NCBI GenBank assembly: GCA_947478865.1 | Contig: CANJXF010000001.1 | Location: 1-64,000 of the forward strand | Direction: 5' to 3' | DNA: 64,000 nucleotides | Origin: Verrucomicrobiales bacterium | GTDB lineage: Bacteria; Verrucomicrobiota; Verrucomicrobiia; Limisphaerales; CANJXF01 | Part shown: positions 1 through 64,000 of the stretch, piece after piece | Layout of the letters: each line of letters starts with the position of its first letter | Position numbering within the stretch: position 1 is the first letter of the stretch | Translations under genes and position numbers: made by a program | The notes under the pieces: model-generated | What the model was told of the DNA's origin: nothing | The model's input: only the letters and a program-made list of their open reading frames with translations | Database searches by the model: none

Positions 1-177
1 ACGAGGGTGGCCGGGCGTGAGCCAGGCCGGGCCGGAATGCGAAAGGCCCGTCGTTGAAACAATAAACCATCCATCACAGCAGAAAGGAAACAAACACCCA
101 TGAACAAAACAGTGCATTATATCGGATTAGACGTCCACAAAGAAACGATAACCGACGCCCAGGCGCTGGCGCGGTGA
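1..177 (+). mobile_element. 5' remnant of an IS110-family element
   Basis: The stretch holds the start of an IS110-type transposase gene (100-177) and the leader in front of it. In the IS110 family, the non-coding end next to the transposase can encode the guide (bridge) RNA, so 1-99, with its GC-rich inverted segments, could be part of that leader. The window edge cuts the left side, and homology is lost about 150 bases in. No second end or target duplication can be seen, so the element is a fragment. Confidence 0.5.
100..177 (+). pseudogene. truncated IS110-family transposase, N-terminus only
   Basis: A 25-codon reading frame starts at ATG 100, about ten bases after a purine-rich GAAAGGAA ribosome-binding site, and stops at 175-177. 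Residues 7-17 (YIGLDVHKETI) match the strongly conserved first motif of IS110-family DEDD transposases, whose Asp is the first catalytic residue. After that motif the sequence becomes unrelated and stops, where an intact transposase would run for 300-400 residues. The gene is therefore a broken remnant with no activity. The junction near 150 looks like a deletion or recombination point. Confidence 0.65.
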
Positions 178-663
178 CGGCATGGAGCCCCTTGCCGCGA
201 GCCGGGTCGAGGCGCGGTCAGATAATTGAGGCGGCTTCGCGCGAGGTGCGGTTCACGGCTTCGCGCGGGGACTGCCGGGGGCAAACACAAACTGCGGGTG
301 GAACCACCTTGAACTGGCGCAACATAGCGTCGCCGAAGTTGATTCCATCAGAAGACCGCCTAGCCATCGGTGGCGTTGTGAACTGAATCTTAAGACCGCA
401 ATTCTCTAAATCATCCCTTCACTTCGAAGTTCAGGTTAAATTCGCGGACAATAGGTGGACAGACCGACGATCTGGACTTTCAGCAAGGTTCTTTACCATT
501 ACCTGATCGAGGGGGAGCTGGCCTTAGAGACGGGCGCGAAAAGAGGCAGACGTGCGCCGCTTCAAGTCATTCGGAGAACCGAGAACAGCCATGGGATCGC
601 CCCGCAAAGAATTTCCAGCCCTAAAACATGCATTCCAGGACCGTTCTTATTGGGTTTCACACC
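178..663. other. gene-free stretch
   Basis: No convincing gene was found. Short open frames on the + strand (174-386, 455-685) show no recognisable motif and have the arginine- and proline-rich look of chance frames. A 12-base direct repeat, CGGCTTCGCGCG, occurs near 231 and again near 257. The region is probably decayed sequence left by the mobile-element fragment. Confidence 0.4.
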
Positions 664-2076
664 TCACGCCGGGGCTTTTCCGTAGTCACGAATTTTCAAG
701 GATGCGCCACCGGCGAGCGCTGACTTATGCGCAATGACACCCGGCATCGTGTAGGCGATGGCTTCCCAAATATTCACTTCTGGCTGGCGGTCCTCGACGA
801 TCGCGCTGATGAATTCATGCGTGATGAAGGCATGGGAATTACCGTGGCCACTCTTAATCCGCAATGGTTCGGGCAAACGCTCAAATTGGACGGGTTGATC
901 GAAGGGCCGGCTCTCCGCCTCTCCGCCAAAGACGCCGAACGGGCTGTTTGGGTCTATCTTCTGCTCGACAACGGTATTAGGCGAACCTTCCGGACGGCTC
1001 ATGATGTAGGACCTCTTATCCCCGTAGAACATGCCGCGCTCCGTTCCCTGGGCCGCGATATTCCAGCCGATTGAAATCCTTGCAGAATGTCCTTTGGTGG
1101 TCCGGAACAGCGCCACCGTGTGAATGAACGGATTGTTGTTGTAATCATTCTTTTTGAGCATCTGATGATCGTTCCCCCAACCGTGCGCCGTTACCTCCGT
1201 CAAACGTTCGCCCGTGACCGGTATGATAATTCCGGTGCAGTGCGTCGGATAAAGCATTGGCGGATAGGCATAGGCCCAGGTCGGCACAAGTTTGCCCGCA
1301 GGTTTGGCCCCTTTCTTCACCTGGTCAATCGCACGAATAAAATCACACGACTGGCAATCAAAGGTTGACCCATAGGCGTAAGGACCAAGACCCGTGTGGT
1401 GATACTCCGATTCAGAATAGAATATCTCCCCGAAGCGACCTTCCCTGGCCCATTCAATGCAGGTCATCACCTCGGGCCGGTAGCGGCTGGTTTCCGCCAT
1501 CATGTATTTTAGCCCGGTCTGTTTGACCACGCTCAGCAACTCTTCCAGCTCTTCGACGGACATTCCCGCAGGGACGGCACTGATGACGTGCTTGCCCAGC
1601 TTAAGCGCTTCCACCGCCATCTTCACATGGAACGGGGCCGGTGTGAACAGCGCGATAGCGTCCAGCTCCGGGTGCTTGAGAAACTCGTGGTAATCCTTGT
1701 AGCCCTTGTCGCACTTATAAACTCGCTTGAGCTTCTCAATCCGTTCCTCGCGCAAGTCGCAGACCGCCGTCACCTTGCAGTGCGGATGCAAGTGCCAGTG
1801 GAAGGCTGCTCCGAAACCGCCGCCGACCACGCCGATCCGCACCTGCCTGAGCGAAGCACCAAAACCCTTGGGCACAACGCTTGCGCCAGCCAATACGTGT
1901 GTCGCGGACAAAGCGACGGCTCCGACCCCTACTTCGAGCAGAAATTTTCGGCGCGTTTTCGTTTCAACCCGTTCGCCGCCTAATTCTTGTTTCAGCTTGG
2001 AGTCACCGGCTGATGAGCCAGGAGCGGGGGCTGACGACCCCAAAGAAGGTGGAGATGTCATTTGGGCAGGATTCAT
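664..2076 (-). CDS. secreted Gfo/Idh/MocA-family oxidoreductase
   Basis: This is an NAD(P)-dependent dehydrogenase of the Gfo/Idh/MocA type, usually acting on sugars or their derivatives; the substrate is unknown. A twin-arginine signal (TRRKFLL followed by a hydrophobic stretch ending in A-G-A) lies near residues 40-65, so export by the Tat path is likely, which is common for PVC members of this family. The Rossmann motif (VGGGFGAAFHWH) follows, and the C-terminal alpha/beta domain is complete. The frame stays open to 2271, but those 65 extra residues do not resemble protein, so the ATG at 2076 (MNPAQM) is preferred; ATG 2061 is an alternative. No ribosome-binding site decides between them. 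Confidence 0.8.
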   Translation of the reverse strand: MNPAQMTSPPSLGSSAPAPGSSAGDSKLKQELGGERVETKTRRKFLLEVGVGAVALSATHVLAGASVVPKGFGASLRQVRIGVVGGGFGAAFHWHLHPHCKVTAVCDLREERIEKLKRVYKCDKGYKDYHEFLKHPELDAIALFTPAPFHVKMAVEALKLGKHVISAVPAGMSVEELEELLSVVKQTGLKYMMAETSRYRPEVMTCIEWAREGRFGEIFYSESEYHHTGLGPYAYGSTFDCQSCDFIRAIDQVKKGAKPAGKLVPTWAYAYPPMLYPTHCTGIIIPVTGERLTEVTAHGWGNDHQMLKKNDYNNNPFIHTVALFRTTKGHSARISIGWNIAAQGTERGMFYGDKRSYIMSRPEGSPNTVVEQKIDPNSPFGVFGGEAESRPFDQPVQFERLPEPLRIKSGHGNSHAFITHEFISAIVEDRQPEVNIWEAIAYTMPGVIAHKSALAGGASLKIRDYGKAPA

Positions 2077-2477
2077 GTTGGCGAGGTTATTTCGGAGCAG
2101 GCGGCTGTCAAGCAGCCAAACGGAGCCAGGAGGTGATTTGGTTCCTTCCGATGATGCAGATCGCCAAACACCAATTTTGTCGGTCTCGTTGGATCCGCGG
2201 CTGACGTCATGCCGGTTAAACCGGTTATTTTTGGCCAAGTTGCGAAAAATTAGACGGCCAGAACCCCGCACCGGAAGAGCGCAAGCCTGAAGCCATCTGA
2301 AAGCTGGCGGGGGATGAGCGGAGATTCATGAGAATTCAGGATTTCGGCTTGGGTTGGCATACCTTTTGCGACGCCATCCGGACCATGCAAACTAAAGACC
2401 TTTTTAGCTCCGGGATATACGACTTCCCGTGTCTTCGCGCCCCTAAATTCCAACCCAAATCCTGACGAACGTCTTCG
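2077..2477. other. divergent intergenic region
   Basis: The region separates the leftward oxidoreductase from the rightward glutaminase and must carry both promoters. A 13-base palindrome (CCGGTT-A-AACCGG) lies at 2212-2224 and could be an operator. No gene was recognised; a long - strand open frame that enters it from 3011 is the shadow of the glutaminase. Confidence 0.4.
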
Positions 2478-4331
2478 ATGAATCCAAAGCAGACTGATCC
2501 TTGTTCGTCGCCAGTGCTCGATTACCTGAATCGACTTCACCGCGAAAACATCGGCATAACCGACGGGAAAGTCGCTACTTACATTCCAGAATTGGCCAAG
2601 GCGGACCCGAATTGGTTTGGCATTTGTCTGGTGACGGCAAACGGCGCGGTCTACGAGGTCGGCGATTCCCAACAGCCGTTTACCATTCAATCGATTTCCA
2701 AGCCGTTCGTTTATGGCATGGCGCTGGAGGATAACGGCCGCGCGGCGGTGCTGGAAAAGGTCGGCGTGGAGCCGACGGGTGACGCGTTTAATTCCATCAG
2801 CCTGGATCCGGGCACGGGTCGTCCGCGCAATCCGATGATTAATGCCGGGGCGATCGCGGCGGCGGGACTGATCGAAGGCAAAACACAGCAAACGCGTTTG
2901 CGGCGAGTGCTCGAAACGTTCGGCCTCTATGCCGGACGGGAGCTGGGCATCGACCGAACGATTTATAATTCGGAGAACGAAACGGGGCATCGCAATCGCG
3001 CGATCGGCCACATGCTGCGCAATTTCGACATTCTGGCGGGCGACCCGATCCCGGTGGTCGATCTTTATTTTCAGCAGTGTTCGATTTCGGTGAACTGTCG
3101 CGATCTGGGAATCATGGCGGCAACCCTCGCCAATCGCGGCATTAACCCAGTGACCGGCAAGCAGGCGATTCGCGGTGAATACGTGGAGAGCATTCTCAGC
3201 GTGATGAGTTCGTGCGGGATGTATGATTACGCCGGCGAATGGATTTACAAAATAGGCATGCCGGCCAAAAGCGGTGTGGCAGGGGGAATCATCGCCGTAT
3301 TGCCCGGGCAGCTAGGCATCGGGATTTTTTCGCCGCCGCTCGATCCGCGAGGCAACAGCGTGCGGGGCATACGGGTGTGCGACGCCATTTCGCGGCATTT
3401 CGACCTGCACCTGTTCAATCGATCCAGTGTCGGACGCTCCTCCATTCGATTGAAATTCACCGGGGCAGAATTGAATTCCAGCCGCGTGCGCACAGCGGAG
3501 GAAAATCGCGCGCTGCAACAATGGGGTCCGCGGATCAAGGTTTATCAACTGCAGGGACATCTGGCGTTTGCGACGACGGAAGTAATCGTGCGCGATGTCA
3601 TCCAAAGCGTTGCCGAAATGGATCACCTCATTCTCGACTTCAAACGGGTGCTGACCTTGAACGAGAGCGCCTGCCATCTGTTTTATCATTTGCTCGTGAA
3701 ACTTTCTGATGCCGGGAAAACGGTGTTGTTCACGCATGTCGATCGGATGCCCCTGCTCCGGCGATTGATGAAGGTCAAACTCGGCTTGCACTTCGAAAAG
3801 CGTTTCCGCGTGTTCGACGACAACGATCCCGCATTGGAGTGGTGCGAAAACCGCGTTTTGGAATCCGCCCTCGGCCAGCGCCCGGCGGACCTGTGTGTCG
3901 GCTGCACGGATTACGAGCTTTTCTCCGGCCTGACCACTTCCGAACTCGCTGCGATCCGACCATTGCTGCATCGGAAAACGTATCAACGAGGCGAAACCAT
4001 CATCACCAGCGGCGAGGAACCCGGCGAATTGTTCTTCCTGGCCCGCGGCAATGTGAGCGTCATTATCCCGCTACACTCCGGCGCGCACAAACGGCTCGCC
4101 ACATTTTCCGCCGGGATGGCTTTCGGCGAAATGGCCATCATCGACCGCGCGCCCCGCTCTGCGATGATCGTTGCCGATACCGAGGCGGAATGCGACTTGT
4201 TGACCATCGACGATTTCGATCGGCTGGGCGAAACCCAACCAGCCATCAAAATTAAATTACTCCAGAATTTGAGCCTTGGCCTCTGCCACAAGCTCCGCAA
4301 AGCCAACCGGGAACTGAGCGTCTTCGACTAA
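2478..4331 (+). CDS. glsA: glutaminase fused to STAS and cyclic-nucleotide-binding domains
   Basis: The enzyme hydrolyses glutamine to glutamate and ammonia. Residues 1-310 are a complete serine-dependent glutaminase domain of the beta-lactamase-like fold: the nucleophile is in Q-S72-I-S-K75 and the family stretches MINAGAIA and SGVAGGI are present. Residues about 355-460 look like a STAS (anti-sigma-antagonist) domain. Residues about 485-600 are a cNMP-binding domain with a clear phosphate-binding cassette (FGEMAI...PRSA). At 617 residues it is twice the length of the simple enzyme; the same three-domain layout is known in other bacteria. Activity is probably gated by a cyclic nucleotide or by partner binding (inference). 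It is flanked by intergenic DNA, so it is probably transcribed alone. Confidence 0.9.
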   Translation: MNPKQTDPCSSPVLDYLNRLHRENIGITDGKVATYIPELAKADPNWFGICLVTANGAVYEVGDSQQPFTIQSISKPFVYGMALEDNGRAAVLEKVGVEPTGDAFNSISLDPGTGRPRNPMINAGAIAAAGLIEGKTQQTRLRRVLETFGLYAGRELGIDRTIYNSENETGHRNRAIGHMLRNFDILAGDPIPVVDLYFQQCSISVNCRDLGIMAATLANRGINPVTGKQAIRGEYVESILSVMSSCGMYDYAGEWIYKIGMPAKSGVAGGIIAVLPGQLGIGIFSPPLDPRGNSVRGIRVCDAISRHFDLHLFNRSSVGRSSIRLKFTGAELNSSRVRTAEENRALQQWGPRIKVYQLQGHLAFATTEVIVRDVIQSVAEMDHLILDFKRVLTLNESACHLFYHLLVKLSDAGKTVLFTHVDRMPLLRRLMKVKLGLHFEKRFRVFDDNDPALEWCENRVLESALGQRPADLCVGCTDYELFSGLTTSELAAIRPLLHRKTYQRGETIITSGEEPGELFFLARGNVSVIIPLHSGAHKRLATFSAGMAFGEMAIIDRAPRSAMIVADTEAECDLLTIDDFDRLGETQPAIKIKLLQNLSLGLCHKLRKANRELSVFD

Positions 4332-4579
4332 GCCAGTTCGGCGACGCGTTCTTATTGTTCGCACCGGAACGCCTCCACCTGACTCGAAAATCTTGCGTTC
4401 ACGCCATCGAAACCTTTGCCAACCGGGCTTCGGTACGGCAGCTTCTCCGGCGTTCGATGAAAAAACGCGCGACCGAGTCGATCGCCAACAAATGGCCAGC
4501 AATGAACAATTGCCGCCAAGCGCATCCGAGAAACAGCCGATACGTTCTCGTCGCACAGATGAATTTGAGCCGAGCCTAA

Positions 4580-4948
4580 ATGGAACATCCTTATTTGTTT
4601 TTAGTCAGTTTGATCGTCGCCGCGCTGCTCTTTGCGCTGACCCCCCTGGCGCTGGCCTGGATCTGGGCAAAAAAGTTTTCTCCAAAAAAGCCGGGCAAAG
4701 ATAAAAATGCCATCTACGAATGCGGCTTGGAATCCAAACCAGCCGAGTGGGTTCAGTTCAAATCGCAGTATTATCTTTACGGAATTATTTTTCTGATCTT
4801 CGACGTGGAAACGATTTTCCTGCTGCCATTTGCGGTCGCATTCAAAGGGCTTTCCGTCGGCGGCTTCATCGCGATCATGGTTTTCCTTTTCCTGCTGGTG
4901 GAAGGATTGGCATGGGCCTGGGTGAAAGGAGTTTTGACGTGGAAATGA
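4580..4948 (+). CDS. nuoA: NADH-quinone oxidoreductase subunit A
   Basis: NuoA is a small membrane subunit of respiratory complex I at the junction of the membrane arm and the quinone-binding module. The 122-residue protein has three membrane segments and the conserved loop with YECGLES and the following FDVE, both family hallmarks. It opens the nuo block. nuoB follows after 103 bases that contain a long inverted repeat. A 248-base non-coding stretch (4332-4579) in front of it should hold the promoter; no clear -35/-10 pair was recognised. Confidence 0.95.
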   Translation: MEHPYLFLVSLIVAALLFALTPLALAWIWAKKFSPKKPGKDKNAIYECGLESKPAEWVQFKSQYYLYGIIFLIFDVETIFLLPFAVAFKGLSVGGFIAIMVFLFLLVEGLAWAWVKGVLTWK

Positions 4949-4956
4949 GATTTTCT

Positions 4957-5025
4957 CCTGAACTTACTCTTCAGCCTAATCTTAATCTCTTTCCGAAGGC
5001 GGCTCAGATTAAGAGTAAGATCAGG
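4957..5025. repeat. inverted repeat between nuoA and nuoB
   Basis: The left arm CCTGAACTTACTCTT (4957-4971) pairs with the right arm AAGAGTAAGATCAGG (5011-5025): 14 of 15 positions match, with a 39-base interior. The interior and the flank (to 5042) carry further copies of TAATCTTAATC/GATTAAGA-type words. It resembles a dispersed palindromic element rather than a terminator, because no T-run follows it. It may tune message stability between the two genes. Confidence 0.6.
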
Positions 5026-5051
5026 ATTACGATCAAGAGTTAGAGCGAAGC

Positions 5052-5669
5052 ATGATTGACGAAGGACTCAAAAACGAACTAAGCAAGCAAGGCGTGTTCA
5101 CCACGTCGCTGAACGAGCTTTACAACTGGGGCCGCAAAAGCTCGGTCTGGCCGCTGCAATTCGGCCTGGCCTGTTGCGCGATTGAAATGATCGCGGCCTC
5201 GATGGCGCGTTTCGACATCGCCCGGTTTGGCGCGGAAGTTTTTCGACCCTCGCCACGCCAGGCGGATCTCATGATCGTGGCCGGAACCGTCACCAAGAAA
5301 ATGGCGCCACAAGTCGTGCGGCTCTACAACCAGATGCCCGAGCCCAAATACGTGATTGCGATGGGCGCGTGCGCGATTTCCGGCGGACCATTCAAGCAAG
5401 GTTACAACGTGCTCAAGGGCATTGATCGTTACATTCCAGTGGATGTTCATATTCCGGGCTGCCCGCCGAGACCCGAAGCGCTCTTGCATGCGTTGATCAC
5501 CCTGCAGGAAAAAATCGCTGCACAAGCCTTGACCGGGCCGAACAAGCCGCGCCATCTGGATCCCGATGCGCCGAGCGAATTTCCCGTTCCCAAATTCGGC
5601 GCCCACGATCTGGAGCCGCCAAAAAATCCCGACCTCTGGCAACCGCCGAAGATGGCAAGAGAAAGCTGA
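5052..5669 (+). CDS. nuoB: NADH-quinone oxidoreductase subunit B
   Basis: NuoB carries the terminal iron-sulfur cluster N2, which hands electrons to quinone. The cysteine set is complete: the CC pair in LACCAIEM, the Cys in GACAISGG and the Cys in PGCPPRPEA. The length of 205 residues is slightly above average because of a proline-rich C-terminal tail. Its stop codon overlaps the ATG of nuoC by one base, so the two are translationally coupled. Confidence 0.96.
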
Positions 5670-6304
5670 TGGAAACCTTGGAACAAATCAAAGTCCGGAT
5701 CGAACAAGCCATTCCCGGCGCGCGTTTGGAAATTATTCCGAATGGCAGTGCGGCCAATCAGCCGTCGCTTTTGATCGATAACGAGCACGCTTTCGCGGCG
5801 GCTAAATTCCTGCGCGATGATTCGGCGCTCCAACTCGATTACGCCGCCAATGCCACCGGCATCGATTGGCTGGATCAGGTCACCAAAGAAAAAGTGAAGG
5901 TGAAAAAAGTCGTCGATGGGGCGGAGCAGGAGGTTGAAGAAACCATTGAGAAGAAAACGCCGGGTTATCTCGAAACGGTTTATCATCTTTATTCGATGGC
6001 GCTGAAACACGGCCCCGTGATTCTGCGCCTGCGCACCGAGAACCGGTCCGATAAGAATCATCTGCCATCGCTCACACCGATCTGGCGCGGCTGCGAATTC
6101 CAGGAGCGCGAAATCTTCGATCTTTACGGAATTATTTTTGACGGCCATCCCGATTTGCGCCGCATTCTGATGTGGGACGAGTTTAAAGATTATCCGATGC
6201 GCAAAGACTACGTTGAGCCGGACGATTACGAATACGAACCGACACCGCACGATGAAGTTCTCGCCAAGGCGAAACTCCATTCCTCCACGGCTGCTTCCCT
6301 CTGA
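5669..6304 (+). CDS. nuoC: NADH-quinone oxidoreductase subunit C
   Basis: NuoC is a peripheral-arm subunit that pairs with NuoD near the quinone site. The C-terminal signature is present (EREIFDLYGI, then HPDLRRILM and the DYPMRKDY stretch). There is a lysine/glutamate-rich insertion around residues 70-90 (KEKVKVKKVVDG), absent from short homologs. The gene starts inside the nuoB stop codon. In most operons nuoD would follow; here a nitrite-reduction cassette of about 8.3 kb separates it from nuoD. Confidence 0.93.
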   Translation: METLEQIKVRIEQAIPGARLEIIPNGSAANQPSLLIDNEHAFAAAKFLRDDSALQLDYAANATGIDWLDQVTKEKVKVKKVVDGAEQEVEETIEKKTPGYLETVYHLYSMALKHGPVILRLRTENRSDKNHLPSLTPIWRGCEFQEREIFDLYGIIFDGHPDLRRILMWDEFKDYPMRKDYVEPDDYEYEPTPHDEVLAKAKLHSSTAASL

Positions 6305-6358
6305 TCTGCTGACTTTGGTCGCGCGGCAAAGTGGCCGCTCCCTAAATCGTTCCAGGGT

Positions 6359-6372
6359 TTGACGGAGGTCAA
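6359..6372. promoter_or_regulatory. FNR/DNR-type palindrome before the nitrite cassette
   Basis: TTGAC-GGAG-GTCAA is a perfect 5-4-5 palindrome and matches the FNR/DNR/NnrR consensus (TTGAT-N4-ATCAA) with the C/G variant at the inner pair. Its centre (6365.5) lies about 41 bases upstream of the A of the cupin start codon. That is the usual class II activator distance to a transcription start, and would imply a leaderless or nearly leaderless transcript. CAAACT (6394-6399) could act as the -10 element. The likely binder is the Crp/Fnr protein encoded at the end of the cassette. Confidence 0.6.
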
Positions 6373-6405
6373 TGTTTGCCAACCGCTCGGTGGCAAACTG
6401 TGGAC

Positions 6406-6804
6406 ATGAGCGAACAACCGCTGATCGATGCCGGGCACGAGAAAATTCTTTCGCTCGCCGAGGAAACCCGTTTTGCACCCAATGGAATTGTCAGCCGGAC
6501 ATTGCTGCGGACCGGCAACGCGCGGGCCGTGCTGTTCGGTTTCGCCGAAGGCCAGGAACTGACCGAGCACACCTCCACGCAGCACGCGCTGGTTCAAATT
6601 CTATCCGGCGAATGCGAATTCTTCCTCGACGGAAAGCCGCACGCGTTGAAAGCCGGCGACCTTCTCTACATGCCGCCCAATCTTCGGCACGCGGTTGCCG
6701 CGCGCACCCCGTTCTCCATGCTCCTGACGTTGTTCAAACCAGATGAAAAATCAGGAATCTCTCCATCATCGATCCCGTTAAAACTGCCAGCTGTGATTCT
6801 ATGA
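6406..6804 (+). CDS. small cupin-domain protein
   Basis: This is a single-domain cupin of 132 residues. The two cupin motifs are visible: G-x5-H-T-x3-H around EHTSTQHALVQILSG, and the later GDLLYMPPNLRHAV. The histidines and the glutamate could hold a metal. Small cupins of this kind are frequent in bacterial nitrogen-oxide gene clusters, where their role is undefined; sensing or detoxification is possible. The start at 6406 is chosen over the in-frame ATG 6376 because it lies just beyond the FNR-type palindrome. It overlaps the next gene by four bases (ATGA). Confidence 0.8.
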   Translation: MSEQPLIDAGHEKILSLAEETRFAPNGIVSRTLLRTGNARAVLFGFAEGQELTEHTSTQHALVQILSGECEFFLDGKPHALKAGDLLYMPPNLRHAVAARTPFSMLLTLFKPDEKSGISPSSIPLKLPAVIL

Positions 6805-8261
6805 AATTAAAAATAACCCCGTCTGTTTCCGGCGCCTTGGCGCTAGGTTTAGTGCTGCCTGCGTCGGCGCAAGTGGCAACGAACGCCGTCCCTCTTGCGC
6901 CACCGCCAGCGATCAGCGCCGGGCTGGTGAACGATTGGCTGCGAGGCGAATCAGCCGCGTTCAACCCCTGGGACGTTGGCGGACAGATTCGCTTTCGTTT
7001 TGACCACAAGGAAAACTTTGCCGCACCGGGTCAGCCGGGCGCGGTGGATTTTCGGAAAAACGGCGGCGATGCCGACAATACCTACTGGCTGACGCGTGAG
7101 AAACTTCACCTCGGCTATTCTCCAGTGAATTGGTTCACCGCGTTTGCGGAAGGGCGCAACAGCACTTCCACCGGTGATGACCGCGATCCGAATCCGGAGT
7201 CCGACTCGTTCGATCTCCATCAAGGTTATGTCGCTCTTGGCGATGCCCGGCAGTTCCCGCTCACGGCGAAAGTTGGCCGGCAGGAATTATCTTACGGCGA
7301 CGAACGTCTCATCGGCTCGTTCGATTGGAGCAACGTGGGCCGGGTTTTCGACGCCGCCAAGCTGCGCCACGAAAACCCCAATTTCTGGGTGGATGGATTC
7401 GTCGGCCGGGTTGTGATGGTGAATGACGATCACTTCAATGAGGCGAACGACTACGACTTTTTTTCGGGCGTTTATGCTTCAACGCGAACGCTCATTCCGA
7501 AACAGGAAACGCAGCTTTATCTCCTGGCGCGAAATGTCAGCGAAGACTCGCCCAACGCGATCGGCGCCGGATTGCCGCCCCTGCTGACGGGCGCAACGCC
7601 ACGCGACGTTTACACTTTGGGACTGCGAGTGAAGTCGTTACCCGAACAGTTCAACGGCTGGGACTACGAAATGGAATTAGCCGGACAATTGGGTCGCTTT
7701 AAAAAAACGGCCGGAAGCGCCAGCCTGGACCACGAAGCCATCGCAGCCCACGCGGCGGGAGGTTATTCCTGGAAGACGTGGGGCACACCTCGCGCCGGGC
7801 TGGAATACAACTTCGCCTCAGGAGACAGCGATCCAACCGACGGCAAACACGGGACGTTCGACAATCTTTTTCCAACGAACCATAAGTTCTACGGCTACAT
7901 GGATTTTGTCTCGTGGCAAAACATTCACAACGCGCGTCTCGCCACCTCGATCAAGCCGCTCCCGAAATTGACTTTGACCGGGGACTATCACGCTTTCTGG
8001 CTCGCGGACACGCACGATAATTTTTACCAGGCCAATGGCGCGGCGCGGACCACGAGTGGTTACGGAATCAACCCCGGCGCAGGTAGTTTTGTCGGGACGG
8101 AGCTAGACATTATCGCCACTTACGCCATCAAACCTTACGCGGCGCTGCAAGCCGGTTACGGACATTTCTTCGTCGGCGACTATGTGAAAAACTCACTCGC
8201 CAGCGTCGGCGGCGCAACCGATGCCGACTACGTCTACACGCAAGTCACCTTCAACTTCTGA
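6801..8261 (+). CDS. outer-membrane porin of the alginate-export type
   Basis: The 486-residue protein has a signal peptide (cleavage probably after PASA) and then many amphipathic beta strands. It ends in an aromatic residue (VTFNF), the signal for outer-membrane assembly. Stretches such as LTREKLHLGYSP and VGRQELSYGDERLIG are typical of the alginate_exp family of beta-barrels. In this cluster it may carry an anion or an organic substrate into the periplasm, where NirK works (inference). It is translationally coupled to the cupin gene by an ATGA overlap. Confidence 0.8.
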   Translation: MKLKITPSVSGALALGLVLPASAQVATNAVPLAPPPAISAGLVNDWLRGESAAFNPWDVGGQIRFRFDHKENFAAPGQPGAVDFRKNGGDADNTYWLTREKLHLGYSPVNWFTAFAEGRNSTSTGDDRDPNPESDSFDLHQGYVALGDARQFPLTAKVGRQELSYGDERLIGSFDWSNVGRVFDAAKLRHENPNFWVDGFVGRVVMVNDDHFNEANDYDFFSGVYASTRTLIPKQETQLYLLARNVSEDSPNAIGAGLPPLLTGATPRDVYTLGLRVKSLPEQFNGWDYEMELAGQLGRFKKTAGSASLDHEAIAAHAAGGYSWKTWGTPRAGLEYNFASGDSDPTDGKHGTFDNLFPTNHKFYGYMDFVSWQNIHNARLATSIKPLPKLTLTGDYHAFWLADTHDNFYQANGAARTTSGYGINPGAGSFVGTELDIIATYAIKPYAALQAGYGHFFVGDYVKNSLASVGGATDADYVYTQVTFNF

Positions 8262-8271
8262 TCCGCCATCT

Positions 8272-8496
8272 ATGCAGACAAACGTTTTGGAAGTTGATGT
8301 GCGCGGGCTGGAACCGCCGGAGCCGTTGGTCCGAATTCTCGAAACGGTCTCCACCTTGCCAGAAGGAACGACCCTCATCGCCCGCACCAACCGGCGTCCC
8401 ATGTTTCTTTATCCACAACTCGAAGAGCGCGGCTTCACCAGCCAAACCGAGGAGCAATCTGATGGAAGCTTTATCATTCAAATCCGACGCGGCTAA
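8272..8496 (+). CDS. DUF2249 protein (first of three)
   Basis: A 74-residue protein consisting of one DUF2249 domain: it begins with the typical LDVRGLEPPEP-like strand and continues with LPEGTTLIARTNRRP and LEERGF. The domain has a ferredoxin-like, TusA-like fold, and its biochemical role is unknown. It is often found near nitrite and NO genes, as here, where three copies lie within 5.6 kb. It starts ten bases after the porin stop codon, and its end overlaps the next gene. Confidence 0.8.
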   Translation: MQTNVLEVDVRGLEPPEPLVRILETVSTLPEGTTLIARTNRRPMFLYPQLEERGFTSQTEEQSDGSFIIQIRRG

Positions 8497-9910
8497 ACCT
8501 ATCGCGGGGAAAAGTGCCGCTACCGTCTCGCCAAAGGAGGTGCGCCCGCCTTCGGTGATTTTGCCGCTGCAATTTATTATCACCGGCCTGCTGGCGCTGT
8601 TTGCGGCCGTCGGTTGTTTGCTGGCGCGGCCGGACCTTCTCGCCACGTATCATTACAATCAACACGTCATCGCCGTGACGCACCTAGTCGTGCTGGGATG
8701 GATTTGCTCCGTAATCATGGGCGCCGTGTATCAACTGGTTCCGGTGGCGCTGGAAACAAAACTCCACAGCGAACGGCTCGCAAACTGGCAATTTGCATTT
8801 CACGTGGTCGGTTTCGCCGGAATGGTTTGGGCGTTCAGCATCTGGGATCTCAAACAAGTCGGGCACTTCGGTTCCGTGCTGGCCATTGGCGTTGGCCTGT
8901 TTGTTTATAACATCGGTCGCACCCTGTTGCGCGTTCCGAAATGGAATGTTTCCGCCACCGCAGTCGCAGCGGCGCTCGGCTGGATTTCGCTCTCGATCCT
9001 GACCGGATTGTTCATCTCAGCCGGGAAATGCACCTACGACAGTGCCACTGTGCTGCCACCCACGACTCCGGTCGGCGCCCTCGTGCATGGGCTCCGATCG
9101 ATCGCCAGTTTTGTCGGGCGCTTCGATGCGATCAGCGCAATGCACGCCCACGCCCACCTCGGCAGCGTGGGTTTTTTTCTCATGCTGATTGTTGGAGTGT
9201 CCTACAAATTGGTTTCGATGTTTACGTTGAGCGAAGTGCAGAATCCGCGCCGCGCCATCTGGTCCATTGCGCTGCTCAACATCGGGTTGGCCGGCGTGTT
9301 CATAACCATCCTGGTGGGTAGCCCCTGGAAATTTGCCTTCGCGCTGGTGATCATCGCGGCTCTGGTCACTTACGGCTGGGAACTGGCGGCCATTTTGCGA
9401 GCACGAAATCGCCGCAAACTCGATTGGAGCATAAAATATTTTTTGACGGCAATAGCCTTGCTGGTGGTCTTTTCAGCGGCAGCGCTGATCCTGTCATGGC
9501 CCGGTTTGCCGCTGACGACTTTGACGGGACAGCTTGAAAATGTTTATGGATTTCTCGGGCTGCTCGGGGTCGTCACATTCGCCATTCTCGGCATGCTCAA
9601 CAAAATCATCCCGTTCCTGGTTTGGTTCAGAAGCTACGGCCGGGAAATCGGCCGCAAGCAAGTACCCGCGATGACCGATTTGTATTCAACCCGTCTCCAG
9701 GCCGCTGGCTACTGGAGTTTTCTGGCCGGATTTATCGTCGTCGGAGTGGCGATTCTGTTCTCGAACGAGACCGGAGTGCGAACGGGCTGCGCGTTGCTCG
9801 CGGCGGGCTTGGTTTTTTTCACGATGAACGTCGCCTCCATTCTCACCCATCTGACTCGCCCACAACTCAAGCCGTTGGCCTCCATTCAGCCTGAAAAGAG
9901 AACGTTATGA
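8462..9910 (+). CDS. multi-pass membrane protein of NnrS/heme-copper-subunit-like type
   Basis: The 482-residue protein has about twelve predicted membrane helices. Two histidine clusters stand out: HVIAVTH with the following LGWICSVIMGAVYQL, and MHAHAHLGSVGFF. Helices of this kind recall NnrS and heme-copper oxidase/NO reductase subunit I. However, the His-His pair and the later HxH expected of a true oxidase or NorB active site are not seen. It may bind heme and copper and act on NO, but this is inference. ATG 8462 is preferred; it overlaps the DUF2249 gene by 35 bases. An upstream in-frame extension to 8294 is only the DUF2249 gene read out of frame. Confidence 0.7.
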   Translation: MEALSFKSDAAKPIAGKSAATVSPKEVRPPSVILPLQFIITGLLALFAAVGCLLARPDLLATYHYNQHVIAVTHLVVLGWICSVIMGAVYQLVPVALETKLHSERLANWQFAFHVVGFAGMVWAFSIWDLKQVGHFGSVLAIGVGLFVYNIGRTLLRVPKWNVSATAVAAALGWISLSILTGLFISAGKCTYDSATVLPPTTPVGALVHGLRSIASFVGRFDAISAMHAHAHLGSVGFFLMLIVGVSYKLVSMFTLSEVQNPRRAIWSIALLNIGLAGVFITILVGSPWKFAFALVIIAALVTYGWELAAILRARNRRKLDWSIKYFLTAIALLVVFSAAALILSWPGLPLTTLTGQLENVYGFLGLLGVVTFAILGMLNKIIPFLVWFRSYGREIGRKQVPAMTDLYSTRLQAAGYWSFLAGFIVVGVAILFSNETGVRTGCALLAAGLVFFTMNVASILTHLTRPQLKPLASIQPEKRTL

Positions 9911-10221
9911 GCTGTGACCGAATCGATGACGCAACCGTTCTGGAGGTTTTACGCCAGGTGATCGACCCGGAACTGGGCTGCAACGTGGTTGACCTCGGCT
10001 TGATTTACAGCATCGCAATCAGCGGTCGGAAGATCGATGTGGTGATGACGCTGACCACGCCCGGATGCCCCATGCACGAAGCTCTTTGCCAGGGGGTGCG
10101 AAACGCTTTGCTCGGCTTGGATAACGTGGACGAAGCGGAGGTGCAGCTCGTTTGGGAACCCGCCTGGGATCCTTCCATGATGAGCGCGGCAGGACGGACG
10201 GCAACCGGCGTCGAAATTTAG
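9907..10221 (+). CDS. MIP18/PaaD-type iron-sulfur assembly protein (DUF59)
   Basis: The 104-residue protein matches the MIP18 family: LRQVIDPELGCNVVDLGLIYSI at the start, then MTLTTPGCPM with the conserved Cys. Members help place iron-sulfur clusters, or serve as PaaD-like factors for metal enzymes. Within this cassette it may help mature a metal centre of a neighbouring protein (inference). The start codon overlaps the preceding membrane-protein gene by four bases (ATGA), so the two are coupled. Confidence 0.88.
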   Translation: MSCDRIDDATVLEVLRQVIDPELGCNVVDLGLIYSIAISGRKIDVVMTLTTPGCPMHEALCQGVRNALLGLDNVDEAEVQLVWEPAWDPSMMSAAGRTATGVEI

Positions 10222-10236
10222 AAACAGAAAAAAATT

Positions 10237-10602
10237 ATGAATACAAACATGCAAAACGAAATCGTGATCGGCCCCGACCGCGTGATGGACGTGCGCCCGA
10301 TCCCCTGCTCCATCAAACACAAACTGATTATCCGCACCTGGCTCGAACTGCCGGTTGGCGACCACTTTGTTTTGCTCAACGACCACGATCCAGTTCCGCT
10401 CTATTACCAGTTCTCCGCGCAATGGCCGGCGGCATTTACCTGGGAACATCTCGTCAGGGGCCCGGAAGAATTTCGCGTGAAAATTACTAAGCTAAAGCAG
10501 ATCGAGCCGCAGAGCCCTCCGGCTGACGGGATAAAACATGACCTTGGTCAAAGAATTCCGGCGAAAACCAGGATAGCTTTAACCGAGATCGAAGCTGCAT
10601 AA
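10237..10602 (+). CDS. DUF2249 protein (second of three)
   Basis: The 121-residue protein carries a DUF2249 domain at residues about 17-85 ([39 protein letters not shown]). A C-terminal tail of some 35 residues has no recognisable motif. The HDP motif and the Trp pair are typical of the longer DUF2249 subgroup. The function is unknown. It is placed directly before nirK, which starts 34 bases downstream. Confidence 0.8.
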
Positions 10603-10636
10603 GTTTCTGAAGCAGCCAAGAAAACCAAAACACACT

Positions 10637-12166
10637 ATGAGAACCTCTATTCTAAAAACAACCATCGCAGCACTGGCCCTGGCGGCATTGTCGCTCGGCC
10701 CGACTCAGGCCGCGGAAACGGAAAACAAATCCAACGCACAAAAACCGGTGGATCCTGAAGTCAAAGGGGAAGAGATCGCCGTATTGACCCAGGCACCCAA
10801 AGTTCCACCGCCAATCACGCGAAAATTTTCCACAAAAGTGATCGTGAACCTCGAAGTTATCGAAGTGACGAAACGTTTGGCGGAAGGAGTCGAATATGTG
10901 TTCTGGACCTTTGGCGGGGAGGTGCCGGGGAGTTTTATTCGGATTCGAGAAGGCGATCATGTGGAGTTCCACTTGAACAACCATCAGAATAACAAGATGC
11001 CGCACAACATCGATTTACACGCAGTCACGGGACCGGGCGGCGGCGCGGCGTCTTCATTCACTGCGCCGGGACATACCTCCCAGTTTTCATTCAAGGCGCT
11101 CAATCCGGGCCTTTACGTTTATCACTGCGCGACCGCACCGGTCGGAATGCACGTCGGCAACGGCATGTACGGCTTGATTCTCGTTGAACCGAAGGAAGGA
11201 CTCCCTCCCGTCGAGCGCGAGTATTACATTATGCAGAGCGAGTTCTACACGGCGGGCAAGTTCGGCGTGGAAGGATTGCAACCGTTCGACATGGAAAAAG
11301 CGATCGATGAGAAGCCGAGCTATGTCGTGTTCAACGGCTCAGTCGGCTCCCTGGTCGGCGACAAAGCCATCACCGCAAAGGTCGGAGATCGCGTCCGGTT
11401 GTTCATCGGCAACGGCGGACCGAACCTCGTTTCCTCCTTCCACGTCATTGGAGAAATTTTTGATAACGTCTACCAGGAAGGCGGCGTTGTTCCCACGCAA
11501 CATCATGTGCAAACCACGATCGTTCCGGCCGGCGGTTCGGCGATGGTCGATTTCAAAGTCGAAGTGCCAGGGACCTATATTCTCGTCGATCATTCTCTGT
11601 TCCGCGCTTTCAACAAAGGAGCGCTCGGCATGTTGAAAGTGGAAGGCCCGCAAAACCTGATCGTTTACTCGGGCAAGGAAGTGGACGCGAATTATCTGGG
11701 CAAAGCGGTCGCCGCGGGCTCGGACGCGGAGAAGAGAGTGGCGACTTTGAAAGCCGCCGTGGCACAAGAAATCAAGAGCAACCCGAAGATCTCGGATTTG
11801 AATAAAGAAATTCAAATTGAAAAAGGGAAACAGGTTTATTTGCAAACCTGCTTCGTGTGCCATCAGCCGGACGGAAAAGGGATTCCCGATCAAATCCCGC
11901 CATTGGCCAAATCCGATTTCTTGATGGCGGACAAAGAGCGGTCCATTCGCGGCGTGCTCATGGGGCAATCGGGTGAAATGGAGGTCAACGGCAAGAAATA
12001 CAACGGCGTGATGATTCCGTTGAATTACTTGAATGACGAAGACATTGCGAATGCGCTGACCTATGTTCGCAACAGCTTTGGCAATTCCGGCGATGCCGTC
12101 TCTCCGGCAAGCGTCGGCAAGATCCGCAAAGAAGTCGTGGTGCCAACCCCCACTTCATTTGAATAA
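10637..12166 (+). CDS. nirK: copper nitrite reductase with C-terminal cytochrome c domain
   Basis: NirK reduces nitrite to nitric oxide in the periplasm. A signal peptide (cleavage near GPTQAA) precedes two cupredoxin domains. The type 1 copper ligands are H123, C164, H172 and M177. The type 2 ligands are H128, H163 and H319. The catalytic pair is D126 and H269. After residue 390 there is an extra domain with one heme-binding CFVCH motif (405-409), so an electron donor is fused to the enzyme; such tethered forms are known in several bacteria. It is the central enzyme of the cassette. No nitrous oxide reductase or typical NO reductase is in the window. Confidence 0.95.
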
Positions 12167-12196
12167 TTTGATCGTAACTGCGCGAGAAAATCCGCC

Positions 12197-13009
12197 ATGA
12201 AAGCATGGAAACAAAACGTCGTCGCCGCGCTGATCTTCACGGTCAGCGCGGCGTTCGCGTCAGGACAACCCTCGCCGCAGGAGCTGACAACCGCGCGGCC
12301 GCCCGCCGGCATGGCAGCGATTCCCGCCGGCGTTTATCGCCCGCTTTTTCGAGCAGACACCGATTTGAAAGAAGTTCCCGTTCACCCGTTCCACCTCGAT
12401 GTGTTCCCGGTCACGAACGAAGATTTTCTGGAATTCGTTCGGGCCAACCCACGCTGGCAGCGGTCTCGAGTGAAACCGATTTTTGCCGATCCATCTTATC
12501 TGAAAGATTGGGCGGGCGATCTCGATCCCGGCCCAAACGCACCAGCCAAAGTGCCGGTAACGTCGGTCTCGTGGTTCGCGGCCAAAGCCTACGCGCAATG
12601 GAAAGGAAAACGGCTCCCGACATTGGCGGAGTGGGAATACGCGGCAGCTGCCAGCCCAGCCAGGGCCGATGGAGAAAATGACCCCGCTTTCAAACGGCAA
12701 ATTGTTCAATGGTACTCCACGCCTACGCCGCCAGAACTTTCCCCGGTCGGATTGAATCGCGCAAACTTCTGGGGCGTTCACGATCTCCACGGCCTGGCCT
12801 GGGAGTGGGTGGCCGATTTCAGCACGGCGATGGTGACCGGCGATGCCCGTGGCGATACCGGGATCGAGCGCCAACTTTTTTGCGGCGGCGGTGCACAAAA
12901 CGCAAAAAATGTTGAGAACTACCCGGCGTTCATGCGCTACGGTTTTCGCAGCAGTTTGAAAGCAGATTATTGCGTCCATAATCTTGGTTTTCGCTGCGCC
13001 AAAGATTAA
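12197..13009 (+). CDS. nirV: NirV-like protein of the formylglycine-generating-enzyme fold
   Basis: The 270-residue secreted protein has the SUMF1/FGE fold: MAAIPAGVYRP, HPFHLDVFPVTNEDF, PVTSVSWFAAKAYAQWKGKRLPT and the closing NLGFRCAKD. The gene next to nirK in other denitrifiers, nirV, encodes the same fold, so the name follows from context. The two catalytic cysteines of true sulfatase-modifying enzymes, which lie between the GGS-type strand and NLGFRC, are not in their usual place, so it probably does not make formylglycine. Its role in NirK function is not established. Its stop codon overlaps the SCO start by one base. Confidence 0.85.
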   Translation: MKAWKQNVVAALIFTVSAAFASGQPSPQELTTARPPAGMAAIPAGVYRPLFRADTDLKEVPVHPFHLDVFPVTNEDFLEFVRANPRWQRSRVKPIFADPSYLKDWAGDLDPGPNAPAKVPVTSVSWFAAKAYAQWKGKRLPTLAEWEYAAAASPARADGENDPAFKRQIVQWYSTPTPPELSPVGLNRANFWGVHDLHGLAWEWVADFSTAMVTGDARGDTGIERQLFCGGGAQNAKNVENYPAFMRYGFRSSLKADYCVHNLGFRCAKD

Positions 13010-13632
13010 TGAAACCGTCCGCAACCATATTCCTCCTTGCTCTCACAAGCCTGGGGCTGGCGAGTTGCGCGACGGATTCGAGAGATCCCGCCGCGAAAAA
13101 ATCGTGCTGTGCAACGGTCGAAGCGCCCGCCGCTTTCACGGACAAATCCATTTATCAAACCGAGTCTGCATGGACGACAGATCAGGGGAAGCAACTCAAG
13201 CTGAGCGAACTGCGCGGGCGTCCACAAGTCGTCGCGATGTTTTTTGCCAGCTGCCAGTTTGCCTGCCCGATTCTCGTCAATGACATGAAGCGGCTCGAAT
13301 CGTCTTTGCCTGCCGAACTGCGGTCGCGCATCGGGTTTACGCTCGTGTCATTCGACACGGAACGCGACACGCCGTCAGCTTTGGCCGAGTATCGCAAGGC
13401 CCACGCTTTGACGAAGGACCGATGGACCTTGCTCCGAGGCAGCCCTGACGACGTGTTGGAACTGGCCGCGTTGCTTGGGGTGAAATACAAAGCCGATGCG
13501 AACGGGCAATTCGCACACTCCAACATCATCACAATCTTAAATGCGAACGGGGAAATCGTTTATCAGCAGATCGGATTGAACCAAGACATCCAGAAAGCCA
13601 GGCAAACCCTGCAACAGTTGCTCCACCCGTAA
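13009..13632 (+). CDS. SCO1/SenC-family copper chaperone lipoprotein
   Basis: SCO proteins deliver copper to the CuA site of oxidases or act as thiol reductases. The metal/redox motif C82-QFA-C86 (CxxxC) and the later His in GQFAHSN are present. The N-terminus has a lipobox (LASC, C20), so the protein is probably anchored to a membrane on the periplasmic side. An extra CC pair lies at residues 33-34. Next to nirK and nirV, the natural client is the copper of NirK or of the upstream membrane protein (inference). Confidence 0.9.
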   Translation: MKPSATIFLLALTSLGLASCATDSRDPAAKKSCCATVEAPAAFTDKSIYQTESAWTTDQGKQLKLSELRGRPQVVAMFFASCQFACPILVNDMKRLESSLPAELRSRIGFTLVSFDTERDTPSALAEYRKAHALTKDRWTLLRGSPDDVLELAALLGVKYKADANGQFAHSNIITILNANGEIVYQQIGLNQDIQKARQTLQQLLHP

Positions 13633-13637
13633 TCACC

Positions 13638-13880
13638 ATGCTTCCACTCAGCCAATTCAAACGTTTCGATGTGCGCGAGATTCTAAAGCACGGAGGCGAA
13701 CCCTTTCTCGAAATTCGCAAACGCATCGATGCGCTTAAAACCGATGAAGGATTAATCATTGTCGCGCCATTCCTGCCATCGCCGCTCATCGAAAAATTCC
13801 GGGGCGAAGGGTTCTCGTCGAAAATCGAGCATGGAACCGGCGCAGAATGGATTGTTTATTTCTGGCGCGACACCAAGTAG
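13638..13880 (+). CDS. DUF2249 protein (third of three)
   Basis: An 80-residue single-domain protein: FKRFDVREILKHGGEPF at the start, then LKTDEGLIIVAPFLPSPL and IEHGTGAEWIVYFWR at the end. This is the compact DUF2249 form. It starts five bases after the SCO gene and directly precedes the regulator gene. The repeated pairing of DUF2249 genes with nitrite genes argues for a role in NO or nitrite handling, but no activity is known. Confidence 0.8.
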   Translation: MLPLSQFKRFDVREILKHGGEPFLEIRKRIDALKTDEGLIIVAPFLPSPLIEKFRGEGFSSKIEHGTGAEWIVYFWRDTK

Positions 13881-13891
13881 AACCATCCGAC

Positions 13892-14611
13892 GTGACTGAA
13901 GAAATCAGCCAATTTAAAAAATTTGCCATCGCCACGACCCTGCGAAGTTGCCAGCTTTTCACGGGACTTTCTCCCGAGGACTTTCAAAACATCGCCGGGT
14001 TTGTGGCGGTCAAATCCCTTGCCAAAGGCGAATATTTGTTCCGCGAAGGCGATCCGTCCCACGGCTTTTACATCGTGCAAAAGGGAGCAATCAACGTGCA
14101 CCGCGTCAACGCTTCCGGCAAAGAACAAATCATCCACGTTTTTCGCGCGGGTGAATCGTTCGCCGAAGCGACGCTGGCCTCCGACAAAGGTTATCCCGGC
14201 GATGCGCGCGCGGTCTCCGCTTCGACCGTGTTGCTCGTGCAGAAAACCGGCTTTCTTGCGCTGCTGCGGCGCCGACCCGATCTCGCGTTGCGGATGTTGG
14301 GTTCAATGAGCGCCCATCTTCGCGTGCTGGTCGGCCAACTCGACGATCTCACGCTGAAAGACATTGAAACGCGCCTAGCCAATTGGCTGGTGAAACATTG
14401 CCCCAACCCCGCCAGCAACCAACCTGCCCGCATCGAACTCAGCCTGACCAAGCGGATGCTGGCGGCGGAACTCGGGACGGTCAGTGAAACGTTTTCCCGC
14501 ACCCTGGCCAAGTTTCGCGAACAGAAATTAATCAAAGTCGAAGGTAAAACCATTATTGTGCTCTCGCCCATGCAGCTTGGCGCGATGTTACGCAAGAATC
14601 TGGGCGAATGA
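13892..14611 (+). CDS. Crp/Fnr-family regulator, DNR-like
   Basis: The N-terminal half is a cyclic-nucleotide-type sensor domain (LFTGLSPEDF, LFREGDPSHGFYIVQKG, then AGESFAEATLA). The C-terminal half is a winged helix with the recognition stretch LAAELGTVSETFSRTLAKF. The cysteine cluster that holds the iron-sulfur centre of FNR is absent, so a heme/NO-type DNR or NnrR mode of sensing is more likely. It sits at the end of the nitrite cassette, and the FNR-type palindrome at 6359-6372 is the obvious target. The GTG start at 13892 avoids overlap with DUF2249; an in-frame ATG at 13847 is possible. Confidence 0.88.
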   Translation: MTEEISQFKKFAIATTLRSCQLFTGLSPEDFQNIAGFVAVKSLAKGEYLFREGDPSHGFYIVQKGAINVHRVNASGKEQIIHVFRAGESFAEATLASDKGYPGDARAVSASTVLLVQKTGFLALLRRRPDLALRMLGSMSAHLRVLVGQLDDLTLKDIETRLANWLVKHCPNPASNQPARIELSLTKRMLAAELGTVSETFSRTLAKFREQKLIKVEGKTIIVLSPMQLGAMLRKNLGE

Positions 14612-14692
14612 TTTTCACTCGTTTAAACTATAAATTACGGACGGGACAAACGCAGGCTTGTGTATCGGAGCAGGAACTGAAAACTAAATTAC

Positions 14693-15898
14693 ATGGCGAT
14701 TGAGACGACATTTCAGCCAAAGGCAACGCTGGGAAGAACGGCGCCGGGCAATTACACCCTGTTGCCCAAGACCCCGGCGGGCGCAATTGGTGGAATCGAC
14801 GGCACCGTTCTCGAAGTCGCCATGGGCCCGCATCACCCGTCCACGCACGGCGTTTTCCGCATGGACGTTTCCCTCGATGGCGAAACCGTCGTAAAGCTTA
14901 AACCCGTTTTTGGCTACCTCCATCGCAACCACGAAAAAATTGCCGAAAACACGACTTATCTCGGCTCGGTTCCTTACACCGACCGTCTCGATTATCTCTG
15001 TTCGATGACGAACAATTGGGCTTACGCGCTCTCCGTCGAGCGGTTGGCCGGGCTGCAGGTTCCCGAACGCGCTGAATACATCCGCGTCATTACCGCCGAA
15101 CTCACGCGTCTGGTGAATCATTGCAGCTTGATTGGGTTTCTCATGCAGGACATGGGCGCGATGGGCACGCCGCTCATGTATGCGTTTCGTGAACGCGAAA
15201 AAATTCTCGATCTGTTCGAATCGCTCAGCGGCTCGCGCATGATGTGCAACTACATGCGCTTCGGCGGTTGCCGCTGCGAGCTGCCCAGCGGTTGGATCGA
15301 GCAGGCCAAGAAAGTTGTCACCAGCTTCCCGGAATTTCTCGACCACTTCGAAGCACTCCTCAGCGAAAACGAAATCCTCCTCGCCCGAACTCAAGGCGTT
15401 GGCGTGCTATCAAAGGAACTCGCCATTAACGCCAGCATCACCGGCCCGATGCTCCGGGCCAGCGGCGTGAATTACGATATTCGCAAGGTGGACAAATACG
15501 GCATTTACGATCGTTTCAGTTTCCGCGTGCCGCTTGGTGAACATGGCGACGTTTTTGATCGCTACATGATGCGTGTTCTCGAAATGCGCGAATCGCTGAA
15601 ACTCCTGGAGCAAGCCCTCGCGCAGATTCCGTCCGGTCCGATTATTGATCCGAAAGCAAAGTTGCGCGGCTTTCGCCAAAAACCCGGCGAAGCTTACGCC
15701 CGCATCGAAGGACCGAAAGGCGAGCTTGGGTTTTATTTAATCAGCGACGGTTCGCCCAATCCGTATCGCTATCGTGTTCGTCCGCCGAGCCTGATCAATC
15801 TCACAATTTTGGAAGACATGTGCCTTGGTCAAACCATCGCCGATGCCGTGATTATTTTAGGCAGTGTCGATATTGTTTTGGGCGAGGTGGACCGATGA
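14693..15898 (+). CDS. nuoD: NADH-quinone oxidoreductase subunit D
   Basis: NuoD (401 residues) forms the quinone-binding pocket of complex I together with NuoB. The signature [14 protein letters not shown] is intact, as are the downstream conserved stretches (GYLHRNHEK, the tyrosine in the quinone loop, and DPKAKLRGF). It resumes the nuo block after the nitrite cassette, 81 bases behind the regulator gene. That gap has no recognisable palindrome or terminator, so read-through from the cassette is plausible. Confidence 0.95.
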
Positions 15899-15923
15899 AC
15901 TTTCCAACTTCGAATTTAAGAAA

Positions 15924-16538
15924 ATGTTAGGAACCGGCATCATCAAAGGAATGGTCGAGACGGCGCGAAATTTCGTGGGCAGCTACCACGACCCAGAGCG
16001 CCTCACCACCGTTCAGTATCCCGAGGAAAGACTTGCACCCAAAGAAAACGGCCGCAGTTTTCCGTTCCTGGTTTTCGACGGAAATGATCAGCAAGCCGGA
16101 TTGCGCTGTGTCGCCTGCCAGATTTGCGAAAAAGAATGTCCGCCGCAATGCATCTACATCAACAAGAGCAAAGATAAAAAGCCGGATTACGTCGGCAAAC
16201 TTCAGTTTTATCCCGCGACCTTCGACATCGATATTTCCGTTTGCATGAGTTGCCAGATTTGCGTCGAGGTTTGTCCTTTCGAGGCGATCAAAATGGACCA
16301 GGTTTTCGAGCTCAGCACGTCGGATCGTTTCGGCAAATTGCTTTTGCACAAACCGCAACTCGCCAAGCCGAACGAATATTTTCATCAGCTTCATCCCACC
16401 GATGCCAACGAAGTGGATGCGAGACTTGGCGAAGAAAAAAGGAAAGCCGAAGCCAAAGCCGCGGCCGCCGCCGCAGCTGCTGCCGCAAAACTGGCTGCGC
16501 CAAAACCGGCGCCGGATGAACCCACCAAGGCCACCTGA
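15924..16538 (+). CDS. nuoI: NADH-quinone oxidoreductase subunit I
   Basis: NuoI carries the two 4Fe-4S clusters that lead electrons to NuoB. Both ferredoxin motifs are complete (CVACQICEKECPPQC and CMSCQICVEVCP). Behind the conserved domain runs a tail of about 45 residues, rich in alanine, lysine and proline, unlike most homologs. ATG 15924 is preferred over an upstream frame that overlaps nuoD. The order D-I-H is unusual, since nuoH normally precedes nuoI. The stop codon overlaps the nuoH start by one base. Confidence 0.94.
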   Translation: MLGTGIIKGMVETARNFVGSYHDPERLTTVQYPEERLAPKENGRSFPFLVFDGNDQQAGLRCVACQICEKECPPQCIYINKSKDKKPDYVGKLQFYPATFDIDISVCMSCQICVEVCPFEAIKMDQVFELSTSDRFGKLLLHKPQLAKPNEYFHQLHPTDANEVDARLGEEKRKAEAKAAAAAAAAAAKLAAPKPAPDEPTKAT

Positions 16539-17728
16539 TGCAATCGCTCGACCAAATTTTTGTGACCGGGAAACAATGGCTCCTGGCTTTTCTGCCCGAG
16601 GCGTTGCAGCCAGTCGGCTCCATTCTCCTGGTGATCGCCGCGATCTTTGGCGTATTCGCGACGTTGTTTGCTGTGACCACAATTCTCGAGCGCAAAATCC
16701 TTGGCCGAATCCAAAATCGTTTTGGACCGAACCGCGTTGGGCCGTTTGGCTTTTTCCAGCCTGCCGCCGACGGAATCAAAATGCTCACAAAAGAAGACAT
16801 CGTTCCGCGCGACGCCGACAAAATCATTCACTTCCTCGCACCGCTTGCATTGATTATCCCCGTCGCGCTGGCGCTCTCGGTTTTGCCCTACGGACGCAAC
16901 ATGGTTCCAGTCGAATTCGATGCCGGACTCCTGTTTTTCTTTGCAGTCGGCGCGTCCACGGAGCTTTCTGTTTTCATGGCCGGCTGGTCGAGCCGCAACA
17001 AATACTCGCTCGTCGGCGCGATGCGCGGCATTGCGCAAATGATCAGCTACGAAGTGCCGCTCGTCCTTTCGACCGTCACGGTGATCATGATTGTCGGCTC
17101 GCTTTCCCTTGTGAAAATCGTCGAGGCGCAATCCGGTTTCCTCTTCGGTTTCCTTCCAAGCTGGCACGTTTTCACGCCATGGGGTTTCGCTGGATTTTTC
17201 CTGTTCATGATCGCGGCCACGGCGGAATCCAATCGATCGCCATTTGATTTGCCTGAAGCCGAATCCGAAATCATCGCCGGTTATCTCACCGAATATTCCG
17301 GGTTCAAATACGCGCTGTTTTTCATGGGTGAATATTGGGGAATGTTCGCAATCAGCGGATTGTCCGTCACACTGTTCCTCGGCGGTTGGAACGCGCCGTT
17401 TCCATTTCTGCAATTCATCCCGTCTTACATTTGGTTCTTCACCAAATTGGTTCTCATCATTTTCACCTTCATCTGGCTGCGCGGAACCGTCCCCCGCTTG
17501 CGACTCGATCAACTCATGAGCTTCGCCTGGAAATTTCTCCTGCCGCTCGCGCTGACGAATATTGTGGTCGCAGCAATTTGGTTTTTCTCGCGCGCATTGC
17601 AATTTCCTGGAGCGCTTGGATTGCGCTGGATATTTTGCGCGGCCATTCTGGCCGTTTCGTATGTCTGGCTCGGACGCGGTGTCGCGCAGGCGCAGCGAGC
17701 CAAACGTGTTTATCAATACGCCGAATAA
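16538..17728 (+). CDS. nuoH: NADH-quinone oxidoreductase subunit H
   Basis: NuoH is the membrane subunit that closes the quinone channel and links redox chemistry to the proton pumps. The 396-residue protein keeps the conserved LERKILGRIQNRFGPNRVGP loop and the acidic ESNRSPFDLPEAESE loop, in addition to eight or more membrane helices. It is somewhat longer than the usual 330 residues, mostly at the C-terminus. A 72-base spacer with an imperfect inverted repeat separates it from nuoJ. Confidence 0.95.
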   Translation: MQSLDQIFVTGKQWLLAFLPEALQPVGSILLVIAAIFGVFATLFAVTTILERKILGRIQNRFGPNRVGPFGFFQPAADGIKMLTKEDIVPRDADKIIHFLAPLALIIPVALALSVLPYGRNMVPVEFDAGLLFFFAVGASTELSVFMAGWSSRNKYSLVGAMRGIAQMISYEVPLVLSTVTVIMIVGSLSLVKIVEAQSGFLFGFLPSWHVFTPWGFAGFFLFMIAATAESNRSPFDLPEAESEIIAGYLTEYSGFKYALFFMGEYWGMFAISGLSVTLFLGGWNAPFPFLQFIPSYIWFFTKLVLIIFTFIWLRGTVPRLRLDQLMSFAWKFLLPLALTNIVVAAIWFFSRALQFPGALGLRWIFCAAILAVSYVWLGRGVAQAQRAKRVYQYAE

Positions 17729-17732
17729 TGAC

Positions 17733-17794
17733 GACAGGATTAAAAAAATTACAGAATTCCGTTCCCCAATTTTGTTAATTCCGTGGATTCTGTC
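17733..17794. repeat. imperfect inverted repeat between nuoH and nuoJ
   Basis: The left arm (17733-17758, beginning GACAGGATTAAAA) and the right arm (17768-17794, ending GGATTCTGTC) are roughly complementary around a GC-richer centre. Palindromes built from ACAGGATT / AATCCTGT words recur between genes in this kind of genome. No T-run follows. It may be a REP-type stability element inside the operon. Confidence 0.5.
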
Positions 17795-17800
17795 TAAAAC

Positions 17801-18400
17801 ATGAACGTGGCTTTCATTCTAATCGCAGGACTCACGCTCGGCAGCGCCATCGCCGCCATGAGCCTGCGCAATCTCGTCCATTGCGCGCTTTGCACTGTGA
17901 TTACTTTTGCCGGGCTCGCCGCGATGTATCTTCAGTTGAACGCGCAGTTCGTCGGCTTCGCGCAAATCTTGGTTTACGTCGGTGCCGTCGCGATCCTGAT
18001 CTTGTTCGCTGTTCTCCTGACGCGAAACAGTGAAAATCAACCGAACACGCTCCTTGCCTCGCCGTCGTGGATCATTGGAATTCTCGTGGCGATTTCTGTT
18101 TCAGGAACAATAATCTACGCCGTCGTCAAGAGCACGAGGCTCGCCCAAACCCTTCCGCCAGCCCCTGAGGCAACCGTGCAGAAAATTGGTGAGCAGTTAA
18201 TGACAAATTACGTGTTGCCGCTGGAAATCGTTGCCCTGTTACTTACCGCCGCAATGATCGGCGCCGTGATTATCGCCATGCGCGACAAAAATGAGAAAGA
18301 GGACAGCGGATCGAAGATGATAACTGGAAATGCGCGGGAACGAGTTTCCCAGCCATCCACTATCCACCATCCATCATCCTCCCAAAAAACAACTCGATGA
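17801..18400 (+). CDS. nuoJ: NADH-quinone oxidoreductase subunit J
   Basis: NuoJ (199 residues) is a five-helix membrane subunit. The conserved helix VYVGAVAILILFAVLL is present and the rest follows the family. The last 25 or so residues, rich in Ser, Pro and His, are encoded by a repetitive CCATCC-type sequence (18355-18385) and look like a chance extension. The gene overlaps nuoK by four bases (ATGA). Confidence 0.93.
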   Translation: MNVAFILIAGLTLGSAIAAMSLRNLVHCALCTVITFAGLAAMYLQLNAQFVGFAQILVYVGAVAILILFAVLLTRNSENQPNTLLASPSWIIGILVAISVSGTIIYAVVKSTRLAQTLPPAPEATVQKIGEQLMTNYVLPLEIVALLLTAAMIGAVIIAMRDKNEKEDSGSKMITGNARERVSQPSTIHHPSSSQKTTR

Positions 18401-18708
18401 CGCCGCTGCATCATTATTTAATTTTCTCCGCGCTGCTCTTCAGCATCGGACTGGCTGGCGCGCTGACCCGTCGCAATGCAATCCTCGTTCTTATTGGCGT
18501 CGAAATGATGCTCAATGCAGCGAACCTGAACTTCATCGCCTTTTGGCGTTACAGCGCCCATCCCGAAGCGCTCACCGGCGTGATGTTCGTCATTTTTTCC
18601 ATCGGCATCGCCGCCGCCGAAGCTGCCGTCGGACTCGCGTTGATCATCGCCATTTACCGCCATTACAAAACGACGAGTCTTGAGAAAGTGGATTCGCTCA
18701 AAGGCTAA
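18397..18708 (+). CDS. nuoK: NADH-quinone oxidoreductase subunit K
   Basis: NuoK (103 residues) has three membrane helices and lies between NuoJ and the antiporter-like subunits. The membrane glutamate in LIGVEMMLNAANLN and the second one in AAAEAAVGLALI are both present; these form part of the hydrophilic axis of the membrane arm. It is coupled to nuoJ by an ATGA overlap and followed by nuoL after three bases. Confidence 0.95.
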   Translation: MTPLHHYLIFSALLFSIGLAGALTRRNAILVLIGVEMMLNAANLNFIAFWRYSAHPEALTGVMFVIFSIGIAAAEAAVGLALIIAIYRHYKTTSLEKVDSLKG

Positions 18709-18711
18709 CGA

Positions 18712-20778
18712 ATGACTTGGATCGCAAAAAATCTTTGGCTGATTCCGGTGCTGCCGCTTGTGGCAGCGGGTTTGAGCGCCTTGCTGAAACAATCTCAGCG
18801 CCGCGCCGCCGCCTCGTTGGCGATTGGCTCATTAGCGATTTCATTCCTCCTCGCGTGCTGCGCTTTCGCGGCAACCTTGCACGCTCCGGTTCACGGTGAA
18901 GTTTTTCGCCAAACTCCAAGTTTCACCTGGCTGCAATTCGGCGAAAGCTCGTTGCGGCTCGGAACGGTGCTCGATCCGCTCACTGCAATCATGCTCGTGA
19001 TGGTGACATTCGTGGGACTTTTGATTTTCATCTACAGCACCGGCTACATGGCACATGACAAGAATTTTACGCGCTTCTTCTGTTTCCTCGCGCTTTTCGC
19101 CGCCGCGATGCTCGGAATCATCATCTCCAATAATTTGCTGCTGCTCTTCATCTCGTGGGAATTGGTCGGACTTGCGTCGTATCTGCTGATCGGCTTTTGG
19201 TATCACAAACCGAGCGCGGCAGCCGCAGCCAAGAAAGCGTTCATCACCACACGGATTGGCGACATGGGGTTTTTCATCGGAATCCTCTGGCTCTATTCGC
19301 AAACCGGCACACTGCTTTTCTACGATCACGGCAACGGCTGCCTCGAAGCGACGGCGCTAACGAAATTAGTTTCGACAACGACGCTCGGCGGCATGGCAGT
19401 CTCTACGGCCATCGCGCTTCTGATTTTCTGCGGCGCAATTGGAAAATCTGGCCAGGTGCCGCTGCACGTCTGGTTGCCCGACGCGATGGAAGGCCCGACT
19501 CCCGTCAGCGCACTGATCCACGCGGCAACGATGGTGGCAGCGGGAGTATTTCTCGTCGCTAGATGCTATCCCATTTTCGAGGTTTCTTCTATTGCGTCAC
19601 TGATCCGTTTTGGCATTCCTGCTCCTCCTCCGTCTCTTGCAATCCAAGTTGTCACCTGGATCGGCGCGATCACCGCCGTGTTCGCCGCGCTCATCGCCGT
19701 TGCGCAAACCGACATCAAACGCATTCTCGCCTACTCCACCGTTTCCCAACTCGGTTTCATGATGATCGGTCTTGGCGTTGGCGGCGTTGCCGTTGGAATG
19801 TTTCACCTGATCACACATGCTTTTTTCAAAGCGCTTTTATTTTTGGGTGCTGGCTCAGTCATTCACGGCTGTCACGAAGAACAAGACATCCGTCGCATGG
19901 GCGGCTTGAAGAAGTTTATGCCGTTGACGTTTGCAACTTATGCCATTGGCATGATGGCGCTGAGCGGTGTGCCACTGTTTTTCTCCGGCTTCTGGAGCAA
20001 AGACGAAATTCTCCATGCCGCGCATAATTGGTCGGTCTCGCAAATTCCATTTTATCTCGCGGCATTCGGCGCCCTGCTCACCGCATTCTACATGACGCGC
20101 CAGGTTTGCTACGTGTTCCTGGGACAAAACAAATCTCACCACAAACCGCACGAAAGCCCGCGGGTCATGACCGTGCCGCTGACAATTCTCGCCGCGTTTA
20201 CCATCCTGCTCGGCATCATCGGCACACCGGTCTGGCCGTGGTTCGAAACGTATTTGTCCGGCCATCACGCCACATTCGATTTCGCAAGACTGACCGAGAA
20301 AGAAACACTATCAACCATGCTCCTCTCGGTCGTCATCGTCGCTGTCGGGATCGGTTCCGCATGGGCGATCTATTCCAAGGTTTCGTTAAAGCCGGCCGAT
20401 GCCGCTGACCCGCTGGAGGCGATTCAGCCGCGCGTTTTCAATCTGCTCCGCAACAAATTCTTCATCGACGAACTTTACGCCGTCACCGTTTTACGCCTGA
20501 ACGCCGTGCTGACTCAATTCGCCGATTGGCTGGATCAAGCCGTCTGGGGCGGAATTGTCAAAGCGTTCTCGTCTTTAGCCATTGGCCTATCGTGGCTCAG
20601 CCGCACTGTTGACGAACAAGTCGTGAACCTCGGATTCAATCAAGGCTGCGAATCGGTCCGCGACTCCTCCAAAGCCGTTTCCAAAATCCAGGACGGCAAG
20701 ATCCAACATTATCTTCGCTACATCGGCATCGCGCTGGTGGTGCTCGCACTCGCTTTGATCTGGGGGTGCCGCTCATGA
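18712..20778 (+). CDS. nuoL: NADH-quinone oxidoreductase subunit L with extended lateral helix
   Basis: NuoL is the distal antiporter-like pump of complex I, and its long lateral helix braces the other pumps. At 688 residues it is longer than usual. The pump residues are present (Glu in FISWELVGLASY, Lys in AIGKSGQVPLHVWLPDAMEGP). The lateral-helix region runs from NKFFIDELY (581) to DGKIQHY (about 661-667). The gap between these motifs is some 25 residues longer than in ordinary NuoL as I know it. It also contains a repeat-like pair, LDQAVWGG (607) and VDEQVVNL (633), 26 residues apart. Such insertions are known from complexes with two NuoM subunits. The gene overlaps nuoM by four bases. Confidence 0.94.
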   Translation: MTWIAKNLWLIPVLPLVAAGLSALLKQSQRRAAASLAIGSLAISFLLACCAFAATLHAPVHGEVFRQTPSFTWLQFGESSLRLGTVLDPLTAIMLVMVTFVGLLIFIYSTGYMAHDKNFTRFFCFLALFAAAMLGIIISNNLLLLFISWELVGLASYLLIGFWYHKPSAAAAAKKAFITTRIGDMGFFIGILWLYSQTGTLLFYDHGNGCLEATALTKLVSTTTLGGMAVSTAIALLIFCGAIGKSGQVPLHVWLPDAMEGPTPVSALIHAATMVAAGVFLVARCYPIFEVSSIASLIRFGIPAPPPSLAIQVVTWIGAITAVFAALIAVAQTDIKRILAYSTVSQLGFMMIGLGVGGVAVGMFHLITHAFFKALLFLGAGSVIHGCHEEQDIRRMGGLKKFMPLTFATYAIGMMALSGVPLFFSGFWSKDEILHAAHNWSVSQIPFYLAAFGALLTAFYMTRQVCYVFLGQNKSHHKPHESPRVMTVPLTILAAFTILLGIIGTPVWPWFETYLSGHHATFDFARLTEKETLSTMLLSVVIVAVGIGSAWAIYSKVSLKPADAADPLEAIQPRVFNLLRNKFFIDELYAVTVLRLNAVLTQFADWLDQAVWGGIVKAFSSLAIGLSWLSRTVDEQVVNLGFNQGCESVRDSSKAVSKIQDGKIQHYLRYIGIALVVLALALIWGCRS

Positions 20779-22325
20779 GCGGACCATTCCTTATCTCGTT
20801 GCTAACCTTCACGCCGCTCCTCGGCGGGCTGGTTCTTCTCACGCTAAAAAGGGAAGAGCAAAAACTGGCGCGCATTTTTGCCATTATCTTCAGTCTGATT
20901 CCAGCCATCGGCGTTCTCGCGCTTTGGAGCAAATTTTCCAACGGCGAAGCCGGACTCCAATTCAGCGAACGTCATCCATGGATTCCGTCGCTCGGCATCG
21001 AATATTTCGTCGGCATCGATGGGCTCGGCCTTCTCATGATGCTGCTGACCACGATTGTGGTGCCGTTCGCGCTCTTCTCCACTTCGAAGGAAATTGCGAA
21101 CCCTAAAATTCACTTCGCGCTCTACCTATTTCTGCAGACCGGACTTTACGGAACATTCACGGCGCTGAATTTTTTCCATTGGTTCATCTTTTGGGAACTC
21201 AGCCTCGTCCCGGCATTTTTCCTGATCAAACTTTGGGGCGGACCGGAACGCACGCGTGCCGCATATCAATTTTTCGTTTACACATTGCTGGGCAGCGTCG
21301 CGATGCTGCTCGCGTTTCTGGCAATTTTCTCCGCAACCGGGGTGTTCGATTTCATCCAATTAGCCGACGCTGCGCGTTCCGGCGCACTCGCCGCCGCCGT
21401 CGAGAACAAGCTGACGCTCGGAAGTTTTTCGGCAGAACAAATTCTGTTTATCCTCTTTCTCGGCGTGCTGCTGGGATTCGCGGTGAAAGTTCCACTCTTT
21501 CCATTTCACACGTGGCTGCCCGCAACTTACGCCGAAGCGCCCAGCAGCGTCTCGATGACGCTGACCGGCGTGATGTCAAAAATGGGCGTGTATGGATTCC
21601 TGAGAATCCTGCTCCCGATTTTCCCTGAACAAATGCGCGCCGCGCTCACGCCTCTGCTCTGGCTTGCCGTCGCCACAATTGTTTTTTCCGCCTACGCCGC
21701 CTACGCGCAAAAAGATCTCAAACGCATCATCGCCTATTCCTCGATCAACCATCTCGGCTACTGCCTGCTCGGATTATTCGCCGTGATGAAATCCACCGAG
21801 GGCGATCTGCTCAGCGAGAAAGCTGCCGCGCTCAACGGCGTAATCCTGCAAATGTTCAACCACGGCATCACCGCCTCCGCGCTGTTTTGTTTCGTCGGAA
21901 TCCTGGAAAAACGCAGCGGCGGAATTCGCGGGCTGAATGACTTTGGCGGCCTGCGAAAAGTCGCCCCGGTGTTCTGCGGCCTGATGGGCATCTCCATTTT
22001 TTCGTCGCTCGGCTTGCCCGGCCTCAATGGGTTCGTCGGCGAATTCTTAATTTTCAAAGGCGTGTTCTCGCTCGCCAGTTGGGCCGCCGCGATTTCCACT
22101 CTCGGACTGCTCATCACCGCCATTTTTCTCCTGACCATATTGCAAAAAGTTTTCAGTGGGCCGGTCAACCAGAAGTGGGCTGGCCTCTCCGATTTGACGA
22201 AGACGGAACGTCTCACCGTCGCACCGGCGATCGCTTTAATGTTCCTCTTCGGCATCTTCCCGCAATTTTTGATCGGCATAATCAATCCGACCGTCGTGGC
22301 GATGTTGCAGCGATTGAATTTTTAA
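20775..22325 (+). CDS. nuoM1: NADH-quinone oxidoreductase subunit M, first copy
   Basis: This is the antiporter-like pump M (516 residues). All key polar residues are seen: Glu141 in FIFWELSLVP, Lys238 in GFAVKVPLFPFHTWLP, and Lys269 in TGVMSKMGVYG. The family stretches YAQKDLKRIIAYSSINHLGY and NHGITASALF are intact. The ATG at 20775, which overlaps the nuoL stop, is preferred over the GTG at 20766. The gene is followed after one base by a second, distinct nuoM, so the two form a tandem pair. Confidence 0.94.
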   Translation: MSGPFLISLLTFTPLLGGLVLLTLKREEQKLARIFAIIFSLIPAIGVLALWSKFSNGEAGLQFSERHPWIPSLGIEYFVGIDGLGLLMMLLTTIVVPFALFSTSKEIANPKIHFALYLFLQTGLYGTFTALNFFHWFIFWELSLVPAFFLIKLWGGPERTRAAYQFFVYTLLGSVAMLLAFLAIFSATGVFDFIQLADAARSGALAAAVENKLTLGSFSAEQILFILFLGVLLGFAVKVPLFPFHTWLPATYAEAPSSVSMTLTGVMSKMGVYGFLRILLPIFPEQMRAALTPLLWLAVATIVFSAYAAYAQKDLKRIIAYSSINHLGYCLLGLFAVMKSTEGDLLSEKAAALNGVILQMFNHGITASALFCFVGILEKRSGGIRGLNDFGGLRKVAPVFCGLMGISIFSSLGLPGLNGFVGEFLIFKGVFSLASWAAAISTLGLLITAIFLLTILQKVFSGPVNQKWAGLSDLTKTERLTVAPAIALMFLFGIFPQFLIGIINPTVVAMLQRLNF

Positions 22326-22326
22326 A

Positions 22327-23841
22327 ATGTTAGCCTGGACCATTTACATTTCATTTATTGGCGCGGCGGCGATGACGTTGCTGCCGGGTTCGCGTCCGCA
22401 AATGGCGCGAGTCACAGCCTTGCTGGCGGCGCTCGGTGGCCTTGCCATCGCGTTGCTCGGCATTCTTCAACACACGCCCGGTGGCGAAATTTCCACGATC
22501 ACGAAACTCGATTGGATTCCCACTCTCGGCATCACATTGCATTTCGCAGCGGACGGAATCAGCCTCGTGCTCGTCTTGCTGACCGGAATCGCGGCGGTCT
22601 GCGGGATTTTGTTTTCGTGGAACATCGAAGATCGCGCGAAAGAATTTTTCGCGTTTTACCTCGCGCTGATTGGCGGCGTTTACGGCGTGTTCCTTAGCTT
22701 CGATTTGTTTCTGCTCTTCGTATTTTACGAAATTGCGATCATCCCAAAATATTTCCTTATCGCGATCTGGGGCTCGACGAATCGCGAATACGGCGCGATG
22801 AAACTGGCGCTCTATTCGTTCATCGGCAGCGCCATGGTTTTGGTTGGCCTCATTGCAACGTATGTCGTGGCCGGGGCGCATACCTTTGATTTGCTCGAAC
22901 TCGCGAAATTTCCTTTTCCCAAAACATTCCAACACTGGGCATTCCCCCTCGTCTTCGTCGGCTTCGCCATTCTCGCCGGTCTCTGGCCGTTTCACACCTG
23001 GGCGCCAACCGGTCACGTCGCCGCGCCGACGGCCGCGTCCATGTTGCTCGCCGGGGTGGTGATGAAGCTTGGCGCCTACGGCGCGCTGCGCGTCGCCATG
23101 ACCCTTTTCCCGCTCGGCCTCGATGCGTGGCGCAATGTCATTGCCGCTCTCGCGGTGATCGGAATTATTTACGGCGCGCTCGTCGCGCTGGTGCAGAAAG
23201 ATTTCAAATTTGTCATCGGCTATTCCAGCGTGAGCCACATGGGATTTGTGTTGCTCGGCATGATGACGCTTTCGCAAATCGGCCTGAGTGGCGCGGTGCT
23301 GCAAATGTTTTCGCACGGAATCATCGCCGGACTTTTGTTCGCGGTCGTGGGCCGAATGGTTTACGAGCGGGCCCACACCCGCGAACTCGCCGCGCTCGAA
23401 GGAATGCATCTGAGCAAAGTAATGCCCTTTGCTGCCGTGACATTTGTCATCGCGTGCGTGGCCTCGATGGGGCTTCCCGGTTTCAGCGGCTTCGTCGCCG
23501 AGCTGCAAGTCATCGTCGGTGCATGGAAAACTTTTCCGGCACTGGCGATTGTCGCAGGGATTGGAATCGTAATCGGCGCCGCTTACACGTTGCGCGCGTT
23601 GATGAAATCATTCTTTGGCGACGCGACAGGGATAAGTTCCACATCGTACGATTTCAAAAATGAAAATGCGGATGCGTTGGAACACATTCCTGCCATCACC
23701 TTTCCCGAAAAACTTGGAGCGACCATTCTCATCGTGACCACTTTCGTCATCGGAATTTATCCGCAGCTGTTGCTGAATCTCATCATGCCGAGCTTCAATT
23801 CGCCGCTCATGCAGCCGCTTTGGAAAGGTGGCCAGCCGTGA
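22327..23841 (+). CDS. nuoM2: NADH-quinone oxidoreductase subunit M, second copy
   Basis: This second NuoM-type antiporter subunit (504 residues) differs clearly from its neighbour and is no recent duplicate. Glu135 (FVFYEIAIIPKYF) and Lys247 (LAGVVMKLGAYG) are kept. The TM7 lysine is replaced: the segment VGFAIL216AGLWPFHTWAP carries Leu where nuoM1 has Lys238. Family stretches VQKDFKFVIGYSSVSHMGF and FSHGIIAGLLF are present. With the extended NuoL, it is expected to sit as a fourth pump-like unit in the membrane arm. Whether it moves protons without the TM7 lysine is open. The stop overlaps the nuoN start (GTGA). Confidence 0.92.
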   Translation: MLAWTIYISFIGAAAMTLLPGSRPQMARVTALLAALGGLAIALLGILQHTPGGEISTITKLDWIPTLGITLHFAADGISLVLVLLTGIAAVCGILFSWNIEDRAKEFFAFYLALIGGVYGVFLSFDLFLLFVFYEIAIIPKYFLIAIWGSTNREYGAMKLALYSFIGSAMVLVGLIATYVVAGAHTFDLLELAKFPFPKTFQHWAFPLVFVGFAILAGLWPFHTWAPTGHVAAPTAASMLLAGVVMKLGAYGALRVAMTLFPLGLDAWRNVIAALAVIGIIYGALVALVQKDFKFVIGYSSVSHMGFVLLGMMTLSQIGLSGAVLQMFSHGIIAGLLFAVVGRMVYERAHTRELAALEGMHLSKVMPFAAVTFVIACVASMGLPGFSGFVAELQVIVGAWKTFPALAIVAGIGIVIGAAYTLRALMKSFFGDATGISSTSYDFKNENADALEHIPAITFPEKLGATILIVTTFVIGIYPQLLLNLIMPSFNSPLMQPLWKGGQP

Positions 23842-25331
23842 ATTTTAATTACGCCGAAATCGTTAAGCTGATCCTTCCCGAGACGATCGTCGTCATCACG
23901 GCGCTCGCCGCCCTGCTCTTTGACCTGGCGATGATGCGCGGGAAAACCGTTCACCAACGCTCCAGCAGGCTCGCCGCCCTGGCCGGGCTTGGGTCAGTTC
24001 TCGCAATTCTCTGCATCTGGCTCACGCCCAGTTATGGAAATCTCCTGAACGGCATGCTCGTGGTCGATCCGCTCACGCAATTCGTAAAACAAATTTTGCT
24101 CGGGCTCACCATCTTCACCGGAATCATTTCCATTCAAACGAAATTCACCCCGCACGTTGGTGAATATTTTGCGCTACTGTTACTCGCCACAGTTGGAATG
24201 ATGTTCCTGGTCAGCTCCGAAAATCTCCTGATGATTTTTGTCGCGCTGGAGCTGATCAGCCTTTCGCTCTATGTGATGGTCGCATTCAAAAAGGAAAGCA
24301 TTCAATCAGCCGAAGCGGCGCTAAAATATTTTCTCTTCGGCGGAATGTCGGCGGCGTTCACGCTCTTTGGATTGAGCCTCATCTACGGATTGAGCGGTGA
24401 AATCAAATTGAGCGCCATCGCCGCCACGATCGTTGGACAAGGCCCCGACCCGCTTTTTCTCCTCGCGCTGGTGATGACCTTGATTGGCTTCGGATTTAAA
24501 ATTGCAGCGGCTCCATTTCATTTGTGGGCGCCGGATGCATATCAAGGCGCACCCACACCGACCGCGTCGTTCATCGCGGCGGGATCAAAGGTGGCCAGCT
24601 TTTTCATTCTCGCCAAAATTGTCTGGATAGGCTTCAACGGCGCTGGCGGAAGCGGTGCGTGGCACGGCTTCGGTTCCGGCTGGATTCCCATTCTCGCGAC
24701 CATGGCCACGCTCTCGATGGTGCTGGGAAATCTCGCGGCCATCTCCCAAACCAGCGTGAAGCGCCTGCTGGCATATTCGGCGATTGCCCACGGCGGCTAC
24801 GCCTTAATCGCCGTCATCACGAATCATCGCGAAGCCGTGAGTTCGCTCCTTTATTACGTCGTAACTTACGCGATCACAGTTTTGGGAGCCTTCGCGGTGG
24901 TGACCGTCGTGGAACACAACACGAAGGGGGACAAGCTTTCTGATTTCGCCGGATTGAGCCGCCGCTCTCCGGTGCTCGCCGGGTGCATGATGATTTTCAT
25001 GCTGTCGCTCGCGGGCATTCCGCCGCTGGCTGGATTTTTTGGGAAATTTTACGTGTTCGCAGACGCATTACGCTACGGCGCAAAGGATCTCGGTTTGCTC
25101 TGGCTCGTCATTCTCGCCATCGGCACAAGTGCCATTTCGCTCTATTATTATTTGCAAGTGCTCAAACAAATTTACGTCGCGCCCTCGGTTGACGGCGGTT
25201 TGAAAATCGACACTGCTTTTCCGGTGCAAGCCGCCATTGTGGTATTGGCCGGTGCAGTTTTGCTCCTAGGCTGTCTGCCAAATCTGCTGGTTGGAAAATT
25301 GTTAGCCGTCCTTCAACGGACCGGAATGTAA
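23838..25331 (+). CDS. nuoN: NADH-quinone oxidoreductase subunit N
   Basis: NuoN (497 residues) is the antiporter-like subunit nearest the peripheral arm. The pump residues are in place: Glu in FVALELISLSLYVMVA and Lys in GFGFKIAAAPFHLWAPD. The family stretches SQTSVKRLLAYSAIAHGGY and AGIPPLAGFFGKFYVF follow. The GTG at 23838, overlapping the nuoM2 stop by four bases, fits the coupling seen across the operon; a TTG at 23820 is also in frame. It closes the nuo block, and no nuoE, nuoF or nuoG is found in the window. Confidence 0.94.
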   Translation: MNFNYAEIVKLILPETIVVITALAALLFDLAMMRGKTVHQRSSRLAALAGLGSVLAILCIWLTPSYGNLLNGMLVVDPLTQFVKQILLGLTIFTGIISIQTKFTPHVGEYFALLLLATVGMMFLVSSENLLMIFVALELISLSLYVMVAFKKESIQSAEAALKYFLFGGMSAAFTLFGLSLIYGLSGEIKLSAIAATIVGQGPDPLFLLALVMTLIGFGFKIAAAPFHLWAPDAYQGAPTPTASFIAAGSKVASFFILAKIVWIGFNGAGGSGAWHGFGSGWIPILATMATLSMVLGNLAAISQTSVKRLLAYSAIAHGGYALIAVITNHREAVSSLLYYVVTYAITVLGAFAVVTVVEHNTKGDKLSDFAGLSRRSPVLAGCMMIFMLSLAGIPPLAGFFGKFYVFADALRYGAKDLGLLWLVILAIGTSAISLYYYLQVLKQIYVAPSVDGGLKIDTAFPVQAAIVVLAGAVLLLGCLPNLLVGKLLAVLQRTGM

Positions 25332-25337
25332 CACTTC

Positions 25338-26822
25338 CTAGGCACCGACGGCTTTCTTGATCTCCTTCAATTTCTGGAACTCAGGTTTGGCTTTGTAATA
25401 TTCATCGAGAGGATAGCAGCCGCTGATCAGGCCGTTTCGCGGGGCGGTCGTGCAATCGCTGAACGTGCGGCAGATAAATTTCGGCGTGAGTTCCCCCTTG
25501 GAAATGGCGTCGGCCAGAATCGTCGGGTAGCTCAAAACCATTCGCCCGATTCCAACCATATCGACCCAGCCCTGGCGCAACACGGCTTGCGCCACCTGCG
25601 GCAAATATTCCTGGAGATAGCTGTAGCCCGTCCCGATCAAAATGAGTCCGGAAGGCGCTTTGGCTTTCACCTGGCGGACCACGAATATCTGCCGTGCGAC
25701 ATCGATGAGCGGATCGTGCGCCGGTTGGTAACCGTCGGAAGGCGGATACGCCGCCGGGCGCTGGATGTGCGGATTGTAATAAGGCGAACCGGCGCTCAAA
25801 TTCAAAATCTTGATACCCAGCTCGCCGCAGAGCTGCGCGAATTTAAACGTCTCTTCCAACTGAAATTGCAGCGGATCGTTTTGATTGGCGCCGAAGGCAA
25901 ATGGATATGGCAACGGAAATTCTTCCGGAACACCCGGCCCGAGTTTTCCTGGCTGGGAACGGCCAGGATCCGGTTTGAATGGAACGAAATCAAATGCGCT
26001 AAGGCGAACGCCGATTTCAATCTTGTTTCCGCCAGCGCGAATGCCTTGCACAATTTCGCGGAGAATCCGGGTGCGGTTTTCAAACGAGCCGCCGTATTTG
26101 CCGGGTCGGGTGAACGCGCTCAAAAATTCGTGCAACAAATAGCCGTGGCAATGCTTAATGTCCACGAAGTCCGCCCCGACATCCCACGCAACTTTGGCTG
26201 CATCAACATATTTTTCGATGAGTCGCTCGACATCGGCATCGCTCAATACCTGTTCGTCGCCGGTCACGTTGAATTTTTTATCGAGAACCGGATGGCGGTA
26301 AGCGACCCGCGATTCCCATCGCGACTTCTCGTTGGGCCGGCAAAACCGTCCCGAGTGCGTGAGCTGAAAACCGATCGCTAAATCGTCAGCAGTTCCGTAA
26401 CGCTCCCGATGCGCCGCAATGAGCACATCGCGCAATTGGCCAATCCCGGTTTTATTCTCTTCAGAAATGATGAGCTGATTTGGATTCGCCCGGCCATCGG
26501 GACGAACCGCCATTGCTTCACCGCCATAAATCATCTTCGCACCGCTCTCGCCGAAGCGTTTCCAACGGCGCAACATCTCCTCGGTCACCCCTCCCGTCGT
26601 GGTGCCATCCCAACCTTCCATCGGGTGGATGGCGATGCGGTTGCCGATTGTTTTGCCATTGATTTGAACCTGTGCGATCGGCTGAGCGATTGGCGACGCA
26701 GAACCCTTTTCAATTGAGTCTTCACAAGGAATTTCTAGACCCAGCGAAGCAAGGTGACTGCGGAAGGCATCGACTGTTTTAAGAGTCGGGATGCGGGTCA
26801 ATCGGAAAGCCTGTTCGCTCAT
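25338..26822 (-). CDS. old yellow enzyme-type NADH:flavin oxidoreductase
   Basis: The protein is an FMN-dependent TIM-barrel reductase of the old yellow enzyme/2,4-dienoyl-CoA reductase group. Visible marks are NRIAIHPMEGWD near the flavin site, GFQLTHSGR, the catalytic-type DFVDIKHCHGYLLHEFLS stretch with FENRTRILREI, and GTGYSYLQEYLP plus VDMVGIGRMVLSYP at the end. The length of 494 residues is greater than simple members (about 360) and includes a long N-terminal part and an internal insertion. It lacks the iron-sulfur and second-flavin domains of dienoyl-CoA reductase. The substrate is unknown. It converges on nuoN with six bases between stops. Confidence 0.85.
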   Translation of the reverse strand: MSEQAFRLTRIPTLKTVDAFRSHLASLGLEIPCEDSIEKGSASPIAQPIAQVQINGKTIGNRIAIHPMEGWDGTTTGGVTEEMLRRWKRFGESGAKMIYGGEAMAVRPDGRANPNQLIISEENKTGIGQLRDVLIAAHRERYGTADDLAIGFQLTHSGRFCRPNEKSRWESRVAYRHPVLDKKFNVTGDEQVLSDADVERLIEKYVDAAKVAWDVGADFVDIKHCHGYLLHEFLSAFTRPGKYGGSFENRTRILREIVQGIRAGGNKIEIGVRLSAFDFVPFKPDPGRSQPGKLGPGVPEEFPLPYPFAFGANQNDPLQFQLEETFKFAQLCGELGIKILNLSAGSPYYNPHIQRPAAYPPSDGYQPAHDPLIDVARQIFVVRQVKAKAPSGLILIGTGYSYLQEYLPQVAQAVLRQGWVDMVGIGRMVLSYPTILADAISKGELTPKFICRTFSDCTTAPRNGLISGCYPLDEYYKAKPEFQKLKEIKKAVGA

Positions 26823-27060
26823 GCGCGTAATTATTTCGAAAACTTCAGGGGAGGGAAAGCTTCTGTTTATGGCGCCAGACTGGAAACCCGACCCCTCTTG
26901 TCCTCATCGCACCCCAAGCAAAAAGCTGGTTTTCGCCCTGATCCCAACAAGATGGCTTGGGCATTGGAAAAATGGGCCGGGCTGGTTCCGTTCCGTCACA
27001 GCCGCCTTGAGCTTTTAAATATTTGCAATTTCAGAACTGGCGCGAAACAGTTGTTCAAGG

Positions 27061-28344
27061 ATGAAAAACATCGTTGTGCTCGGTGCGGGATTCGGCGGGC
27101 TCACTTTTTGCCAGCATTTCGAACATCCATCCGCCTCCGTCACGCTGATTGATCGCCAGAATCATCACCTCTTTCAGCCGTTGCTCTACCAAGTCGCCTC
27201 CGCGGGGTTGTCCGCGACCGACATCGCGCAGCCCATTCGTTCCATTCTCAGCGACAAGCCCAATCTCATGGTGCTAATGGAAAATGTCATCGCCATTCAT
27301 CCGGATGCAAAAGAGGTCGTGCTGGAAAACCGCCAGTTGAATTACGACTACCTCGTCCTCGCGCTGGGCTGCGGCACCGGATACTTCGGCCACCCGGAAT
27401 GGGAACCCTTTGCGCCCGGTCTGAAAACACTCGACGACGCGCTCCGCATTCGACGCCAGATTTTGTTCGCCTTTGAAAAGGCGGAGACCGAAACCGATCC
27501 CGCCAAACGCGAACAGCTTTTAACCATCGTGGTTATTGGTGGTGGACCGACCGGCGTGGAATTGGCGGGCGCGTTTGCCGAATTGCGCTCCCATGTTTTA
27601 GCGCGGGACTTCAACCACATTGATCCCACCAAAGCGCGAATCATTTTGATTGAAGCCAGCGCGCGAGTTCTCTCGCATTTGCCCGAACATCTCTCCGAAA
27701 GCACCAACGAACAGCTTCACAAACTCGGCGTCGAAGTTCGCAGCAATACACGCGTCAAAGATATCACCAGCCAATGCGTCGAGCTGACGACTGGCGAAAT
27801 GATCCATGCGGAAAACATCATTTGGGCCGCCGGCGTGGCGGCATCGCCGTTGACGAAAAAACTCGGCGCCGAACTCGATCGCGCTGGCCGGGTGAAGGTG
27901 AATCCTGATTTAAGCCTGCCGAACCATCCGGAGGTTTTTGCGATTGGCGATATCGCTTTCGTGCTCAACGAGGACGGCACTCAGGTTCCCGGCGTTTCGC
28001 CCGCCGCCATGCAAATGGCGCGTCATGTTTCCGGAATCATTCGGGACGAACTCAACTCGCCCGGTTCCGCTGGCCGTCCGCGTTTCAAATATTGGGACAA
28101 AGGAACGATGGCCACGATTGGTCGTTCCGCTGCCGTGGCGAAGATCAAAGGTTTTGAATTCGACGGCTTTTTCGCCTGGCTCGCCTGGCTTTTCATTCAC
28201 CTGATCTTTCTCGTCGGATTTCGCAACAAGATTTCCGTGCTGATGTCGTGGGCGTATTCCTATTTCACCTACAAACGCGGCTCGAGAATCATCACTGGAT
28301 TGCAGAATGAAGATGCTGTTGAGAAACTGGGCGACACATTTTGA
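27061..28344 (+). CDS. ndh: type II NADH dehydrogenase
   Basis: NDH-2 passes electrons from NADH to quinone without pumping protons. The FAD-binding GAGFGGL motif is at residues 8-14, and the second nucleotide motif GGGPTGVELAG near 160. The C-terminal stretch from FFAWLAWLFIHLIFLVGFRNK onward is amphipathic to hydrophobic and fits membrane attachment. The family signature around FAIGDIA is present. Standing next to complex I, it gives the cell a non-coupled alternative entry point. A 238-base divergent region separates it from the old-yellow-enzyme gene. Confidence 0.93.
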   Translation: MKNIVVLGAGFGGLTFCQHFEHPSASVTLIDRQNHHLFQPLLYQVASAGLSATDIAQPIRSILSDKPNLMVLMENVIAIHPDAKEVVLENRQLNYDYLVLALGCGTGYFGHPEWEPFAPGLKTLDDALRIRRQILFAFEKAETETDPAKREQLLTIVVIGGGPTGVELAGAFAELRSHVLARDFNHIDPTKARIILIEASARVLSHLPEHLSESTNEQLHKLGVEVRSNTRVKDITSQCVELTTGEMIHAENIIWAAGVAASPLTKKLGAELDRAGRVKVNPDLSLPNHPEVFAIGDIAFVLNEDGTQVPGVSPAAMQMARHVSGIIRDELNSPGSAGRPRFKYWDKGTMATIGRSAAVAKIKGFEFDGFFAWLAWLFIHLIFLVGFRNKISVLMSWAYSYFTYKRGSRIITGLQNEDAVEKLGDTF

Positions 28345-28439
28345 TGGAGAAATGACGGCATTTTCAAACCGGTGCTGCAAAAACCCGCTTTCTTCTCGGC
28401 CAACTCATGCTACTTTTGCGCTGTCCAAAGTAATTAAGA

Positions 28440-29729
28440 TTGAAAGCGCTCATCTCGAATAACAAACGCACCGAACGGGTTTTCCTCATCGGCCTCGAAC
28501 TCAAATCGCGCTCCGCCTTCGACCTGCGCGATTCGATGGACGAACTCAGCGAATTGGCCACCAGCGCGGGAGCGGACGTGATTGGTGATGGCACCCAGAA
28601 ATTAGATACGCCGGTCGCAGGAACATTCATCGGCACCGGCAAAGCGAAGGAATTTGCAAACGATTGCCGCGAACAGGATGTGGATACCGTCATTTTCGAC
28701 GACGAACTTTCTCCTGCGCAGAGCCGAAATCTCGAAGAAGTGTTCGGCTGCAAGATTCTGGATCGCACTTCGCTGATTCTCGATATTTTCGCGCAACGCG
28801 CCCGCAGCAAAGAGGGCAAATTGCAAATCGAACTCGCGCAGCTCCAGCATCTTCTCCCGCGCCTGACCCGTTTTTGGGGCCACTTATCGCGGCAAAAGGG
28901 TGGCATCGGTATGCGCGGTGACGGTGAAACCCAGTTGGAAACCGACCGACGCCGGGTGCAGGATCGCATCTCGAAAATTCTCGGCGAACTCGACATCGTG
29001 CGCCGCCAGCGCTCGACCCAGCGCAACGGTCGCCAGCGCAAACTTTGGCCGCTCGCCTCGATTGTTGGTTACACGAACGCGGGCAAATCAACGCTGCTCA
29101 ACGCGCTCACCGGCGCTTCGGTTTTTGCGGAAGAAAAAATGTTCGCGACGCTCGATCCCACGACGCGACGCCTTCGCTTGCCGACGAACCAAAATGTTTT
29201 ACTGACCGACACGGTAGGTTTTATTCGCAAACTGCCGCACGGCTTGGTCGAGGCATTCAAAGCGACGCTGGAAGAAGTGGTTGAAGCCGATTTGCTGTTG
29301 CACGTCGTGGATATGAGTCATCCGCAAGCCGAGGAACAAATCGTCGCGGTCAACGCGGTTTTGGAAGAAATCGGCGCCGCAGGAAAACCGACGATCATGG
29401 TCTTCAACAAAATTGACCGCTTCGAGAACCAGGATTTGTTGAATAAATTTTACGAACGCTTTCCACACGCGGTCGGAATCTCCGCAAAAACCGGGGCGGG
29501 AATTCCCTCGCTGCTCGCAGAAATCGGAACGCAACTTCGACCCATCCGTGAGTTTGTTGAACTGGATGTTCCGCATCATCACTCGGCCACGATTGCGCGT
29601 TTGCACGAAGTGGCGCAGGTCATCGAGCGAAATTACGAGGGAGTCAACGCGCGGTTCAAAGCGCGCATTCCGCCGCATTTCCACGCCGAGTTCGCGCCTT
29701 TTATCGTGCAGGAATTGCAAACGGTTTGA
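28440..29729 (+). CDS. hflX: ribosome-associated GTPase HflX
   Basis: HflX binds the large ribosomal subunit and splits stalled ribosomes, especially under stress. The N-terminal HflX domain (DELSELATSAGADVIG, GKAKEFANDC, DELSPAQSRNLEE) is followed by a coiled linker and the G domain with VGYTNAGKST, the DTVGFIRKLP switch and the NKID motif. The length of 429 residues is normal. The only plausible start is TTG at 28440; no ATG near the conserved N-terminus is available. Confidence 0.94.
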   Translation: MKALISNNKRTERVFLIGLELKSRSAFDLRDSMDELSELATSAGADVIGDGTQKLDTPVAGTFIGTGKAKEFANDCREQDVDTVIFDDELSPAQSRNLEEVFGCKILDRTSLILDIFAQRARSKEGKLQIELAQLQHLLPRLTRFWGHLSRQKGGIGMRGDGETQLETDRRRVQDRISKILGELDIVRRQRSTQRNGRQRKLWPLASIVGYTNAGKSTLLNALTGASVFAEEKMFATLDPTTRRLRLPTNQNVLLTDTVGFIRKLPHGLVEAFKATLEEVVEADLLLHVVDMSHPQAEEQIVAVNAVLEEIGAAGKPTIMVFNKIDRFENQDLLNKFYERFPHAVGISAKTGAGIPSLLAEIGTQLRPIREFVELDVPHHHSATIARLHEVAQVIERNYEGVNARFKARIPPHFHAEFAPFIVQELQTV

Positions 29730-29739
29730 TTCCACGAAA

Positions 29740-29790
29740 AGGGCACAGAATTCGCACTTGAGTATTCTCTGTGTTCTCCGTGACTCTGTG
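29740..29790 (+). repeat. CTCTGTG-type dispersed repeat
   Basis: The spacer between hflX and radC contains CACAGAATTC and then TTCTCTGTG, TTCTCCGTG and ACTCTGTG in close order. Words of this kind recur between genes in Verrucomicrobia and related soil bacteria. No other full copy was found in the window, so the call rests on its pattern alone. It directly precedes the radC start. Confidence 0.35.
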
Positions 29791-29794
29791 ATGA

Positions 29795-30508
29795 ATGAGC
29801 AGCAGCATTCGCATCAAAGACCAATTGGCCAGCGATCGACCGCGCGAGCGGCTGGCTGCCAAAGGGGCGGGCGCGCTTGGCCACGGGGAACTCGTTGCGA
29901 TCCTCTTGCGAACCGGCCTCAAGGGAATGAACGCGGTGGATGTCGGCAATTATCTCATTTCCCAATATGGCAATTCGTTGCAAGCGCTCGCGAAAGCGTC
30001 GGTGGATGATTTGCGCAAAATCCCTGGAATTGGCCGCGATAAGGCGGTCACGCTGATGGCGGCCTTCGAACTTGCCAAACGCATGGCTGGGGAACTCCAC
30101 GGTGAATCGCCCGTGCTCGATAACCCGCAGGCGATTGCTGATTTTTTACGGGAAAATAATCGCGGTTACGATGTCGAACGCTTTCAAGTCTTGCTGCTCA
30201 ACACGCGTCGCAAATTAATCCGCGTCGAACAGATTTCCCAAGGCACGCTCGACACAATTCTGGTGCATCCGCGCGAGGTTTTTAGAGCGGCCATTTCTGC
30301 AAACGCCTCGGCAATTGTTCTGCTGCACAATCATCCCAGCGGCGACCCGTCTCCGTCGGAAGCAGACATCAAAGTAACCCGCGATTTGATTCGTGCCGGA
30401 CAGCTTTTGAAGATCGAAGTGCTCGATCACGTCATTCTCGGGCAGAGAACGGCCGAGCGGCCGAAAGATTATTCGTCACTGCGCGAACTTGGTTATTTTT
30501 ATTCCTGA
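29795..30508 (+). CDS. radC: RadC-family JAB1/MPN protein
   Basis: The RadC family has an N-terminal UPF0758/HhH part (LRKIPGIGRDKAVTLMAAFEL) and a C-terminal JAMM metal-binding domain. The zinc motif HNHPSGDPSPSEAD, with an upstream Glu, is intact. The length of 237 residues is typical. Despite the name, a direct role in DNA repair is not proven for the family. lpxA begins five bases after it, so both are probably co-transcribed. Confidence 0.94.
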   Translation: MSSSIRIKDQLASDRPRERLAAKGAGALGHGELVAILLRTGLKGMNAVDVGNYLISQYGNSLQALAKASVDDLRKIPGIGRDKAVTLMAAFELAKRMAGELHGESPVLDNPQAIADFLRENNRGYDVERFQVLLLNTRRKLIRVEQISQGTLDTILVHPREVFRAAISANASAIVLLHNHPSGDPSPSEADIKVTRDLIRAGQLLKIEVLDHVILGQRTAERPKDYSSLRELGYFYS

Positions 30509-30512
30509 AAAA

Positions 30513-31298
30513 ATGATTCATCCCACCGCCGTCGTTCACCCGAAAGCGCAGCTCGATCCCAGCGTCAAAGTTGGTCCGCACGCCGTCATTGATGAGCATG
30601 TTTGGCTCGGCGCCAACGGCGTCGTCGGTCCGCACGTGTATCTCACCGGACACACCACGATCGGCGAGGGAAACACGTTTCACGCGGGCTGCGTGATCGG
30701 CGATGCTCCACAAGATCTAAAATACAAAAACGAGCCGACGCGCTTGTTGATCGGCGATAACAACACGTTTCGCGAACATGTCACCGTGCATCGCTCAAAC
30801 AAAATGAGCGACGATACCGTCATTGGTTCGAGAAATTTTCTGATGGCCAGCAGCCACGTCGGCCACAACACGATTCTCGGAAGCGAGATCATTCTGGCCA
30901 ACGGCGCTTTGCTGGCAGGACACGTGACGATTGACGATCGCGCGTTCATATCCGGGAATTGTCTGGTGCATCAGTTCGTTCGAATCGGCACACTGGCTTT
31001 GATGCAGGGCGGGTCAGCCATCAGCAAGGATTTGCCGCCATTTACCATTGCGCGTGGCGACAATGGGATTTGCGGGTTGAACATCATCGGCATGCGACGC
31101 GCCGGGTTTTCTTCCGAACAACGGCTGGAATTAAAAAAACTTTATCGAGCCCTGTTTCGCAGCGGAAAGAAATTCAGCGACGCGATTCAAGCGGCGAAGA
31201 GCGAATTCAGCAGCGAAGGAGCCCTCGCCATGTTGAATTTTATCGCGGCCAGCAAACGCGGCGTTTGCGCGGACGTTGGCGAAGCTTCCATTGACTAA
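30513..31298 (+). CDS. lpxA: UDP-N-acetylglucosamine acyltransferase
   Basis: LpxA adds the first acyl chain in lipid A synthesis. The protein (261 residues) is a left-handed beta helix built from hexapeptide repeats ([23 protein letters not shown] and on). The catalytic His is in [12 protein letters not shown], and the C-terminal helical part follows. The ATG at 30513 matches the family start (MIHPTAVV). Together with lptF and lptG it shows that the organism makes lipopolysaccharide. Confidence 0.94.
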
Positions 31299-31356
31299 AC
31301 CGGCGCGCTTCTCTATTACCAGCGCAGGACATTCTAAAAAATCAACGCGAAACTTT

Positions 31357-32430
31357 ATGCCCCCAAAATCTGCTGAAAAAAACACGTCTGCCGTCGAGGT
31401 CAAAGCCACCGAAGCGGCCAAACTTTCCGCCACCCGCCAACGGGAACTCGATGCCGCAATCTCCTCGATTACCAAAGCCTACGGCGATGGCAGCATCATG
31501 CGCCTTGGCGATGCCCACGCCGCGAAGAAAATCGATGTCATCCCAACCGGCGCGCTGGCCGTTGACTTGGCGCTGGGCGTCGGCGGGCTGCCGCGCGGAC
31601 GCGTGGTGGAAATCTACGGCCCGGAATCGTCCGGCAAGACAACCTTGATGTTGCATGTCATTGCCAATGCGCAGAAAGCCGGCGGACTCGCGGCCTTCAT
31701 TGATGCCGAGCACGCACTTGACCCCGGCTACGCAAAAAAACTTGGCGTTAATCTCGATGAATTACTCGTCTCGCAACCGGATAGCGGGGAAGAGGCGCTG
31801 ACCATTTGCGAAACGCTCGCCCGCTCCAATGCGCTCGATGTCATTGTGATTGATTCCGTCGCAGCGCTCGTGCCGAAAGCGGAACTCGAAGGCGAAATGG
31901 GCATGGCCACCATGGGTATGCAAGCGCGGCTCATGAGCCAGGCGCTGCGCAAACTCACGGCGGTTTTGGCCAAATCCAAAACCACCTGCATTTTCACCAA
32001 TCAATTGCGTGAAAAAGTGGGCGTGATGTTCGGCAGCCCGGAAACCACGCCAGGCGGCAAAGCATTGAAATTCTACGCAAGCGTGCGCATCGACATTCGC
32101 CGCAAAGAAACGATCAAAGACGCCGCGGGCAACGCCACGGGAAATCATGTCAAAGTGAAGATCGTGAAAAACAAGGTTGCTCCGCCGTTTGCCGAAGCCG
32201 AATTCGATATCATCTACAATCACGGCATCAACAAAGAAGGCAGCATTCTCGATATGGGAATCTCCTCCGGCGCAGTCGATAAAAAGGGCGCGTGGCTGCA
32301 ATTCGAGGGTGATCTGATCGGCCAGGGAAAAGACGCGGCGCAAAAAACCCTCGCTGAAAAACCCGAACTGGCCAAGAAGATCGTCGAAGCAATCATGGCC
32401 AAGCGGAATGGCGCCATTTCTGCAACGTAG
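31357..32430 (+). CDS. recA: recombinase RecA
   Basis: RecA (357 residues) forms filaments on single-stranded DNA for homologous recombination and repair. Walker [10 protein letters not shown] is at residues 88-96. The DNA-binding loop L1 ([23 protein letters not shown]) and the L2 region ([32 protein letters not shown]) are intact. ATG 31357 (MPPKSAEK) is preferred over an upstream frame overlapping lpxA. No SOS box was recognised in the 58-base spacer. Confidence 0.96.
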
Positions 32431-32522
32431 ACAATCCCCGCGGTCGCAGTATTTTGTGTGACGGCAGGCTGGTGCTGTTCGGTTGAACAGCATCGGTTTC
32501 CTGTCCGCCAATTTGGATTTTT

Positions 32523-33788
32523 ATGCGCCACGTTTATTTAGATCACCAATCGACCACGCCGTTGTTGCCCGAGGTTTTCGAGGCGATGAAACCGTATTTC
32601 ATGGAGGCGTTTGGAAATCCATCGTCGCTGCATCAGCATGGTTTGCGCGTGCGCGATGCGATCGCCAAGGCGCGCGGCCAGATTGCCGCACTGATCAACG
32701 CCGAATCGCCCGAGGAAATTTTCTTCACGTCCGACGGCACCGAATCCGCGAATCTCGCTGTGAAAGGCGTGGCCTACGCGAACCAGCGGAAAGGTAACCA
32801 TTTCGTCATTTGCGAAACGGAACATCCGTCCGTGATCAACTCCGTCGAGTTTTTGGAGAAGCAAGGGTTTACTTGCACGCGCGTGAAAGTGGACAAAGAA
32901 GGGTTGATTAATCCCGAGGACGTTCGCGCCGCGATCACGGATAAGACAACTTTGATCGCCGTCCATCACGTCAATCACGACATCGGAACGATCGAGCCAA
33001 TTCGTGAGATCGGAAAAATCGCCACGGAAAAGGGGATCGCATTTTACGTCGATGCCGAGGCCAGCGCCGGGTGGCTGCCGATCGATGTGCAAGCGATGGG
33101 CGCAAACCTCCTGTCACTTTCGCCACACCGTTTTTATGGGCCGAAGGGCGTCGGCATTTTGTATCGAAACAAGAAAGCGCGCATCGTCAGCATGATGCAC
33201 GGCGGCGTGCAGGAAGGCGGTCGCCGTGCCGGGACTGAAAATGTTCCGGCCATTGTTGGCGCCGGTTTGGCCGCAGAAATCGCGCTACGCGAAATGCCAA
33301 GGCGAATCGCGCACACCGCAAAACTACAGATGCGTTTGTGGGACGGACTCAAAGCGAAGATTCCCTACATTAAATTGAATGGACCGGAACCCGGCCCAAA
33401 ACGAATTTCGACCAGCTTGAATTTGAGCACCGAATTCATTGAAGGCGAAGGTCAACTTCTGCTCTGTGACATGAATGGAATCGCGGTCGCCAGCGGCTCC
33501 AGTTGCGTCAGCAAATCATTGAAAGTTTCCCACGTGCTCAGCGCGATCGGCCTCGATCACGCATTGGCCCAGGGCAACATCATCATGTCGCTCGGCCAGG
33601 ACAACACCGAGGAGGATGTTGATTACGTGATTGACGCATTCGAGAGAATCGTCAAAAAGCTTCGCGGCATGTCTCCCATGTGGGATGAATTTGAAAAGGG
33701 CGTGATCGATTCAGTCATCGCTCCGACAGGCCGCGGAAAATCGTTTTCACAACACGCAGCGGACGTATCAGGAAAAGCTGCTCATTAA
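32523..33788 (+). CDS. cysteine desulfurase-like protein lacking the PLP lysine
   Basis: The fold is that of NifS/IscS class V aminotransferases: [23 protein letters not shown], the PLP-stacking His101 and Asp177 are seen. The sulfur-carrying loop keeps its cysteine (ASGSSC328). However, the Schiff-base lysine is Arg203 ([10 protein letters not shown] instead of S-x-H-K). The Gln that contacts PLP is Ala180 and the PLP-contact Asn is His152. A normal desulfurase reaction is therefore unlikely. Archaeoglobus IscS is a known relative that lost this lysine and serves cluster assembly instead. The role here may be similar, or the protein may have a new function (inference). It follows recA by 92 bases. 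Confidence 0.8.
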
Positions 33789-33792
33789 TCAC

Positions 33793-35022
33793 ATGCCAAC
33801 GGCAGAATTAGGGGAGAAAAAAATCTCCGGAAAATCCAACCCAATGGCGATTGCAACCAATCGCCTCAGTTCTCTCGATGCATACCGCGGATTTGCCATG
33901 CTTCTGATGATGGCCGAGGTGTTGCACCTTTCGCGCATCGCCGCCGCTTATCCAGAAAGCGCCTTTTGGAAATTCCTCGCGTTCAACCAATCGCATGTCG
34001 ATTGGATCGGTTGCTCCTTGCACGACATGATCCAACCTTCATTCTCGTTCCTGGTTGGAGTCGCCCTGCCCTTTTCCATCGCCAGTCGCCAGTCGCGCGG
34101 TCAAACCGGTTTTAACATTTCTCTCCACGTTCTTTGGCGATCGCTTCTGCTGATTCTGCTCGGGATTTTCCTGCGGTCCGTCTATCGCAATCAAACCAAT
34201 TGGACACTCGAAGACACCTTGACCCAAATTGGCCTCGGATATCCGCTGCTCTATCTGGCCGGTTTGGGAAATATGAGGGTCCAATGGGCCGCGCTGGTTG
34301 CGATTCTCGTCGGTTACTGGGCAACGTTCGCGTTGTATCCGATTCCAAGTAATTCCTTTGATTACGCGACCGTCGGAGTGCCGGCGAATTGGCCGCACTT
34401 GATGAACGGTTTCCCTGCGCACTGGAATAAAAACAGCAACGCTGCCTGGGCGTTCGACACGTGGTTCCTCAACCTTTTTCCGCGCGAAAAACCGTTCAGT
34501 TTCAACGGCGGCGGCTATGCGACACTAAGCTTTATTCCAACCCTGGGGACAATGATTCTCGGCTTGATCGCTGGCGGAATCATTCGCGGCGAGAACAGCG
34601 CTCCGTCAAAACTGAAACGGCTTTTGCTGACGGGATTCTGCCTTGTTGCGGTCGGAGCGCTTCTCGGTTGGCTGGGCATCTGTCCAGTAGTGAAACGAAT
34701 CTGGACCCCGAGTTGGGCTCTTTTCAGCGGAGGATTGTGCTTCCTTTTCATGACCGGCTTTTACGCAGCCATTGATGTTTTCAATCGCCGCCGCTGGGCC
34801 TTTCCTCTCGTTGTCATCGGCATGAATTCCATTGCCGCCTACCTGATTGCACATTTGTTTGAGGGTTTTATTTTTAAAAACCTCAAAACCCACCTGGGCT
34901 CGAACAGTTTCAAATTCTTGGGAGAGACCTATGAACCGCTCGTCCTCGGCGGTGCGGTTTTGTTGGTCTTCTGGCTGATGCTTTTCTGGATGTATCGTCG
35001 CAAAATCTTCCTCCGCGTTTAA
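33793..35022 (+). CDS. NagX/DUF5009-like membrane acyltransferase
   Basis: The 409-residue protein has about ten membrane helices and opens with [17 protein letters not shown], the mark of DUF5009/DUF1624 proteins related to heparan-alpha-glucosaminide N-acetyltransferase and NagX. A conserved His-Asp pair occurs in [19 protein letters not shown]. Such proteins are thought to acetylate sugars across the inner membrane. The start at 33793 lies four bases after the preceding stop; ATG 33844 (MAIATNRL), nearer the conserved part, is an alternative. Confidence 0.85.
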
Positions 35023-35095
35023 CTTCATGAAGCACCCGCGACTTCTCTGATTATTTTTGTGCCCTTTCCGGCGCTGTGGTTTAACTTCCCGAACT

Positions 35096-36136
35096 ATGTT
35101 GACGAACGAAATCATTACCAATGCCCTGAAATCGGTCCGATATCCCGGTTACTCCCGCGACATCGTTTCCTTTGGAATCGTCAAAAACATTTTCATTACC
35201 GGCGATCATGTCACGGTTTCCGTCCAGCTTTCGGCTCCCAACCCCGACGTCGCGGAGCAATTGAAACGAGAGGCCGAACTTGTTTTGCAAAATCTGCCAG
35301 AAATCAAAACTGCGCGCGTCGATGTTTCCGCGCCGACCACCGCCCCCGGCGCCACTCCGAATCCATGGTCCGGCCAAAACAAGGTCCCGGGAATTAAACG
35401 CGTCATCGCCATCGCCAGTGGAAAAGGCGGCGTTGGCAAGTCCACTGTCTCAGTGAACCTGGCCTGCGCCCTGCAAAAGCTCGGAGCGAAAGTCGGCCTG
35501 CTCGATTGCGATATCTACGGCCCAAGCATTCCGTTGATGATGGGCATCAATCAAAAACCGACCATCAGCGCCAATGAAAAAATGGTTCCGCCCGAGAATT
35601 ACGGCGTCAAGCTGATGAGCATGGGATTTTTGGTCGAAGGCGATGCGCCGGTGATCTGGCGTGGGCCGATGATTATGAAAACAATTCAACAATTCATCCA
35701 CTCTGTTGATTGGGGTGACCTGGATTTTCTGCTCGTTGACTTGCCGCCTGGAACTGGCGACGCCCAGCTTTCCCTTTGCCAAACCGTTCCGCTGGATGGC
35801 GGTGTCATCGTCACCACTCCGCAGGAAGCGTCCCTGGGCGTCGTGCGCAAAGGCGTTGGCATGTTCGAAAAAGTGAACGTGCCCATTCTCGGCATTGTGG
35901 AGAACATGAGTTATTTCACCGCGCCCAACGGCGATCGCATCGAAATTTTCGGACACGGCGGCGGACGCGCGGAAGCCGAACGCAAAGGCGTGTCGTTCCT
36001 CGGCGAAATTCCGCTCTTCACGGAAATTCGCATCGGCGGAGACCAAGGCAAGCCGGTCGCTGCCGCTGATCCGGACTCCGTGCCCGGCCAGGCATTTTTG
36101 CAGGTGGCCAAAGCACTGAGCGCAAAGTTCGCGTGA
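35096..36136 (+). CDS. mrp: Mrp/NBP35-family P-loop ATPase
   Basis: Mrp/ApbC proteins carry iron-sulfur clusters to client enzymes. An N-terminal MIP18-like domain (about 1-90) precedes the ATPase with the deviant Walker A SGKGGVGKST, the DCDIYGPSIP switch and LVDLPPGTGDAQLS. The CxxC that usually bridges a cluster between two subunits should follow ENMSYF, but here that site reads TAPNGD, without cysteine. Cys-less forms of this subgroup exist elsewhere. The ATG at 35096 is supported by the family start; the upstream frame from 35057 is not. Confidence 0.92.
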   Translation: MLTNEIITNALKSVRYPGYSRDIVSFGIVKNIFITGDHVTVSVQLSAPNPDVAEQLKREAELVLQNLPEIKTARVDVSAPTTAPGATPNPWSGQNKVPGIKRVIAIASGKGGVGKSTVSVNLACALQKLGAKVGLLDCDIYGPSIPLMMGINQKPTISANEKMVPPENYGVKLMSMGFLVEGDAPVIWRGPMIMKTIQQFIHSVDWGDLDFLLVDLPPGTGDAQLSLCQTVPLDGGVIVTTPQEASLGVVRKGVGMFEKVNVPILGIVENMSYFTAPNGDRIEIFGHGGGRAEAERKGVSFLGEIPLFTEIRIGGDQGKPVAAADPDSVPGQAFLQVAKALSAKFA

Positions 36137-36229
36137 GCTTGATTGTGGCAATACTTGGCCGTTGCTTGGTTTAATTTTTTGAATTGCCACGAAAAACAGA
36201 GCGGTGTTCAATCTTAGGACGTCAGTCTT

Positions 36230-36442
36230 ATGTCGAGCAACACAGACAGCACAAACGGCAATGAGTTGGTCAAAAACTCTTCTCTTTATCGCGAGTTCCA
36301 AGCTGAGCGCGAAGAAATCCTTCGACACAAGTGGATTGAATCCGAGAAAGTCGGCCACGACATCGGCTTTGAGCGCGCACTGACCGATTGGATTATGAAA
36401 CACCGCTCGAAATGGCGGAAAACACGTCAGTCATCGCACTGA
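36230..36442 (+). CDS. small conserved-looking hypothetical protein
   Basis: A 70-residue protein, rich in charged residues and mainly helical in appearance. The central part (REFQAEREEILRHKWIESEKVGHDIGFERALTDWI) resembles short conserved segments seen in many bacteria, with the pattern HxWIxSEKxGxDIG. It could bind nucleic acid or act as an adapter, but no function is known. It stands alone between mrp and pyrR. Confidence 0.55.
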   Translation: MSSNTDSTNGNELVKNSSLYREFQAEREEILRHKWIESEKVGHDIGFERALTDWIMKHRSKWRKTRQSSH

Positions 36443-36497
36443 ATTACGGCCTGAGCCGTTTGCCTTTAACGCAATCCAGCGAGGTTGCGAAGGAAAC

Positions 36498-36611
36498 ATG
36501 AAAACGATTTCAAAGCATTTCGTCGCTGCGTCCGCAAAGGGCGCGCTCCATCCAATTCCCGGAACAATCCACCTTCTGCTCACGCTTGCTCTCTGCGTGC
36601 CGCTTCTGTAA
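36498..36611 (+). CDS. possible 37-residue leader ORF before pyrR
   Basis: A short frame starts at ATG 36498, three bases behind AAGGA, and ends with TAA at 36609-36611, directly abutting the pyrR ATG. The peptide has a basic N-terminus and a hydrophobic C-terminus rich in leucine. Its exact abutment on pyrR would allow translational coupling or attenuation-like control, as leader peptides do in other pyr operons. No terminator hairpin is seen, so the call is tentative. Confidence 0.3.
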   Translation: MKTISKHFVAASAKGALHPIPGTIHLLLTLALCVPLL

Positions 36612-37148
36612 ATGTCTGAATCCACCCTCATTCTAAATTCCGCCGCGATGCAACGCGCCCTCACGCGCATCGCCCATGAAATTGCCGAACGAAACGAAAA
36701 AAGCAGCGATGTGGTACTCATCGGCATTCAGAGCGGAGGCGTTTCACTCGCGCAACGCCTCGGCAAAATCCTGAGCGGCATTTGGGAACGGAATGTCCCG
36801 ACCGGCAGTCTCGATGTCGGCATGCATCGCGATGATCTCGGCCAGAATGCGACGCCGAATGTTCGCCCAACCCTGATTCCATTTGATGTGGCCGGAAAAA
36901 CCGTTGTGCTCGTGGATGACGTTCTGTTCAGTGGCCGAACTGTCCGCGCTGCCCTCGACGCTTTAAACGATTTTGGCCGTCCCAAACAAATTCAACTGGC
37001 GGTGCTGATTGACCGCGGACATCGCGAACTGCCGATCAAAGCCGATTTTGTCGGAAAAAATGTTCCAACATCGCTATCCGAAAAAATCAACGTCCAGATT
37101 CAAGAAACCGACGGCAAAGATGAAGTGACCTTGGAAAAATTGAAATGA
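36612..37148 (+). CDS. pyrR: PyrR-type regulator/uracil phosphoribosyltransferase
   Basis: PyrR is a phosphoribosyltransferase-fold protein that controls pyrimidine genes and can have weak uracil phosphoribosyltransferase activity. The PRPP-binding motif [21 protein letters not shown] and the region [12 protein letters not shown] are typical. The length of 178 residues is normal. It overlaps pyrB by four bases (ATGA), so regulator and first pathway enzyme are made together. Confidence 0.93.
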
Positions 37149-38086
37149 CCTGGAACCGAAAACATCTGCTCGATATCGAATCACTCTCCGCTGCGGAAAT
37201 CATGATGGTGCTCGACACCGCGCGCGCTTTCAAAGCCGTCGGCGCTCGGGCCATAAAAAAAGTTCCAGCCTTGCGGGGCAAAACCGTGGTGAACCTTTTT
37301 GTTGAGCCGTCCACCCGGACCCGCATCAGCTTCGAGCTGGCGGCGCAACGACTCACCGCCGACGTGATTAATTTCAGTGCCGAAGCATCTTCGCTCAAAA
37401 AAGGTGAAACGCTCAAGGACACCGCCAGAAATCTTGAAGCGCTGAACGCCGACATCATCATCATTCGCCACAGCGCGAGCGGTGCGCCGCATTTTCTCGC
37501 CCGGTTTTTAAATGCAAGCGTCATCAACGCCGGCGACGGCGCGCACGAACATCCCACGCAGGCCTTGCTTGATACGTTCACAATTCTGGAAAAGAAGGGG
37601 AAAATCGCCGGGCTGCACGTCACGATTCTCGGCGACATTCTCTACAGCCGCGTCGCCCGCTCCAACATTTGGGCGCTCACTAAATTGGGCGCAAAGGTCA
37701 CGCTCTGCGGACCATCCACGCTTGTCCCGAAAATCTTTGAGCAAATGGGTTGTCGCGTGACCCACAACGTCGACGAAGCGATCGCCGACGCCGACATCAT
37801 CAATCTTTTGCGCATCCAACACGAACGCCAGCGCAAGAGCATGTTTCCGAGCCTCGGCGAATACACGAGTTTGTTCGGCCTCAACAAAGCGCGCCTGGAA
37901 AAAACGAAGCCCGACGCGCTCATCATGCATCCCGGCCCGATCAATCGCGGCGTGGAAATCGACAGCGAAATCGCCGATTGCAGCCGCTCTGTGATTTTGG
38001 AACAAGTCACCAACGGCCTCGCCGTTCGCATGGCCGTTTTGTTTTTGGTCAACGGCGGAAAAGGTCCGCAGGAAATCGCGGCATAA
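37145..38086 (+). CDS. pyrB: aspartate carbamoyltransferase catalytic subunit
   Basis: PyrB joins carbamoyl phosphate and aspartate, the first committed step of pyrimidine synthesis. Carbamoyl-phosphate binding residues are in STRTR (56-60) and the downstream EHPTQAL stretch. The aspartate loop LLRIQHERQ and the C-terminal [12 protein letters not shown] are complete. The length of 313 residues fits the unregulated, pyrR-linked type. No pyrI or pyrC lies next to it; crcB follows after eight bases. Confidence 0.95.
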
Positions 38087-38094
38087 AAACTAAA

Positions 38095-38493
38095 ATGCTT
38101 CACAGTTGGACTGCTTATTTTTTGGTTGGCCTCGGCGGCGCGCTGGGGAGCATGGCGCGTTTTGGGCTTTCTCTATTTGTGGACGGACGGATTCAAAGCA
38201 AATTTCCATGGGGAACTTTTCTGGTAAACGTCGTCGGCTCATTTGTGATTGGTGCGCTCGCGGCTGTGGCGGATCAACCCGGACGATTCTCGCTCTCTCC
38301 AGCTATGCGCCAGCTTTTGATGGTGGGGATCTGCGGTGGCTTTACGACATTTTCTTCGTTCAGCATTCAAACTTTGGAACTGCTGCGCGGCGGACAATCA
38401 CTTCAGGCCGCCGCCAACGTCGTCGGTTCCGTTTTGCTTTGCCTTCTTGCCGTCTGGGGCGGCCATCAATTCGGGCAAATTCTCAATCGCTGA
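38095..38493 (+). CDS. crcB: fluoride exporter CrcB/FluC
   Basis: CrcB forms dual-topology dimers that let fluoride leave the cell. The 132-residue protein has four membrane helices and the marks GGALGSMARFGLS, WGTFLVNVVGSFVIG and the central GGFTTFSSFS. It starts eight bases after pyrB, too close for a fluoride riboswitch. The stop lies ten bases from that of the convergent lysS. Confidence 0.93.
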   Translation: MLHSWTAYFLVGLGGALGSMARFGLSLFVDGRIQSKFPWGTFLVNVVGSFVIGALAAVADQPGRFSLSPAMRQLLMVGICGGFTTFSSFSIQTLELLRGGQSLQAAANVVGSVLLCLLAVWGGHQFGQILNR

Positions 38494-38502
38494 TTGCTGC
38501 AA

Positions 38503-39954
38503 TTACGCTTTCGGCTTCATCTGCGGAAATAAAATCACGTCGCGGATGCTTTCCTGGCCGAGCAACATCATGCACAAACGATCAATGCCGATGCCGATGC
38601 CGCCAGCGGGAGGCATGCCGTGTTCGAGCGCGACGAGAAAATCTTCATCGAGCTTTTGTTGTTCGCCGCCCGCTTGATGTTCCAGTGTGTCGCGCTGGGC
38701 AATGGGATCGTTTTGCTCGGTGTAACCGGGCGCAATCTCCGCGCCGTTGATGCAACACTCGAACACTTCCACGCTTGTCGGATCATCCGGCGAAAGTTTG
38801 GCGAGCGGCACGAGTTCCTTGGGTAAATGCGTGACGAAAACGGGATTGATCAGCGTCGGCTCGATCAATTTTTCAAAGACGGCGCCGGAAACTTCAAAAT
38901 CTTCGTAGTCCTTGCCGATTTCCGCGCCAAGCTTTTGCGCGCGTTCACGGCGTTCGGCTGATGAAACGTCGAACCAATCCGCCCCAGCTTTTTCCTTGAT
39001 CAAATCTTTGTAGCGCGCGCGTTTCCAGGGACGGCTCAAGTCGATCGTCTTAGTCACATTACCTTCGGCATCCTTATGCTCGATTTTCAATGTGCCTAAA
39101 ACTTTCTCCGCCAAATGGCAAATCAGCGGCTCCACCGTTTCCATCATCGTCTCGTAATCACCGAACGCCTCATACGCTTCGAGCATTGTGAATTCAGGAT
39201 TGTGTTTGCGCGACAAACCTTCGTTGCGGAAATTTTTCCCGATTTCAAAAAGTTTATCCACGCCGCCAACGAGCAATCGTTTGTGATAAAGTTCCAGCGC
39301 GATCCTCAGGTAAAACTCGCAGCCAAGCGCGTTGTGAAAGGTCTTGAACGGTTGCGCCGCCGCGCCACCAGGAATGCCTTGCATGATCGGCGTTTCGACT
39401 TCCACGTAGCCGCGTCCATGGAAAAAGCTGCGAATCTCGCGTATGATCGCGCTGCGTTTTAGAAACGTTTGCTTCACGTCATCGTTCGACATCAGATCGA
39501 GATAGCGCTGGCGATAACGAATTTCTGTGTCCACAACGCCGTGCCATTTCTCAGGCATCGGACGAAGCGCTTTACCTAAAACGGTGAAACTGACCAATTT
39601 CACCGAAATTTCACCCGTCTTCGTGGTGAACATTATTCCGTTCACGCCGATGAAGTCACCGAGATCCAGATGTGTGAAAATATTCCATTGCTCGTCGCCG
39701 AGCGCATTTTTCTGCGCGTAAACCTGGATGCGTCCGCTCTGGTCCTTGATGTCGATGAACATGCTTTTGCCCATCTCGCGATGAGCGGTGATGCGTCCGG
39801 CGAGCGCGACTTCGCGACCTTCGACGTAATTGGCTCGCGCCTCAGCGCATTTGTCTTTAGGCGAAAATTTATTGGCAAAAGGGTTGATGCCTTTTTCGCG
39901 GAGCGCGGCCAATTTGGCTTTGCGCTGTTCCATCAAAGAGTTTGTCTCATCCAT
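38503..39954 (-). CDS. lysS: lysyl-tRNA synthetase, class II
   Basis: LysS charges tRNA-Lys. An N-terminal OB-fold anticodon-binding domain (VALAGRITAHREMGKSMFI) is followed by the class II core with motif 2 FRNEGLSRKHNPEFTMLE and motif 3 GIGIGIDRLCMMLLG. The length of 483 residues is normal. The ATG at 39954 (MDETNSLMEQ) fits the family; an upstream ATG at 39981 adds nine unsupported residues. It points away from hpf across a 266-base region without another recognised feature. Confidence 0.96.
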   Translation of the reverse strand: MDETNSLMEQRKAKLAALREKGINPFANKFSPKDKCAEARANYVEGREVALAGRITAHREMGKSMFIDIKDQSGRIQVYAQKNALGDEQWNIFTHLDLGDFIGVNGIMFTTKTGEISVKLVSFTVLGKALRPMPEKWHGVVDTEIRYRQRYLDLMSNDDVKQTFLKRSAIIREIRSFFHGRGYVEVETPIMQGIPGGAAAQPFKTFHNALGCEFYLRIALELYHKRLLVGGVDKLFEIGKNFRNEGLSRKHNPEFTMLEAYEAFGDYETMMETVEPLICHLAEKVLGTLKIEHKDAEGNVTKTIDLSRPWKRARYKDLIKEKAGADWFDVSSAERRERAQKLGAEIGKDYEDFEVSGAVFEKLIEPTLINPVFVTHLPKELVPLAKLSPDDPTSVEVFECCINGAEIAPGYTEQNDPIAQRDTLEHQAGGEQQKLDEDFLVALEHGMPPAGGIGIGIDRLCMMLLGQESIRDVILFPQMKPKA

Positions 39955-40220
39955 AGCAGGCAGAGATAAAACACTGGGCAAGTCACGATGTCCAAGTTTT
40001 TGATAGGTTTCAGCGTGCGGCTCAGGCTGCCTTAAGCTTAGCCAAATGCTTTTTTGCGCTTAATGATTGAGGAATCGTATTTATCCGGGACCGGCTCGAC
40101 CTCTTTTCCAATTCGTGATTCTCTCGTCAGTTTTCCTCCCGCAAATTAGAGCCAGACCTCCGCAAATTTTAAGAAAGACTTTCGCTGGATTTTTTTACGG
40201 TACCAGCGCACAGTTTCCGC

Positions 40221-40574
40221 ATGAAGTTGATTCTCTCGACTCACAATGTCACCCTCACCAAAGCCATCGAAGATCACATCGTCACCCGCATAGAAAAGTT
40301 AGAGCACATGGATCAGTATGCCATCAATGCGCGCGTGATTTTGGAACAGGACCAGCTTAAAGCCCCGGAACGCCAATTCACCTGTTCCATGCGCTTATCC
40401 ATTCCAGGGCCGGATCTTTTTGCGGAAGACTCCGAAAGCGATCTTTACGCGGCCATTGACCTCGTCACCAAGAAGATCGAGCAACAACTCCGCAAACGTC
40501 ACAATAAATTCAAAGCGAAAAACCATTCCGTTGCCTCCCGCAGCAAACGCACTCGTCAGGAAGCAGAACTATAA
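40221..40574 (+). CDS. hpf: ribosome hibernation-promoting factor
   Basis: HPF/RaiA-type proteins bind the decoding centre of idle ribosomes. The 117-residue protein is the short form: the beta-alpha-beta-beta-beta-alpha domain is visible (MKLILSTHNVTLTKAIEDHI, then ESDLYAAIDLVTKKIEQQLRKRHNK), without the C-terminal dimerisation domain of long forms. The tail is basic and probably disordered. A strong hairpin lies 33 bases past its stop. Confidence 0.92.
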   Translation: MKLILSTHNVTLTKAIEDHIVTRIEKLEHMDQYAINARVILEQDQLKAPERQFTCSMRLSIPGPDLFAEDSESDLYAAIDLVTKKIEQQLRKRHNKFKAKNHSVASRSKRTRQEAEL

Positions 40575-40606
40575 TTCGTTCAGCACCTTCTGAAAATTCG
40601 AAGTTG

Positions 40607-40643
40607 GATGTTCGGTGTTTTATTTTTCAAAACACCGAACATC
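40607..40643. repeat. perfect 15-bp hairpin after hpf
   Basis: GATGTTCGGTGTTTT (40607-40621) and AAAACACCGAACATC (40629-40643) are exact complements around a seven-base loop. The outer CGAA (40599-40602) and TTCG (40644-40647) can extend the stem past a bulge. It could end the hpf transcript, but no T-run follows. The words GATGTTCGGTGTTTT resemble dispersed palindromes of this group of bacteria. Confidence 0.75.
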
Positions 40644-40684
40644 TTCGTTAAATCACTGAACCACCTCACGGAGGCTCGTCAGAA

Positions 40685-41920
40685 ATGATCGTTCGCGCAC
40701 GAGTCGTCCTGCCCATGTCGCAACCGCCCATTGAGGACGGAGCGATTCATGTTTCTGGAAATAAAATCCTCAAGGTGGGCCGCTGGCGCGATTTAGAATC
40801 TGAAGCCGGCCTGATTTTTGATTTGGGCGACGCGATCGTTGTTCCGGGGTTGGTCAACGCCCATTGCCACCTCGACTACACGAACATGGCCGGGATGATT
40901 TCGCCGCCGAAATCGTTCAGCGATTGGATCAAGGCCCTGATCGCGATCAAGGCCCAATGGTCCTATTCGGAATTTTCCCAGTCCTGGATCAACGGCGCGC
41001 AGATGTTGTTGCGCACGGGAACAACCACTGTCGCTGACATTGAAGCGGTTCCGGAATTGCTGCCGGAGGTCTGGGATGCAACCCCCCTGCGCGTTGTTTC
41101 ACTCTTGGAAATGATCAGCGTCAAGAGTCGCCATTCCACAGCGAAAATCATCGCCGAAGCGGCTGGGAAAATCGCATCGCTCAAATCAACAAAATCCTTC
41201 GCCGGACTTTCGCCTCACGCGCTTTATTCGACATCGCCGGAACTTTTGAAGCGCAGCGCAGAAATTGCGCAGGAAAATAACTGGCTGGTCTCCACGCACG
41301 TCGCCGAGTCGCGGGAAGAATTGGAAATGTTCCAGCAACGCAGCGGTTCGCTGTTCGACTGGTTGAAATCGCAACGCGACAATTCTGATTGCGGAACCCT
41401 CTCGCCCGTCGAGCAACTCGAGGATCAGGGCATGTTGCGCCCAAATTTCCTGGCCGTTCACGCAAATTACATTTTGCATTCCGACGCTGAAACACTGGCC
41501 AAACGTGAATCTTCCGTCGTTCATTGTCCGCGCAGCCACGAATACTTTGGACATCAGAAATTCCCTCAGAAACTCCTCGCCGACGCTGGGGTGAATATCT
41601 GCCTCGGCACAGACAGCCTCGCCAGCGTCGCGAGCAAACCGAAAAAGGCTGTTGCTTTGAGTATGTTTCTGGAAATGCAGCAGTTCGCGCGGAATAATCC
41701 CGATGTGTCGGCGGAAAAAATTCTGCAAATGAGCACGAGCAACGGGGCGCGCGCCCTGGGTCTGGCGGGAAAAATTGGCGCGCTTTCGGCGGGAGCTTTT
41801 GCGGACTTGGTTGCACTTCCTTTTTCCGCAGCAACGGATCCTTACGAAACCGTGGTGCAAAATCGCGCTGATGTTACCGCTTCGCTCATCGAAGGGGCCT
41901 GGGCCATTTCGCCAGCCTAG
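40685..41920 (+). CDS. amidohydrolase-superfamily deaminase/hydrolase
   Basis: The 411-residue metal-dependent hydrolase belongs to the ATZ/TRZ-like group. The metal motif VNAHCHLD, the HVAESREE stretch, the His in FLAVHANYI and the Asp in LGTDSLAS are all present. Deaminases of this group act on amino-purines and similar rings; aminofutalosine deaminase of the alternative menaquinone pathway is one candidate, but no neighbour supports it. The gene is 51 bases upstream of bioF and probably shares its transcript. Confidence 0.85.
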   Translation: MIVRARVVLPMSQPPIEDGAIHVSGNKILKVGRWRDLESEAGLIFDLGDAIVVPGLVNAHCHLDYTNMAGMISPPKSFSDWIKALIAIKAQWSYSEFSQSWINGAQMLLRTGTTTVADIEAVPELLPEVWDATPLRVVSLLEMISVKSRHSTAKIIAEAAGKIASLKSTKSFAGLSPHALYSTSPELLKRSAEIAQENNWLVSTHVAESREELEMFQQRSGSLFDWLKSQRDNSDCGTLSPVEQLEDQGMLRPNFLAVHANYILHSDAETLAKRESSVVHCPRSHEYFGHQKFPQKLLADAGVNICLGTDSLASVASKPKKAVALSMFLEMQQFARNNPDVSAEKILQMSTSNGARALGLAGKIGALSAGAFADLVALPFSAATDPYETVVQNRADVTASLIEGAWAISPA

Positions 41921-41971
41921 CGGAGGCTCTTGGCTTTTCATCCGAGTTCGTTCTGTGCTTCACTAAAATCA

Positions 41972-43195
41972 GTGATCGAATTTGAAGAAGAGTTAAATCA
42001 GCGACTCTCCGCCCTTCGCGAACAAAACCTGTTTCGCGAATTGCGGCGAATAGATTCTCCGCAATCGCCGCATGTCGAAATCGGCGGAAAACCGTTCCTG
42101 AATTTTTCGTCAAACGATTATCTCGGTCTGGCGAATGATCCGTTGCTACGAGAGGCAGCCATCGAGGCAGTGAAACAATTCGGCGTTGGCTCAGGATCAT
42201 CACGCCTGATTTGCGGTTCGCTAGCCCCGCACCATCAATTAGAAGAGGCTCTGGCCGACTTTAAAAAGACCGAAGCAGCGTTGGTATTTTCCACGGGATA
42301 TGCGGCGGCGCTCGGCACCATTTGTGCCCTGGCTGGCAAAGATGACATTCTTATCGCCGACAAGCTGATCCACGCTTCGATCATTGATGCCGCGCGATTA
42401 AGCGGGGCCAAAATTCGTATCTTTGCCCATAACGATCTGGATGATTTGGAAAAGATTCTAAAGTGGGCGACAACCAAACCTGTTTCCGGCGTATGGCTGG
42501 CCAAGGAAAGTCCCCGCGTATTTATCGTGACTGAATCGGTTTTTTCGATGGACGGCGATTTTGCGCCTTTGCGGGAAATAGTGGAACTGAAAGAAAAATA
42601 TGGCGCCTGGTTGATGGTCGATGAGGCGCACGCTACTGGAATATTCGGAAAAGAAGGGCGCGGCTTCGCTGAGAGTTGCGGCGTGGCAGACCGAATTGAA
42701 ATTCAGATGGGAACATTGGGCAAAGCTTTCGGCGCATCGGGCGGTTACATTGCCGGCTCGCGTCGGCTGATTGATTACCTGATCAATCGCGCCCGCAGCT
42801 TTATTTTTTCAACGGCACCCGTTTCCGCCGCAGCCGCCGCAGCCACATGCGCCGTTCATTTCGTAAAGTCCAAATCCGGCGATGACCGGCGGCACTCGCT
42901 CTGGCAGCGCGTCGCAGAGCTCCAAGCACGTCTTAACCTTCAAAACACAAAAGCTTCCGCCATCGTCCCGCTCCTGCTTGGCGAGGAGAAAAAAGCGATT
43001 GAAACGGCCACCGCTCTGCGCGCCTTAGGAATTTTGATTCCGGCAATTCGCTATCCCACCGTCGCCCGTGGCGCCGCGCGCTTACGCATCACTGTTACTG
43101 CGACGCATTCGGAGGGTGATATAAAACAACTTCATTCCGCGCTGGCGAATTTGGGATTATTGAGCGACGAAAAACCTCGACCTTCAAATGCATAG
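41972..43195 (+). CDS. bioF: 8-amino-7-oxononanoate synthase
   Basis: BioF condenses pimeloyl thioester with alanine in biotin synthesis. It is a PLP enzyme with FLNFSSNDYLGL near residue 43, the VDEAHATG stretch and the PLP lysine in GTLGKAFGASGGY. The GTG at 41972 puts the conserved N-terminal motif at the family distance; the TTG at 41930 has a GGAGG three bases ahead, too close. The neighbour bioA, overlapping by eight bases, supports biotin over the closely related glycine acetyltransferase role. Confidence 0.9.
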   Translation: MIEFEEELNQRLSALREQNLFRELRRIDSPQSPHVEIGGKPFLNFSSNDYLGLANDPLLREAAIEAVKQFGVGSGSSRLICGSLAPHHQLEEALADFKKTEAALVFSTGYAAALGTICALAGKDDILIADKLIHASIIDAARLSGAKIRIFAHNDLDDLEKILKWATTKPVSGVWLAKESPRVFIVTESVFSMDGDFAPLREIVELKEKYGAWLMVDEAHATGIFGKEGRGFAESCGVADRIEIQMGTLGKAFGASGGYIAGSRRLIDYLINRARSFIFSTAPVSAAAAAATCAVHFVKSKSGDDRRHSLWQRVAELQARLNLQNTKASAIVPLLLGEEKKAIETATALRALGILIPAIRYPTVARGAARLRITVTATHSEGDIKQLHSALANLGLLSDEKPRPSNA

Positions 43196-44627
43196 AATCG
43201 CGCAGCTCGACCATAAGCATGTTTGGCATCCATTCACGCAAATGCGCGATTGGCTCAAGGAGGAACCGATTGTCATCGCTTCGGGACGCGGCGCGGTGTT
43301 GCGCGATGTTCACGGCAACGAATATCTCGACGCGAATTCGTCCATCTGGACAAATCTGCACGGCCATGCGCATCCAAAAATTAATTCTGCCATTCAGCAG
43401 CAGCTTAAAAAGATTTCTCACTCTTCTGCACTGGGATTTGCAAGCGAGCCCGCGTCGCTCCTGGCTGAAAAACTAGCCAAGGCGGCAAGCCCAAGAAATC
43501 GCAAGCCGCAGACAAAGCTCGAAAAAGTTTTCTATTCCGACGACGGATCCACCGCAATGGAAGTTGCGTTGAAACTCGCGTACGAATTCGCCCGCCGCAG
43601 CGGCCGCAGCAAAAATCCAAGATTCCTCTCGCTCGAGGGTGCCTATCACGGCGACACCGTCGGCGCGGTTAGCCTGGGACACATCGACTTATTTCACAAA
43701 GCCTACTCCGGGCTGCTTTTCAAAACGGACAAAGTCGCCGCTCCCTATTGCTATCGCTGTCCATACAATCGCGCCCAGCCGGAGCGAGGCGACGCGCGCG
43801 ATTATCGGAAATGCAATTTCGAGTGCGTGAAATTGGTTGAGCAGAAATTTGCCGCGCAACGAAAAACCAAAAATCCCTACGCAGCCATGGTGGTTGAGCC
43901 ATTAATGCAGGGCGCAGCGGGAATGATCGCACAACCAGAAGGATGGCTGAAACGGGTGGCAGAAATTATCCGCAGCGATGGCGCGCAATTGATCGCGGAC
44001 GAAGTGATGACCGGTTTTGGCAGGACGGGATTTCCTTCAGGACTCAGGACTCGCAACCCAAAGCTCGAACCTCTTTTTGCCTGCCACAAGGAAGACGTTC
44101 AACCTGATTTTCTCGCTCTGGCAAAAGGGATGACCGGCGGCTATTTACCGATGGCCGCGACGCTCACAACCCAAAAAGTTTTTGATGCCTTCCTGGGTGA
44201 ATACGCCGACTTCAAAACTTTTTTCCACGGCCACAGCTTCACCGGAAACCAACTCGGCAGCGCCGCGGCGCTAGCCAGTTTGGAGATTTTGCAATCGCGA
44301 GAATCCGATTCCGCAAGGCGCTCATTGCAACAGAATCTGCGCGATGAATTGCAACAGCTCTGGAGATTGGAAAACGTCGGCGACATTCGCCAGGTTGGCC
44401 TGGTTGCGGGAATTGAGCTGGTAAAAAACTGGCGCACACGCGAGCCCTTTGCCCTGCGGGTGCGAGCCGGGATTCGCGTCTGCGAAGCAATGGCCCGTCG
44501 CGGCGTGCTCACCAGACCGATCGGAAACGTGATCGCGATCCTGCCGCCTTACTGCACCACGGGAAAGCAGCTTGCGAAAATCATCTCAGCCCTCGGCGAA
44601 TCGGTGGAAGAGAATTTTAAAAAGTAA
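43188..44627 (+). CDS. bioA: adenosylmethionine-8-amino-7-oxononanoate aminotransferase
   Basis: BioA makes diaminopelargonic acid, using S-adenosylmethionine as amino donor. The class III aminotransferase core is complete: HPFTQMRDW at the start, GSTAMEVALKLAYEF, the Asp in LIADEVMTGFGRTG, and the PLP lysine in ALAKGMTGGYLPM. An insertion around residues 185-215 carries four cysteines (CYRC and CNFEC), which might hold zinc; similar insertions occur in other long BioA proteins. Length is 479 residues. No bioB or bioD is in the window. Confidence 0.93.
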   Translation: MHRIAQLDHKHVWHPFTQMRDWLKEEPIVIASGRGAVLRDVHGNEYLDANSSIWTNLHGHAHPKINSAIQQQLKKISHSSALGFASEPASLLAEKLAKAASPRNRKPQTKLEKVFYSDDGSTAMEVALKLAYEFARRSGRSKNPRFLSLEGAYHGDTVGAVSLGHIDLFHKAYSGLLFKTDKVAAPYCYRCPYNRAQPERGDARDYRKCNFECVKLVEQKFAAQRKTKNPYAAMVVEPLMQGAAGMIAQPEGWLKRVAEIIRSDGAQLIADEVMTGFGRTGFPSGLRTRNPKLEPLFACHKEDVQPDFLALAKGMTGGYLPMAATLTTQKVFDAFLGEYADFKTFFHGHSFTGNQLGSAAALASLEILQSRESDSARRSLQQNLRDELQQLWRLENVGDIRQVGLVAGIELVKNWRTREPFALRVRAGIRVCEAMARRGVLTRPIGNVIAILPPYCTTGKQLAKIISALGESVEENFKK

Positions 44628-44628
44628 T

Positions 44629-45015
44629 TTATTCCTTTGCCCAGAAATCGATGACGAAGACATCGTCGAGGACAGGACCGAGAATCTTGCCGAAGCTCTT
44701 GTGCTCCGGATGCGGCAAATAAGCATCACGATCCTTCTCTGATTTAAAGCTTAAGACAAAGCAGTGCGTGAAGCCTTTATCATGCTTTTCCGGACTGACG
44801 TTGGTTCCCCATTCCAACGTCGCGATTTGCGGGATCTTCTTTTTTAAATCGCGGAAGGCTGTTTCCACTTTCTGAATTTGCTCGGCATTGGTTCCCGCTT
44901 TGAATTTGAGCGCGACGACGTGCAGAAGCTTCCCCGATTTCGCGGAGGTTTCAGCAGCGAATCCGCACAACGACAGCGCGGCGACAAACGTGATGGTTAA
45001 CAGGATCATTTTCAT
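44629..45015 (-). CDS. secreted Dabb-domain protein
   Basis: The 128-residue protein has a signal peptide (cleavage near GFAAE) and a single stress-responsive alpha/beta barrel (Dabb) domain: LLHVVALKFKAGTN, LEWGTNVSPEKHDKGFTHCFVLSF and HPEHKSFGKIL. Dabb proteins are small dimeric barrels of mostly unknown role. Secreted versions are frequent in PVC bacteria. The gene follows the sialate esterase gene with four bases between them, so they form an operon. Confidence 0.85.
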   Translation of the reverse strand: MKMILLTITFVAALSLCGFAAETSAKSGKLLHVVALKFKAGTNAEQIQKVETAFRDLKKKIPQIATLEWGTNVSPEKHDKGFTHCFVLSFKSEKDRDAYLPHPEHKSFGKILGPVLDDVFVIDFWAKE

Positions 45016-45019
45016 AAAA

Positions 45020-46489
45020 TTATTCCTTCGGTGCAGTGATCATTGGAAAATCGTCCGTGCGAAACGGCGAGGCAGGCAAGCCATCTTTGTTCCACAGGTT
45101 GACCACGGGAAAATCCGCCCAGCCAAACCGCACGGCAACGGGCTTCGCCACATTCGGGTTGCTCACCACAACTTTATCTCCATCGATTTCGGCTAAGGCC
45201 CAGACGAATTTTTTATCCGGTCCGCAAATGGAAAAACCTTTCAACGCCCCGCCGCGCGCTTCTAAACCAGCCCCCGCGTGATCAAAGTTCAAGATGGCTT
45301 TGTCTCCTTTGACTTTCATCTTTTTGTAGATTGGGCCGGAGTAAACAATCTTTTCGCCATATGCAACACCGCGCGCCGAAAGAGCCAGCCGCGCGCCGAC
45401 GGGAGCTTTTTTCTTGGGATGAATATCTTTTTCATCACCCAAATCAGTAATCACAGCCACCCCAGTCTTCGGCAACACCGTGGTGGTGTGCAGCTGCGCC
45501 TCGCGCAGTTCGGCCCAGGCGCTTTCGGCCGGTTGGTCTTTAATCGGAAAAAATGGAGCCAATTGCACGGCTAAGAATGTAAAGTCGCCCTGATTCCAAT
45601 CGCGACGCCAATTACGAATCATGTCTGGAAAAAGCGTCCGATATTGATGCGCGCGGCCGGCGTTGGATTCACCCTGATACCAGATCGCGCCTTTGATCGC
45701 GTAAGGGATCAGCGGTGCAATCATGCCGTTATAAAGCTCCGTCGGCTTCCATCCGAGGTTGGGTGACGATTTAGTTTTTCCGGATTGGGCAATTGCTTCA
45801 TCGTATTTTTTCTTTGCCGCCGCATAAGCGTCCAGGATCTCCTTCTTGTAACGCGGATTGGATTCCAAAGTGGCTTGGTTCATCCAGACTTCCGCTGGGG
45901 ACCCGCCCCAATCGCTTTGAATCAAGCCGACCGGGACTCCCAGCGCTTTTTGCAAATCGCGGCCAAAGTAATATCCCACAGCAGAAAAGGCGGGCGTCGA
46001 AGTCGGGTCAGCCTGCTGCCATTTGCCTTTGAAATCATGAGTGGGCTCGTCGGCTTTCAATTTCGGAACGGTGATCAAGCGCAGCATCGGATTACTTGAC
46101 GCGGCGATGTCTGCCTCCGGCTCAAAGGAACTTTTCAAAGGCCATTCCATGTTGGATTGGCCGCTGCAAATCCAGACTTCCCCCACGAGAACGTTGGTCA
46201 GTTCGACGGAATTTTTCCCCGTGACCGTGAAGATGTCCGGCCCGCCGGCCTTCAACGACGAGAGCTTCAAACTCCATTTTCCATCCTTCGCTTTGGTGGA
46301 AACTTTTTGATTTCGAAATTTGACCGTGACCGTTTCGCCATCATCGGCCCAACCCCAGACCGGGACCGACGTCCCGCGTTGAAGAACCATGTTGCTGGAA
46401 AAGAGTGCAGGCAAGCGAACGTCGGCCGAAGCCGCAAAGGCGACAGCGAGTAATGCACCGCCGATCAAAAGGGAAATGGGTTTGCGCAT
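45020..46489 (-). CDS. secreted sialate O-acetylesterase
   Basis: The enzyme removes acetyl groups from sialic acids or plant polysaccharides. After a signal peptide (MRKPISLLIGGALL...), the SGNH-type motifs are seen: the nucleophile in ICSGQSNMEWP, the IWYQGESNAG block, and the catalytic D-x-x-H in DEKDIHP. An Ig-like N-terminal domain (VLQRGTSVPVWGWAD) is typical of the family. The ATG at 46489 gives the proper signal peptide. It suggests growth on host or plant glycans. Confidence 0.92.
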   Translation of the reverse strand: MRKPISLLIGGALLAVAFAASADVRLPALFSSNMVLQRGTSVPVWGWADDGETVTVKFRNQKVSTKAKDGKWSLKLSSLKAGGPDIFTVTGKNSVELTNVLVGEVWICSGQSNMEWPLKSSFEPEADIAASSNPMLRLITVPKLKADEPTHDFKGKWQQADPTSTPAFSAVGYYFGRDLQKALGVPVGLIQSDWGGSPAEVWMNQATLESNPRYKKEILDAYAAAKKKYDEAIAQSGKTKSSPNLGWKPTELYNGMIAPLIPYAIKGAIWYQGESNAGRAHQYRTLFPDMIRNWRRDWNQGDFTFLAVQLAPFFPIKDQPAESAWAELREAQLHTTTVLPKTGVAVITDLGDEKDIHPKKKAPVGARLALSARGVAYGEKIVYSGPIYKKMKVKGDKAILNFDHAGAGLEARGGALKGFSICGPDKKFVWALAEIDGDKVVVSNPNVAKPVAVRFGWADFPVVNLWNKDGLPASPFRTDDFPMITAPKE

Positions 46490-46581
46490 GCCCGATACTC
46501 CAACGCAAGTGCGGACCACGGTCAAGCGGTTTGACGAAAAACCTCGGCTTTTCTGAACTGGATTGCTAATCCAACCGGAAA

Positions 46582-47739
46582 CTAAATTCCTTTATTCGCA
46601 CGCCAAAGCAGAGCGCCGCCGATGACTTGAAAAAACAAATTCGGCAGCCAGACGACCAGGTGCGGAGCCAACTCAGGCCGCGTGTCCCAGGCCTGGGCTA
46701 GAATGATAAAACTGTAGTAAACCAGAACGAGCACCAATGCGATGGCGATGCCGGCGCTGGTTTCCCGGCGGTGTGCGCGAATGCCGAGCGGAATACCGAT
46801 CAAAGTAAATCCAATGCAGGCAAACGAAAATGCGATCTGCCGATGAATCTGCACGCGAACCGGCAGAGTGATGTCGCTGCGAATCTTTGCAATTTGCCGG
46901 AGCTCGGCGCGCATCCCTTCCGAGGTGGTGTTGGTGCTTGCCTGCGTGTGGCGAAATGATTTTTCCAACCTCCTTAATTGCGCCCACAGTTGCGTGGAGG
47001 TCATTTCGCTGAGGTTCGGCTTGGGGGCGTTGTCGCTGGAAACGGTCGAAATCGGAATCGTCGGCTCTTCCTGCAGTCCCAGTGAGAACACATTTTCGCC
47101 CTTAACTTCAAAAGGGGTGGCATCGAACAAGGTCAGAAAAAGTTGCCCGTCTTTGACCACGAATTTTCCGGCACGCGCATTGGCCCAATACATTGAATCA
47201 TCCTGGACCTGGTAAACTTTCACGTCCTGCAAATCGTTGTTTTTAATTTTTCGCGCGTAGATAGACCAACCTCCGGGGAAATCGTTGTATTGATTTTCGC
47301 GGAGCAGGGCCGACGGGCTTGCGATCGCCGCGTTATAGAGCAAAGCCTTGTAAGCGACGCGGCATTGCGGGGCGAGCTGCATGTTCACCCAGGCGCAAAC
47401 GAAACTCAAAATCACGCTGAGCAGCAAGACCGGCGTCACCAGCGAGAGCAAGCTCAAGCCGCTGGCGCGAGCCGCGGTCAATTCCTGGTCGGCGCTGAAA
47501 CGGCCAAAGACTAGGAGTGTCGCCGTGAGCATCCCCATCGGCAGAGCAAACAGGAGAACGTAGGGAATCAAGAGCCCGACGGCTTGGATGACGATGAGCA
47601 GGCTGGCCTGGCGATTGACGAGCATCGTCAGGACTTCTTTCAGGACGTTGCCAAGCAGCAAAACAAACGTGAAAACCGCGACGGTGATCACAAGCGTCGC
47701 GAGCACCTGACGCGTGAGATAGAAGTGCAATGTTTTCAT
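46582..47739 (-). CDS. lptG: LptF/LptG-family permease (second of pair)
   Basis: LptF and LptG form the inner-membrane channel that drives lipopolysaccharide out toward the cell surface with the ATPase LptB. The 385-residue protein has three N-terminal helices, a large periplasmic jellyroll domain and three C-terminal helices (FACIGFTLIGIPLGIRAHRRE). The ATG at 47739 (MKTLHFYL) is right; upstream residues belong to the preceding gene read in another frame. It lies four bases after its partner. Which of the two is F and which G cannot be settled by eye. Confidence 0.88.
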   Translation of the reverse strand: MKTLHFYLTRQVLATLVITVAVFTFVLLLGNVLKEVLTMLVNRQASLLIVIQAVGLLIPYVLLFALPMGMLTATLLVFGRFSADQELTAARASGLSLLSLVTPVLLLSVILSFVCAWVNMQLAPQCRVAYKALLYNAAIASPSALLRENQYNDFPGGWSIYARKIKNNDLQDVKVYQVQDDSMYWANARAGKFVVKDGQLFLTLFDATPFEVKGENVFSLGLQEEPTIPISTVSSDNAPKPNLSEMTSTQLWAQLRRLEKSFRHTQASTNTTSEGMRAELRQIAKIRSDITLPVRVQIHRQIAFSFACIGFTLIGIPLGIRAHRRETSAGIAIALVLVLVYYSFIILAQAWDTRPELAPHLVVWLPNLFFQVIGGALLWRANKGI

Positions 47740-47743
47740 CGGA

Positions 47744-48865
47744 TTACCCGACCCGCAGAGTGAACCAAATGGCGCCGGAGCCGAACAAAATATTGGGCAG
47801 CCACGCCGCGAGCCATCCCGGCAGATAACCGCCGATGCCGAGCGCCAGCCCGAGTCGCAGCAAAATGAAATAGCTAAAGCAAATAAAAATGCTGCTCGCC
47901 ACTCCGACAAAAACGTTGCGCCGTCCGGAGAGCGCGCCAAACGGCAATGCGATCAGCACCACGATCAAACAGGTCCAAGGCGCGGCGATGCGCCCATGAA
48001 GCTGAGTGTAAATGAGCGAGCGTGAATTGGCGTCAAGTCGCGGGTGGAGCTGCAGGTAATTCAAAATATCAAAGATGGAAAGCTGCGGCTTTTTCAGCGC
48101 CTGTTTGTTGTTCAGACTATTGATTTTAATTTCGCTTTTGATCAGGCGCGGGCTTTCGGGCCAGTCCGAGAATTCGAGCAAATTCGTGGAAATACGGGTG
48201 CCGGCCAAATCCTGCGCGGACGAATACGTCACTTGCTCAACGTTCGTAAATTGCCAGGTTCCTTCGGAAAACTTTCCGTTCTGCGCTGAAATGAAACAGC
48301 GTTTGCCGTCCGGCAAAGCCCATTGGATGAGGACACCTTGAAGTTGAAACGTTTTTTGCTGATACGCTTTGACGATCCATTCGCGGCCGTCGCGGGTATT
48401 GACGACTCGCAAATCACCTCGCCAATCCGCACCGAGTGGATTGCTTGGCCGCGCTTCGTGTCGATGCAAAATCTCCTCCGATTTCTCAATACTGCCCGGA
48501 ACCCAGAGTTCATTGGCAGCAAGATAAAGCAAACTGAAGCCCAGCCCGACGGCGAAGTAAGGCACCGAGATACGCCAAAGACTGATCCCTGCCGCGCGCA
48601 TGGCTGTCAGCTCGTTATAGCGGGCGTGCGTTGTCAGCGCGTAAAGCAGCGCCAGGAGAAGCGCCACGGGCATGACCACCAGAAGAAGTTCCGGCGCGGT
48701 GACGAGGTAAAACTCAGCAATTTCGCGGGCGACCAGATGCTTTTTTTGAAAGCTGCCAATCTCGCTGATCAAGTCTGAGGAAACCCAGAAAATCAAAAAT
48801 CCGCACAGGCAATAACCCAGCGGAAGGAGCAGTTCGCGCAATAAATAGCGATCCAGAAGGCGCAT
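47744..48865 (-). CDS. lptF: LptF/LptG-family permease (first of pair)
   Basis: This partner permease (373 residues) has the same layout: MRLLDRYLLRELLLPLGYCL at the start, the NELTAMRAAGISLWRI cytoplasmic loop, a periplasmic domain and the closing helices with LIVVLIALPFGALSGRR. The tandem pair is the usual arrangement for the LPS exporter. The genes for LptB, LptA and LptC are not nearby. Confidence 0.88.
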   Translation of the reverse strand: MRLLDRYLLRELLLPLGYCLCGFLIFWVSSDLISEIGSFQKKHLVAREIAEFYLVTAPELLLVVMPVALLLALLYALTTHARYNELTAMRAAGISLWRISVPYFAVGLGFSLLYLAANELWVPGSIEKSEEILHRHEARPSNPLGADWRGDLRVVNTRDGREWIVKAYQQKTFQLQGVLIQWALPDGKRCFISAQNGKFSEGTWQFTNVEQVTYSSAQDLAGTRISTNLLEFSDWPESPRLIKSEIKINSLNNKQALKKPQLSIFDILNYLQLHPRLDANSRSLIYTQLHGRIAAPWTCLIVVLIALPFGALSGRRNVFVGVASSIFICFSYFILLRLGLALGIGGYLPGWLAAWLPNILFGSGAIWFTLRVG

Positions 48866-48917
48866 TGCGCGGGAGATTAGCTGTCGAAATTGGTCAAAGC
48901 AAGCGACGGAGGGAAAA

Positions 48918-49568
48918 TCACTCTGGATGATCCTTCAACCAGGTCTTCATGGCGCTTTCCCATTCGTTCCAATTGTTCCCATGATCTTCTTCGATATAGA
49001 GCTCAAGCAAATCCTTGGCTTCGCCATGCAATGGATGTTTTTCGTTGCGCGCCACCTGAAGCACCAGCGGAAGCTTCACCGAATTCTCGCGGTTGTACAA
49101 GTCATCCAGGAAAACCGACGAAACCGCTTCGGGCACGTCGGCATTGGTCAGGTATTTCGCCGCCTTTGAGAAATATTCGTCATCCAGCAAGTTGACAATG
49201 TGCCCGGCAATTTCAATCTGCGCCTCTTCGCCGACTTTCGGCATCATTTCCAAAAGCTGCAGACCCTTTTTATTGGTGTCGTCGTCGGCATCGCCGAGAA
49301 TTTCGTCGAGTTTTTCCTCCCACATCGATGGATCATCCAGTCCGTTAGTCGAAACGATTTCGGGAGCGGGAGTTATTGGCGGCTTCGGCTCTGGCTTGGC
49401 AATGACGGGGGCTGGCGCGGGTTCCACCACCGGTTTTTGCACGACAGGCTCGGGCGTTGTCTTCACCGCCGTGGACGGACTGCGGCTGGCCAGCCAGCCG
49501 ATCAATCCACCTAGGACGATAGCCACGACCAGAATCCCCAAAGCCCGCGTTAAAGTTGAACTGCGCAT
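48918..49568 (-). CDS. membrane-anchored hypothetical protein
   Basis: The 216-residue protein has one N-terminal membrane helix (ALGILVVAIVLGGLIGWL). A proline-rich linker with repeated KPVVEPAPAP-type words follows (residues 35-70), then an acidic, helical C-terminal domain of about 140 residues. The helices around EEAQIEIAGHIVNLLDDE and PEAVSSVFLDDLYNRE suggest HEAT-like packing. Function is not known. It lies 52 bases upstream of the lptF gene on the same strand. Confidence 0.65.
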   Translation of the reverse strand: MRSSTLTRALGILVVAIVLGGLIGWLASRSPSTAVKTTPEPVVQKPVVEPAPAPVIAKPEPKPPITPAPEIVSTNGLDDPSMWEEKLDEILGDADDDTNKKGLQLLEMMPKVGEEAQIEIAGHIVNLLDDEYFSKAAKYLTNADVPEAVSSVFLDDLYNRENSVKLPLVLQVARNEKHPLHGEAKDLLELYIEEDHGNNWNEWESAMKTWLKDHPE

Positions 49569-49761
49569 AGACGCTTAAGTAATCGATTTTCGATTATTGG
49601 TCAAATCACTGGGCGATACGGTGGTATATCAAACAGAAATTTTCCTCGATCGCGGCTCTGGCCTTGCCTCGCTTTGATGGACAGGTAGTGAATGCATGAG
49701 GCATGGGAATTTTTAGCTGAGGTTAGTTTCAAAGTCCGCAGAGGAACGGTAGAGCATCCCT

Positions 49762-51216
49762 TCATTCCACGAGAAACTGGAATCCATAAAGCTTCGCGCG
49801 CGTGAGCTTGAAATAAAGGCGGATCGACCTCCCCGCGAGCGGCGAGACATCGGTCTTGCCCTTCCAATAAACGCGCTGGTCAACGAAGTTGCCACCAATC
49901 TCCTCGCAGTCGGCCAGCGTGAAGCCCGGGATGGGCTTGCCGTCGGCGTCGCGCAATTCGACGAACGCCGTGCCCATCGCGCCAGTATCAATGTTCAACC
50001 GCAACTCACGGCCTTTGAAGATCAATGGCGGTGTCTCCAGCCACCCGCCGCGATGATCGGCATCGGCGGAAATAAAGCCGTCGAGTCTCTGGCGCACCAC
50101 GCCAATCCCGCCCATTCGCGCGGCGGATTTTTCATACTCAGGACGCAGGATCGCGGAATCGTGCGTGCGGCCGGACGAATTGTAATATTGGTAGAGATAA
50201 TTGCCGCGGCGCACGATGCCAGGGGCCATGACCGCATACCAGCGATCCCATTCGTCGGCCAAACCAGTCGGGAAATACGGCTCCCGGCTGACGCGCTGCC
50301 ATTGAATCCCATCGCGACTCGACGCCAGTTGGATCTCCAGCAGGCCGAAGTCTTCCCAGTGACCGTTCGGCGGGCGGAGGGACGGATTCCGCTCGGGCGA
50401 AAAATGGCGGAACTGCGCAGTGAACATCAAGTAAACGTCCTGCGCCCACGGATAGATCGTGGCCGAGTTATAGTAGATGTCCGAATGCGGATCGTCCTCT
50501 TTGTCCGCCTCCAGAACGGCTGGCGCGTTGGCGACGGTCAATCGTTCCTGCTTCGGATTGCCCGGCAGGTACGGCCATGGTTTCAACGGATCGTCCGTTT
50601 CCAAGCGCGTGATCCGGCGCTGGTTCTCGGAGTCGTATGAGAAAGTGCGCGTGAAGATGACGTATTTGCCGATCCGTTCGTCCCAGTCCACGACGGTCGG
50701 ATTATCGATCAGGAACGGCAACACGCGGCCAACGGTGGTGAACTGCACTCCGTCGGCGGAACAGGCAGCAAAAATCCCGTCTGTCTTGGGATTGAATGGA
50801 TTCTGCGTTTGCAGCCAGAACAGCTTGTAGCGTCGCGCGGGATCGGGATCGTGCGGGTCGAGAAAGATAGTTGGCAGCTCGCCGCGCCCTATCCGGACGT
50901 CCACTCGCTTGAACTTGATCCCATCTTCGCTTTCCAGGATGAAAAGATCCCCGGCGCCGACATAAAGACGAATCCGGCCCTTGTCCTCGATCACCCGGCT
51001 GGTATGGCCTGATTCTGAAGATGGCTGGCCTTTTTCGTCGAGGATAAGCCCCAGCTTTTGGGCTGGGTTCATGTGCCGTTCGACTCCCTTGCTGGCTGCG
51101 ATGAACCGTTGATCGATGAAAAGCTGCTTGCGGCTCCCGATCTCGAGCGGTGCCTGTGCCGCTGCATCAAGGACGCAGAGCGACCATGCTAAGACCAACA
51201 GTAGGCGGTAGATCAT
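49762..51216 (-). CDS. secreted five-bladed-propeller (GH32/43-like) protein
   Basis: A signal peptide (MIYRLLLVLAWSL...) is followed by about 460 residues with the repeated Asp- and Trp-rich strands of a glycosidase-like beta-propeller (GRIRLYVGAGD, ARRYKLFWLQTQ, SSRDGIQWQRVSREP). Similar proteins are common in Planctomycetes and Verrucomicrobia and are taken for sugar-active, but the catalytic residues of families 32 or 43 cannot be assigned by eye. The last 100 residues form a second, beta-rich domain. The ATG at 51216 gives the proper signal peptide. Confidence 0.7.
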   Translation of the reverse strand: MIYRLLLVLAWSLCVLDAAAQAPLEIGSRKQLFIDQRFIAASKGVERHMNPAQKLGLILDEKGQPSSESGHTSRVIEDKGRIRLYVGAGDLFILESEDGIKFKRVDVRIGRGELPTIFLDPHDPDPARRYKLFWLQTQNPFNPKTDGIFAACSADGVQFTTVGRVLPFLIDNPTVVDWDERIGKYVIFTRTFSYDSENQRRITRLETDDPLKPWPYLPGNPKQERLTVANAPAVLEADKEDDPHSDIYYNSATIYPWAQDVYLMFTAQFRHFSPERNPSLRPPNGHWEDFGLLEIQLASSRDGIQWQRVSREPYFPTGLADEWDRWYAVMAPGIVRRGNYLYQYYNSSGRTHDSAILRPEYEKSAARMGGIGVVRQRLDGFISADADHRGGWLETPPLIFKGRELRLNIDTGAMGTAFVELRDADGKPIPGFTLADCEEIGGNFVDQRVYWKGKTDVSPLAGRSIRLYFKLTRAKLYGFQFLVE

Positions 51217-51261
51217 TGGCGGCACCGGTTTTGGACGGCAGCGAAATTGGGCCACAAAGCG

Positions 51262-51522
51262 TCAATCCGTAAGTAAATCTCTAACAACATGAGCTGAACG
51301 TGTGACTTCTTCGGGGCGCACACCAAGCTGCGCCACCACCACCGCAGACAAACGCTGCCAGACCTTTGACTCGTCAGGTGTCTCGCCTCGCTGCTGCAAT
51401 GCCCTCACTATGTAATCGTGCATATCACCAAGAACTCCGAGTCTCGTAGCGATCGCATCCGGAATCTCGATGTGAAGCTCTTCCTCAATGGCCATGACTA
51501 ACTCGACGGTATCTAATCCCAT
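51262..51522 (-). CDS. circularly permuted acyl-carrier-protein-like protein
   Basis: The 86-residue protein begins with MGLDTVELVMAIEEE and EIPD, which matches helix II onward of acyl carrier protein (AcpP residues 36-77). After a short linker, it ends with residues matching AcpP 1-35 (QLGVRPEEVT, then VVRDLLTD). The order of the two halves is thus swapped, with the break at the phosphopantetheine site. The serine itself is replaced by Gly2, so it cannot carry the usual cofactor. The gene starts 14 bases after an attC-like site. Related ACP-like proteins starting MGLD appear in other bacteria; their function is unknown. Confidence 0.75.
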   Translation of the reverse strand: MGLDTVELVMAIEEELHIEIPDAIATRLGVLGDMHDYIVRALQQRGETPDESKVWQRLSAVVVAQLGVRPEEVTRSAHVVRDLLTD

Positions 51523-51535
51523 AGCGCGTCTTGTG

Positions 51536-51585
51536 GCCTAACTTAGATTCAGTGTCGGGTTGTGCAATTTATCGTGTAATTAGGC
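51536..51585 (-). other. attC-like recombination site A
   Basis: Read on the - strand, the 50-base site starts GCCTAAT (6 of 7 to RYYYAAC) and ends GTTAGGC (exact GTTRRRY), as integron attC sites do. The last 31 bases, from TGCACAACCCGAC to AATCTAAGTTAGGC, nearly equal those of site B. The inner 2L/2R pairing is weak and the site is short. It separates the lipoprotein gene from the ACP-like gene. Confidence 0.5.
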
Positions 51586-51930
51586 CTACTTGAGTAACTC
51601 ATACTTTATGTCATCGAGCGAAAAGAATGTGCCCGCTCCTCGATTGGCGACCATCGGATCAATATCTGCCGCCGTAACTACCGACTTGCGAAGTACGCCT
51701 GAAACACGAACGCGCTGCCCTCGATAATCCTCCAATCCCCAAGCATCAACTCCCTGAACCTGTGGACACTTGGTATTGGTGACGATGCCCTCCAACACAA
51801 CCCTCTGACCGACTCGCTGCTCCAAATCTGGCATGACTGCTGACTGCACCGGTGGTGACGATACGGATGGCTGGCAACCGAGCAAGCAAGCCGCCGAGAG
51901 CAAAAGCGTGAATATAAGTGCGGCGCGCAT
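51586..51930 (-). CDS. small lipoprotein, cassette-borne type
   Basis: The 114-residue protein has a signal peptide with lipobox (ACLLGC), so it is a lipoprotein. The mature part, RVGQRVVLEGIVTNTK, VDAWGLEDYRGQRVRVSGVL and GTFFSLDDIKYELL, fits a small OB-like beta-barrel. Proteins with the pattern D-x-W ... GKxVRVxGxL ... YxLxxxxxxLL are frequent in integron cassettes and scattered accessory genes; none has a known role. The stop directly abuts attC-like site A, and the ATG lies six bases beyond the GTTAGGC end of site B. Confidence 0.7.
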   Translation of the reverse strand: MRAALIFTLLLSAACLLGCQPSVSSPPVQSAVMPDLEQRVGQRVVLEGIVTNTKCPQVQGVDAWGLEDYRGQRVRVSGVLRKSVVTAADIDPMVANRGAGTFFSLDDIKYELLK

Positions 51931-51935
51931 GATAC

Positions 51936-51997
51936 GCCTAACTTAGATTCGGCGTCGGGTTGTGCAGCCGATTTTGTTTCATAGATGGACGCTAGGC
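51936..51997 (-). other. attC-like recombination site B
   Basis: On the - strand, the 62-base site begins GCCTAGC (6 of 7 to RYYYAAC) and ends GTTAGGC. The inner part CGGC-TGCACAACCCGAC-GCCG forms a short stem, and the right half matches site A almost base for base. The start codon of the lipoprotein gene follows after five further bases. Together, A and B define a complete cassette of about 400 bases. Confidence 0.5.
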
Positions 51998-52276
51998 CTG
52001 TCTAAAAGTGCCGTCTAGTATAATTAACGCGGTTTATGACTTCCGGACCCCTTCCAGCAAAGGCTGCGTCCGCGCCTGCCGTCGCGCCGGGGCGTCCCGC
52101 CCGACGGATCAACGCACCCACGATCCAGCCGCTGGAACATTTCAGGACCGCTCAATCTTTCCATCCTCTTTTCCGGGCGGCGAGACGAACGCCCTCCACG
52201 GCAGGCGCGGACGCCTGCCGCTACTTCGGTTCGCAAAAAAACTGGAAACCGGAATTGTCCGCTTTAGCATGAGAAA
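51998..52276. other. gene-free stretch with GC-rich hairpin
   Basis: No gene was recognised between the attC-like site and the heme-protein start; a short + strand frame at 52008-52283 is low-complexity. At 52199-52220, CGGCAGGCG and CGCCTGCCG form a perfect nine-base stem around CGGA. The hairpin resembles dispersed GC-rich palindromes. The promoter of the downstream gene should lie here. Confidence 0.5.
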
Positions 52277-55200
52277 ATGCTGAACGCGAAAATTGTAGGG
52301 CTGAGCTGCCTTTTGATCGGATTTATTTTTAATCCGGGCAAAATTTCGGCGGTGGAAATGGACGTTAAGAATGCAAGTCCCGGCGAGGAATTAAAATTGG
52401 GACCCGCACCACGCGAAGCGCATCCGCACCTCTTTCCGGCGTCCGATGAAGCAGAACTGGCGATCAAACGAATTCGCGTCCCGGAGAATTTCCGGACAGC
52501 GGTGTTCGCGGCGGAACCGATGCTCGCCAATCCTGTGGCGTTTTGCCTCGATGAGCAGGGCCGAGTCTTTGTTTCAGAGACCTATCGCTTCAACACCAGC
52601 GTGCTCGATATCCGGCGTTACATGGCCATGCTCGATGACGATCTGGCCTGTCGAACCGTCGAAGATCGCCTGCACATGACGGAGCGGCGTTTCGGTCAAC
52701 AGGCCAAAGATCTGGCGCGCGAATCCGAGGTAATTCGCCTGCTTGAAGATCGCAACCACGATGGCAAAGCAGATTTTTCCGCGGTTTACGCCGACGGTTT
52801 CAACAGCATGCTCGATGGAATTGCCTCCGGTGTCCTGGCGCGACACGGAAAAGTCTGGTTCGCCAACATCCCCGAGATTTCAGAACTGGAAGGCATCGAT
52901 AAAAAAGGCCATGCCAAATCGAGAAAGACTTTCAGCTACGGATACGGCGTGCGGTTCAGCTATACCGGACACGATCTGCACGGATTGATTCTTGGGCCCG
53001 ATGGAAAGCTTTACTTCAGCTTTGGTGATCGCGGCGCCTCGGTGAAAACCAAAGAGGGCAAAACGTTGGCGTATCCGGATGAAGGCGCGGTGTTCCGCTG
53101 CAACCAGGATGGCTCGGAAATGGAAGTGGTTCATCACGGCCTGCGCAATCCGCAGGAACTCGCCTTCGATGAGTTTGGAAATTTATTCACCGGCGACAAC
53201 GATTTCGACCACGGCGATCACGAGCGCTGGGTCTATGTCGTCGAGGGCGGCGATAGCGGTTGGCGGGTCGGCTATCAACATCCGCCGCTTGGCTACAATC
53301 ATGTCCCGTGGATGGCCGACCAGCTTTGGACGCCCTATTTTGAAGGTCAGGCCGCTTACATAATTCCGCCGGTTGCAAATATCGGCGATGGCCCATCCGG
53401 CCTGACGTATTATCCCGGCACCGGCCTGCCCGAGAAATACAACGGCCACTTTTTCCTCTGCCAGTTCAAAGGAAGCACCGCTCAGAGCGGCATTGAAACA
53501 TTTGCCGTGAAACCCAAAGGCGCGAGTTTCGAACTGGTGGATTCCGAGCCGTTTATCTGGAATGTAGAGGCGACCGATGTGGATTTTGGGCCGGACAGCC
53601 AATTGTATTTTTCCGATTGGGGCGAAGGATGGGAGCGAAATCGCAAAGGCCGAATCTATCGCGTGTTTGAAACGAATTCCGTCCATGCGCCCATCGTTGA
53701 CGAAGCGAAAAAGCTTTTGGCCAAAGGCTTCGATCGCATGTCGCAAAAAGAACTTCTCAAGCTGCTGTCGCACGCAAACATGCGGGTCCGATTGGAGGCA
53801 CAATACGCCCTGGCTGAACGCGGGAACAAAAGCGTTGAAGCGCTCGCAAAAATTGCCGCAGAAACCCAATCCAATCCGCGCGCGCGTCGTCACGCCATCT
53901 GGGCCCTGGGGCAAATCGGGCGCAAGAATCCAGCGGCGCTATCCCCGCTCCTGCCTTTGCTGCGCGACGGAGATGCGGAGATCCGCGCGCAGTCAGCGAA
54001 AATCCTAGGCGAAGGCCGCGCGAATAATTCATTTGCAGGTTTAGCCGCGCTGCTCGGCGACTCCAATTTGCGCGTTCGCTTTTTCGCCGCGCAAAGTCTC
54101 GGCAAACTCGGACGAAGCGAAGCGGTCCAACCGCTCGTGACGATGCTTCGCGAGAACAATAATCAAGATCTATATCTGCGTCACGCTGGAGTCGTTGCCC
54201 TCAGCCGTTGCGCAAGCCCGGATCAACTCCTGGCAAATGGCAAAGACAATTCTGCCGCGGTGCGAATGGCCGCTCTGTTGGCCATGCGTCGACTCGAACG
54301 CCCGGAAATTGCTGAGTTTTTAAATGACGCGGACGATTTGCTGGTGGTCGAAGCAGCTCGTGCCATCAACGATGTCCCCATCAACGCCGCCATGCCAAAA
54401 CTTGCGGCTCTGATCGGCGACCAACGAACCTTTTCGGCGAAGTTCACGAACCAATTTGAAGCGCTGCAACTGCGCGTCATCAACGCTAATTTTCGCCTGG
54501 GCCAATCGGAAAATGCGCTAGCTTTGGCCTCGTATGCGGCCCGGGAGAATTCACCTGGCGCCGTCGCCGTCGAGGCATTGACCGATTTATCCAATTGGGC
54601 TGAACCGGGTCGGCGTGATCGTATCGTCGGAGTGTTTCGCCCGTATGATAGCGGTCGGGAAAAGCAAGCTGCCGTAACCGCGCTGCTGCCAATCATCAAC
54701 AAAATCATCGCGGGTTCAGGCACGGATAAAGTGAAACTCGCCGCCATCGCTGCGATCAACCAGCTCCAACTCGCCGGCAGCGGCGAAGCGCTTTTCCAAG
54801 TTTTTAGCGACGGAAAGAATCCCGAAAGGGTTCGGGTCGAAGCATTGAAGACGTTGGGGCAATTGAAAAGCGCTGGGCTTAATGCCGCAGTAAAACTAGC
54901 ACAAACAGACTCCAGTGAACTGATCCGCAAAGAAGGAAATCGTCTCGCGACAGAAATGCGGCCGGACACCGCCCTCGCTCAGATCCGTTCGATTCTCGAA
55001 TCAGGATCCATCCCCGAAAAACAAGGCGCGCTCAATTCGCTTGGCGCCGTTCCCGGACCGGAAGCTGATCGCGCCCTGGCGGAACTTCTGGAACAACTTT
55101 CCGCAGGGAAATTAGCCCGCGAAGTCGAGTTGGAATTGCTGGATGCCGTCGCAAAACATCCGTCGCCTGTCCTGAAAAGCAAGCTGGCGCAATACGACGC

Positions 55201-55663
55201 AAAGGGGAGCGGCGCGTTGAAAAACTTTCAACAAGCGCTGTTCGGCGGCAATGCGGAAGCGGGCAGAAAAATATTCTTTGAGAAGGCAGAAGCGTCTTGT
55301 GTCCGTTGTCACAAAATCAAAGATGAAGGAGGCGATGTCGGCCCAGCTCTCTCGGGAGTTGGCACGCGACAAGCGCGGGAGTATTTGCTGGAATCGCTTG
55401 TTCAGCCCAACGCCAAAATTGCGCCCGGGTTTGAAACGCTGCTGGTCATCATGAAAAACGGCTCGAGCTACGCTGGTGTTTTCAAGAGCGAAAACGAATC
55501 CGAGCTGGTCATTAATTCACCGGAAGATGGCATTACAAAGATCGTGAAAGCCGACATCAAGACGCGCAGTCGGGGAAACTCGGGAATGCCGGACGGCCTC
55601 GGGGAGGCTCTCTCCAAACGCGATCTCCGCGATCTGGTGGAGTTTCTTTCGTCGCTGAAATAA
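52277..55663 (+). CDS. PVC-type propeller/HEAT/heme-c protein
   Basis: This is a very large secreted protein (1128 residues) of a type restricted mainly to Planctomycetes and Verrucomicrobia. A signal peptide is followed by a sugar-dehydrogenase-like beta-propeller (about 60-470; LLEDRNHDGKADF, HHGLRNPQELAFD, GDNDFDHGDHERWVYV). HEAT-like repeats come next (about 490-950; RHAIWALGQIGRKN, VRFFAAQSLGKLGR). A C-terminal cytochrome-c-like domain follows, with the heme motif CVRCH (1008-1012) and a distal Met candidate. Members are thought to oxidise sugars or alcohols and pass electrons to periplasmic carriers; the substrate is not known. Confidence 0.9.
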   Translation: MLNAKIVGLSCLLIGFIFNPGKISAVEMDVKNASPGEELKLGPAPREAHPHLFPASDEAELAIKRIRVPENFRTAVFAAEPMLANPVAFCLDEQGRVFVSETYRFNTSVLDIRRYMAMLDDDLACRTVEDRLHMTERRFGQQAKDLARESEVIRLLEDRNHDGKADFSAVYADGFNSMLDGIASGVLARHGKVWFANIPEISELEGIDKKGHAKSRKTFSYGYGVRFSYTGHDLHGLILGPDGKLYFSFGDRGASVKTKEGKTLAYPDEGAVFRCNQDGSEMEVVHHGLRNPQELAFDEFGNLFTGDNDFDHGDHERWVYVVEGGDSGWRVGYQHPPLGYNHVPWMADQLWTPYFEGQAAYIIPPVANIGDGPSGLTYYPGTGLPEKYNGHFFLCQFKGSTAQSGIETFAVKPKGASFELVDSEPFIWNVEATDVDFGPDSQLYFSDWGEGWERNRKGRIYRVFETNSVHAPIVDEAKKLLAKGFDRMSQKELLKLLSHANMRVRLEAQYALAERGNKSVEALAKIAAETQSNPRARRHAIWALGQIGRKNPAALSPLLPLLRDGDAEIRAQSAKILGEGRANNSFAGLAALLGDSNLRVRFFAAQSLGKLGRSEAVQPLVTMLRENNNQDLYLRHAGVVALSRCASPDQLLANGKDNSAAVRMAALLAMRRLERPEIAEFLNDADDLLVVEAARAINDVPINAAMPKLAALIGDQRTFSAKFTNQFEALQLRVINANFRLGQSENALALASYAARENSPGAVAVEALTDLSNWAEPGRRDRIVGVFRPYDSGREKQAAVTALLPIINKIIAGSGTDKVKLAAIAAINQLQLAGSGEALFQVFSDGKNPERVRVEALKTLGQLKSAGLNAAVKLAQTDSSELIRKEGNRLATEMRPDTALAQIRSILESGSIPEKQGALNSLGAVPGPEADRALAELLEQLSAGKLAREVELELLDAVAKHPSPVLKSKLAQYDAKGSGALKNFQQALFGGNAEAGRKIFFEKAEASCVRCHKIKDEGGDVGPALSGVGTRQAREYLLESLVQPNAKIAPGFETLLVIMKNGSSYAGVFKSENESELVINSPEDGITKIVKADIKTRSRGNSGMPDGLGEALSKRDLRDLVEFLSSLK

Positions 55664-55690
55664 TTCCGCGAAAAAACGCTTCTCGCGTTG

Positions 55691-56548
55691 TCAGAGGAAA
55701 AGGCTCGCCGCGTTTTCCTCTTTCGCGAGATTGCGGCCTCCGATGTAGCAGCTTTCCAGCTTTCCGCTGGCCCATTTCCGCAGCTGGTAAAGTTGGCCGA
55801 ACGTAAACTGCGGTGCGCCGCCGCCTTGTCCCCCAACCAATTCGGCACCGCGCCGCACGTTGTCCATCATCCAGGCCGGAATCAAAACGTGATACGGATT
55901 GCGTTGCACTTCGCCCACGTGAAACGAGGTTGCCGCCATTAAATCAGCGACGTCCTGCGCGCTGTATTCCACCATCAGATTGGGCGAATCATTTTGTCCC
56001 CAGAACTCGGTCTCGACACAAAAGCACGTGAAGCTCGCGGGCAGGGTTTGCAACGCATCCGTGAGGAGATGATGAACGCCGATGTGTGTTCCATTCCAGT
56101 CCTTGGCGTGCGGGAAGAAAATCACTTTCGGTTTTTCTTCGGCAAGAATTTTCGCGATCACCTTCACCATCTGCGACCAAAGCGGCTGGTCCGTTTCGCG
56201 CGTTTTCGGGGTCACTTTTTCCAGCCCATCCGGCGCAGTTTGCTTCAGGCCGAAGCCGAGAAAATCGCACGCGCCTCTCAACTCCGCCAAGCGCGCCGCC
56301 TGCCGCTCCTTCTTGCTCCCCTGCGTCACCGCAACATTCACGACGCTCCAGTTCGCTTCGCGCAGAAGCCTCAACGCCAATCCGCCCTGAATGGTTTCGT
56401 CATCGGGATGCGGTGCAAAGAACAGAGCCTTTGGCGCTTCGGATCCCGCCGTCACGCGGGCGCATGGAGCCAGACCGCCGAGCGGCAATTTTTTCGCCGC
56501 GCTCGTGAGCGCCGCAATTTCAGAAACAAAATTCAGATATGGATTCAT
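55691..56548 (-). CDS. PIG-L-family deacetylase
   Basis: PIG-L enzymes are zinc-dependent N-deacetylases of GlcNAc-type groups. The metal motif HPDDE is at residues 47-51 and the third ligand in HIGVHHLL. The length of 285 residues is usual. It is the last gene of a - strand operon and follows the ROK kinase by 38 bases; deacetylation and phosphorylation of an amino sugar would be a fitting pair (inference). Confidence 0.9.
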   Translation of the reverse strand: MNPYLNFVSEIAALTSAAKKLPLGGLAPCARVTAGSEAPKALFFAPHPDDETIQGGLALRLLREANWSVVNVAVTQGSKKERQAARLAELRGACDFLGFGLKQTAPDGLEKVTPKTRETDQPLWSQMVKVIAKILAEEKPKVIFFPHAKDWNGTHIGVHHLLTDALQTLPASFTCFCVETEFWGQNDSPNLMVEYSAQDVADLMAATSFHVGEVQRNPYHVLIPAWMMDNVRRGAELVGGQGGGAPQFTFGQLYQLRKWASGKLESCYIGGRNLAKEENAASLFL

Positions 56549-56586
56549 ATTTTAGCGGGAGGCATGGCTGAGCCGTCATCAGTTAT

Positions 56587-57990
56587 TCAAATCTTCGGCA
56601 AGCTCGCCGCTGCGATGGCTTGTCCATGGCGTTTATCGCTTTCGCTTGGGACGTGGAAAGTGACACGCTCGGACACCTCGGGAAATTCTGATTTCAGAAC
56701 CTCCTTCGCGACCTCAACGATCACGTCGCCTCCCGTGCCGCTTGTCACGCGACCAAGCGTGAGAATGTTTTCGATATGATAGAAATCCGAGTAATGCGCC
56801 ACCTCGTAACCAAAATAGACGCCGATAGTCTGATAGATTTTTGCCGCGCGCTCATCCCCGCCAGCCATCAACGCTTGAACCGCCTTCAGTTTTTCGGGCA
56901 ACCCAAGCTTCGGGTCCATTTCAATCCCCGCAGCCGGAATCAGCCTTCCGACCGCCTGCTGTGAAAAGTATTGCACGCCGCAACCGTAATCCCCGCTCCA
57001 CTCGTCGCGGGCGGCATTCGGGTTGTAATCCACCGGCATGAACGCGAGCTCGTTCAGCCAGGTCGTGATGTTGCCTTCGGGTGTGACGTAGCCGCCCGCC
57101 TGACTCGTGCCCATTGCGATGCCGAACACGGAATTTTTCTTCAAAGACATGGAGCCTGCCAGCGCGGTGACTTCGCCGTCGTTGACGATCTCAAACGGGA
57201 CGTTGTTCCAGCGTTTTTTCACTTCGAGAAACATATCTTTGACACGCGCATCAAAAACATCTTTCGGCACTCCACGAAACAGTGAAGCCACCTTCACCCG
57301 GTTGTTGACGTAAACGCCCGCCGCGCTTCCGCCAATCGCATCAATCCGCGGCAAGTGGGCTGCCGCTTTTTTCAACGAATCCATAATACCGTCAAAGTGA
57401 TATTGCGGATCGGGTTGCATGTAGGGATCCCAAACCACTTCTTCGCTGAAAACGACTTTTCCATCGATCACGGCGGCGGCTTTGCGATCGCTTCCGCCAA
57501 GATCAAAGCCGATGCGGCAGCCATCGAGGTGGCGCCCCAGCGGCGCGGTGGCGGCGCGCGCAGGCGGAATCTGGCTGGTGATTACAATTTCAAATGGCCG
57601 TTCGTAAATGCGATCGCCCATCATGTCCGCGTCAAATTTTGCGGCGGGAACTTCTTGAAAATGTTTTTGCAACCGTTCGCCGAGCAACTTTGGCCCGTCA
57701 AAATAAACGCGAAAACCGCCCCAGCCCCAGAGCATGAATTTTACGATCCGCTCGATATAGATGAAATTCGCCGCAGCCTGTGGGTGGGATTCCGGAAAAA
57801 TTTCGGTCGCGAAATGAAAGACCGAGCCATCGGCCTGTTCGAGCGCCAGCGTCGCTGGCAACGGATTCCCGGACGCGCGCACCTGCTGGCGAAAGCGCCG
57901 GCTCGCCAAAACCGCAGGACGGAATTCTGGATCGAGCACGGGAACGATTTTAGGTTGCGGCAGGAACAGCCCGTTATTTTCGTTGATCAT
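56587..57990 (-). CDS. ROK-like sugar kinase with N-terminal extension
   Basis: The ATP-binding part starts near residue 155 (RIGFDLGGSDRKAAAV) and continues with the catalytic-type NDGEVTALAGS and GIAMGTSQAGGYV, so the protein belongs to the ROK/hexokinase-actin group. About 150 extra residues precede it, rich in aromatic residues, without a recognised domain. The zinc motif of classical ROK kinases is not evident. The substrate is unknown. The start overlaps the end of the phosphodiesterase gene by 17 bases. Confidence 0.8.
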   Translation of the reverse strand: MINENNGLFLPQPKIVPVLDPEFRPAVLASRRFRQQVRASGNPLPATLALEQADGSVFHFATEIFPESHPQAAANFIYIERIVKFMLWGWGGFRVYFDGPKLLGERLQKHFQEVPAAKFDADMMGDRIYERPFEIVITSQIPPARAATAPLGRHLDGCRIGFDLGGSDRKAAAVIDGKVVFSEEVVWDPYMQPDPQYHFDGIMDSLKKAAAHLPRIDAIGGSAAGVYVNNRVKVASLFRGVPKDVFDARVKDMFLEVKKRWNNVPFEIVNDGEVTALAGSMSLKKNSVFGIAMGTSQAGGYVTPEGNITTWLNELAFMPVDYNPNAARDEWSGDYGCGVQYFSQQAVGRLIPAAGIEMDPKLGLPEKLKAVQALMAGGDERAAKIYQTIGVYFGYEVAHYSDFYHIENILTLGRVTSGTGGDVIVEVAKEVLKSEFPEVSERVTFHVPSESDKRHGQAIAAASLPKI

Positions 57991-59356
57991 CGGAAAGGAA
58001 TTTTGCGGTGAATATTTGTTTCAAAATCTTGCCGCCACCATGCGGATACTTTTCGCCCAGCAGGAATGCCGACGTCGGCGCAATGTCGATATTCTCCACG
58101 AGAGCCACTTTGCGCCCCCGTTCAATTCCCCGTCCAGCCGCGATGAACACTGCGTTCATTTTCGGATTGTCCGAGATATAACCATGGCTGCCGGTCGTGC
58201 GATCTTTTTTGGAGATACCCGCGTTCCCCGTCCCGCTGGCAAAACTGTATCCGCCCTCTGCGGCCAGGACTAAATCGGGCGCCTGCGGATTTGACGCAGG
58301 TTGGGGCAATCCCAACTTCGCGTAATCGGCGGGCAAAATGATTCTGGAAACGCCTTCATGTTTTTCAAAAAGTGAAATGACTTTGAGCCGATCCTCGTCC
58401 GCCGTTTTCGGCGAATTCAAATAGACAAAAGCGCTGCCACCCTCGGGAATGGCTTGCACGCGGGCGCGGGAAATCGAGTCGTCATCGCGCGCTTCCAGCA
58501 AACCCGCTTTGCGCAACACGGCATTTGCCTGGATCGATTTCGTCACCTTTTCGAAACCATGATCCGCCACGATGAAAAGGGTCGTGCGTTCCCGCAATCC
58601 AGCGGCGTCAACCGCATCCAAAATCTTCTGCACATTATTATCCGCGTGCGCCAAGGCGTCATACGCTTCCGGACTTTCGGGGCCGAAGCGATGCTGAATT
58701 CCGTCCACCACGAGGAGGTGGATAAAAAGGATGTTTGGTTTCAACCGCTTGATCGAATTGCAGGCGGCGGCCGTCCAGATGTCGTCGCGCTCTTTACCGG
58801 CTTTCGTTGCGAACCAAACGTCGCTGCCCACTTTCAGGTCGCCGCTGCGGACGAGCTCGTCCAACAGGCGCGGCGTCGTGTACTGAATCATCTGCGGGAC
58901 GTCCGGAAAATTGTCATCCAACGTCTTCGCGTTTCGGGTGCAGGGCCAGTTGATCCCCGCCGTGCGATAGCCTCGCTGGTGCAAAAAATCGTAAACCGTC
59001 GGCGCTTTCACCAGGTCATCCTTGTCAAAATAGCCGCTGACGGATGCCGGCTTTTCGCCACCCGGCCGAACCAGGGCGCCGTTGAACAGCACGGAGTGTT
59101 TTTCCGGCTGAACGCCCGTGACGATCGTTGTGTGATTCGGCCAGGTCACGGCTGGATTTGAAACTTTCAAACCTTCTCCGATAACGCCACGCGCAGCCAA
59201 TTTCCGCAAATTCGGAACGGGCGTCCTCGGGTCAGCAAATTCGTAAGCAGGGAAACCATCGATGGTAATCACGATCACGTGATGATTGGTCGAAGCCTGT
59301 GCGGCGCAGGTGGCGAGCGTCACCGCGAACATGAAAATAGTTTTTAGATAATTCAT
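57974..59356 (-). CDS. secreted type I phosphodiesterase/nucleotide pyrophosphatase-like protein
   Basis: The protein belongs to the alkaline-phosphatase superfamily, NPP branch. A signal peptide precedes the first metal Asp (ITIDGFPAYEF) and the nucleophile Thr71 in NPAVTWPNHTT. Further metal ligands are in VDGIQHRFGP, VADHGFEK and TGSHGY. Such enzymes cut phosphodiesters, including phospholipids and nucleotides. It is coupled to the ceramidase gene by a four-base overlap, so a lipid substrate is attractive (inference). Confidence 0.9.
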   Translation of the reverse strand: MNYLKTIFMFAVTLATCAAQASTNHHVIVITIDGFPAYEFADPRTPVPNLRKLAARGVIGEGLKVSNPAVTWPNHTTIVTGVQPEKHSVLFNGALVRPGGEKPASVSGYFDKDDLVKAPTVYDFLHQRGYRTAGINWPCTRNAKTLDDNFPDVPQMIQYTTPRLLDELVRSGDLKVGSDVWFATKAGKERDDIWTAAACNSIKRLKPNILFIHLLVVDGIQHRFGPESPEAYDALAHADNNVQKILDAVDAAGLRERTTLFIVADHGFEKVTKSIQANAVLRKAGLLEARDDDSISRARVQAIPEGGSAFVYLNSPKTADEDRLKVISLFEKHEGVSRIILPADYAKLGLPQPASNPQAPDLVLAAEGGYSFASGTGNAGISKKDRTTGSHGYISDNPKMNAVFIAAGRGIERGRKVALVENIDIAPTSAFLLGEKYPHGGGKILKQIFTAKFLSDDQRK

Positions 59357-60762
59357 TTAACACGCTCAAAAAGAGCCGCGATGGTATCAACAATTTTGAC
59401 GGAGGCGTCCACTTCTAAATAGCTGGCGCGCGAACGCCAGGTTTCATAACCGCCGAGTTTGTGCTGGGTCGGCGTCGGCAAATAACCGTTGTAACCATTG
59501 GCCAATTCAATCGTAAATGCCTGCTGAAAAGGGCTGCGCTTTTTCAGTTCAAGGCCGATCTCGGCAAACACTTCACAGGGAATCGCCGCGATGGCCAGGT
59601 CGCCAATCCGATGTGCCTGAAGCGTCAGCGGAACTTGCTCGGGAAAATCCGCGAGCAAAACCGTTTCGCGCGCGTAGATCTCCGGCAACAAATTCCGGGC
59701 GGTGGTTTTATCCAGCGCCATTCTCGCCTGTTCTACTTCTCCTTGTTTTGGCCGTCGCACGCCCAATTTTATTTCCTGCTGCGCAGATTTTACCGGAACC
59801 CAATCGTGCCATTCGATTTTTCCATAAACGGCCGTTGCGACGTCGGCCAGCGCGTTCGCGACACGGTTGATTCGGGCGAACGGCGGTTCGGCCACGGGTG
59901 TGTCTCGAAAGTTGATATTGTTACAATCGCCACTGGTTCCGTTGGACATGATGGCAACAAATGGCGGGTCCTGGCGATCCGCTGCGAGCCGCTGCTGAAC
60001 TCGATCGCAAAAGGCGCCGAAATAATCCGCGGAATACGTCGCTGCGCCGACTCCGCCGCAGTAGTGCATGGAATAATTCGCAAGAAGCGCGATCGGTTTT
60101 CCATCGAGCGATTTAAGGGCAACCACTGGCACATCGGGATCAGTCGGGCCAGCGGGATCCAAAAGATCGGCGCTTCCAGCCGGGGGGTTCATCTTCACCA
60201 GATCGTTGGTTCGGCCCCAGGGATCTTTGTTGATCACACCGGGGCGCAGCTTCCATCGGCGATTAAAAACCTGGCGCGGTTCCGAGCCGACGCCCCAGCC
60301 GATTTTCGCGGGCGCAAGCTGATTGATCGCTTGCAGAACCGCGTCAGCCAATCGCAGGCTAAGAAACCGTTGATATTCCTTGTTGGCTTCGCTCTGGTAA
60401 ATGCTGACGACGGCTGGAGCCGAATGGGTGTGCGTGGCCGACATCAGAATATTTTCCACCGGCAGCCCAGACCTTGCGTGAATAATCTTTTTCGCTTCCT
60501 CAAAAATTTCGCGGTAAATCAGGCAGCTGTCTGCGACGCAAATGGCCAGTCGGTTTTCGCCATCATCAAGCACGATCGCGCGCGCATGAAGTTGATCGTG
60601 AAGATTCGTCCCCTTTTGATCGGTCATGTTGCCGTTGATCGAAATCCCCATCCACGGGCTGATGTTGGCCGTCGCGGCTCCGGCTCTAAATTGCTTGGCC
60701 GCAAAGGACGAAGAGCTGAAGCAGAGAAAAATCATCAGGGTGAAGATCAGCCGCGAATTCAT
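59353..60762 (-). CDS. neutral ceramidase-like secreted hydrolase
   Basis: The mature protein starts with AAKQFRAGAATANISPWMG, the typical opening of neutral/alkaline ceramidases, and contains ILMSATHTHSAP with the zinc histidines, plus MSNGTSGDCNN. Ceramidases split ceramide into sphingosine and fatty acid; related PVC proteins may act on other amides or esters. The ATG at 60762 (MNSRLIFTLMIFL) gives a proper signal peptide; the frame extends to 60813. It is the first gene of the four-gene operon that runs to 55691. Confidence 0.88.
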   Translation of the reverse strand: MNSRLIFTLMIFLCFSSSSFAAKQFRAGAATANISPWMGISINGNMTDQKGTNLHDQLHARAIVLDDGENRLAICVADSCLIYREIFEEAKKIIHARSGLPVENILMSATHTHSAPAVVSIYQSEANKEYQRFLSLRLADAVLQAINQLAPAKIGWGVGSEPRQVFNRRWKLRPGVINKDPWGRTNDLVKMNPPAGSADLLDPAGPTDPDVPVVALKSLDGKPIALLANYSMHYCGGVGAATYSADYFGAFCDRVQQRLAADRQDPPFVAIMSNGTSGDCNNINFRDTPVAEPPFARINRVANALADVATAVYGKIEWHDWVPVKSAQQEIKLGVRRPKQGEVEQARMALDKTTARNLLPEIYARETVLLADFPEQVPLTLQAHRIGDLAIAAIPCEVFAEIGLELKKRSPFQQAFTIELANGYNGYLPTPTQHKLGGYETWRSRASYLEVDASVKIVDTIAALFERVK

Positions 60763-60923
60763 GACGGAATTCAGCCAGTTTTCGGACGCTCGCGCAAGTG
60801 GCTGAGCGTTCAATAAAGATAATTATCGGAAAATCATTCAGCCGCTTCCTGCCCATCGGGCGCATGGCGGAAATCCTGTTGATTAATGCGAATTGGCCGG
60901 TTAGACGTTCAACATTCGCCTCT

Positions 60924-61838
60924 TCACACGTCACAGATTTTAACCGCCTGATTCAACGAAGCGATCTTGTCACGTGTCGGAATAAATTCCTGACCGACGA
61001 AACCTTTATAACCTGTTCCCGCGATTGCGTTCATCACCGCGGGGTAATTTATTTCCTGCGAGTCATCAATTTCGTTGCGGCCGGGATTGCCAGCCGTGTG
61101 ATAGTGCGCGATGTAAGGATGATGCTGCTTGATTCGTGCGATAATGTCGCCATGCATGATTTGCACGTGATAAATGTCGAATAAAAGTTTGATCCGCTCG
61201 GAGCTGACCTGCCTGCAAACTTCCGCCGCCATTTCGATGTTGTCGCAAAAATAATCGGGATGCCCTTTCATCTCGATGTTCACCCGCGAGTTGAGCATTT
61301 CCAGGCAAAGCGTCACCCTTTTCTGCTCCGCATAGCCGGCAATTTTCTTTAAACCTTCCACCATGTTCTTCATGCCCGCCTGGTCGGACAACCCTTTGCG
61401 AAAACCAGAAAACGTAATCACATTCTGAAAACCCGCCGCGGCTGTCACGTCGATGCGTTCGCGCAAAATTGTCAGGCATTCCTCGTGTTGATCGGCGTGC
61501 GCAAAGCCTTTGGCAAATCCGTGGCTCGGTGTAACCGCGCAAACCAGTCCGAGTTCCTTTAACATCGGCCAATTTTCCGGCCCGGCCAGCTCCACGGACT
61601 TCATTCCCATCCGCGCCGCATTCTTCGCCAACTCTTTGACCGACATCGGCTTGAAACACCAGGGCACAACCGATTGGTTGATGCGGTTTCTCTTGGCTTT
61701 GTAGAATTGCTCGTCCGCAGCTGAACATCCGATCCGGGGCAAAGCCACGGCCGCGCCCAGAACCAAACCGGCTTTGAGAAGGGCGCGGCGCCGGACAACG
61801 GCAGCGGAAGGTAGGTTGGCGGGTTGAGATTGATTCAT
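60924..61838 (-). CDS. exported TIM-barrel sugar isomerase/epimerase-like protein
   Basis: The protein (304 residues) is a hydroxypyruvate-isomerase/xylose-isomerase-like TIM barrel. The metal-binding residues lie in LCLEMLNSRVN, KLLFDIYHVQIMHG and VGQEFIPT. A Tat-type signal with VVRRRALLKAG precedes it, ending near a lipobox-like IGCSA. ATG 61838 (MNQSQPANLP) is used; the frame extends to 61940 without support. It is monocistronic, and its substrate is unknown. Confidence 0.85.
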   Translation of the reverse strand: MNQSQPANLPSAAVVRRRALLKAGLVLGAAVALPRIGCSAADEQFYKAKRNRINQSVVPWCFKPMSVKELAKNAARMGMKSVELAGPENWPMLKELGLVCAVTPSHGFAKGFAHADQHEECLTILRERIDVTAAAGFQNVITFSGFRKGLSDQAGMKNMVEGLKKIAGYAEQKRVTLCLEMLNSRVNIEMKGHPDYFCDNIEMAAEVCRQVSSERIKLLFDIYHVQIMHGDIIARIKQHHPYIAHYHTAGNPGRNEIDDSQEINYPAVMNAIAGTGYKGFVGQEFIPTRDKIASLNQAVKICDV

Positions 61839-61977
61839 CACAAATTCAAAACAGTTGGGCGACGGTGAAATAACATGACAGAAATCGATCCGCGATGACA
61901 AATCCGGTTCGTCGCAGAAAATGCGACCCAATGCCTTCAATGAAGATGGTTCGGACCGCCGACGCTCATTTTAAAAA

Positions 61978-63039
61978 TTAGTCCGTGTTCGGATAAGAGC
62001 CGAGCACTTTAACGAAGTTGCATTGCTGCTCGAGGTCAGCAATGGCCCTGGCCACTTTCCGATCATTCATGTGGCCGTCGCAATCGACAAAGAAAAAATA
62101 TTCCCACGCCTTGCGCTTGCTTGGGCGCGACTCGATTTTCGTCATGTTCAATTTGTAGCGGCGAAAGGCACTGAGCGCGGAATGCAACGCGCCGACTTCG
62201 TGAGCGATGCTGATCATGAGGCTGGTGCGATCCTTGCCGGTGGGCGGACTGCATTGCCGGCCCAAAACCAGAAAGCGCGTGGCGTTGGCGGAATTGTCCT
62301 GAACATCGTGGTCGAGAACAGGCAATTTATACTTCTCAGCTGCCAAAACGCCGGCGATGGCGGCGGAATTTCTCTCTTTTGCGGCAAACTCGGCCGAGCG
62401 CGCATTCGAGGAGGTTTCGATGATTTCTGCCTCTGGAAAATTCTTCTGCAACCAAATGCGGCATTGCGCGAGGGTTTGCGGATGGACGTAAAATTTTTTG
62501 ATCTGGTCGCGGCGAAACCGGCTCAAGAGACATTGCTGAATCCGCAGAATGATTTGCGCGACGATTTTCAAATCGCTCTCCACAAACATGTCGAGGGTGT
62601 GCGTGACGACGCCTTCGGTGGAATTCTCCACGGGAACCACGCCGTAATCCGCGCGGCCGTTGCTGACTTCGGAGAAAACGTCGGTAATGGTTTTCTGCGC
62701 GGCGTAACGAAGGCTGGCGCCAAATTTTTGAATGGCAGCCTGATGCGTGAACGTTGCTTCCGGCCCGAGGTAAGCGATGGTCATCGATTTTTCCAGCGAC
62801 AGGGCGCTCGACATGATTTCCCGGTAAATGGCGCGCAATGAATCGCCGGTGATTGGGCCGGGGTTCATTTTGCAAATTCGATTGAACACGGCCTGCTCGC
62901 GATGCGGCGCGTAGATTTCTTCGCCTGCCTTGAGCTTGATTTCGCCAATTTCCAGAACGTGTTTGGTGCGTTCATTGAGCAACTTGACGATTTGCGCGTC
63001 GAGCTGATCGATGGCTTTGCGATGCTCAGGAATGTTCAT
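61978..63039 (-). CDS. pheA: bifunctional chorismate mutase/prephenate dehydratase
   Basis: The P-protein leads from chorismate to phenylpyruvate. An AroQ-type mutase domain (residues 1-90; HRKAIDQLDAQIVKLLNERTKHVLEIGEIK) is followed by the dehydratase (IAYLGPEATFTHQAA, VPVENSTEGVV, NATRFLVLG) and an ACT domain whose ESRP motif (KIESRPSKRKAWEYFFFVD) binds phenylalanine for feedback control. The ATG at 63039 (MNIPEHRK) overlaps scpB by 14 bases. Confidence 0.95.
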   Translation of the reverse strand: MNIPEHRKAIDQLDAQIVKLLNERTKHVLEIGEIKLKAGEEIYAPHREQAVFNRICKMNPGPITGDSLRAIYREIMSSALSLEKSMTIAYLGPEATFTHQAAIQKFGASLRYAAQKTITDVFSEVSNGRADYGVVPVENSTEGVVTHTLDMFVESDLKIVAQIILRIQQCLLSRFRRDQIKKFYVHPQTLAQCRIWLQKNFPEAEIIETSSNARSAEFAAKERNSAAIAGVLAAEKYKLPVLDHDVQDNSANATRFLVLGRQCSPPTGKDRTSLMISIAHEVGALHSALSAFRRYKLNMTKIESRPSKRKAWEYFFFVDCDGHMNDRKVARAIADLEQQCNFVKVLGSYPNTD

Positions 63040-63739
63040 TGGTGGCCGTTTCCTGTGGCGCTTCCGCCGCTGGCGTTTCGATGGTTGCTTCCAATTCCTG
63101 CTGCGCGAGTTGCTTGGGGGGCGCGGTGGCAAGCCCGGGATCAATCGTCAATAGCGTCTCCGGTTTTTGGATGACGATGCGGCGAAGCTCATCGGCAGCG
63201 GGCAAATTTTCCAAAGCGCGCAGGCCAAAGTATTCCAAAAACAATGGCGTGGTGCTGTAGAGCGCCGGGCGACCGATCACTTCGGCGCGTCCGGATTGCA
63301 CCACAAGGCTGCGTTCGACCAGAGTTTGCATCACGCCATCGACGGCCACGCCGCGAACCTGCTCGATTTCAGCGCGCGTAATTGGTTGGCGATAGGCGAT
63401 GATGGCCAGCGTCTCGAGCGCGGGTTGCGAGAGGCGGGATGGGCGATTGCGTTGCCCGACCAGGGTCATGAGCCAGGGCGCAAATTCCGGCAAACTCACG
63501 AATTGCCAGGAGCCCGCAACGCACGCCAGACGATAACTGCGCAACGCTTCCTCGTGTTCTTTCTGCAACTGGTCCAGCGCGGCGACCAAATCTTCTTCTT
63601 TGATTTTCTTGAAAAGCTTGGCTTCTTCGGCAGCGCCCTCGGCCACAGCGGTAGCGGTGAGGATGTCCCGAAGTTCTTTCGGACTCATCGGCTTTTGTGC
63701 CGAAAACAAAACGGCTTCCAAGATAGTTTTCAATTCCAT
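63026..63739 (-). CDS. scpB: chromosome segregation protein ScpB
   Basis: ScpB (237 residues) joins ScpA and SMC in the bacterial condensin. The winged-helix domains are visible (LEAVLFSAQKPMSPKELRDIL and SRLSQPALETLAIIAYRQPITRAEIEQVRGV, followed by GRPALYSTTPLFLEYFGL). The tail of some 40 residues is rich in proline, alanine and glutamine. It starts one base after the scpA stop and overlaps pheA. Confidence 0.94.
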   Translation of the reverse strand: MELKTILEAVLFSAQKPMSPKELRDILTATAVAEGAAEEAKLFKKIKEEDLVAALDQLQKEHEEALRSYRLACVAGSWQFVSLPEFAPWLMTLVGQRNRPSRLSQPALETLAIIAYRQPITRAEIEQVRGVAVDGVMQTLVERSLVVQSGRAEVIGRPALYSTTPLFLEYFGLRALENLPAADELRRIVIQKPETLLTIDPGLATAPPKQLAQQELEATIETPAAEAPQETATNEHS

Positions 63740-63740
63740 G

Positions 63741-64000
63741 CTAATTCAAATTCGGGGCACCCGACTCGGCGGGCGCAGTGGAGTTGGTTGGCGGCAGATT
63801 GGCGTCGTCGGCGTTATAGACGGCAGCGATCTGCGGAGGTGCTTTGGTAATTTCAATTTCGCTGAAATGCTCGGACTGCAGGCAGGCGAGTTGTTTGAGG
63901 CGGATTAATTCCAGCAAGGCCAGAAAAGTGCAGATCACTTCCGAGCGGCTCGTTGCGCCCTCGAACAAACCTGAGAATTTAACGGCCGTCTCGGAAACGA
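63741..64000 (-). CDS. scpA: segregation and condensation protein ScpA, C-terminal part
   Basis: The gene enters the window from the right edge and only its 3' part is seen. The frame is open to 64000 and reads VKFSGLFEGATSRSEVICTFLALLELIRLKQ, the conserved C-terminal winged helix of ScpA that binds the SMC head. A proline- and asparagine-rich tail follows. scpB lies one base downstream. Confidence 0.9.
   Translation of the reverse strand, partial: VSETAVKFSGLFEGATSRSEVICTFLALLELIRLKQLACLQSEHFSEIEITKAPPQIAAVYNADDANLPPTNSTAPAESGAPNLN

Follow-up and report, generated by a model that had tools for sequence, protein, structure and literature searches.

NuoM2, the second of two NuoM subunits encoded side by side in a verrucomicrobial complex I gene cluster, carries leucine at the site of the TM7 lysine that the structural literature describes as absolutely conserved and essential (e.g. 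PMC7419157). Sequence comparisons indicate that an old NuoM lineage carries this leucine as a fixed character, and hence that the gate has been naturally redesigned rather than a redundant subunit having decayed. Our best reading, held with modest confidence, is that NuoM2 is the native one of the two NuoM in a 2M complex I with four antiporter subunits, that it belongs to an old L-type clade, and that it still pumps with a rebuilt gate. The L-type clade, with Leu at the TM7 site, was named in the present analysis; K-type NuoM have Lys there.

NuoM2 is a NuoM lacking the TM7 lysine

The window, the whole 64,000-nucleotide stretch of DNA that was analysed, contains nuoM2 at 22327..23841 on the forward (+) strand, the strand of every feature whose range is written with two dots below. 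It encodes an L-type NuoM of 504 amino acids, which scores 458 bits against the NCBIfam model TIGR01972 (NuoM; curated cut-off 263.8). The AlphaFold2 model (pTM 0.90) shows the NuoM fold with a broken TM7, and its best PDB match is 8qby_M (TM 0.92). The TM12 residue is Glu392 (GAG, 23500..23502), typical of NuoM; Glu was found here in 106/106 aligned NuoM2, and not Lys as in NuoL and NuoN. The preceding gene, nuoM1 (20766..22325, starting at GTG 20766 or ATG 20775), encodes a K-type NuoM scoring 480 bits against TIGR01972.

Leu216 of NuoM2 (CTC, 22972..22974) pairs with Lys234 of the solved E. coli NuoM (3rko) in phmmer, and the pairing was repeated in several MAFFT alignments with no gap nearby. 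As a control for register, a joint alignment including HyfB placed E. coli NuoL K229, NuoN K217 and HycC L208 in this same TM7 column, and HycC E391 in the TM12 Glu column. Since these published residues land where expected, the TM7 register is sound. Misalignment as the cause of the missing lysine was therefore rejected, the published E. coli NuoL, NuoN and HycC numbering being reproduced. The alignments bear out an earlier note on this DNA, which had reported the lysine missing at this codon; they likewise agree with it that Glu135 (GAA, 22729..22731), the TM5 Glu of the ion pair, and Lys247 (AAG, 23065..23067), the central TM8 Lys, are retained. The same note called the TM7 lysine essential for pumping, which is supported by the loss of activity or catalysis on its mutation in the studied NuoM of E. 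coli and P. denitrificans (PMC3046159, PMC9802314). A canonical K-type NuoM pairs this Lys with the TM5 Glu; NuoM2 has Leu216 instead, though Glu135 is present.

One species-genome scan together with a search of relatives of the same order yielded 98 distinct NuoM2 sequences from Verrucomicrobiota and Acidobacteriota, which rule out sequencing error or chance at Leu216. The TM7 residue was Leu in 97/98, Met in one and Lys in none, so that Leu is a feature of the clade, a question that the earlier note had left to such an alignment. In distinct NuoM1 sequences it was Lys in 95/95; in the window this Lys is encoded at 21486-21488 (residue 241 from the GTG, 238 from the in-frame ATG). The codon of the sole sequence with Met (L112) may be a step between those for Lys (AAG) and Leu. 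In both phyla the sampled NuoM2 genes adjoin nuoM1, and contigs that extend far enough show the order L-M1-M2-N.

In the AlphaFold2 model, Leu216 lies at the C-terminal end of TM7a, beside the TM7 break at 217-224. The earlier note had asked whether a lysine lies one helix turn away; no replacement Lys was found in TM7 at the level of Leu216. The only new basic residue near the ion-pair site is Lys141, on TM5.

The remaining proton path is conserved

In the joint alignment, NuoM2 residues K294, H230, K247, H304, H330 and E392 correspond to E. coli K312, H248, K265, H322, H348 and E407, all of which belong to the NuoM proton path listed in PMC13324432. The only listed proton-wire residue absent from NuoM2 is the poorly conserved Asp258, which is also absent from NuoM1 and from the NuoM of a second complex I in the same genome (contig C9). 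As the N-side uptake residues, the TM8 Lys, the axis His and the TM12 Glu are intact, NuoM2 can most probably still take a proton up, conduct it and release it.

Mean conservation was 70.2% for NuoM2 vs 62.7% for NuoM1, with NuoM2 the higher in 98% of genome pairs; across distinct NuoM2, TM7-TM8 stood at 96% majority. NuoN, encoded at 23820..25331, retains its TM5 Glu and its TM7, TM8 and TM12 Lys, as do 91/91 NuoN sequences. Because the proton wire and these NuoN residues are kept and NuoM2 is more conserved than NuoM1, we consider it fairly likely from the sequences that NuoM2 pumps with a rebuilt gate. A search for a compensating change in NuoN revealed no charged column separating the partners of L-type and K-type complexes; the only separating column was Ala/Thr vs Met at residue 353 of the window's NuoN.

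Other gate residues change together with the lysine

Substitutions were compared among 31 single L-type, 23 NuoM2, 47 K-type and 23 NuoM1 sequences. Together with the loss of Lys234, Pro236 gives way to Ser, Ala or Gly, Trp143 mostly to His or Tyr, and Leu244 to Ala or Ser. NuoM2 follows this pattern, with Leu at 234, a residue other than Pro at 236, His/Tyr at 143 and Ala/Ser at 244, and it lies within the L-type clade. Gly218 (22978..22980) replaces the TM7 proline, and Ala226 (23002..23004) replaces the gate leucine (E. coli Leu244, P. denitrificans Leu242, Nqo13 Leu214; PMC9802314, PMC13220270). Since these changes accompany the loss of Lys234, the alignments indicate that the gate of L-type NuoM is jointly remodelled, beyond one missing residue. 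The canonical K-type NuoM/ND4/Nqo13 (E. coli 3rko, P. denitrificans 8qby, T. thermophilus 4he8) have in common with NuoM2 the fold, TM5 Glu, TM8 Lys, axis His and TM12 Glu, whereas their Lys234, Pro236, Trp143 and Leu244 are all four replaced in it. Mutation of the gate leucine (L242A) abolishes catalysis in P. denitrificans (PMC9802314), and L214A speeds proton conduction in isolated Nqo13 (PMC13220270). At 244, NuoN has a residue other than Leu as well (Thr in E. coli), so a change at this position is not diagnostic by itself.

Lys141 (AAA, 22747..22749), six residues past Glu135, is specific to NuoM2: it was invariant in 97/97 distinct NuoM2 and occurred in 0/31 single L-type and 0/70 K-type NuoM. 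The equivalent E. coli position, 150, is Met in the 47 K-type sequences other than NuoM1, mostly Ala in NuoM1, and mostly Thr or Met in single L-type NuoM. Lys141 arose once, with NuoM2, and its tie to the loss of the TM7 Lys is a single event and not a statistic. A spacing of six from the Glu, on a helix with proline at +5, is non-standard for a salt bridge and counts against pairing with Lys141; single L-type NuoM manage without this lysine.

In single L-type NuoM, position 259, which matches the listed NuoL input-channel residue His254 (PMC13324432), is mostly His, and 264 is mostly Lys. Two L-type NuoM of Verrucomicrobiota (L139, L143) have Gln265 and Ser348 but keep Lys264; possibly the central Lys has shifted by one residue, or the subunit is degraded. 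In three acidobacterial K-type NuoM (L169, L179, L187), Asp replaces the TM5 Glu144.

L-type NuoM is also the sole NuoM of other complexes

The second complex I of the same genome (G000 contig C9; L114) has one NuoM, also with Leu at the TM7 site. Only one protein exceeded the NuoM cut-off in each of ten near-complete Verrucomicrobiota genomes, five of which consist of a single contig, and it was L-type in all ten. Single-NuoM complexes with the same Leu occurred in many Verrucomicrobiota, in two Bacteroidales plasmid records and in two acidobacterial genomes. K-type NuoM was found in the majority of the sampled Acidobacteriota, in rhizobia, and in 'green'-type complexes, which have two NuoL/MrpD-like subunits. 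One genome (G047) carries three kinds of complex I: 2M, the type with two NuoL/MrpD-like subunits, and single L-type (L135, L136, L137). Viral contigs, searched for further NuoM, gave Lys at 58/58 readable TM7 sites and no L-type; they are probably cellular contamination.

The two NuoM subunits probably have separate origins

Trees were quick ones, without bootstraps, and their root is uncertain. All L-type NuoM fell on one side of a branch with SH-aLRT 100, which became 99 without the TM5-TM8 columns and 99 with outgroups. A clade of NuoM1 and NuoM2 was rejected (AU p=0.0027). In a concatenated NuoH+L+N tree, the 2M complexes grouped with the single-L complexes of Bacteroidales and Acidobacteriota (99), and K-type complexes formed a separate group (100), adjoined by the single-L complexes of Verrucomicrobiota. 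Since the NuoH/L/N backbone sides with NuoM2, NuoM2 appears to be the inherited, native NuoM and NuoM1 the addition.

Rooted with NuoL, NuoN and hydrogenase outgroups, the tree had the L-type clade as one of the two deepest NuoM branches. This raises the possibility that Leu is ancestral in NuoM and that the K-type branch alone regained Lys or retained it. Lys occupies the TM7 site in NuoL, NuoN, HyfB, HyfD and HyfF, so that a single loss on the stem of the L-type clade is the simpler account, and the outgroup branches are long; we regard an ancestral Leu as improbable.

Comparison with known systems and rival explanations

2M complex I is a known architecture (Chadwick et al. 2018, doi 10.1038/s41396-018-0210-1), whose extra NuoM is described as adding a proton in PMC9040806, PMC7117926, PMC12342949 and PMC11636273; one with duplicated nuoM is expressed in Acidobacterium capsulatum (PMC11636273). 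The window shares with it the order nuoL-M1-M2-N and an insertion of about 25 residues in the lateral helix (HL) of NuoL. The part of the literature covered, which includes 2M papers, contained no report of a complex I NuoM missing the TM7 Lys; the original Chadwick 2018 description lies outside that part and may discuss the lysine. TM7 Leu in HycC and TM7 Glu in MbsH are, like the 2M architecture, already known. HycC of E. coli formate hydrogenlyase resembles NuoM2 in having Leu208 at TM7 and keeping TM5 Glu135, TM8 Lys239 and TM12 Glu391 (PMC5061711, PMC9474812). HycC grouped with HyfB (99) outside NuoM, and NuoM2 lay inside NuoM (100); because its sister HyfB has Lys, the Leu of HycC is an independent loss. 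MbsH, an antiporter-like subunit of the MBS complex proposed to pump, likewise has no TM7 Lys; unlike NuoM2, it has Glu219 in that place and a TM12 Lys, and belongs to a different enzyme (PMC7684303). DabB2 of DAB2 shows an altered ion-pair arrangement in a PF00361 antiporter-like fold, as does NuoM2, but it is NuoL-like and coupled to CO2 hydration, not a redox pump (PMC13144422).

The main rival to pumping is that NuoM2, or L-type NuoM in general, serves as a structural or lateral-relay element, handing the electrostatic signal or protons on along the axis without proton release of its own, so that a 2M complex would move no more protons than an ordinary one. Studied NuoM require both the TM7 Lys and the gate Leu244 (PMC9802314), neither of which NuoM2 retains; moreover, models with release by ND5 only are under discussion (PMC9802314). 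Pumping is unproven in HycC, which shares the Leu, and substitutions in its channel had little effect (PMC5061711, PMC9474812), but HycC differs from NuoM2 in also lacking the N-side Lys (Q285) and one axis His (N295), and is a single antiporter subunit. The proton wire of NuoM2, including the TM12 Glu and the N-side residues, is invariant, the subunit is under stronger constraint than NuoM1, and a relay element would need a gate too. We therefore consider a relay unlikely, though the most serious of the alternatives.

The earlier note had read the substitution as the loss of a lysine by an extra copy, perhaps now a spacer or a differently working pump. The adjacency of nuoM1 and nuoM2, and the Lys of NuoM1, would suit a recent loss after duplication that left a reduced or re-purposed pump. 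This reading is very improbable, and the spacer is not supported: many complexes I have the same Leu in their sole NuoM, NuoM1 and NuoM2 do not form a sister pair, the NuoH/L/N backbone groups with L-type complexes and points to NuoM1 as the addition, and NuoM2 is the better conserved, with its wire complete bar Asp258. Decay of a spare duplicate was ruled out by the AU test, the backbone, this conservation and the Leu in the sole NuoM of ten genomes. Least probable of all is transport of another ion, e.g. Na+ or K+, by L-type NuoM, which the note had also raised. Mrp-type homologues act with cations and the Lys gate is altered, but no acidic or hydroxyl cluster stands in for the Lys (the residues are Leu-Ala-Gly or Leu-Val-Ser), there is no break in the proton wire, and in Mrp the cation path runs through other subunits (PMC7419157); nothing was found to point to another ion.

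A possible gating mechanism

Pumping by L-type NuoM could proceed as follows. In reference models of studied NuoM, a proton reaching the TM12 Lys of NuoN opens the Glu-Lys pair within the subunit, and current wave and domino models treat this pair as obligatory. Because the TM5 Glu of L-type NuoM has no TM7 partner, it would pair directly with the NuoN TM12 Lys across the subunit border. The lost positive charge may be supplied in NuoM2 by the invariant TM5 Lys141, and in single-NuoM L-type complexes by the extra TM8 His or Lys. It is conceivable, if somewhat short of an even chance, that in a large, naturally occurring clade of functional complex I the central pump works without an intra-subunit Glu-Lys pair, the gate lying at the NuoN-NuoM border, plus a TM5 Lys in the four-pump complexes. 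Organisms whose sole NuoM lacks the Lys would test whether pumping requires the ion pair or whether it is just one gating option. The L-type finding would also bear on whether the 2M complex pumps five protons; the literature covered, which was partial, contained neither biochemistry or other experiment on any L-type NuoM nor a measured stoichiometry for a 2M complex.

Gene cluster

The cluster runs nuoA-B-C, a block of other genes, then nuoD-I-H-J-K-L-M1-M2-N. The first three genes are nuoA (4580..4948; ORF with PF00507 at C1:4652-4942), nuoB (5052..5669; ORF, TIGR01957) and nuoC (5669..6304; ORF, blastp 47% to C9 NuoC). The second part comprises nuoD (14693..15898), nuoI (15864..16538, start codon uncertain), nuoH (16538..17728), nuoJ (17801..18400), nuoK (18397..18708) and nuoL (18712..20778), followed by the two nuoM genes and nuoN. 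NuoL has a long lateral helix; by alignment with NuoL of single-NuoM complexes, its HL insertion, a 2M marker, spans residues ~617-641 (20560..20634, edges approximate). Two nuoM genes between nuoL and nuoN and a lengthened HL helix identify a 2M complex I. The spatial order L-M1-M2-N is probable, gene order being only a guide.

No match to nuoE, nuoF or nuoG was found inside the 64-kb window, and in the genome, which is 97% complete, NuoF was found only in the other complex I (nuoB-N, contig C9, L114 3406-17703). As the sole NuoF found lies in that complex, the 2M complex may receive electrons from a shared EFG, from ferredoxin or from another module. The block of about 8.4 kb between nuoC and nuoD (6305-14692) contains genes, named by sequence alone, for a putative porin, an NnrS-like membrane protein, an SCO-like protein and a Crp/Fnr regulator, and a copper nitrite reductase fused to cytochrome c at 10637-12166. 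In one relative (L026) the cluster is rearranged, with nuoBCDI downstream of nuoN.

Follow-up and report, generated by a model that had tools for sequence, protein, structure and literature searches.

Probable remains of two integron cassettes, one of them encoding a circularly permuted acyl carrier protein, in a genome of the Limisphaerales

Positions 51246–51997 of a 64,000-nucleotide stretch of a Verrucomicrobiales genome (the whole of which we refer to as the window) probably represent the remains of two integron cassettes that lie away from any integrase. The first would carry a small lipoprotein gene and the second a gene whose product is, judged by its alignment to known families, an acyl carrier protein (ACP) circularly permuted so that its chain opens exactly at the active serine. 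The reading as cassettes is probably right and is supported mainly by a comparison of gene edges between genomes; the two putative recombination sites, A and B, do not pass as attC sites in structural tests. The cassette part alone would be an ordinary relic, and the interest of the block comes from its cargo protein. The features of the block, as well as related ones elsewhere in the genome, are collected in Table 1.

Table 1. Features of the block and integron-related features on other contigs (positions refer to the window unless a contig is named).
Feature	Position	Strand	Remarks
Site B, attC-like	51936-51997	-	R'' GCCTAGC 51991-51997, R' GTTAGGC 51936-51942; 5-bp inner stem only, not significant
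31-base right half of site B	51936-51966	-	second copy, 29/31 identical to the site A copy
Small lipoprotein gene, 114 aa, first putative cassette	51586-51930	-	cassette-like edges also in the G312 and G012 homologues
Site A, attC-like	51536-51585	-	R'' GCCTAAT 51579-51585, R' GTTAGGC 51536-51542; without inner stem
31-base right half of site A	51536-51566	-	29/31 identical to the site B copy
Circularly permuted ACP gene, 86 aa, second putative cassette	51262-51522	-	opened at the phosphopantetheine serine, Met-Gly instead
R''-like box GCCCAAT	51246-51252	-	9 nt after the permuted-ACP stop; one mismatch; GCCTAAC of G019 has the same offset
attC	C70:7616-7709	+	strong lone site, R' with one mismatch (TTTGGGC); loci for the three attC sites are L160, L161 and L162
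attC	C25:11168-11268	+	strong lone site, outside any intact integron
attC	C82:17199-17327	-	strong lone site, outside any intact integron
Integrase fragment, C-terminal piece	C3:131-388		136 bits; Phage_integrase match too
Integrase fragment, N-terminal piece	C93:12383-12526		integrase N-terminal domain match above cut-off
Integrase fragment, N-terminal piece	C102:192-323		integrase N-terminal domain match above cut-off

An earlier note on this DNA had described two sites sharing R' GTTAGGC and a near-match of R'', with nearly identical 31-base right halves, and all of this was confirmed. Nowhere else in the window do two stretches within 1 kb of each other agree as well as these right halves, and 10 first-order Markov simulations produced no pair of that level. 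The identity of the two halves stops exactly where R' ends. The likeness of A and B is confined to these right halves, and their left halves differ. By itself the GTTAGGC heptamer carries no meaning: it occurs twice in the window, both times as the R' of A or B, with about three occurrences expected by chance, and the match of both sites to the R' pattern GTTRRRY is therefore weak evidence. For R'', the attC criterion is RYYYAAC complementary to R'; the boxes of A and B are each one mismatch away from GCCTAAC, and 99 of 1839 randomly chosen points had such a box 45–120 nt upstream (5.4%). Beyond the two copies, the 31-mer was not found in the genome, and a search with its 21 fixed bases and up to two mismatches found it absent from the other 319 of the 320 searched genomes of the order. 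Likewise, the exact 21-base pattern had no copy in the viral contigs searched, the window gave no Rfam match, and the DNA of the block matched nothing in plasmid records. A foreign base composition as a mark of the block was also considered and is unsupported, since its GC content is unremarkable (52.4%, with 12% of windows lower).

Structural tests left A and B unsupported as attC sites, and at best they are decayed. When both strands of the two sites were folded as DNA, z values ranged from 0.07 to 0.53, no better than shuffles, which bears out the weak inner pairing that had been noted before. We also built a covariance model, R1, from 19 attC sites, many of them alike, that belong to seven integron loci in the same order. 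With filters off and over the 13 kb around the sites, this model gave 10.2 bits to site A and 6.3 bits to site B; its chance range in the same 13 kb comprised 28 matches, the best other reaching 10.9 bits. The rejection of A and B by R1 is strong, not absolute, because many of the training sites were alike and the model also missed a foldable stretch (z −2.9) downstream of the lipoprotein gene of the genome G312. The earlier note had held that rejection of both sites by a covariance model, together with a genome-wide spread of the 31-base half, would speak against its reading. The model did reject both sites, and the 31-base half is not a genome-wide repeat.

These results bear on how the block should be classified. 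It resembles integron cassettes and CALINs in its small same-strand genes, in the R' and R'' boxes at the gene edges, and in having a start just past R' and a stop touching R''. It also shares with CALINs the lack of an integrase beside it, and it differs from them in that A and B fail the attC model and do not fold. A CALIN is defined by at least two attC sites (PMC9024848), and because neither A nor B is recognised by the attC model, the block is not a CALIN by this rule, rather a probable former one. In the earlier note the block had been taken for a cluster of attC sites lacking an integrase; the second half of that statement holds for the window, and the first fails on the scores of both sites.

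The evidence for cassettes comes from the gene edges. Each gene has an R' box before it and an R'' box after it, neither with more than one mismatch, and the geometry previously described around them was upheld: the lipoprotein ATG lies 5 nt past site B, its stop codon TAG touches the R'' of site A, and the permuted-ACP ATG lies 13 nt past site A. We surveyed the edge boxes of three lipoprotein and 12 permuted-ACP genes, with those of G179, G513 and G548 left out. An R''-like box with one mismatch abuts the lipoprotein stop in all three genes (offsets 0, 0 and −1 in the window, G312 and G012), and the ATG is preceded at 5, 12 and 21 nt by R'-like boxes that have 0, 1 and 1 mismatch, respectively. 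The lipoprotein itself matches DUF5818 weakly and under the family cut-off. Its relatives were found in four of 306 genomes of the order, the one of the window included (the others are G312, G012 and, by a weak 32-residue match, G179), none in the other 386 of the 387 genomes of the phylum sample, and it had no match in plasmid records.

In the case of the permuted ACP, the closest relative of the window protein is that of G019, with 71% protein identity. R' stands 13 nt before the ATG in both (GTTAGGC in the window, GATAGGC in G019), R'' stands 9 nt after the stop in both, and DNA similarity between the two loci fades beyond R' and R''; only this pair is close enough for such fading to be seen. 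The box downstream of the window gene probably marks the right edge of the second cassette, as the agreement in position suggests; its R' partner is unrecognisable and would overlap the next gene. We placed the weight of the evidence on agreeing box positions and not on single boxes, because boxes are common near random points (R' with at most one mismatch nearby in about 27% of them, R'' in about 22%). We rejected a general mobility of permuted ACPs as cassettes, since our searches around the genes of relatives gave no attC and, in the other 10 of the 12 genes, any R' has at least two mismatches; two of these 10 have a one-mismatch R''. The patchy distribution of both genes counts for cassettes (4/306 genomes for the lipoprotein, 8/313 for the permuted ACP), as does the foldable stretch behind the G312 lipoprotein gene. 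Against them counts that shared attC descent would lead one to expect likeness of whole sites, yet in A and B the likeness is limited to the right halves. More broadly, the comparison suggests that lone decayed cassettes may be recognised by comparing gene edges across genomes when attC models fail.

Elsewhere in the genome, R1 detected three attC sites outside its training set, with 45.2, 44.4 and 40.5 bits (C70, C25 and C82). All are lone sites with a small ORF starting 8–13 nt past R', a feature in common with the block; they differ from A and B in their scores, 40.5–45.2 bits against 10.2 and 6.3. The gene at the C25 site matches the immunity protein family TriTu weakly and below threshold. 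A search of the genome for an integron integrase gave no intact gene, its best match reaching 136 bits against a cut-off of 265. What the search did reveal were fragments on C3, C93 and C102, so that the absence of an integrase nearby, as first remarked, stands for the window, and the rest of the genome holds fragments alone. The N-terminal pieces on C93 and C102 adjoin a 98-base repeat and are divergent from small genes, like broken integron heads. The fragments are located near contig ends, and the assembly is 97% complete in 114 contigs. In the search of relatives, 19 of 58 genomes (our own counted) contained an integron integrase match over the cut-off. Integrases in relatives, three attC sites and integrase fragments together indicate that the lineage once had integrons, of which scattered leftovers remain in this genome.

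Two repeats were seen beside these remnants. The repeat of about 98 bases has copies starting approximately at L161 8605 and 9281, L162 8738 (minus strand), L022 908, and L024 12004 and 13001. In six of eight places examined its first bases are GCCTAAC or close to that sequence and a small gene immediately precedes it; it resembles something that hits or replaces attC sites. As a second attC type it is doubtful, its right edge being without a common R' and one of two tested copies being unfolded. A motif also hinted at the end of an IS110-type element, which Pfam did not confirm. A different, interspersed repeat occupies positions 52040–52250 of the window, directly upstream of site B; the genome contains 25 matches to it, a number that counts the repeat itself and short partial matches, and copies of it also occur near the attC sites on C25 and C82.

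In our preferred explanation, an integron integrase formerly present in the lineage would have inserted both cassettes by recombining R' at its G/TTAGGC point; they would have arrived within an array or landed at an off-target site. Origins proposed for CALINs include off-target insertion, loss of intI and rearrangement (PMC8618304). The integrase gene would later have broken up, leaving only fragments in this assembly, and A and B would have decayed until their right halves and outer boxes remained and the paired inner arms that the enzyme needs were lost. Because the inner arms are gone and the integrase survives only in fragments, the cassettes are now probably fixed. We infer the past mobility of the cassettes, the order of events and their present immobility from this combination of features. 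As for the claims made before, the cassettes are favoured by edge boxes that recur in homologues, by the fading similarity to G019 and by the genomic attC sites and integrase fragments; the attC nature of A and B is disfavoured by model and folds alike, and the suggestion that the sites may be decayed fits best.

We weighed this explanation against others that account for the repeats differently. The 31-base repeats could be a shared leader, operator or promoter that arose by one local duplication and resembles attC boxes by chance, which would agree with their placement 5 and 13 nt before two start codons, with the unfolded state of A and B and with the frequency of one-mismatch boxes near random points. 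However, the repeats contain no sigma-70-type promoter (one lies in the region, on the other strand, with 0.7 expected), the box positions recur in homologues of other genomes that lack the 31-mer, the identity ends precisely with R', and other attC sites are demonstrably present in the genome. On balance, we consider a shared leader unlikely.

Direct repeats that agree at 29 of 31 positions and flank exactly one gene, in a genome that has other tyrosine recombinases, might also be the attachment-site halves of a different small element or recombinase, of about 400 bp including the lipoprotein gene, and no product of an integron. This is very unlikely: the repeat is single to this locus among the 320 genomes and absent from the viral contigs searched, and the R'' box at the lipoprotein stop in three of three homologues would be left unexplained. 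Finally, the block could be a working mobile cassette pair, with an unusual compact attC type outside the model and an integrase outside the assembly. R' is intact in both sites, R1 derives from the sites of one order and misses the foldable G312 stretch, and the incomplete assembly, with integrase fragments near contig ends, could have left a gene out. Nevertheless, neither site has an inner stem of significance, R'' is mutated in both, and the best integrase match falls at 136 bits against the cut-off of 265, which makes a working pair highly improbable.

The putative second cassette holds the more unusual protein. Few small proteins have been studied as much as acyl carrier proteins, whose defining feature is a serine at the beginning of helix II. 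The window protein matches ACPs in two stretches that come in reversed order, both in NCBIfam and among PDB sequences, solved AcpP chains included. We built an ACP profile from 72 canonical ACPs and scored 12 relatives with it, as they are and with their halves exchanged. In all 12, residues 3 onward correspond to model positions 41 onward and the C-terminal part to the model up to 37–39, so that the ACP helix order I-II-III-IV is reversed in every one, and exchange of the halves yields one single match of 61–102 bits in each. For the window protein, 44.7 and 19.4 bits became 80.8 bits after the exchange, through model positions 4–78. Compared with type II ACPs (AcpP family; TIGR00517 / PF00550), the full chain is present, with helix II onward (model 41–78) and helix I and its loop (4–39); it differs in having the halves in reverse order, with the opening at the phosphopantetheine serine, which itself is absent and has Met-Gly in its place.

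The position of the opening is consistent across the family. In 10 of the 12 proteins the sole model position lost between the halves is 40, that of the phosphopantetheine serine; the remaining two, those of Thiotrichaceae and Gemmatirosa, have a second stretch that ends at 37 and 38, respectively. All ten aligned members have an N-terminal Met-Gly where the serine would be, and in all ten the last residue is Asp. Exceptions are the G548 protein, which ends in Gly, and a relative at L059, which has Ser-Gly as its beginning within a longer frame and Cys as its last residue. Since the halves are reversed, position 40 alone is lost in most members and Met-Gly stands there, the alignments identify the chain as a circular permutation of an ACP opened exactly at its active serine.

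Within the order, 8 of 313 genomes encode a full-length permuted ACP (at least 88 bits), a count that leaves out some 50–54-bit matches in long frames; below these, scores show a gap down to 54.9 bits, where ordinary ACPs begin. The phylum sample (387 genomes) adds G536, G553, G513 and, at 54 bits, G548. Among plasmid records, 13 match the ACP-like protein and one of them, from Gemmatirosa, does so with full coverage; the names Thiotrichaceae, Gemmatirosa, Obscuribacterales and Obscuribacter are taken from record titles alone. None of the phage protein families spans the permuted ACP in full; those that match best reach only over its first half. In the open PMC literature, which excludes subscription papers, we found no description of a circularly permuted ACP of this kind.

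With regard to function, phosphopantetheine cannot attach at the usual place of the permuted ACP, as predicted from its sequence, because the serine is absent. The protein is most likely a non-carrying look-alike that binds the partners of ACP, and not an acyl carrier. Modelling the structure from two sequences gave a result of medium confidence (pLDDT 72, pTM 0.60). A Foldseek search against the PDB gave no match with an E-value below 1, and AcpP (9mlw) was among the 22 matches listed, over 40 columns only at 2.0 A, so that the four-helix ACP fold of the protein is putative. The start methionine is usually removed before glycine, and its removal here would leave a free glycine amine together with a C-terminal aspartate where the serine would be. 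One could accordingly picture a natural permuted-ACP family, moved as a cassette in this lineage, in which either the glycine amine is modified in the serine's stead, making the protein a carrier or acyl acceptor without phosphopantetheine, or the protein serves as a decoy for the partners of ACP; we hold this combined proposal to be quite unlikely. If a recurrent natural ACP opened at its defining serine does exist, it would let one examine cleanly what the ACP shape achieves in the absence of ACP chemistry, and it could bring to light a regulator resembling ACP or an uncommon attachment at the N-terminus.

The genome neighbourhoods of the permuted ACPs differ. At L075, the gene is situated between accA-like and tilS-like sequence, as judged by eye. 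In G025 (L208 2679-3734), a permuted-ACP gene lies 12 nt after a gene for an ABC-transporter-like ATPase, also recognised by eye, and the two may form an operon. Longer relatives of 182 aa are encoded at L068 3001-3546, L093 672-1217 and L102 2995-3540. These keep both permuted-ACP ends, separated by an insert of about 100 residues; two of the records are titled Obscuribacterales or Obscuribacter, and one is titled 'bacterium'.
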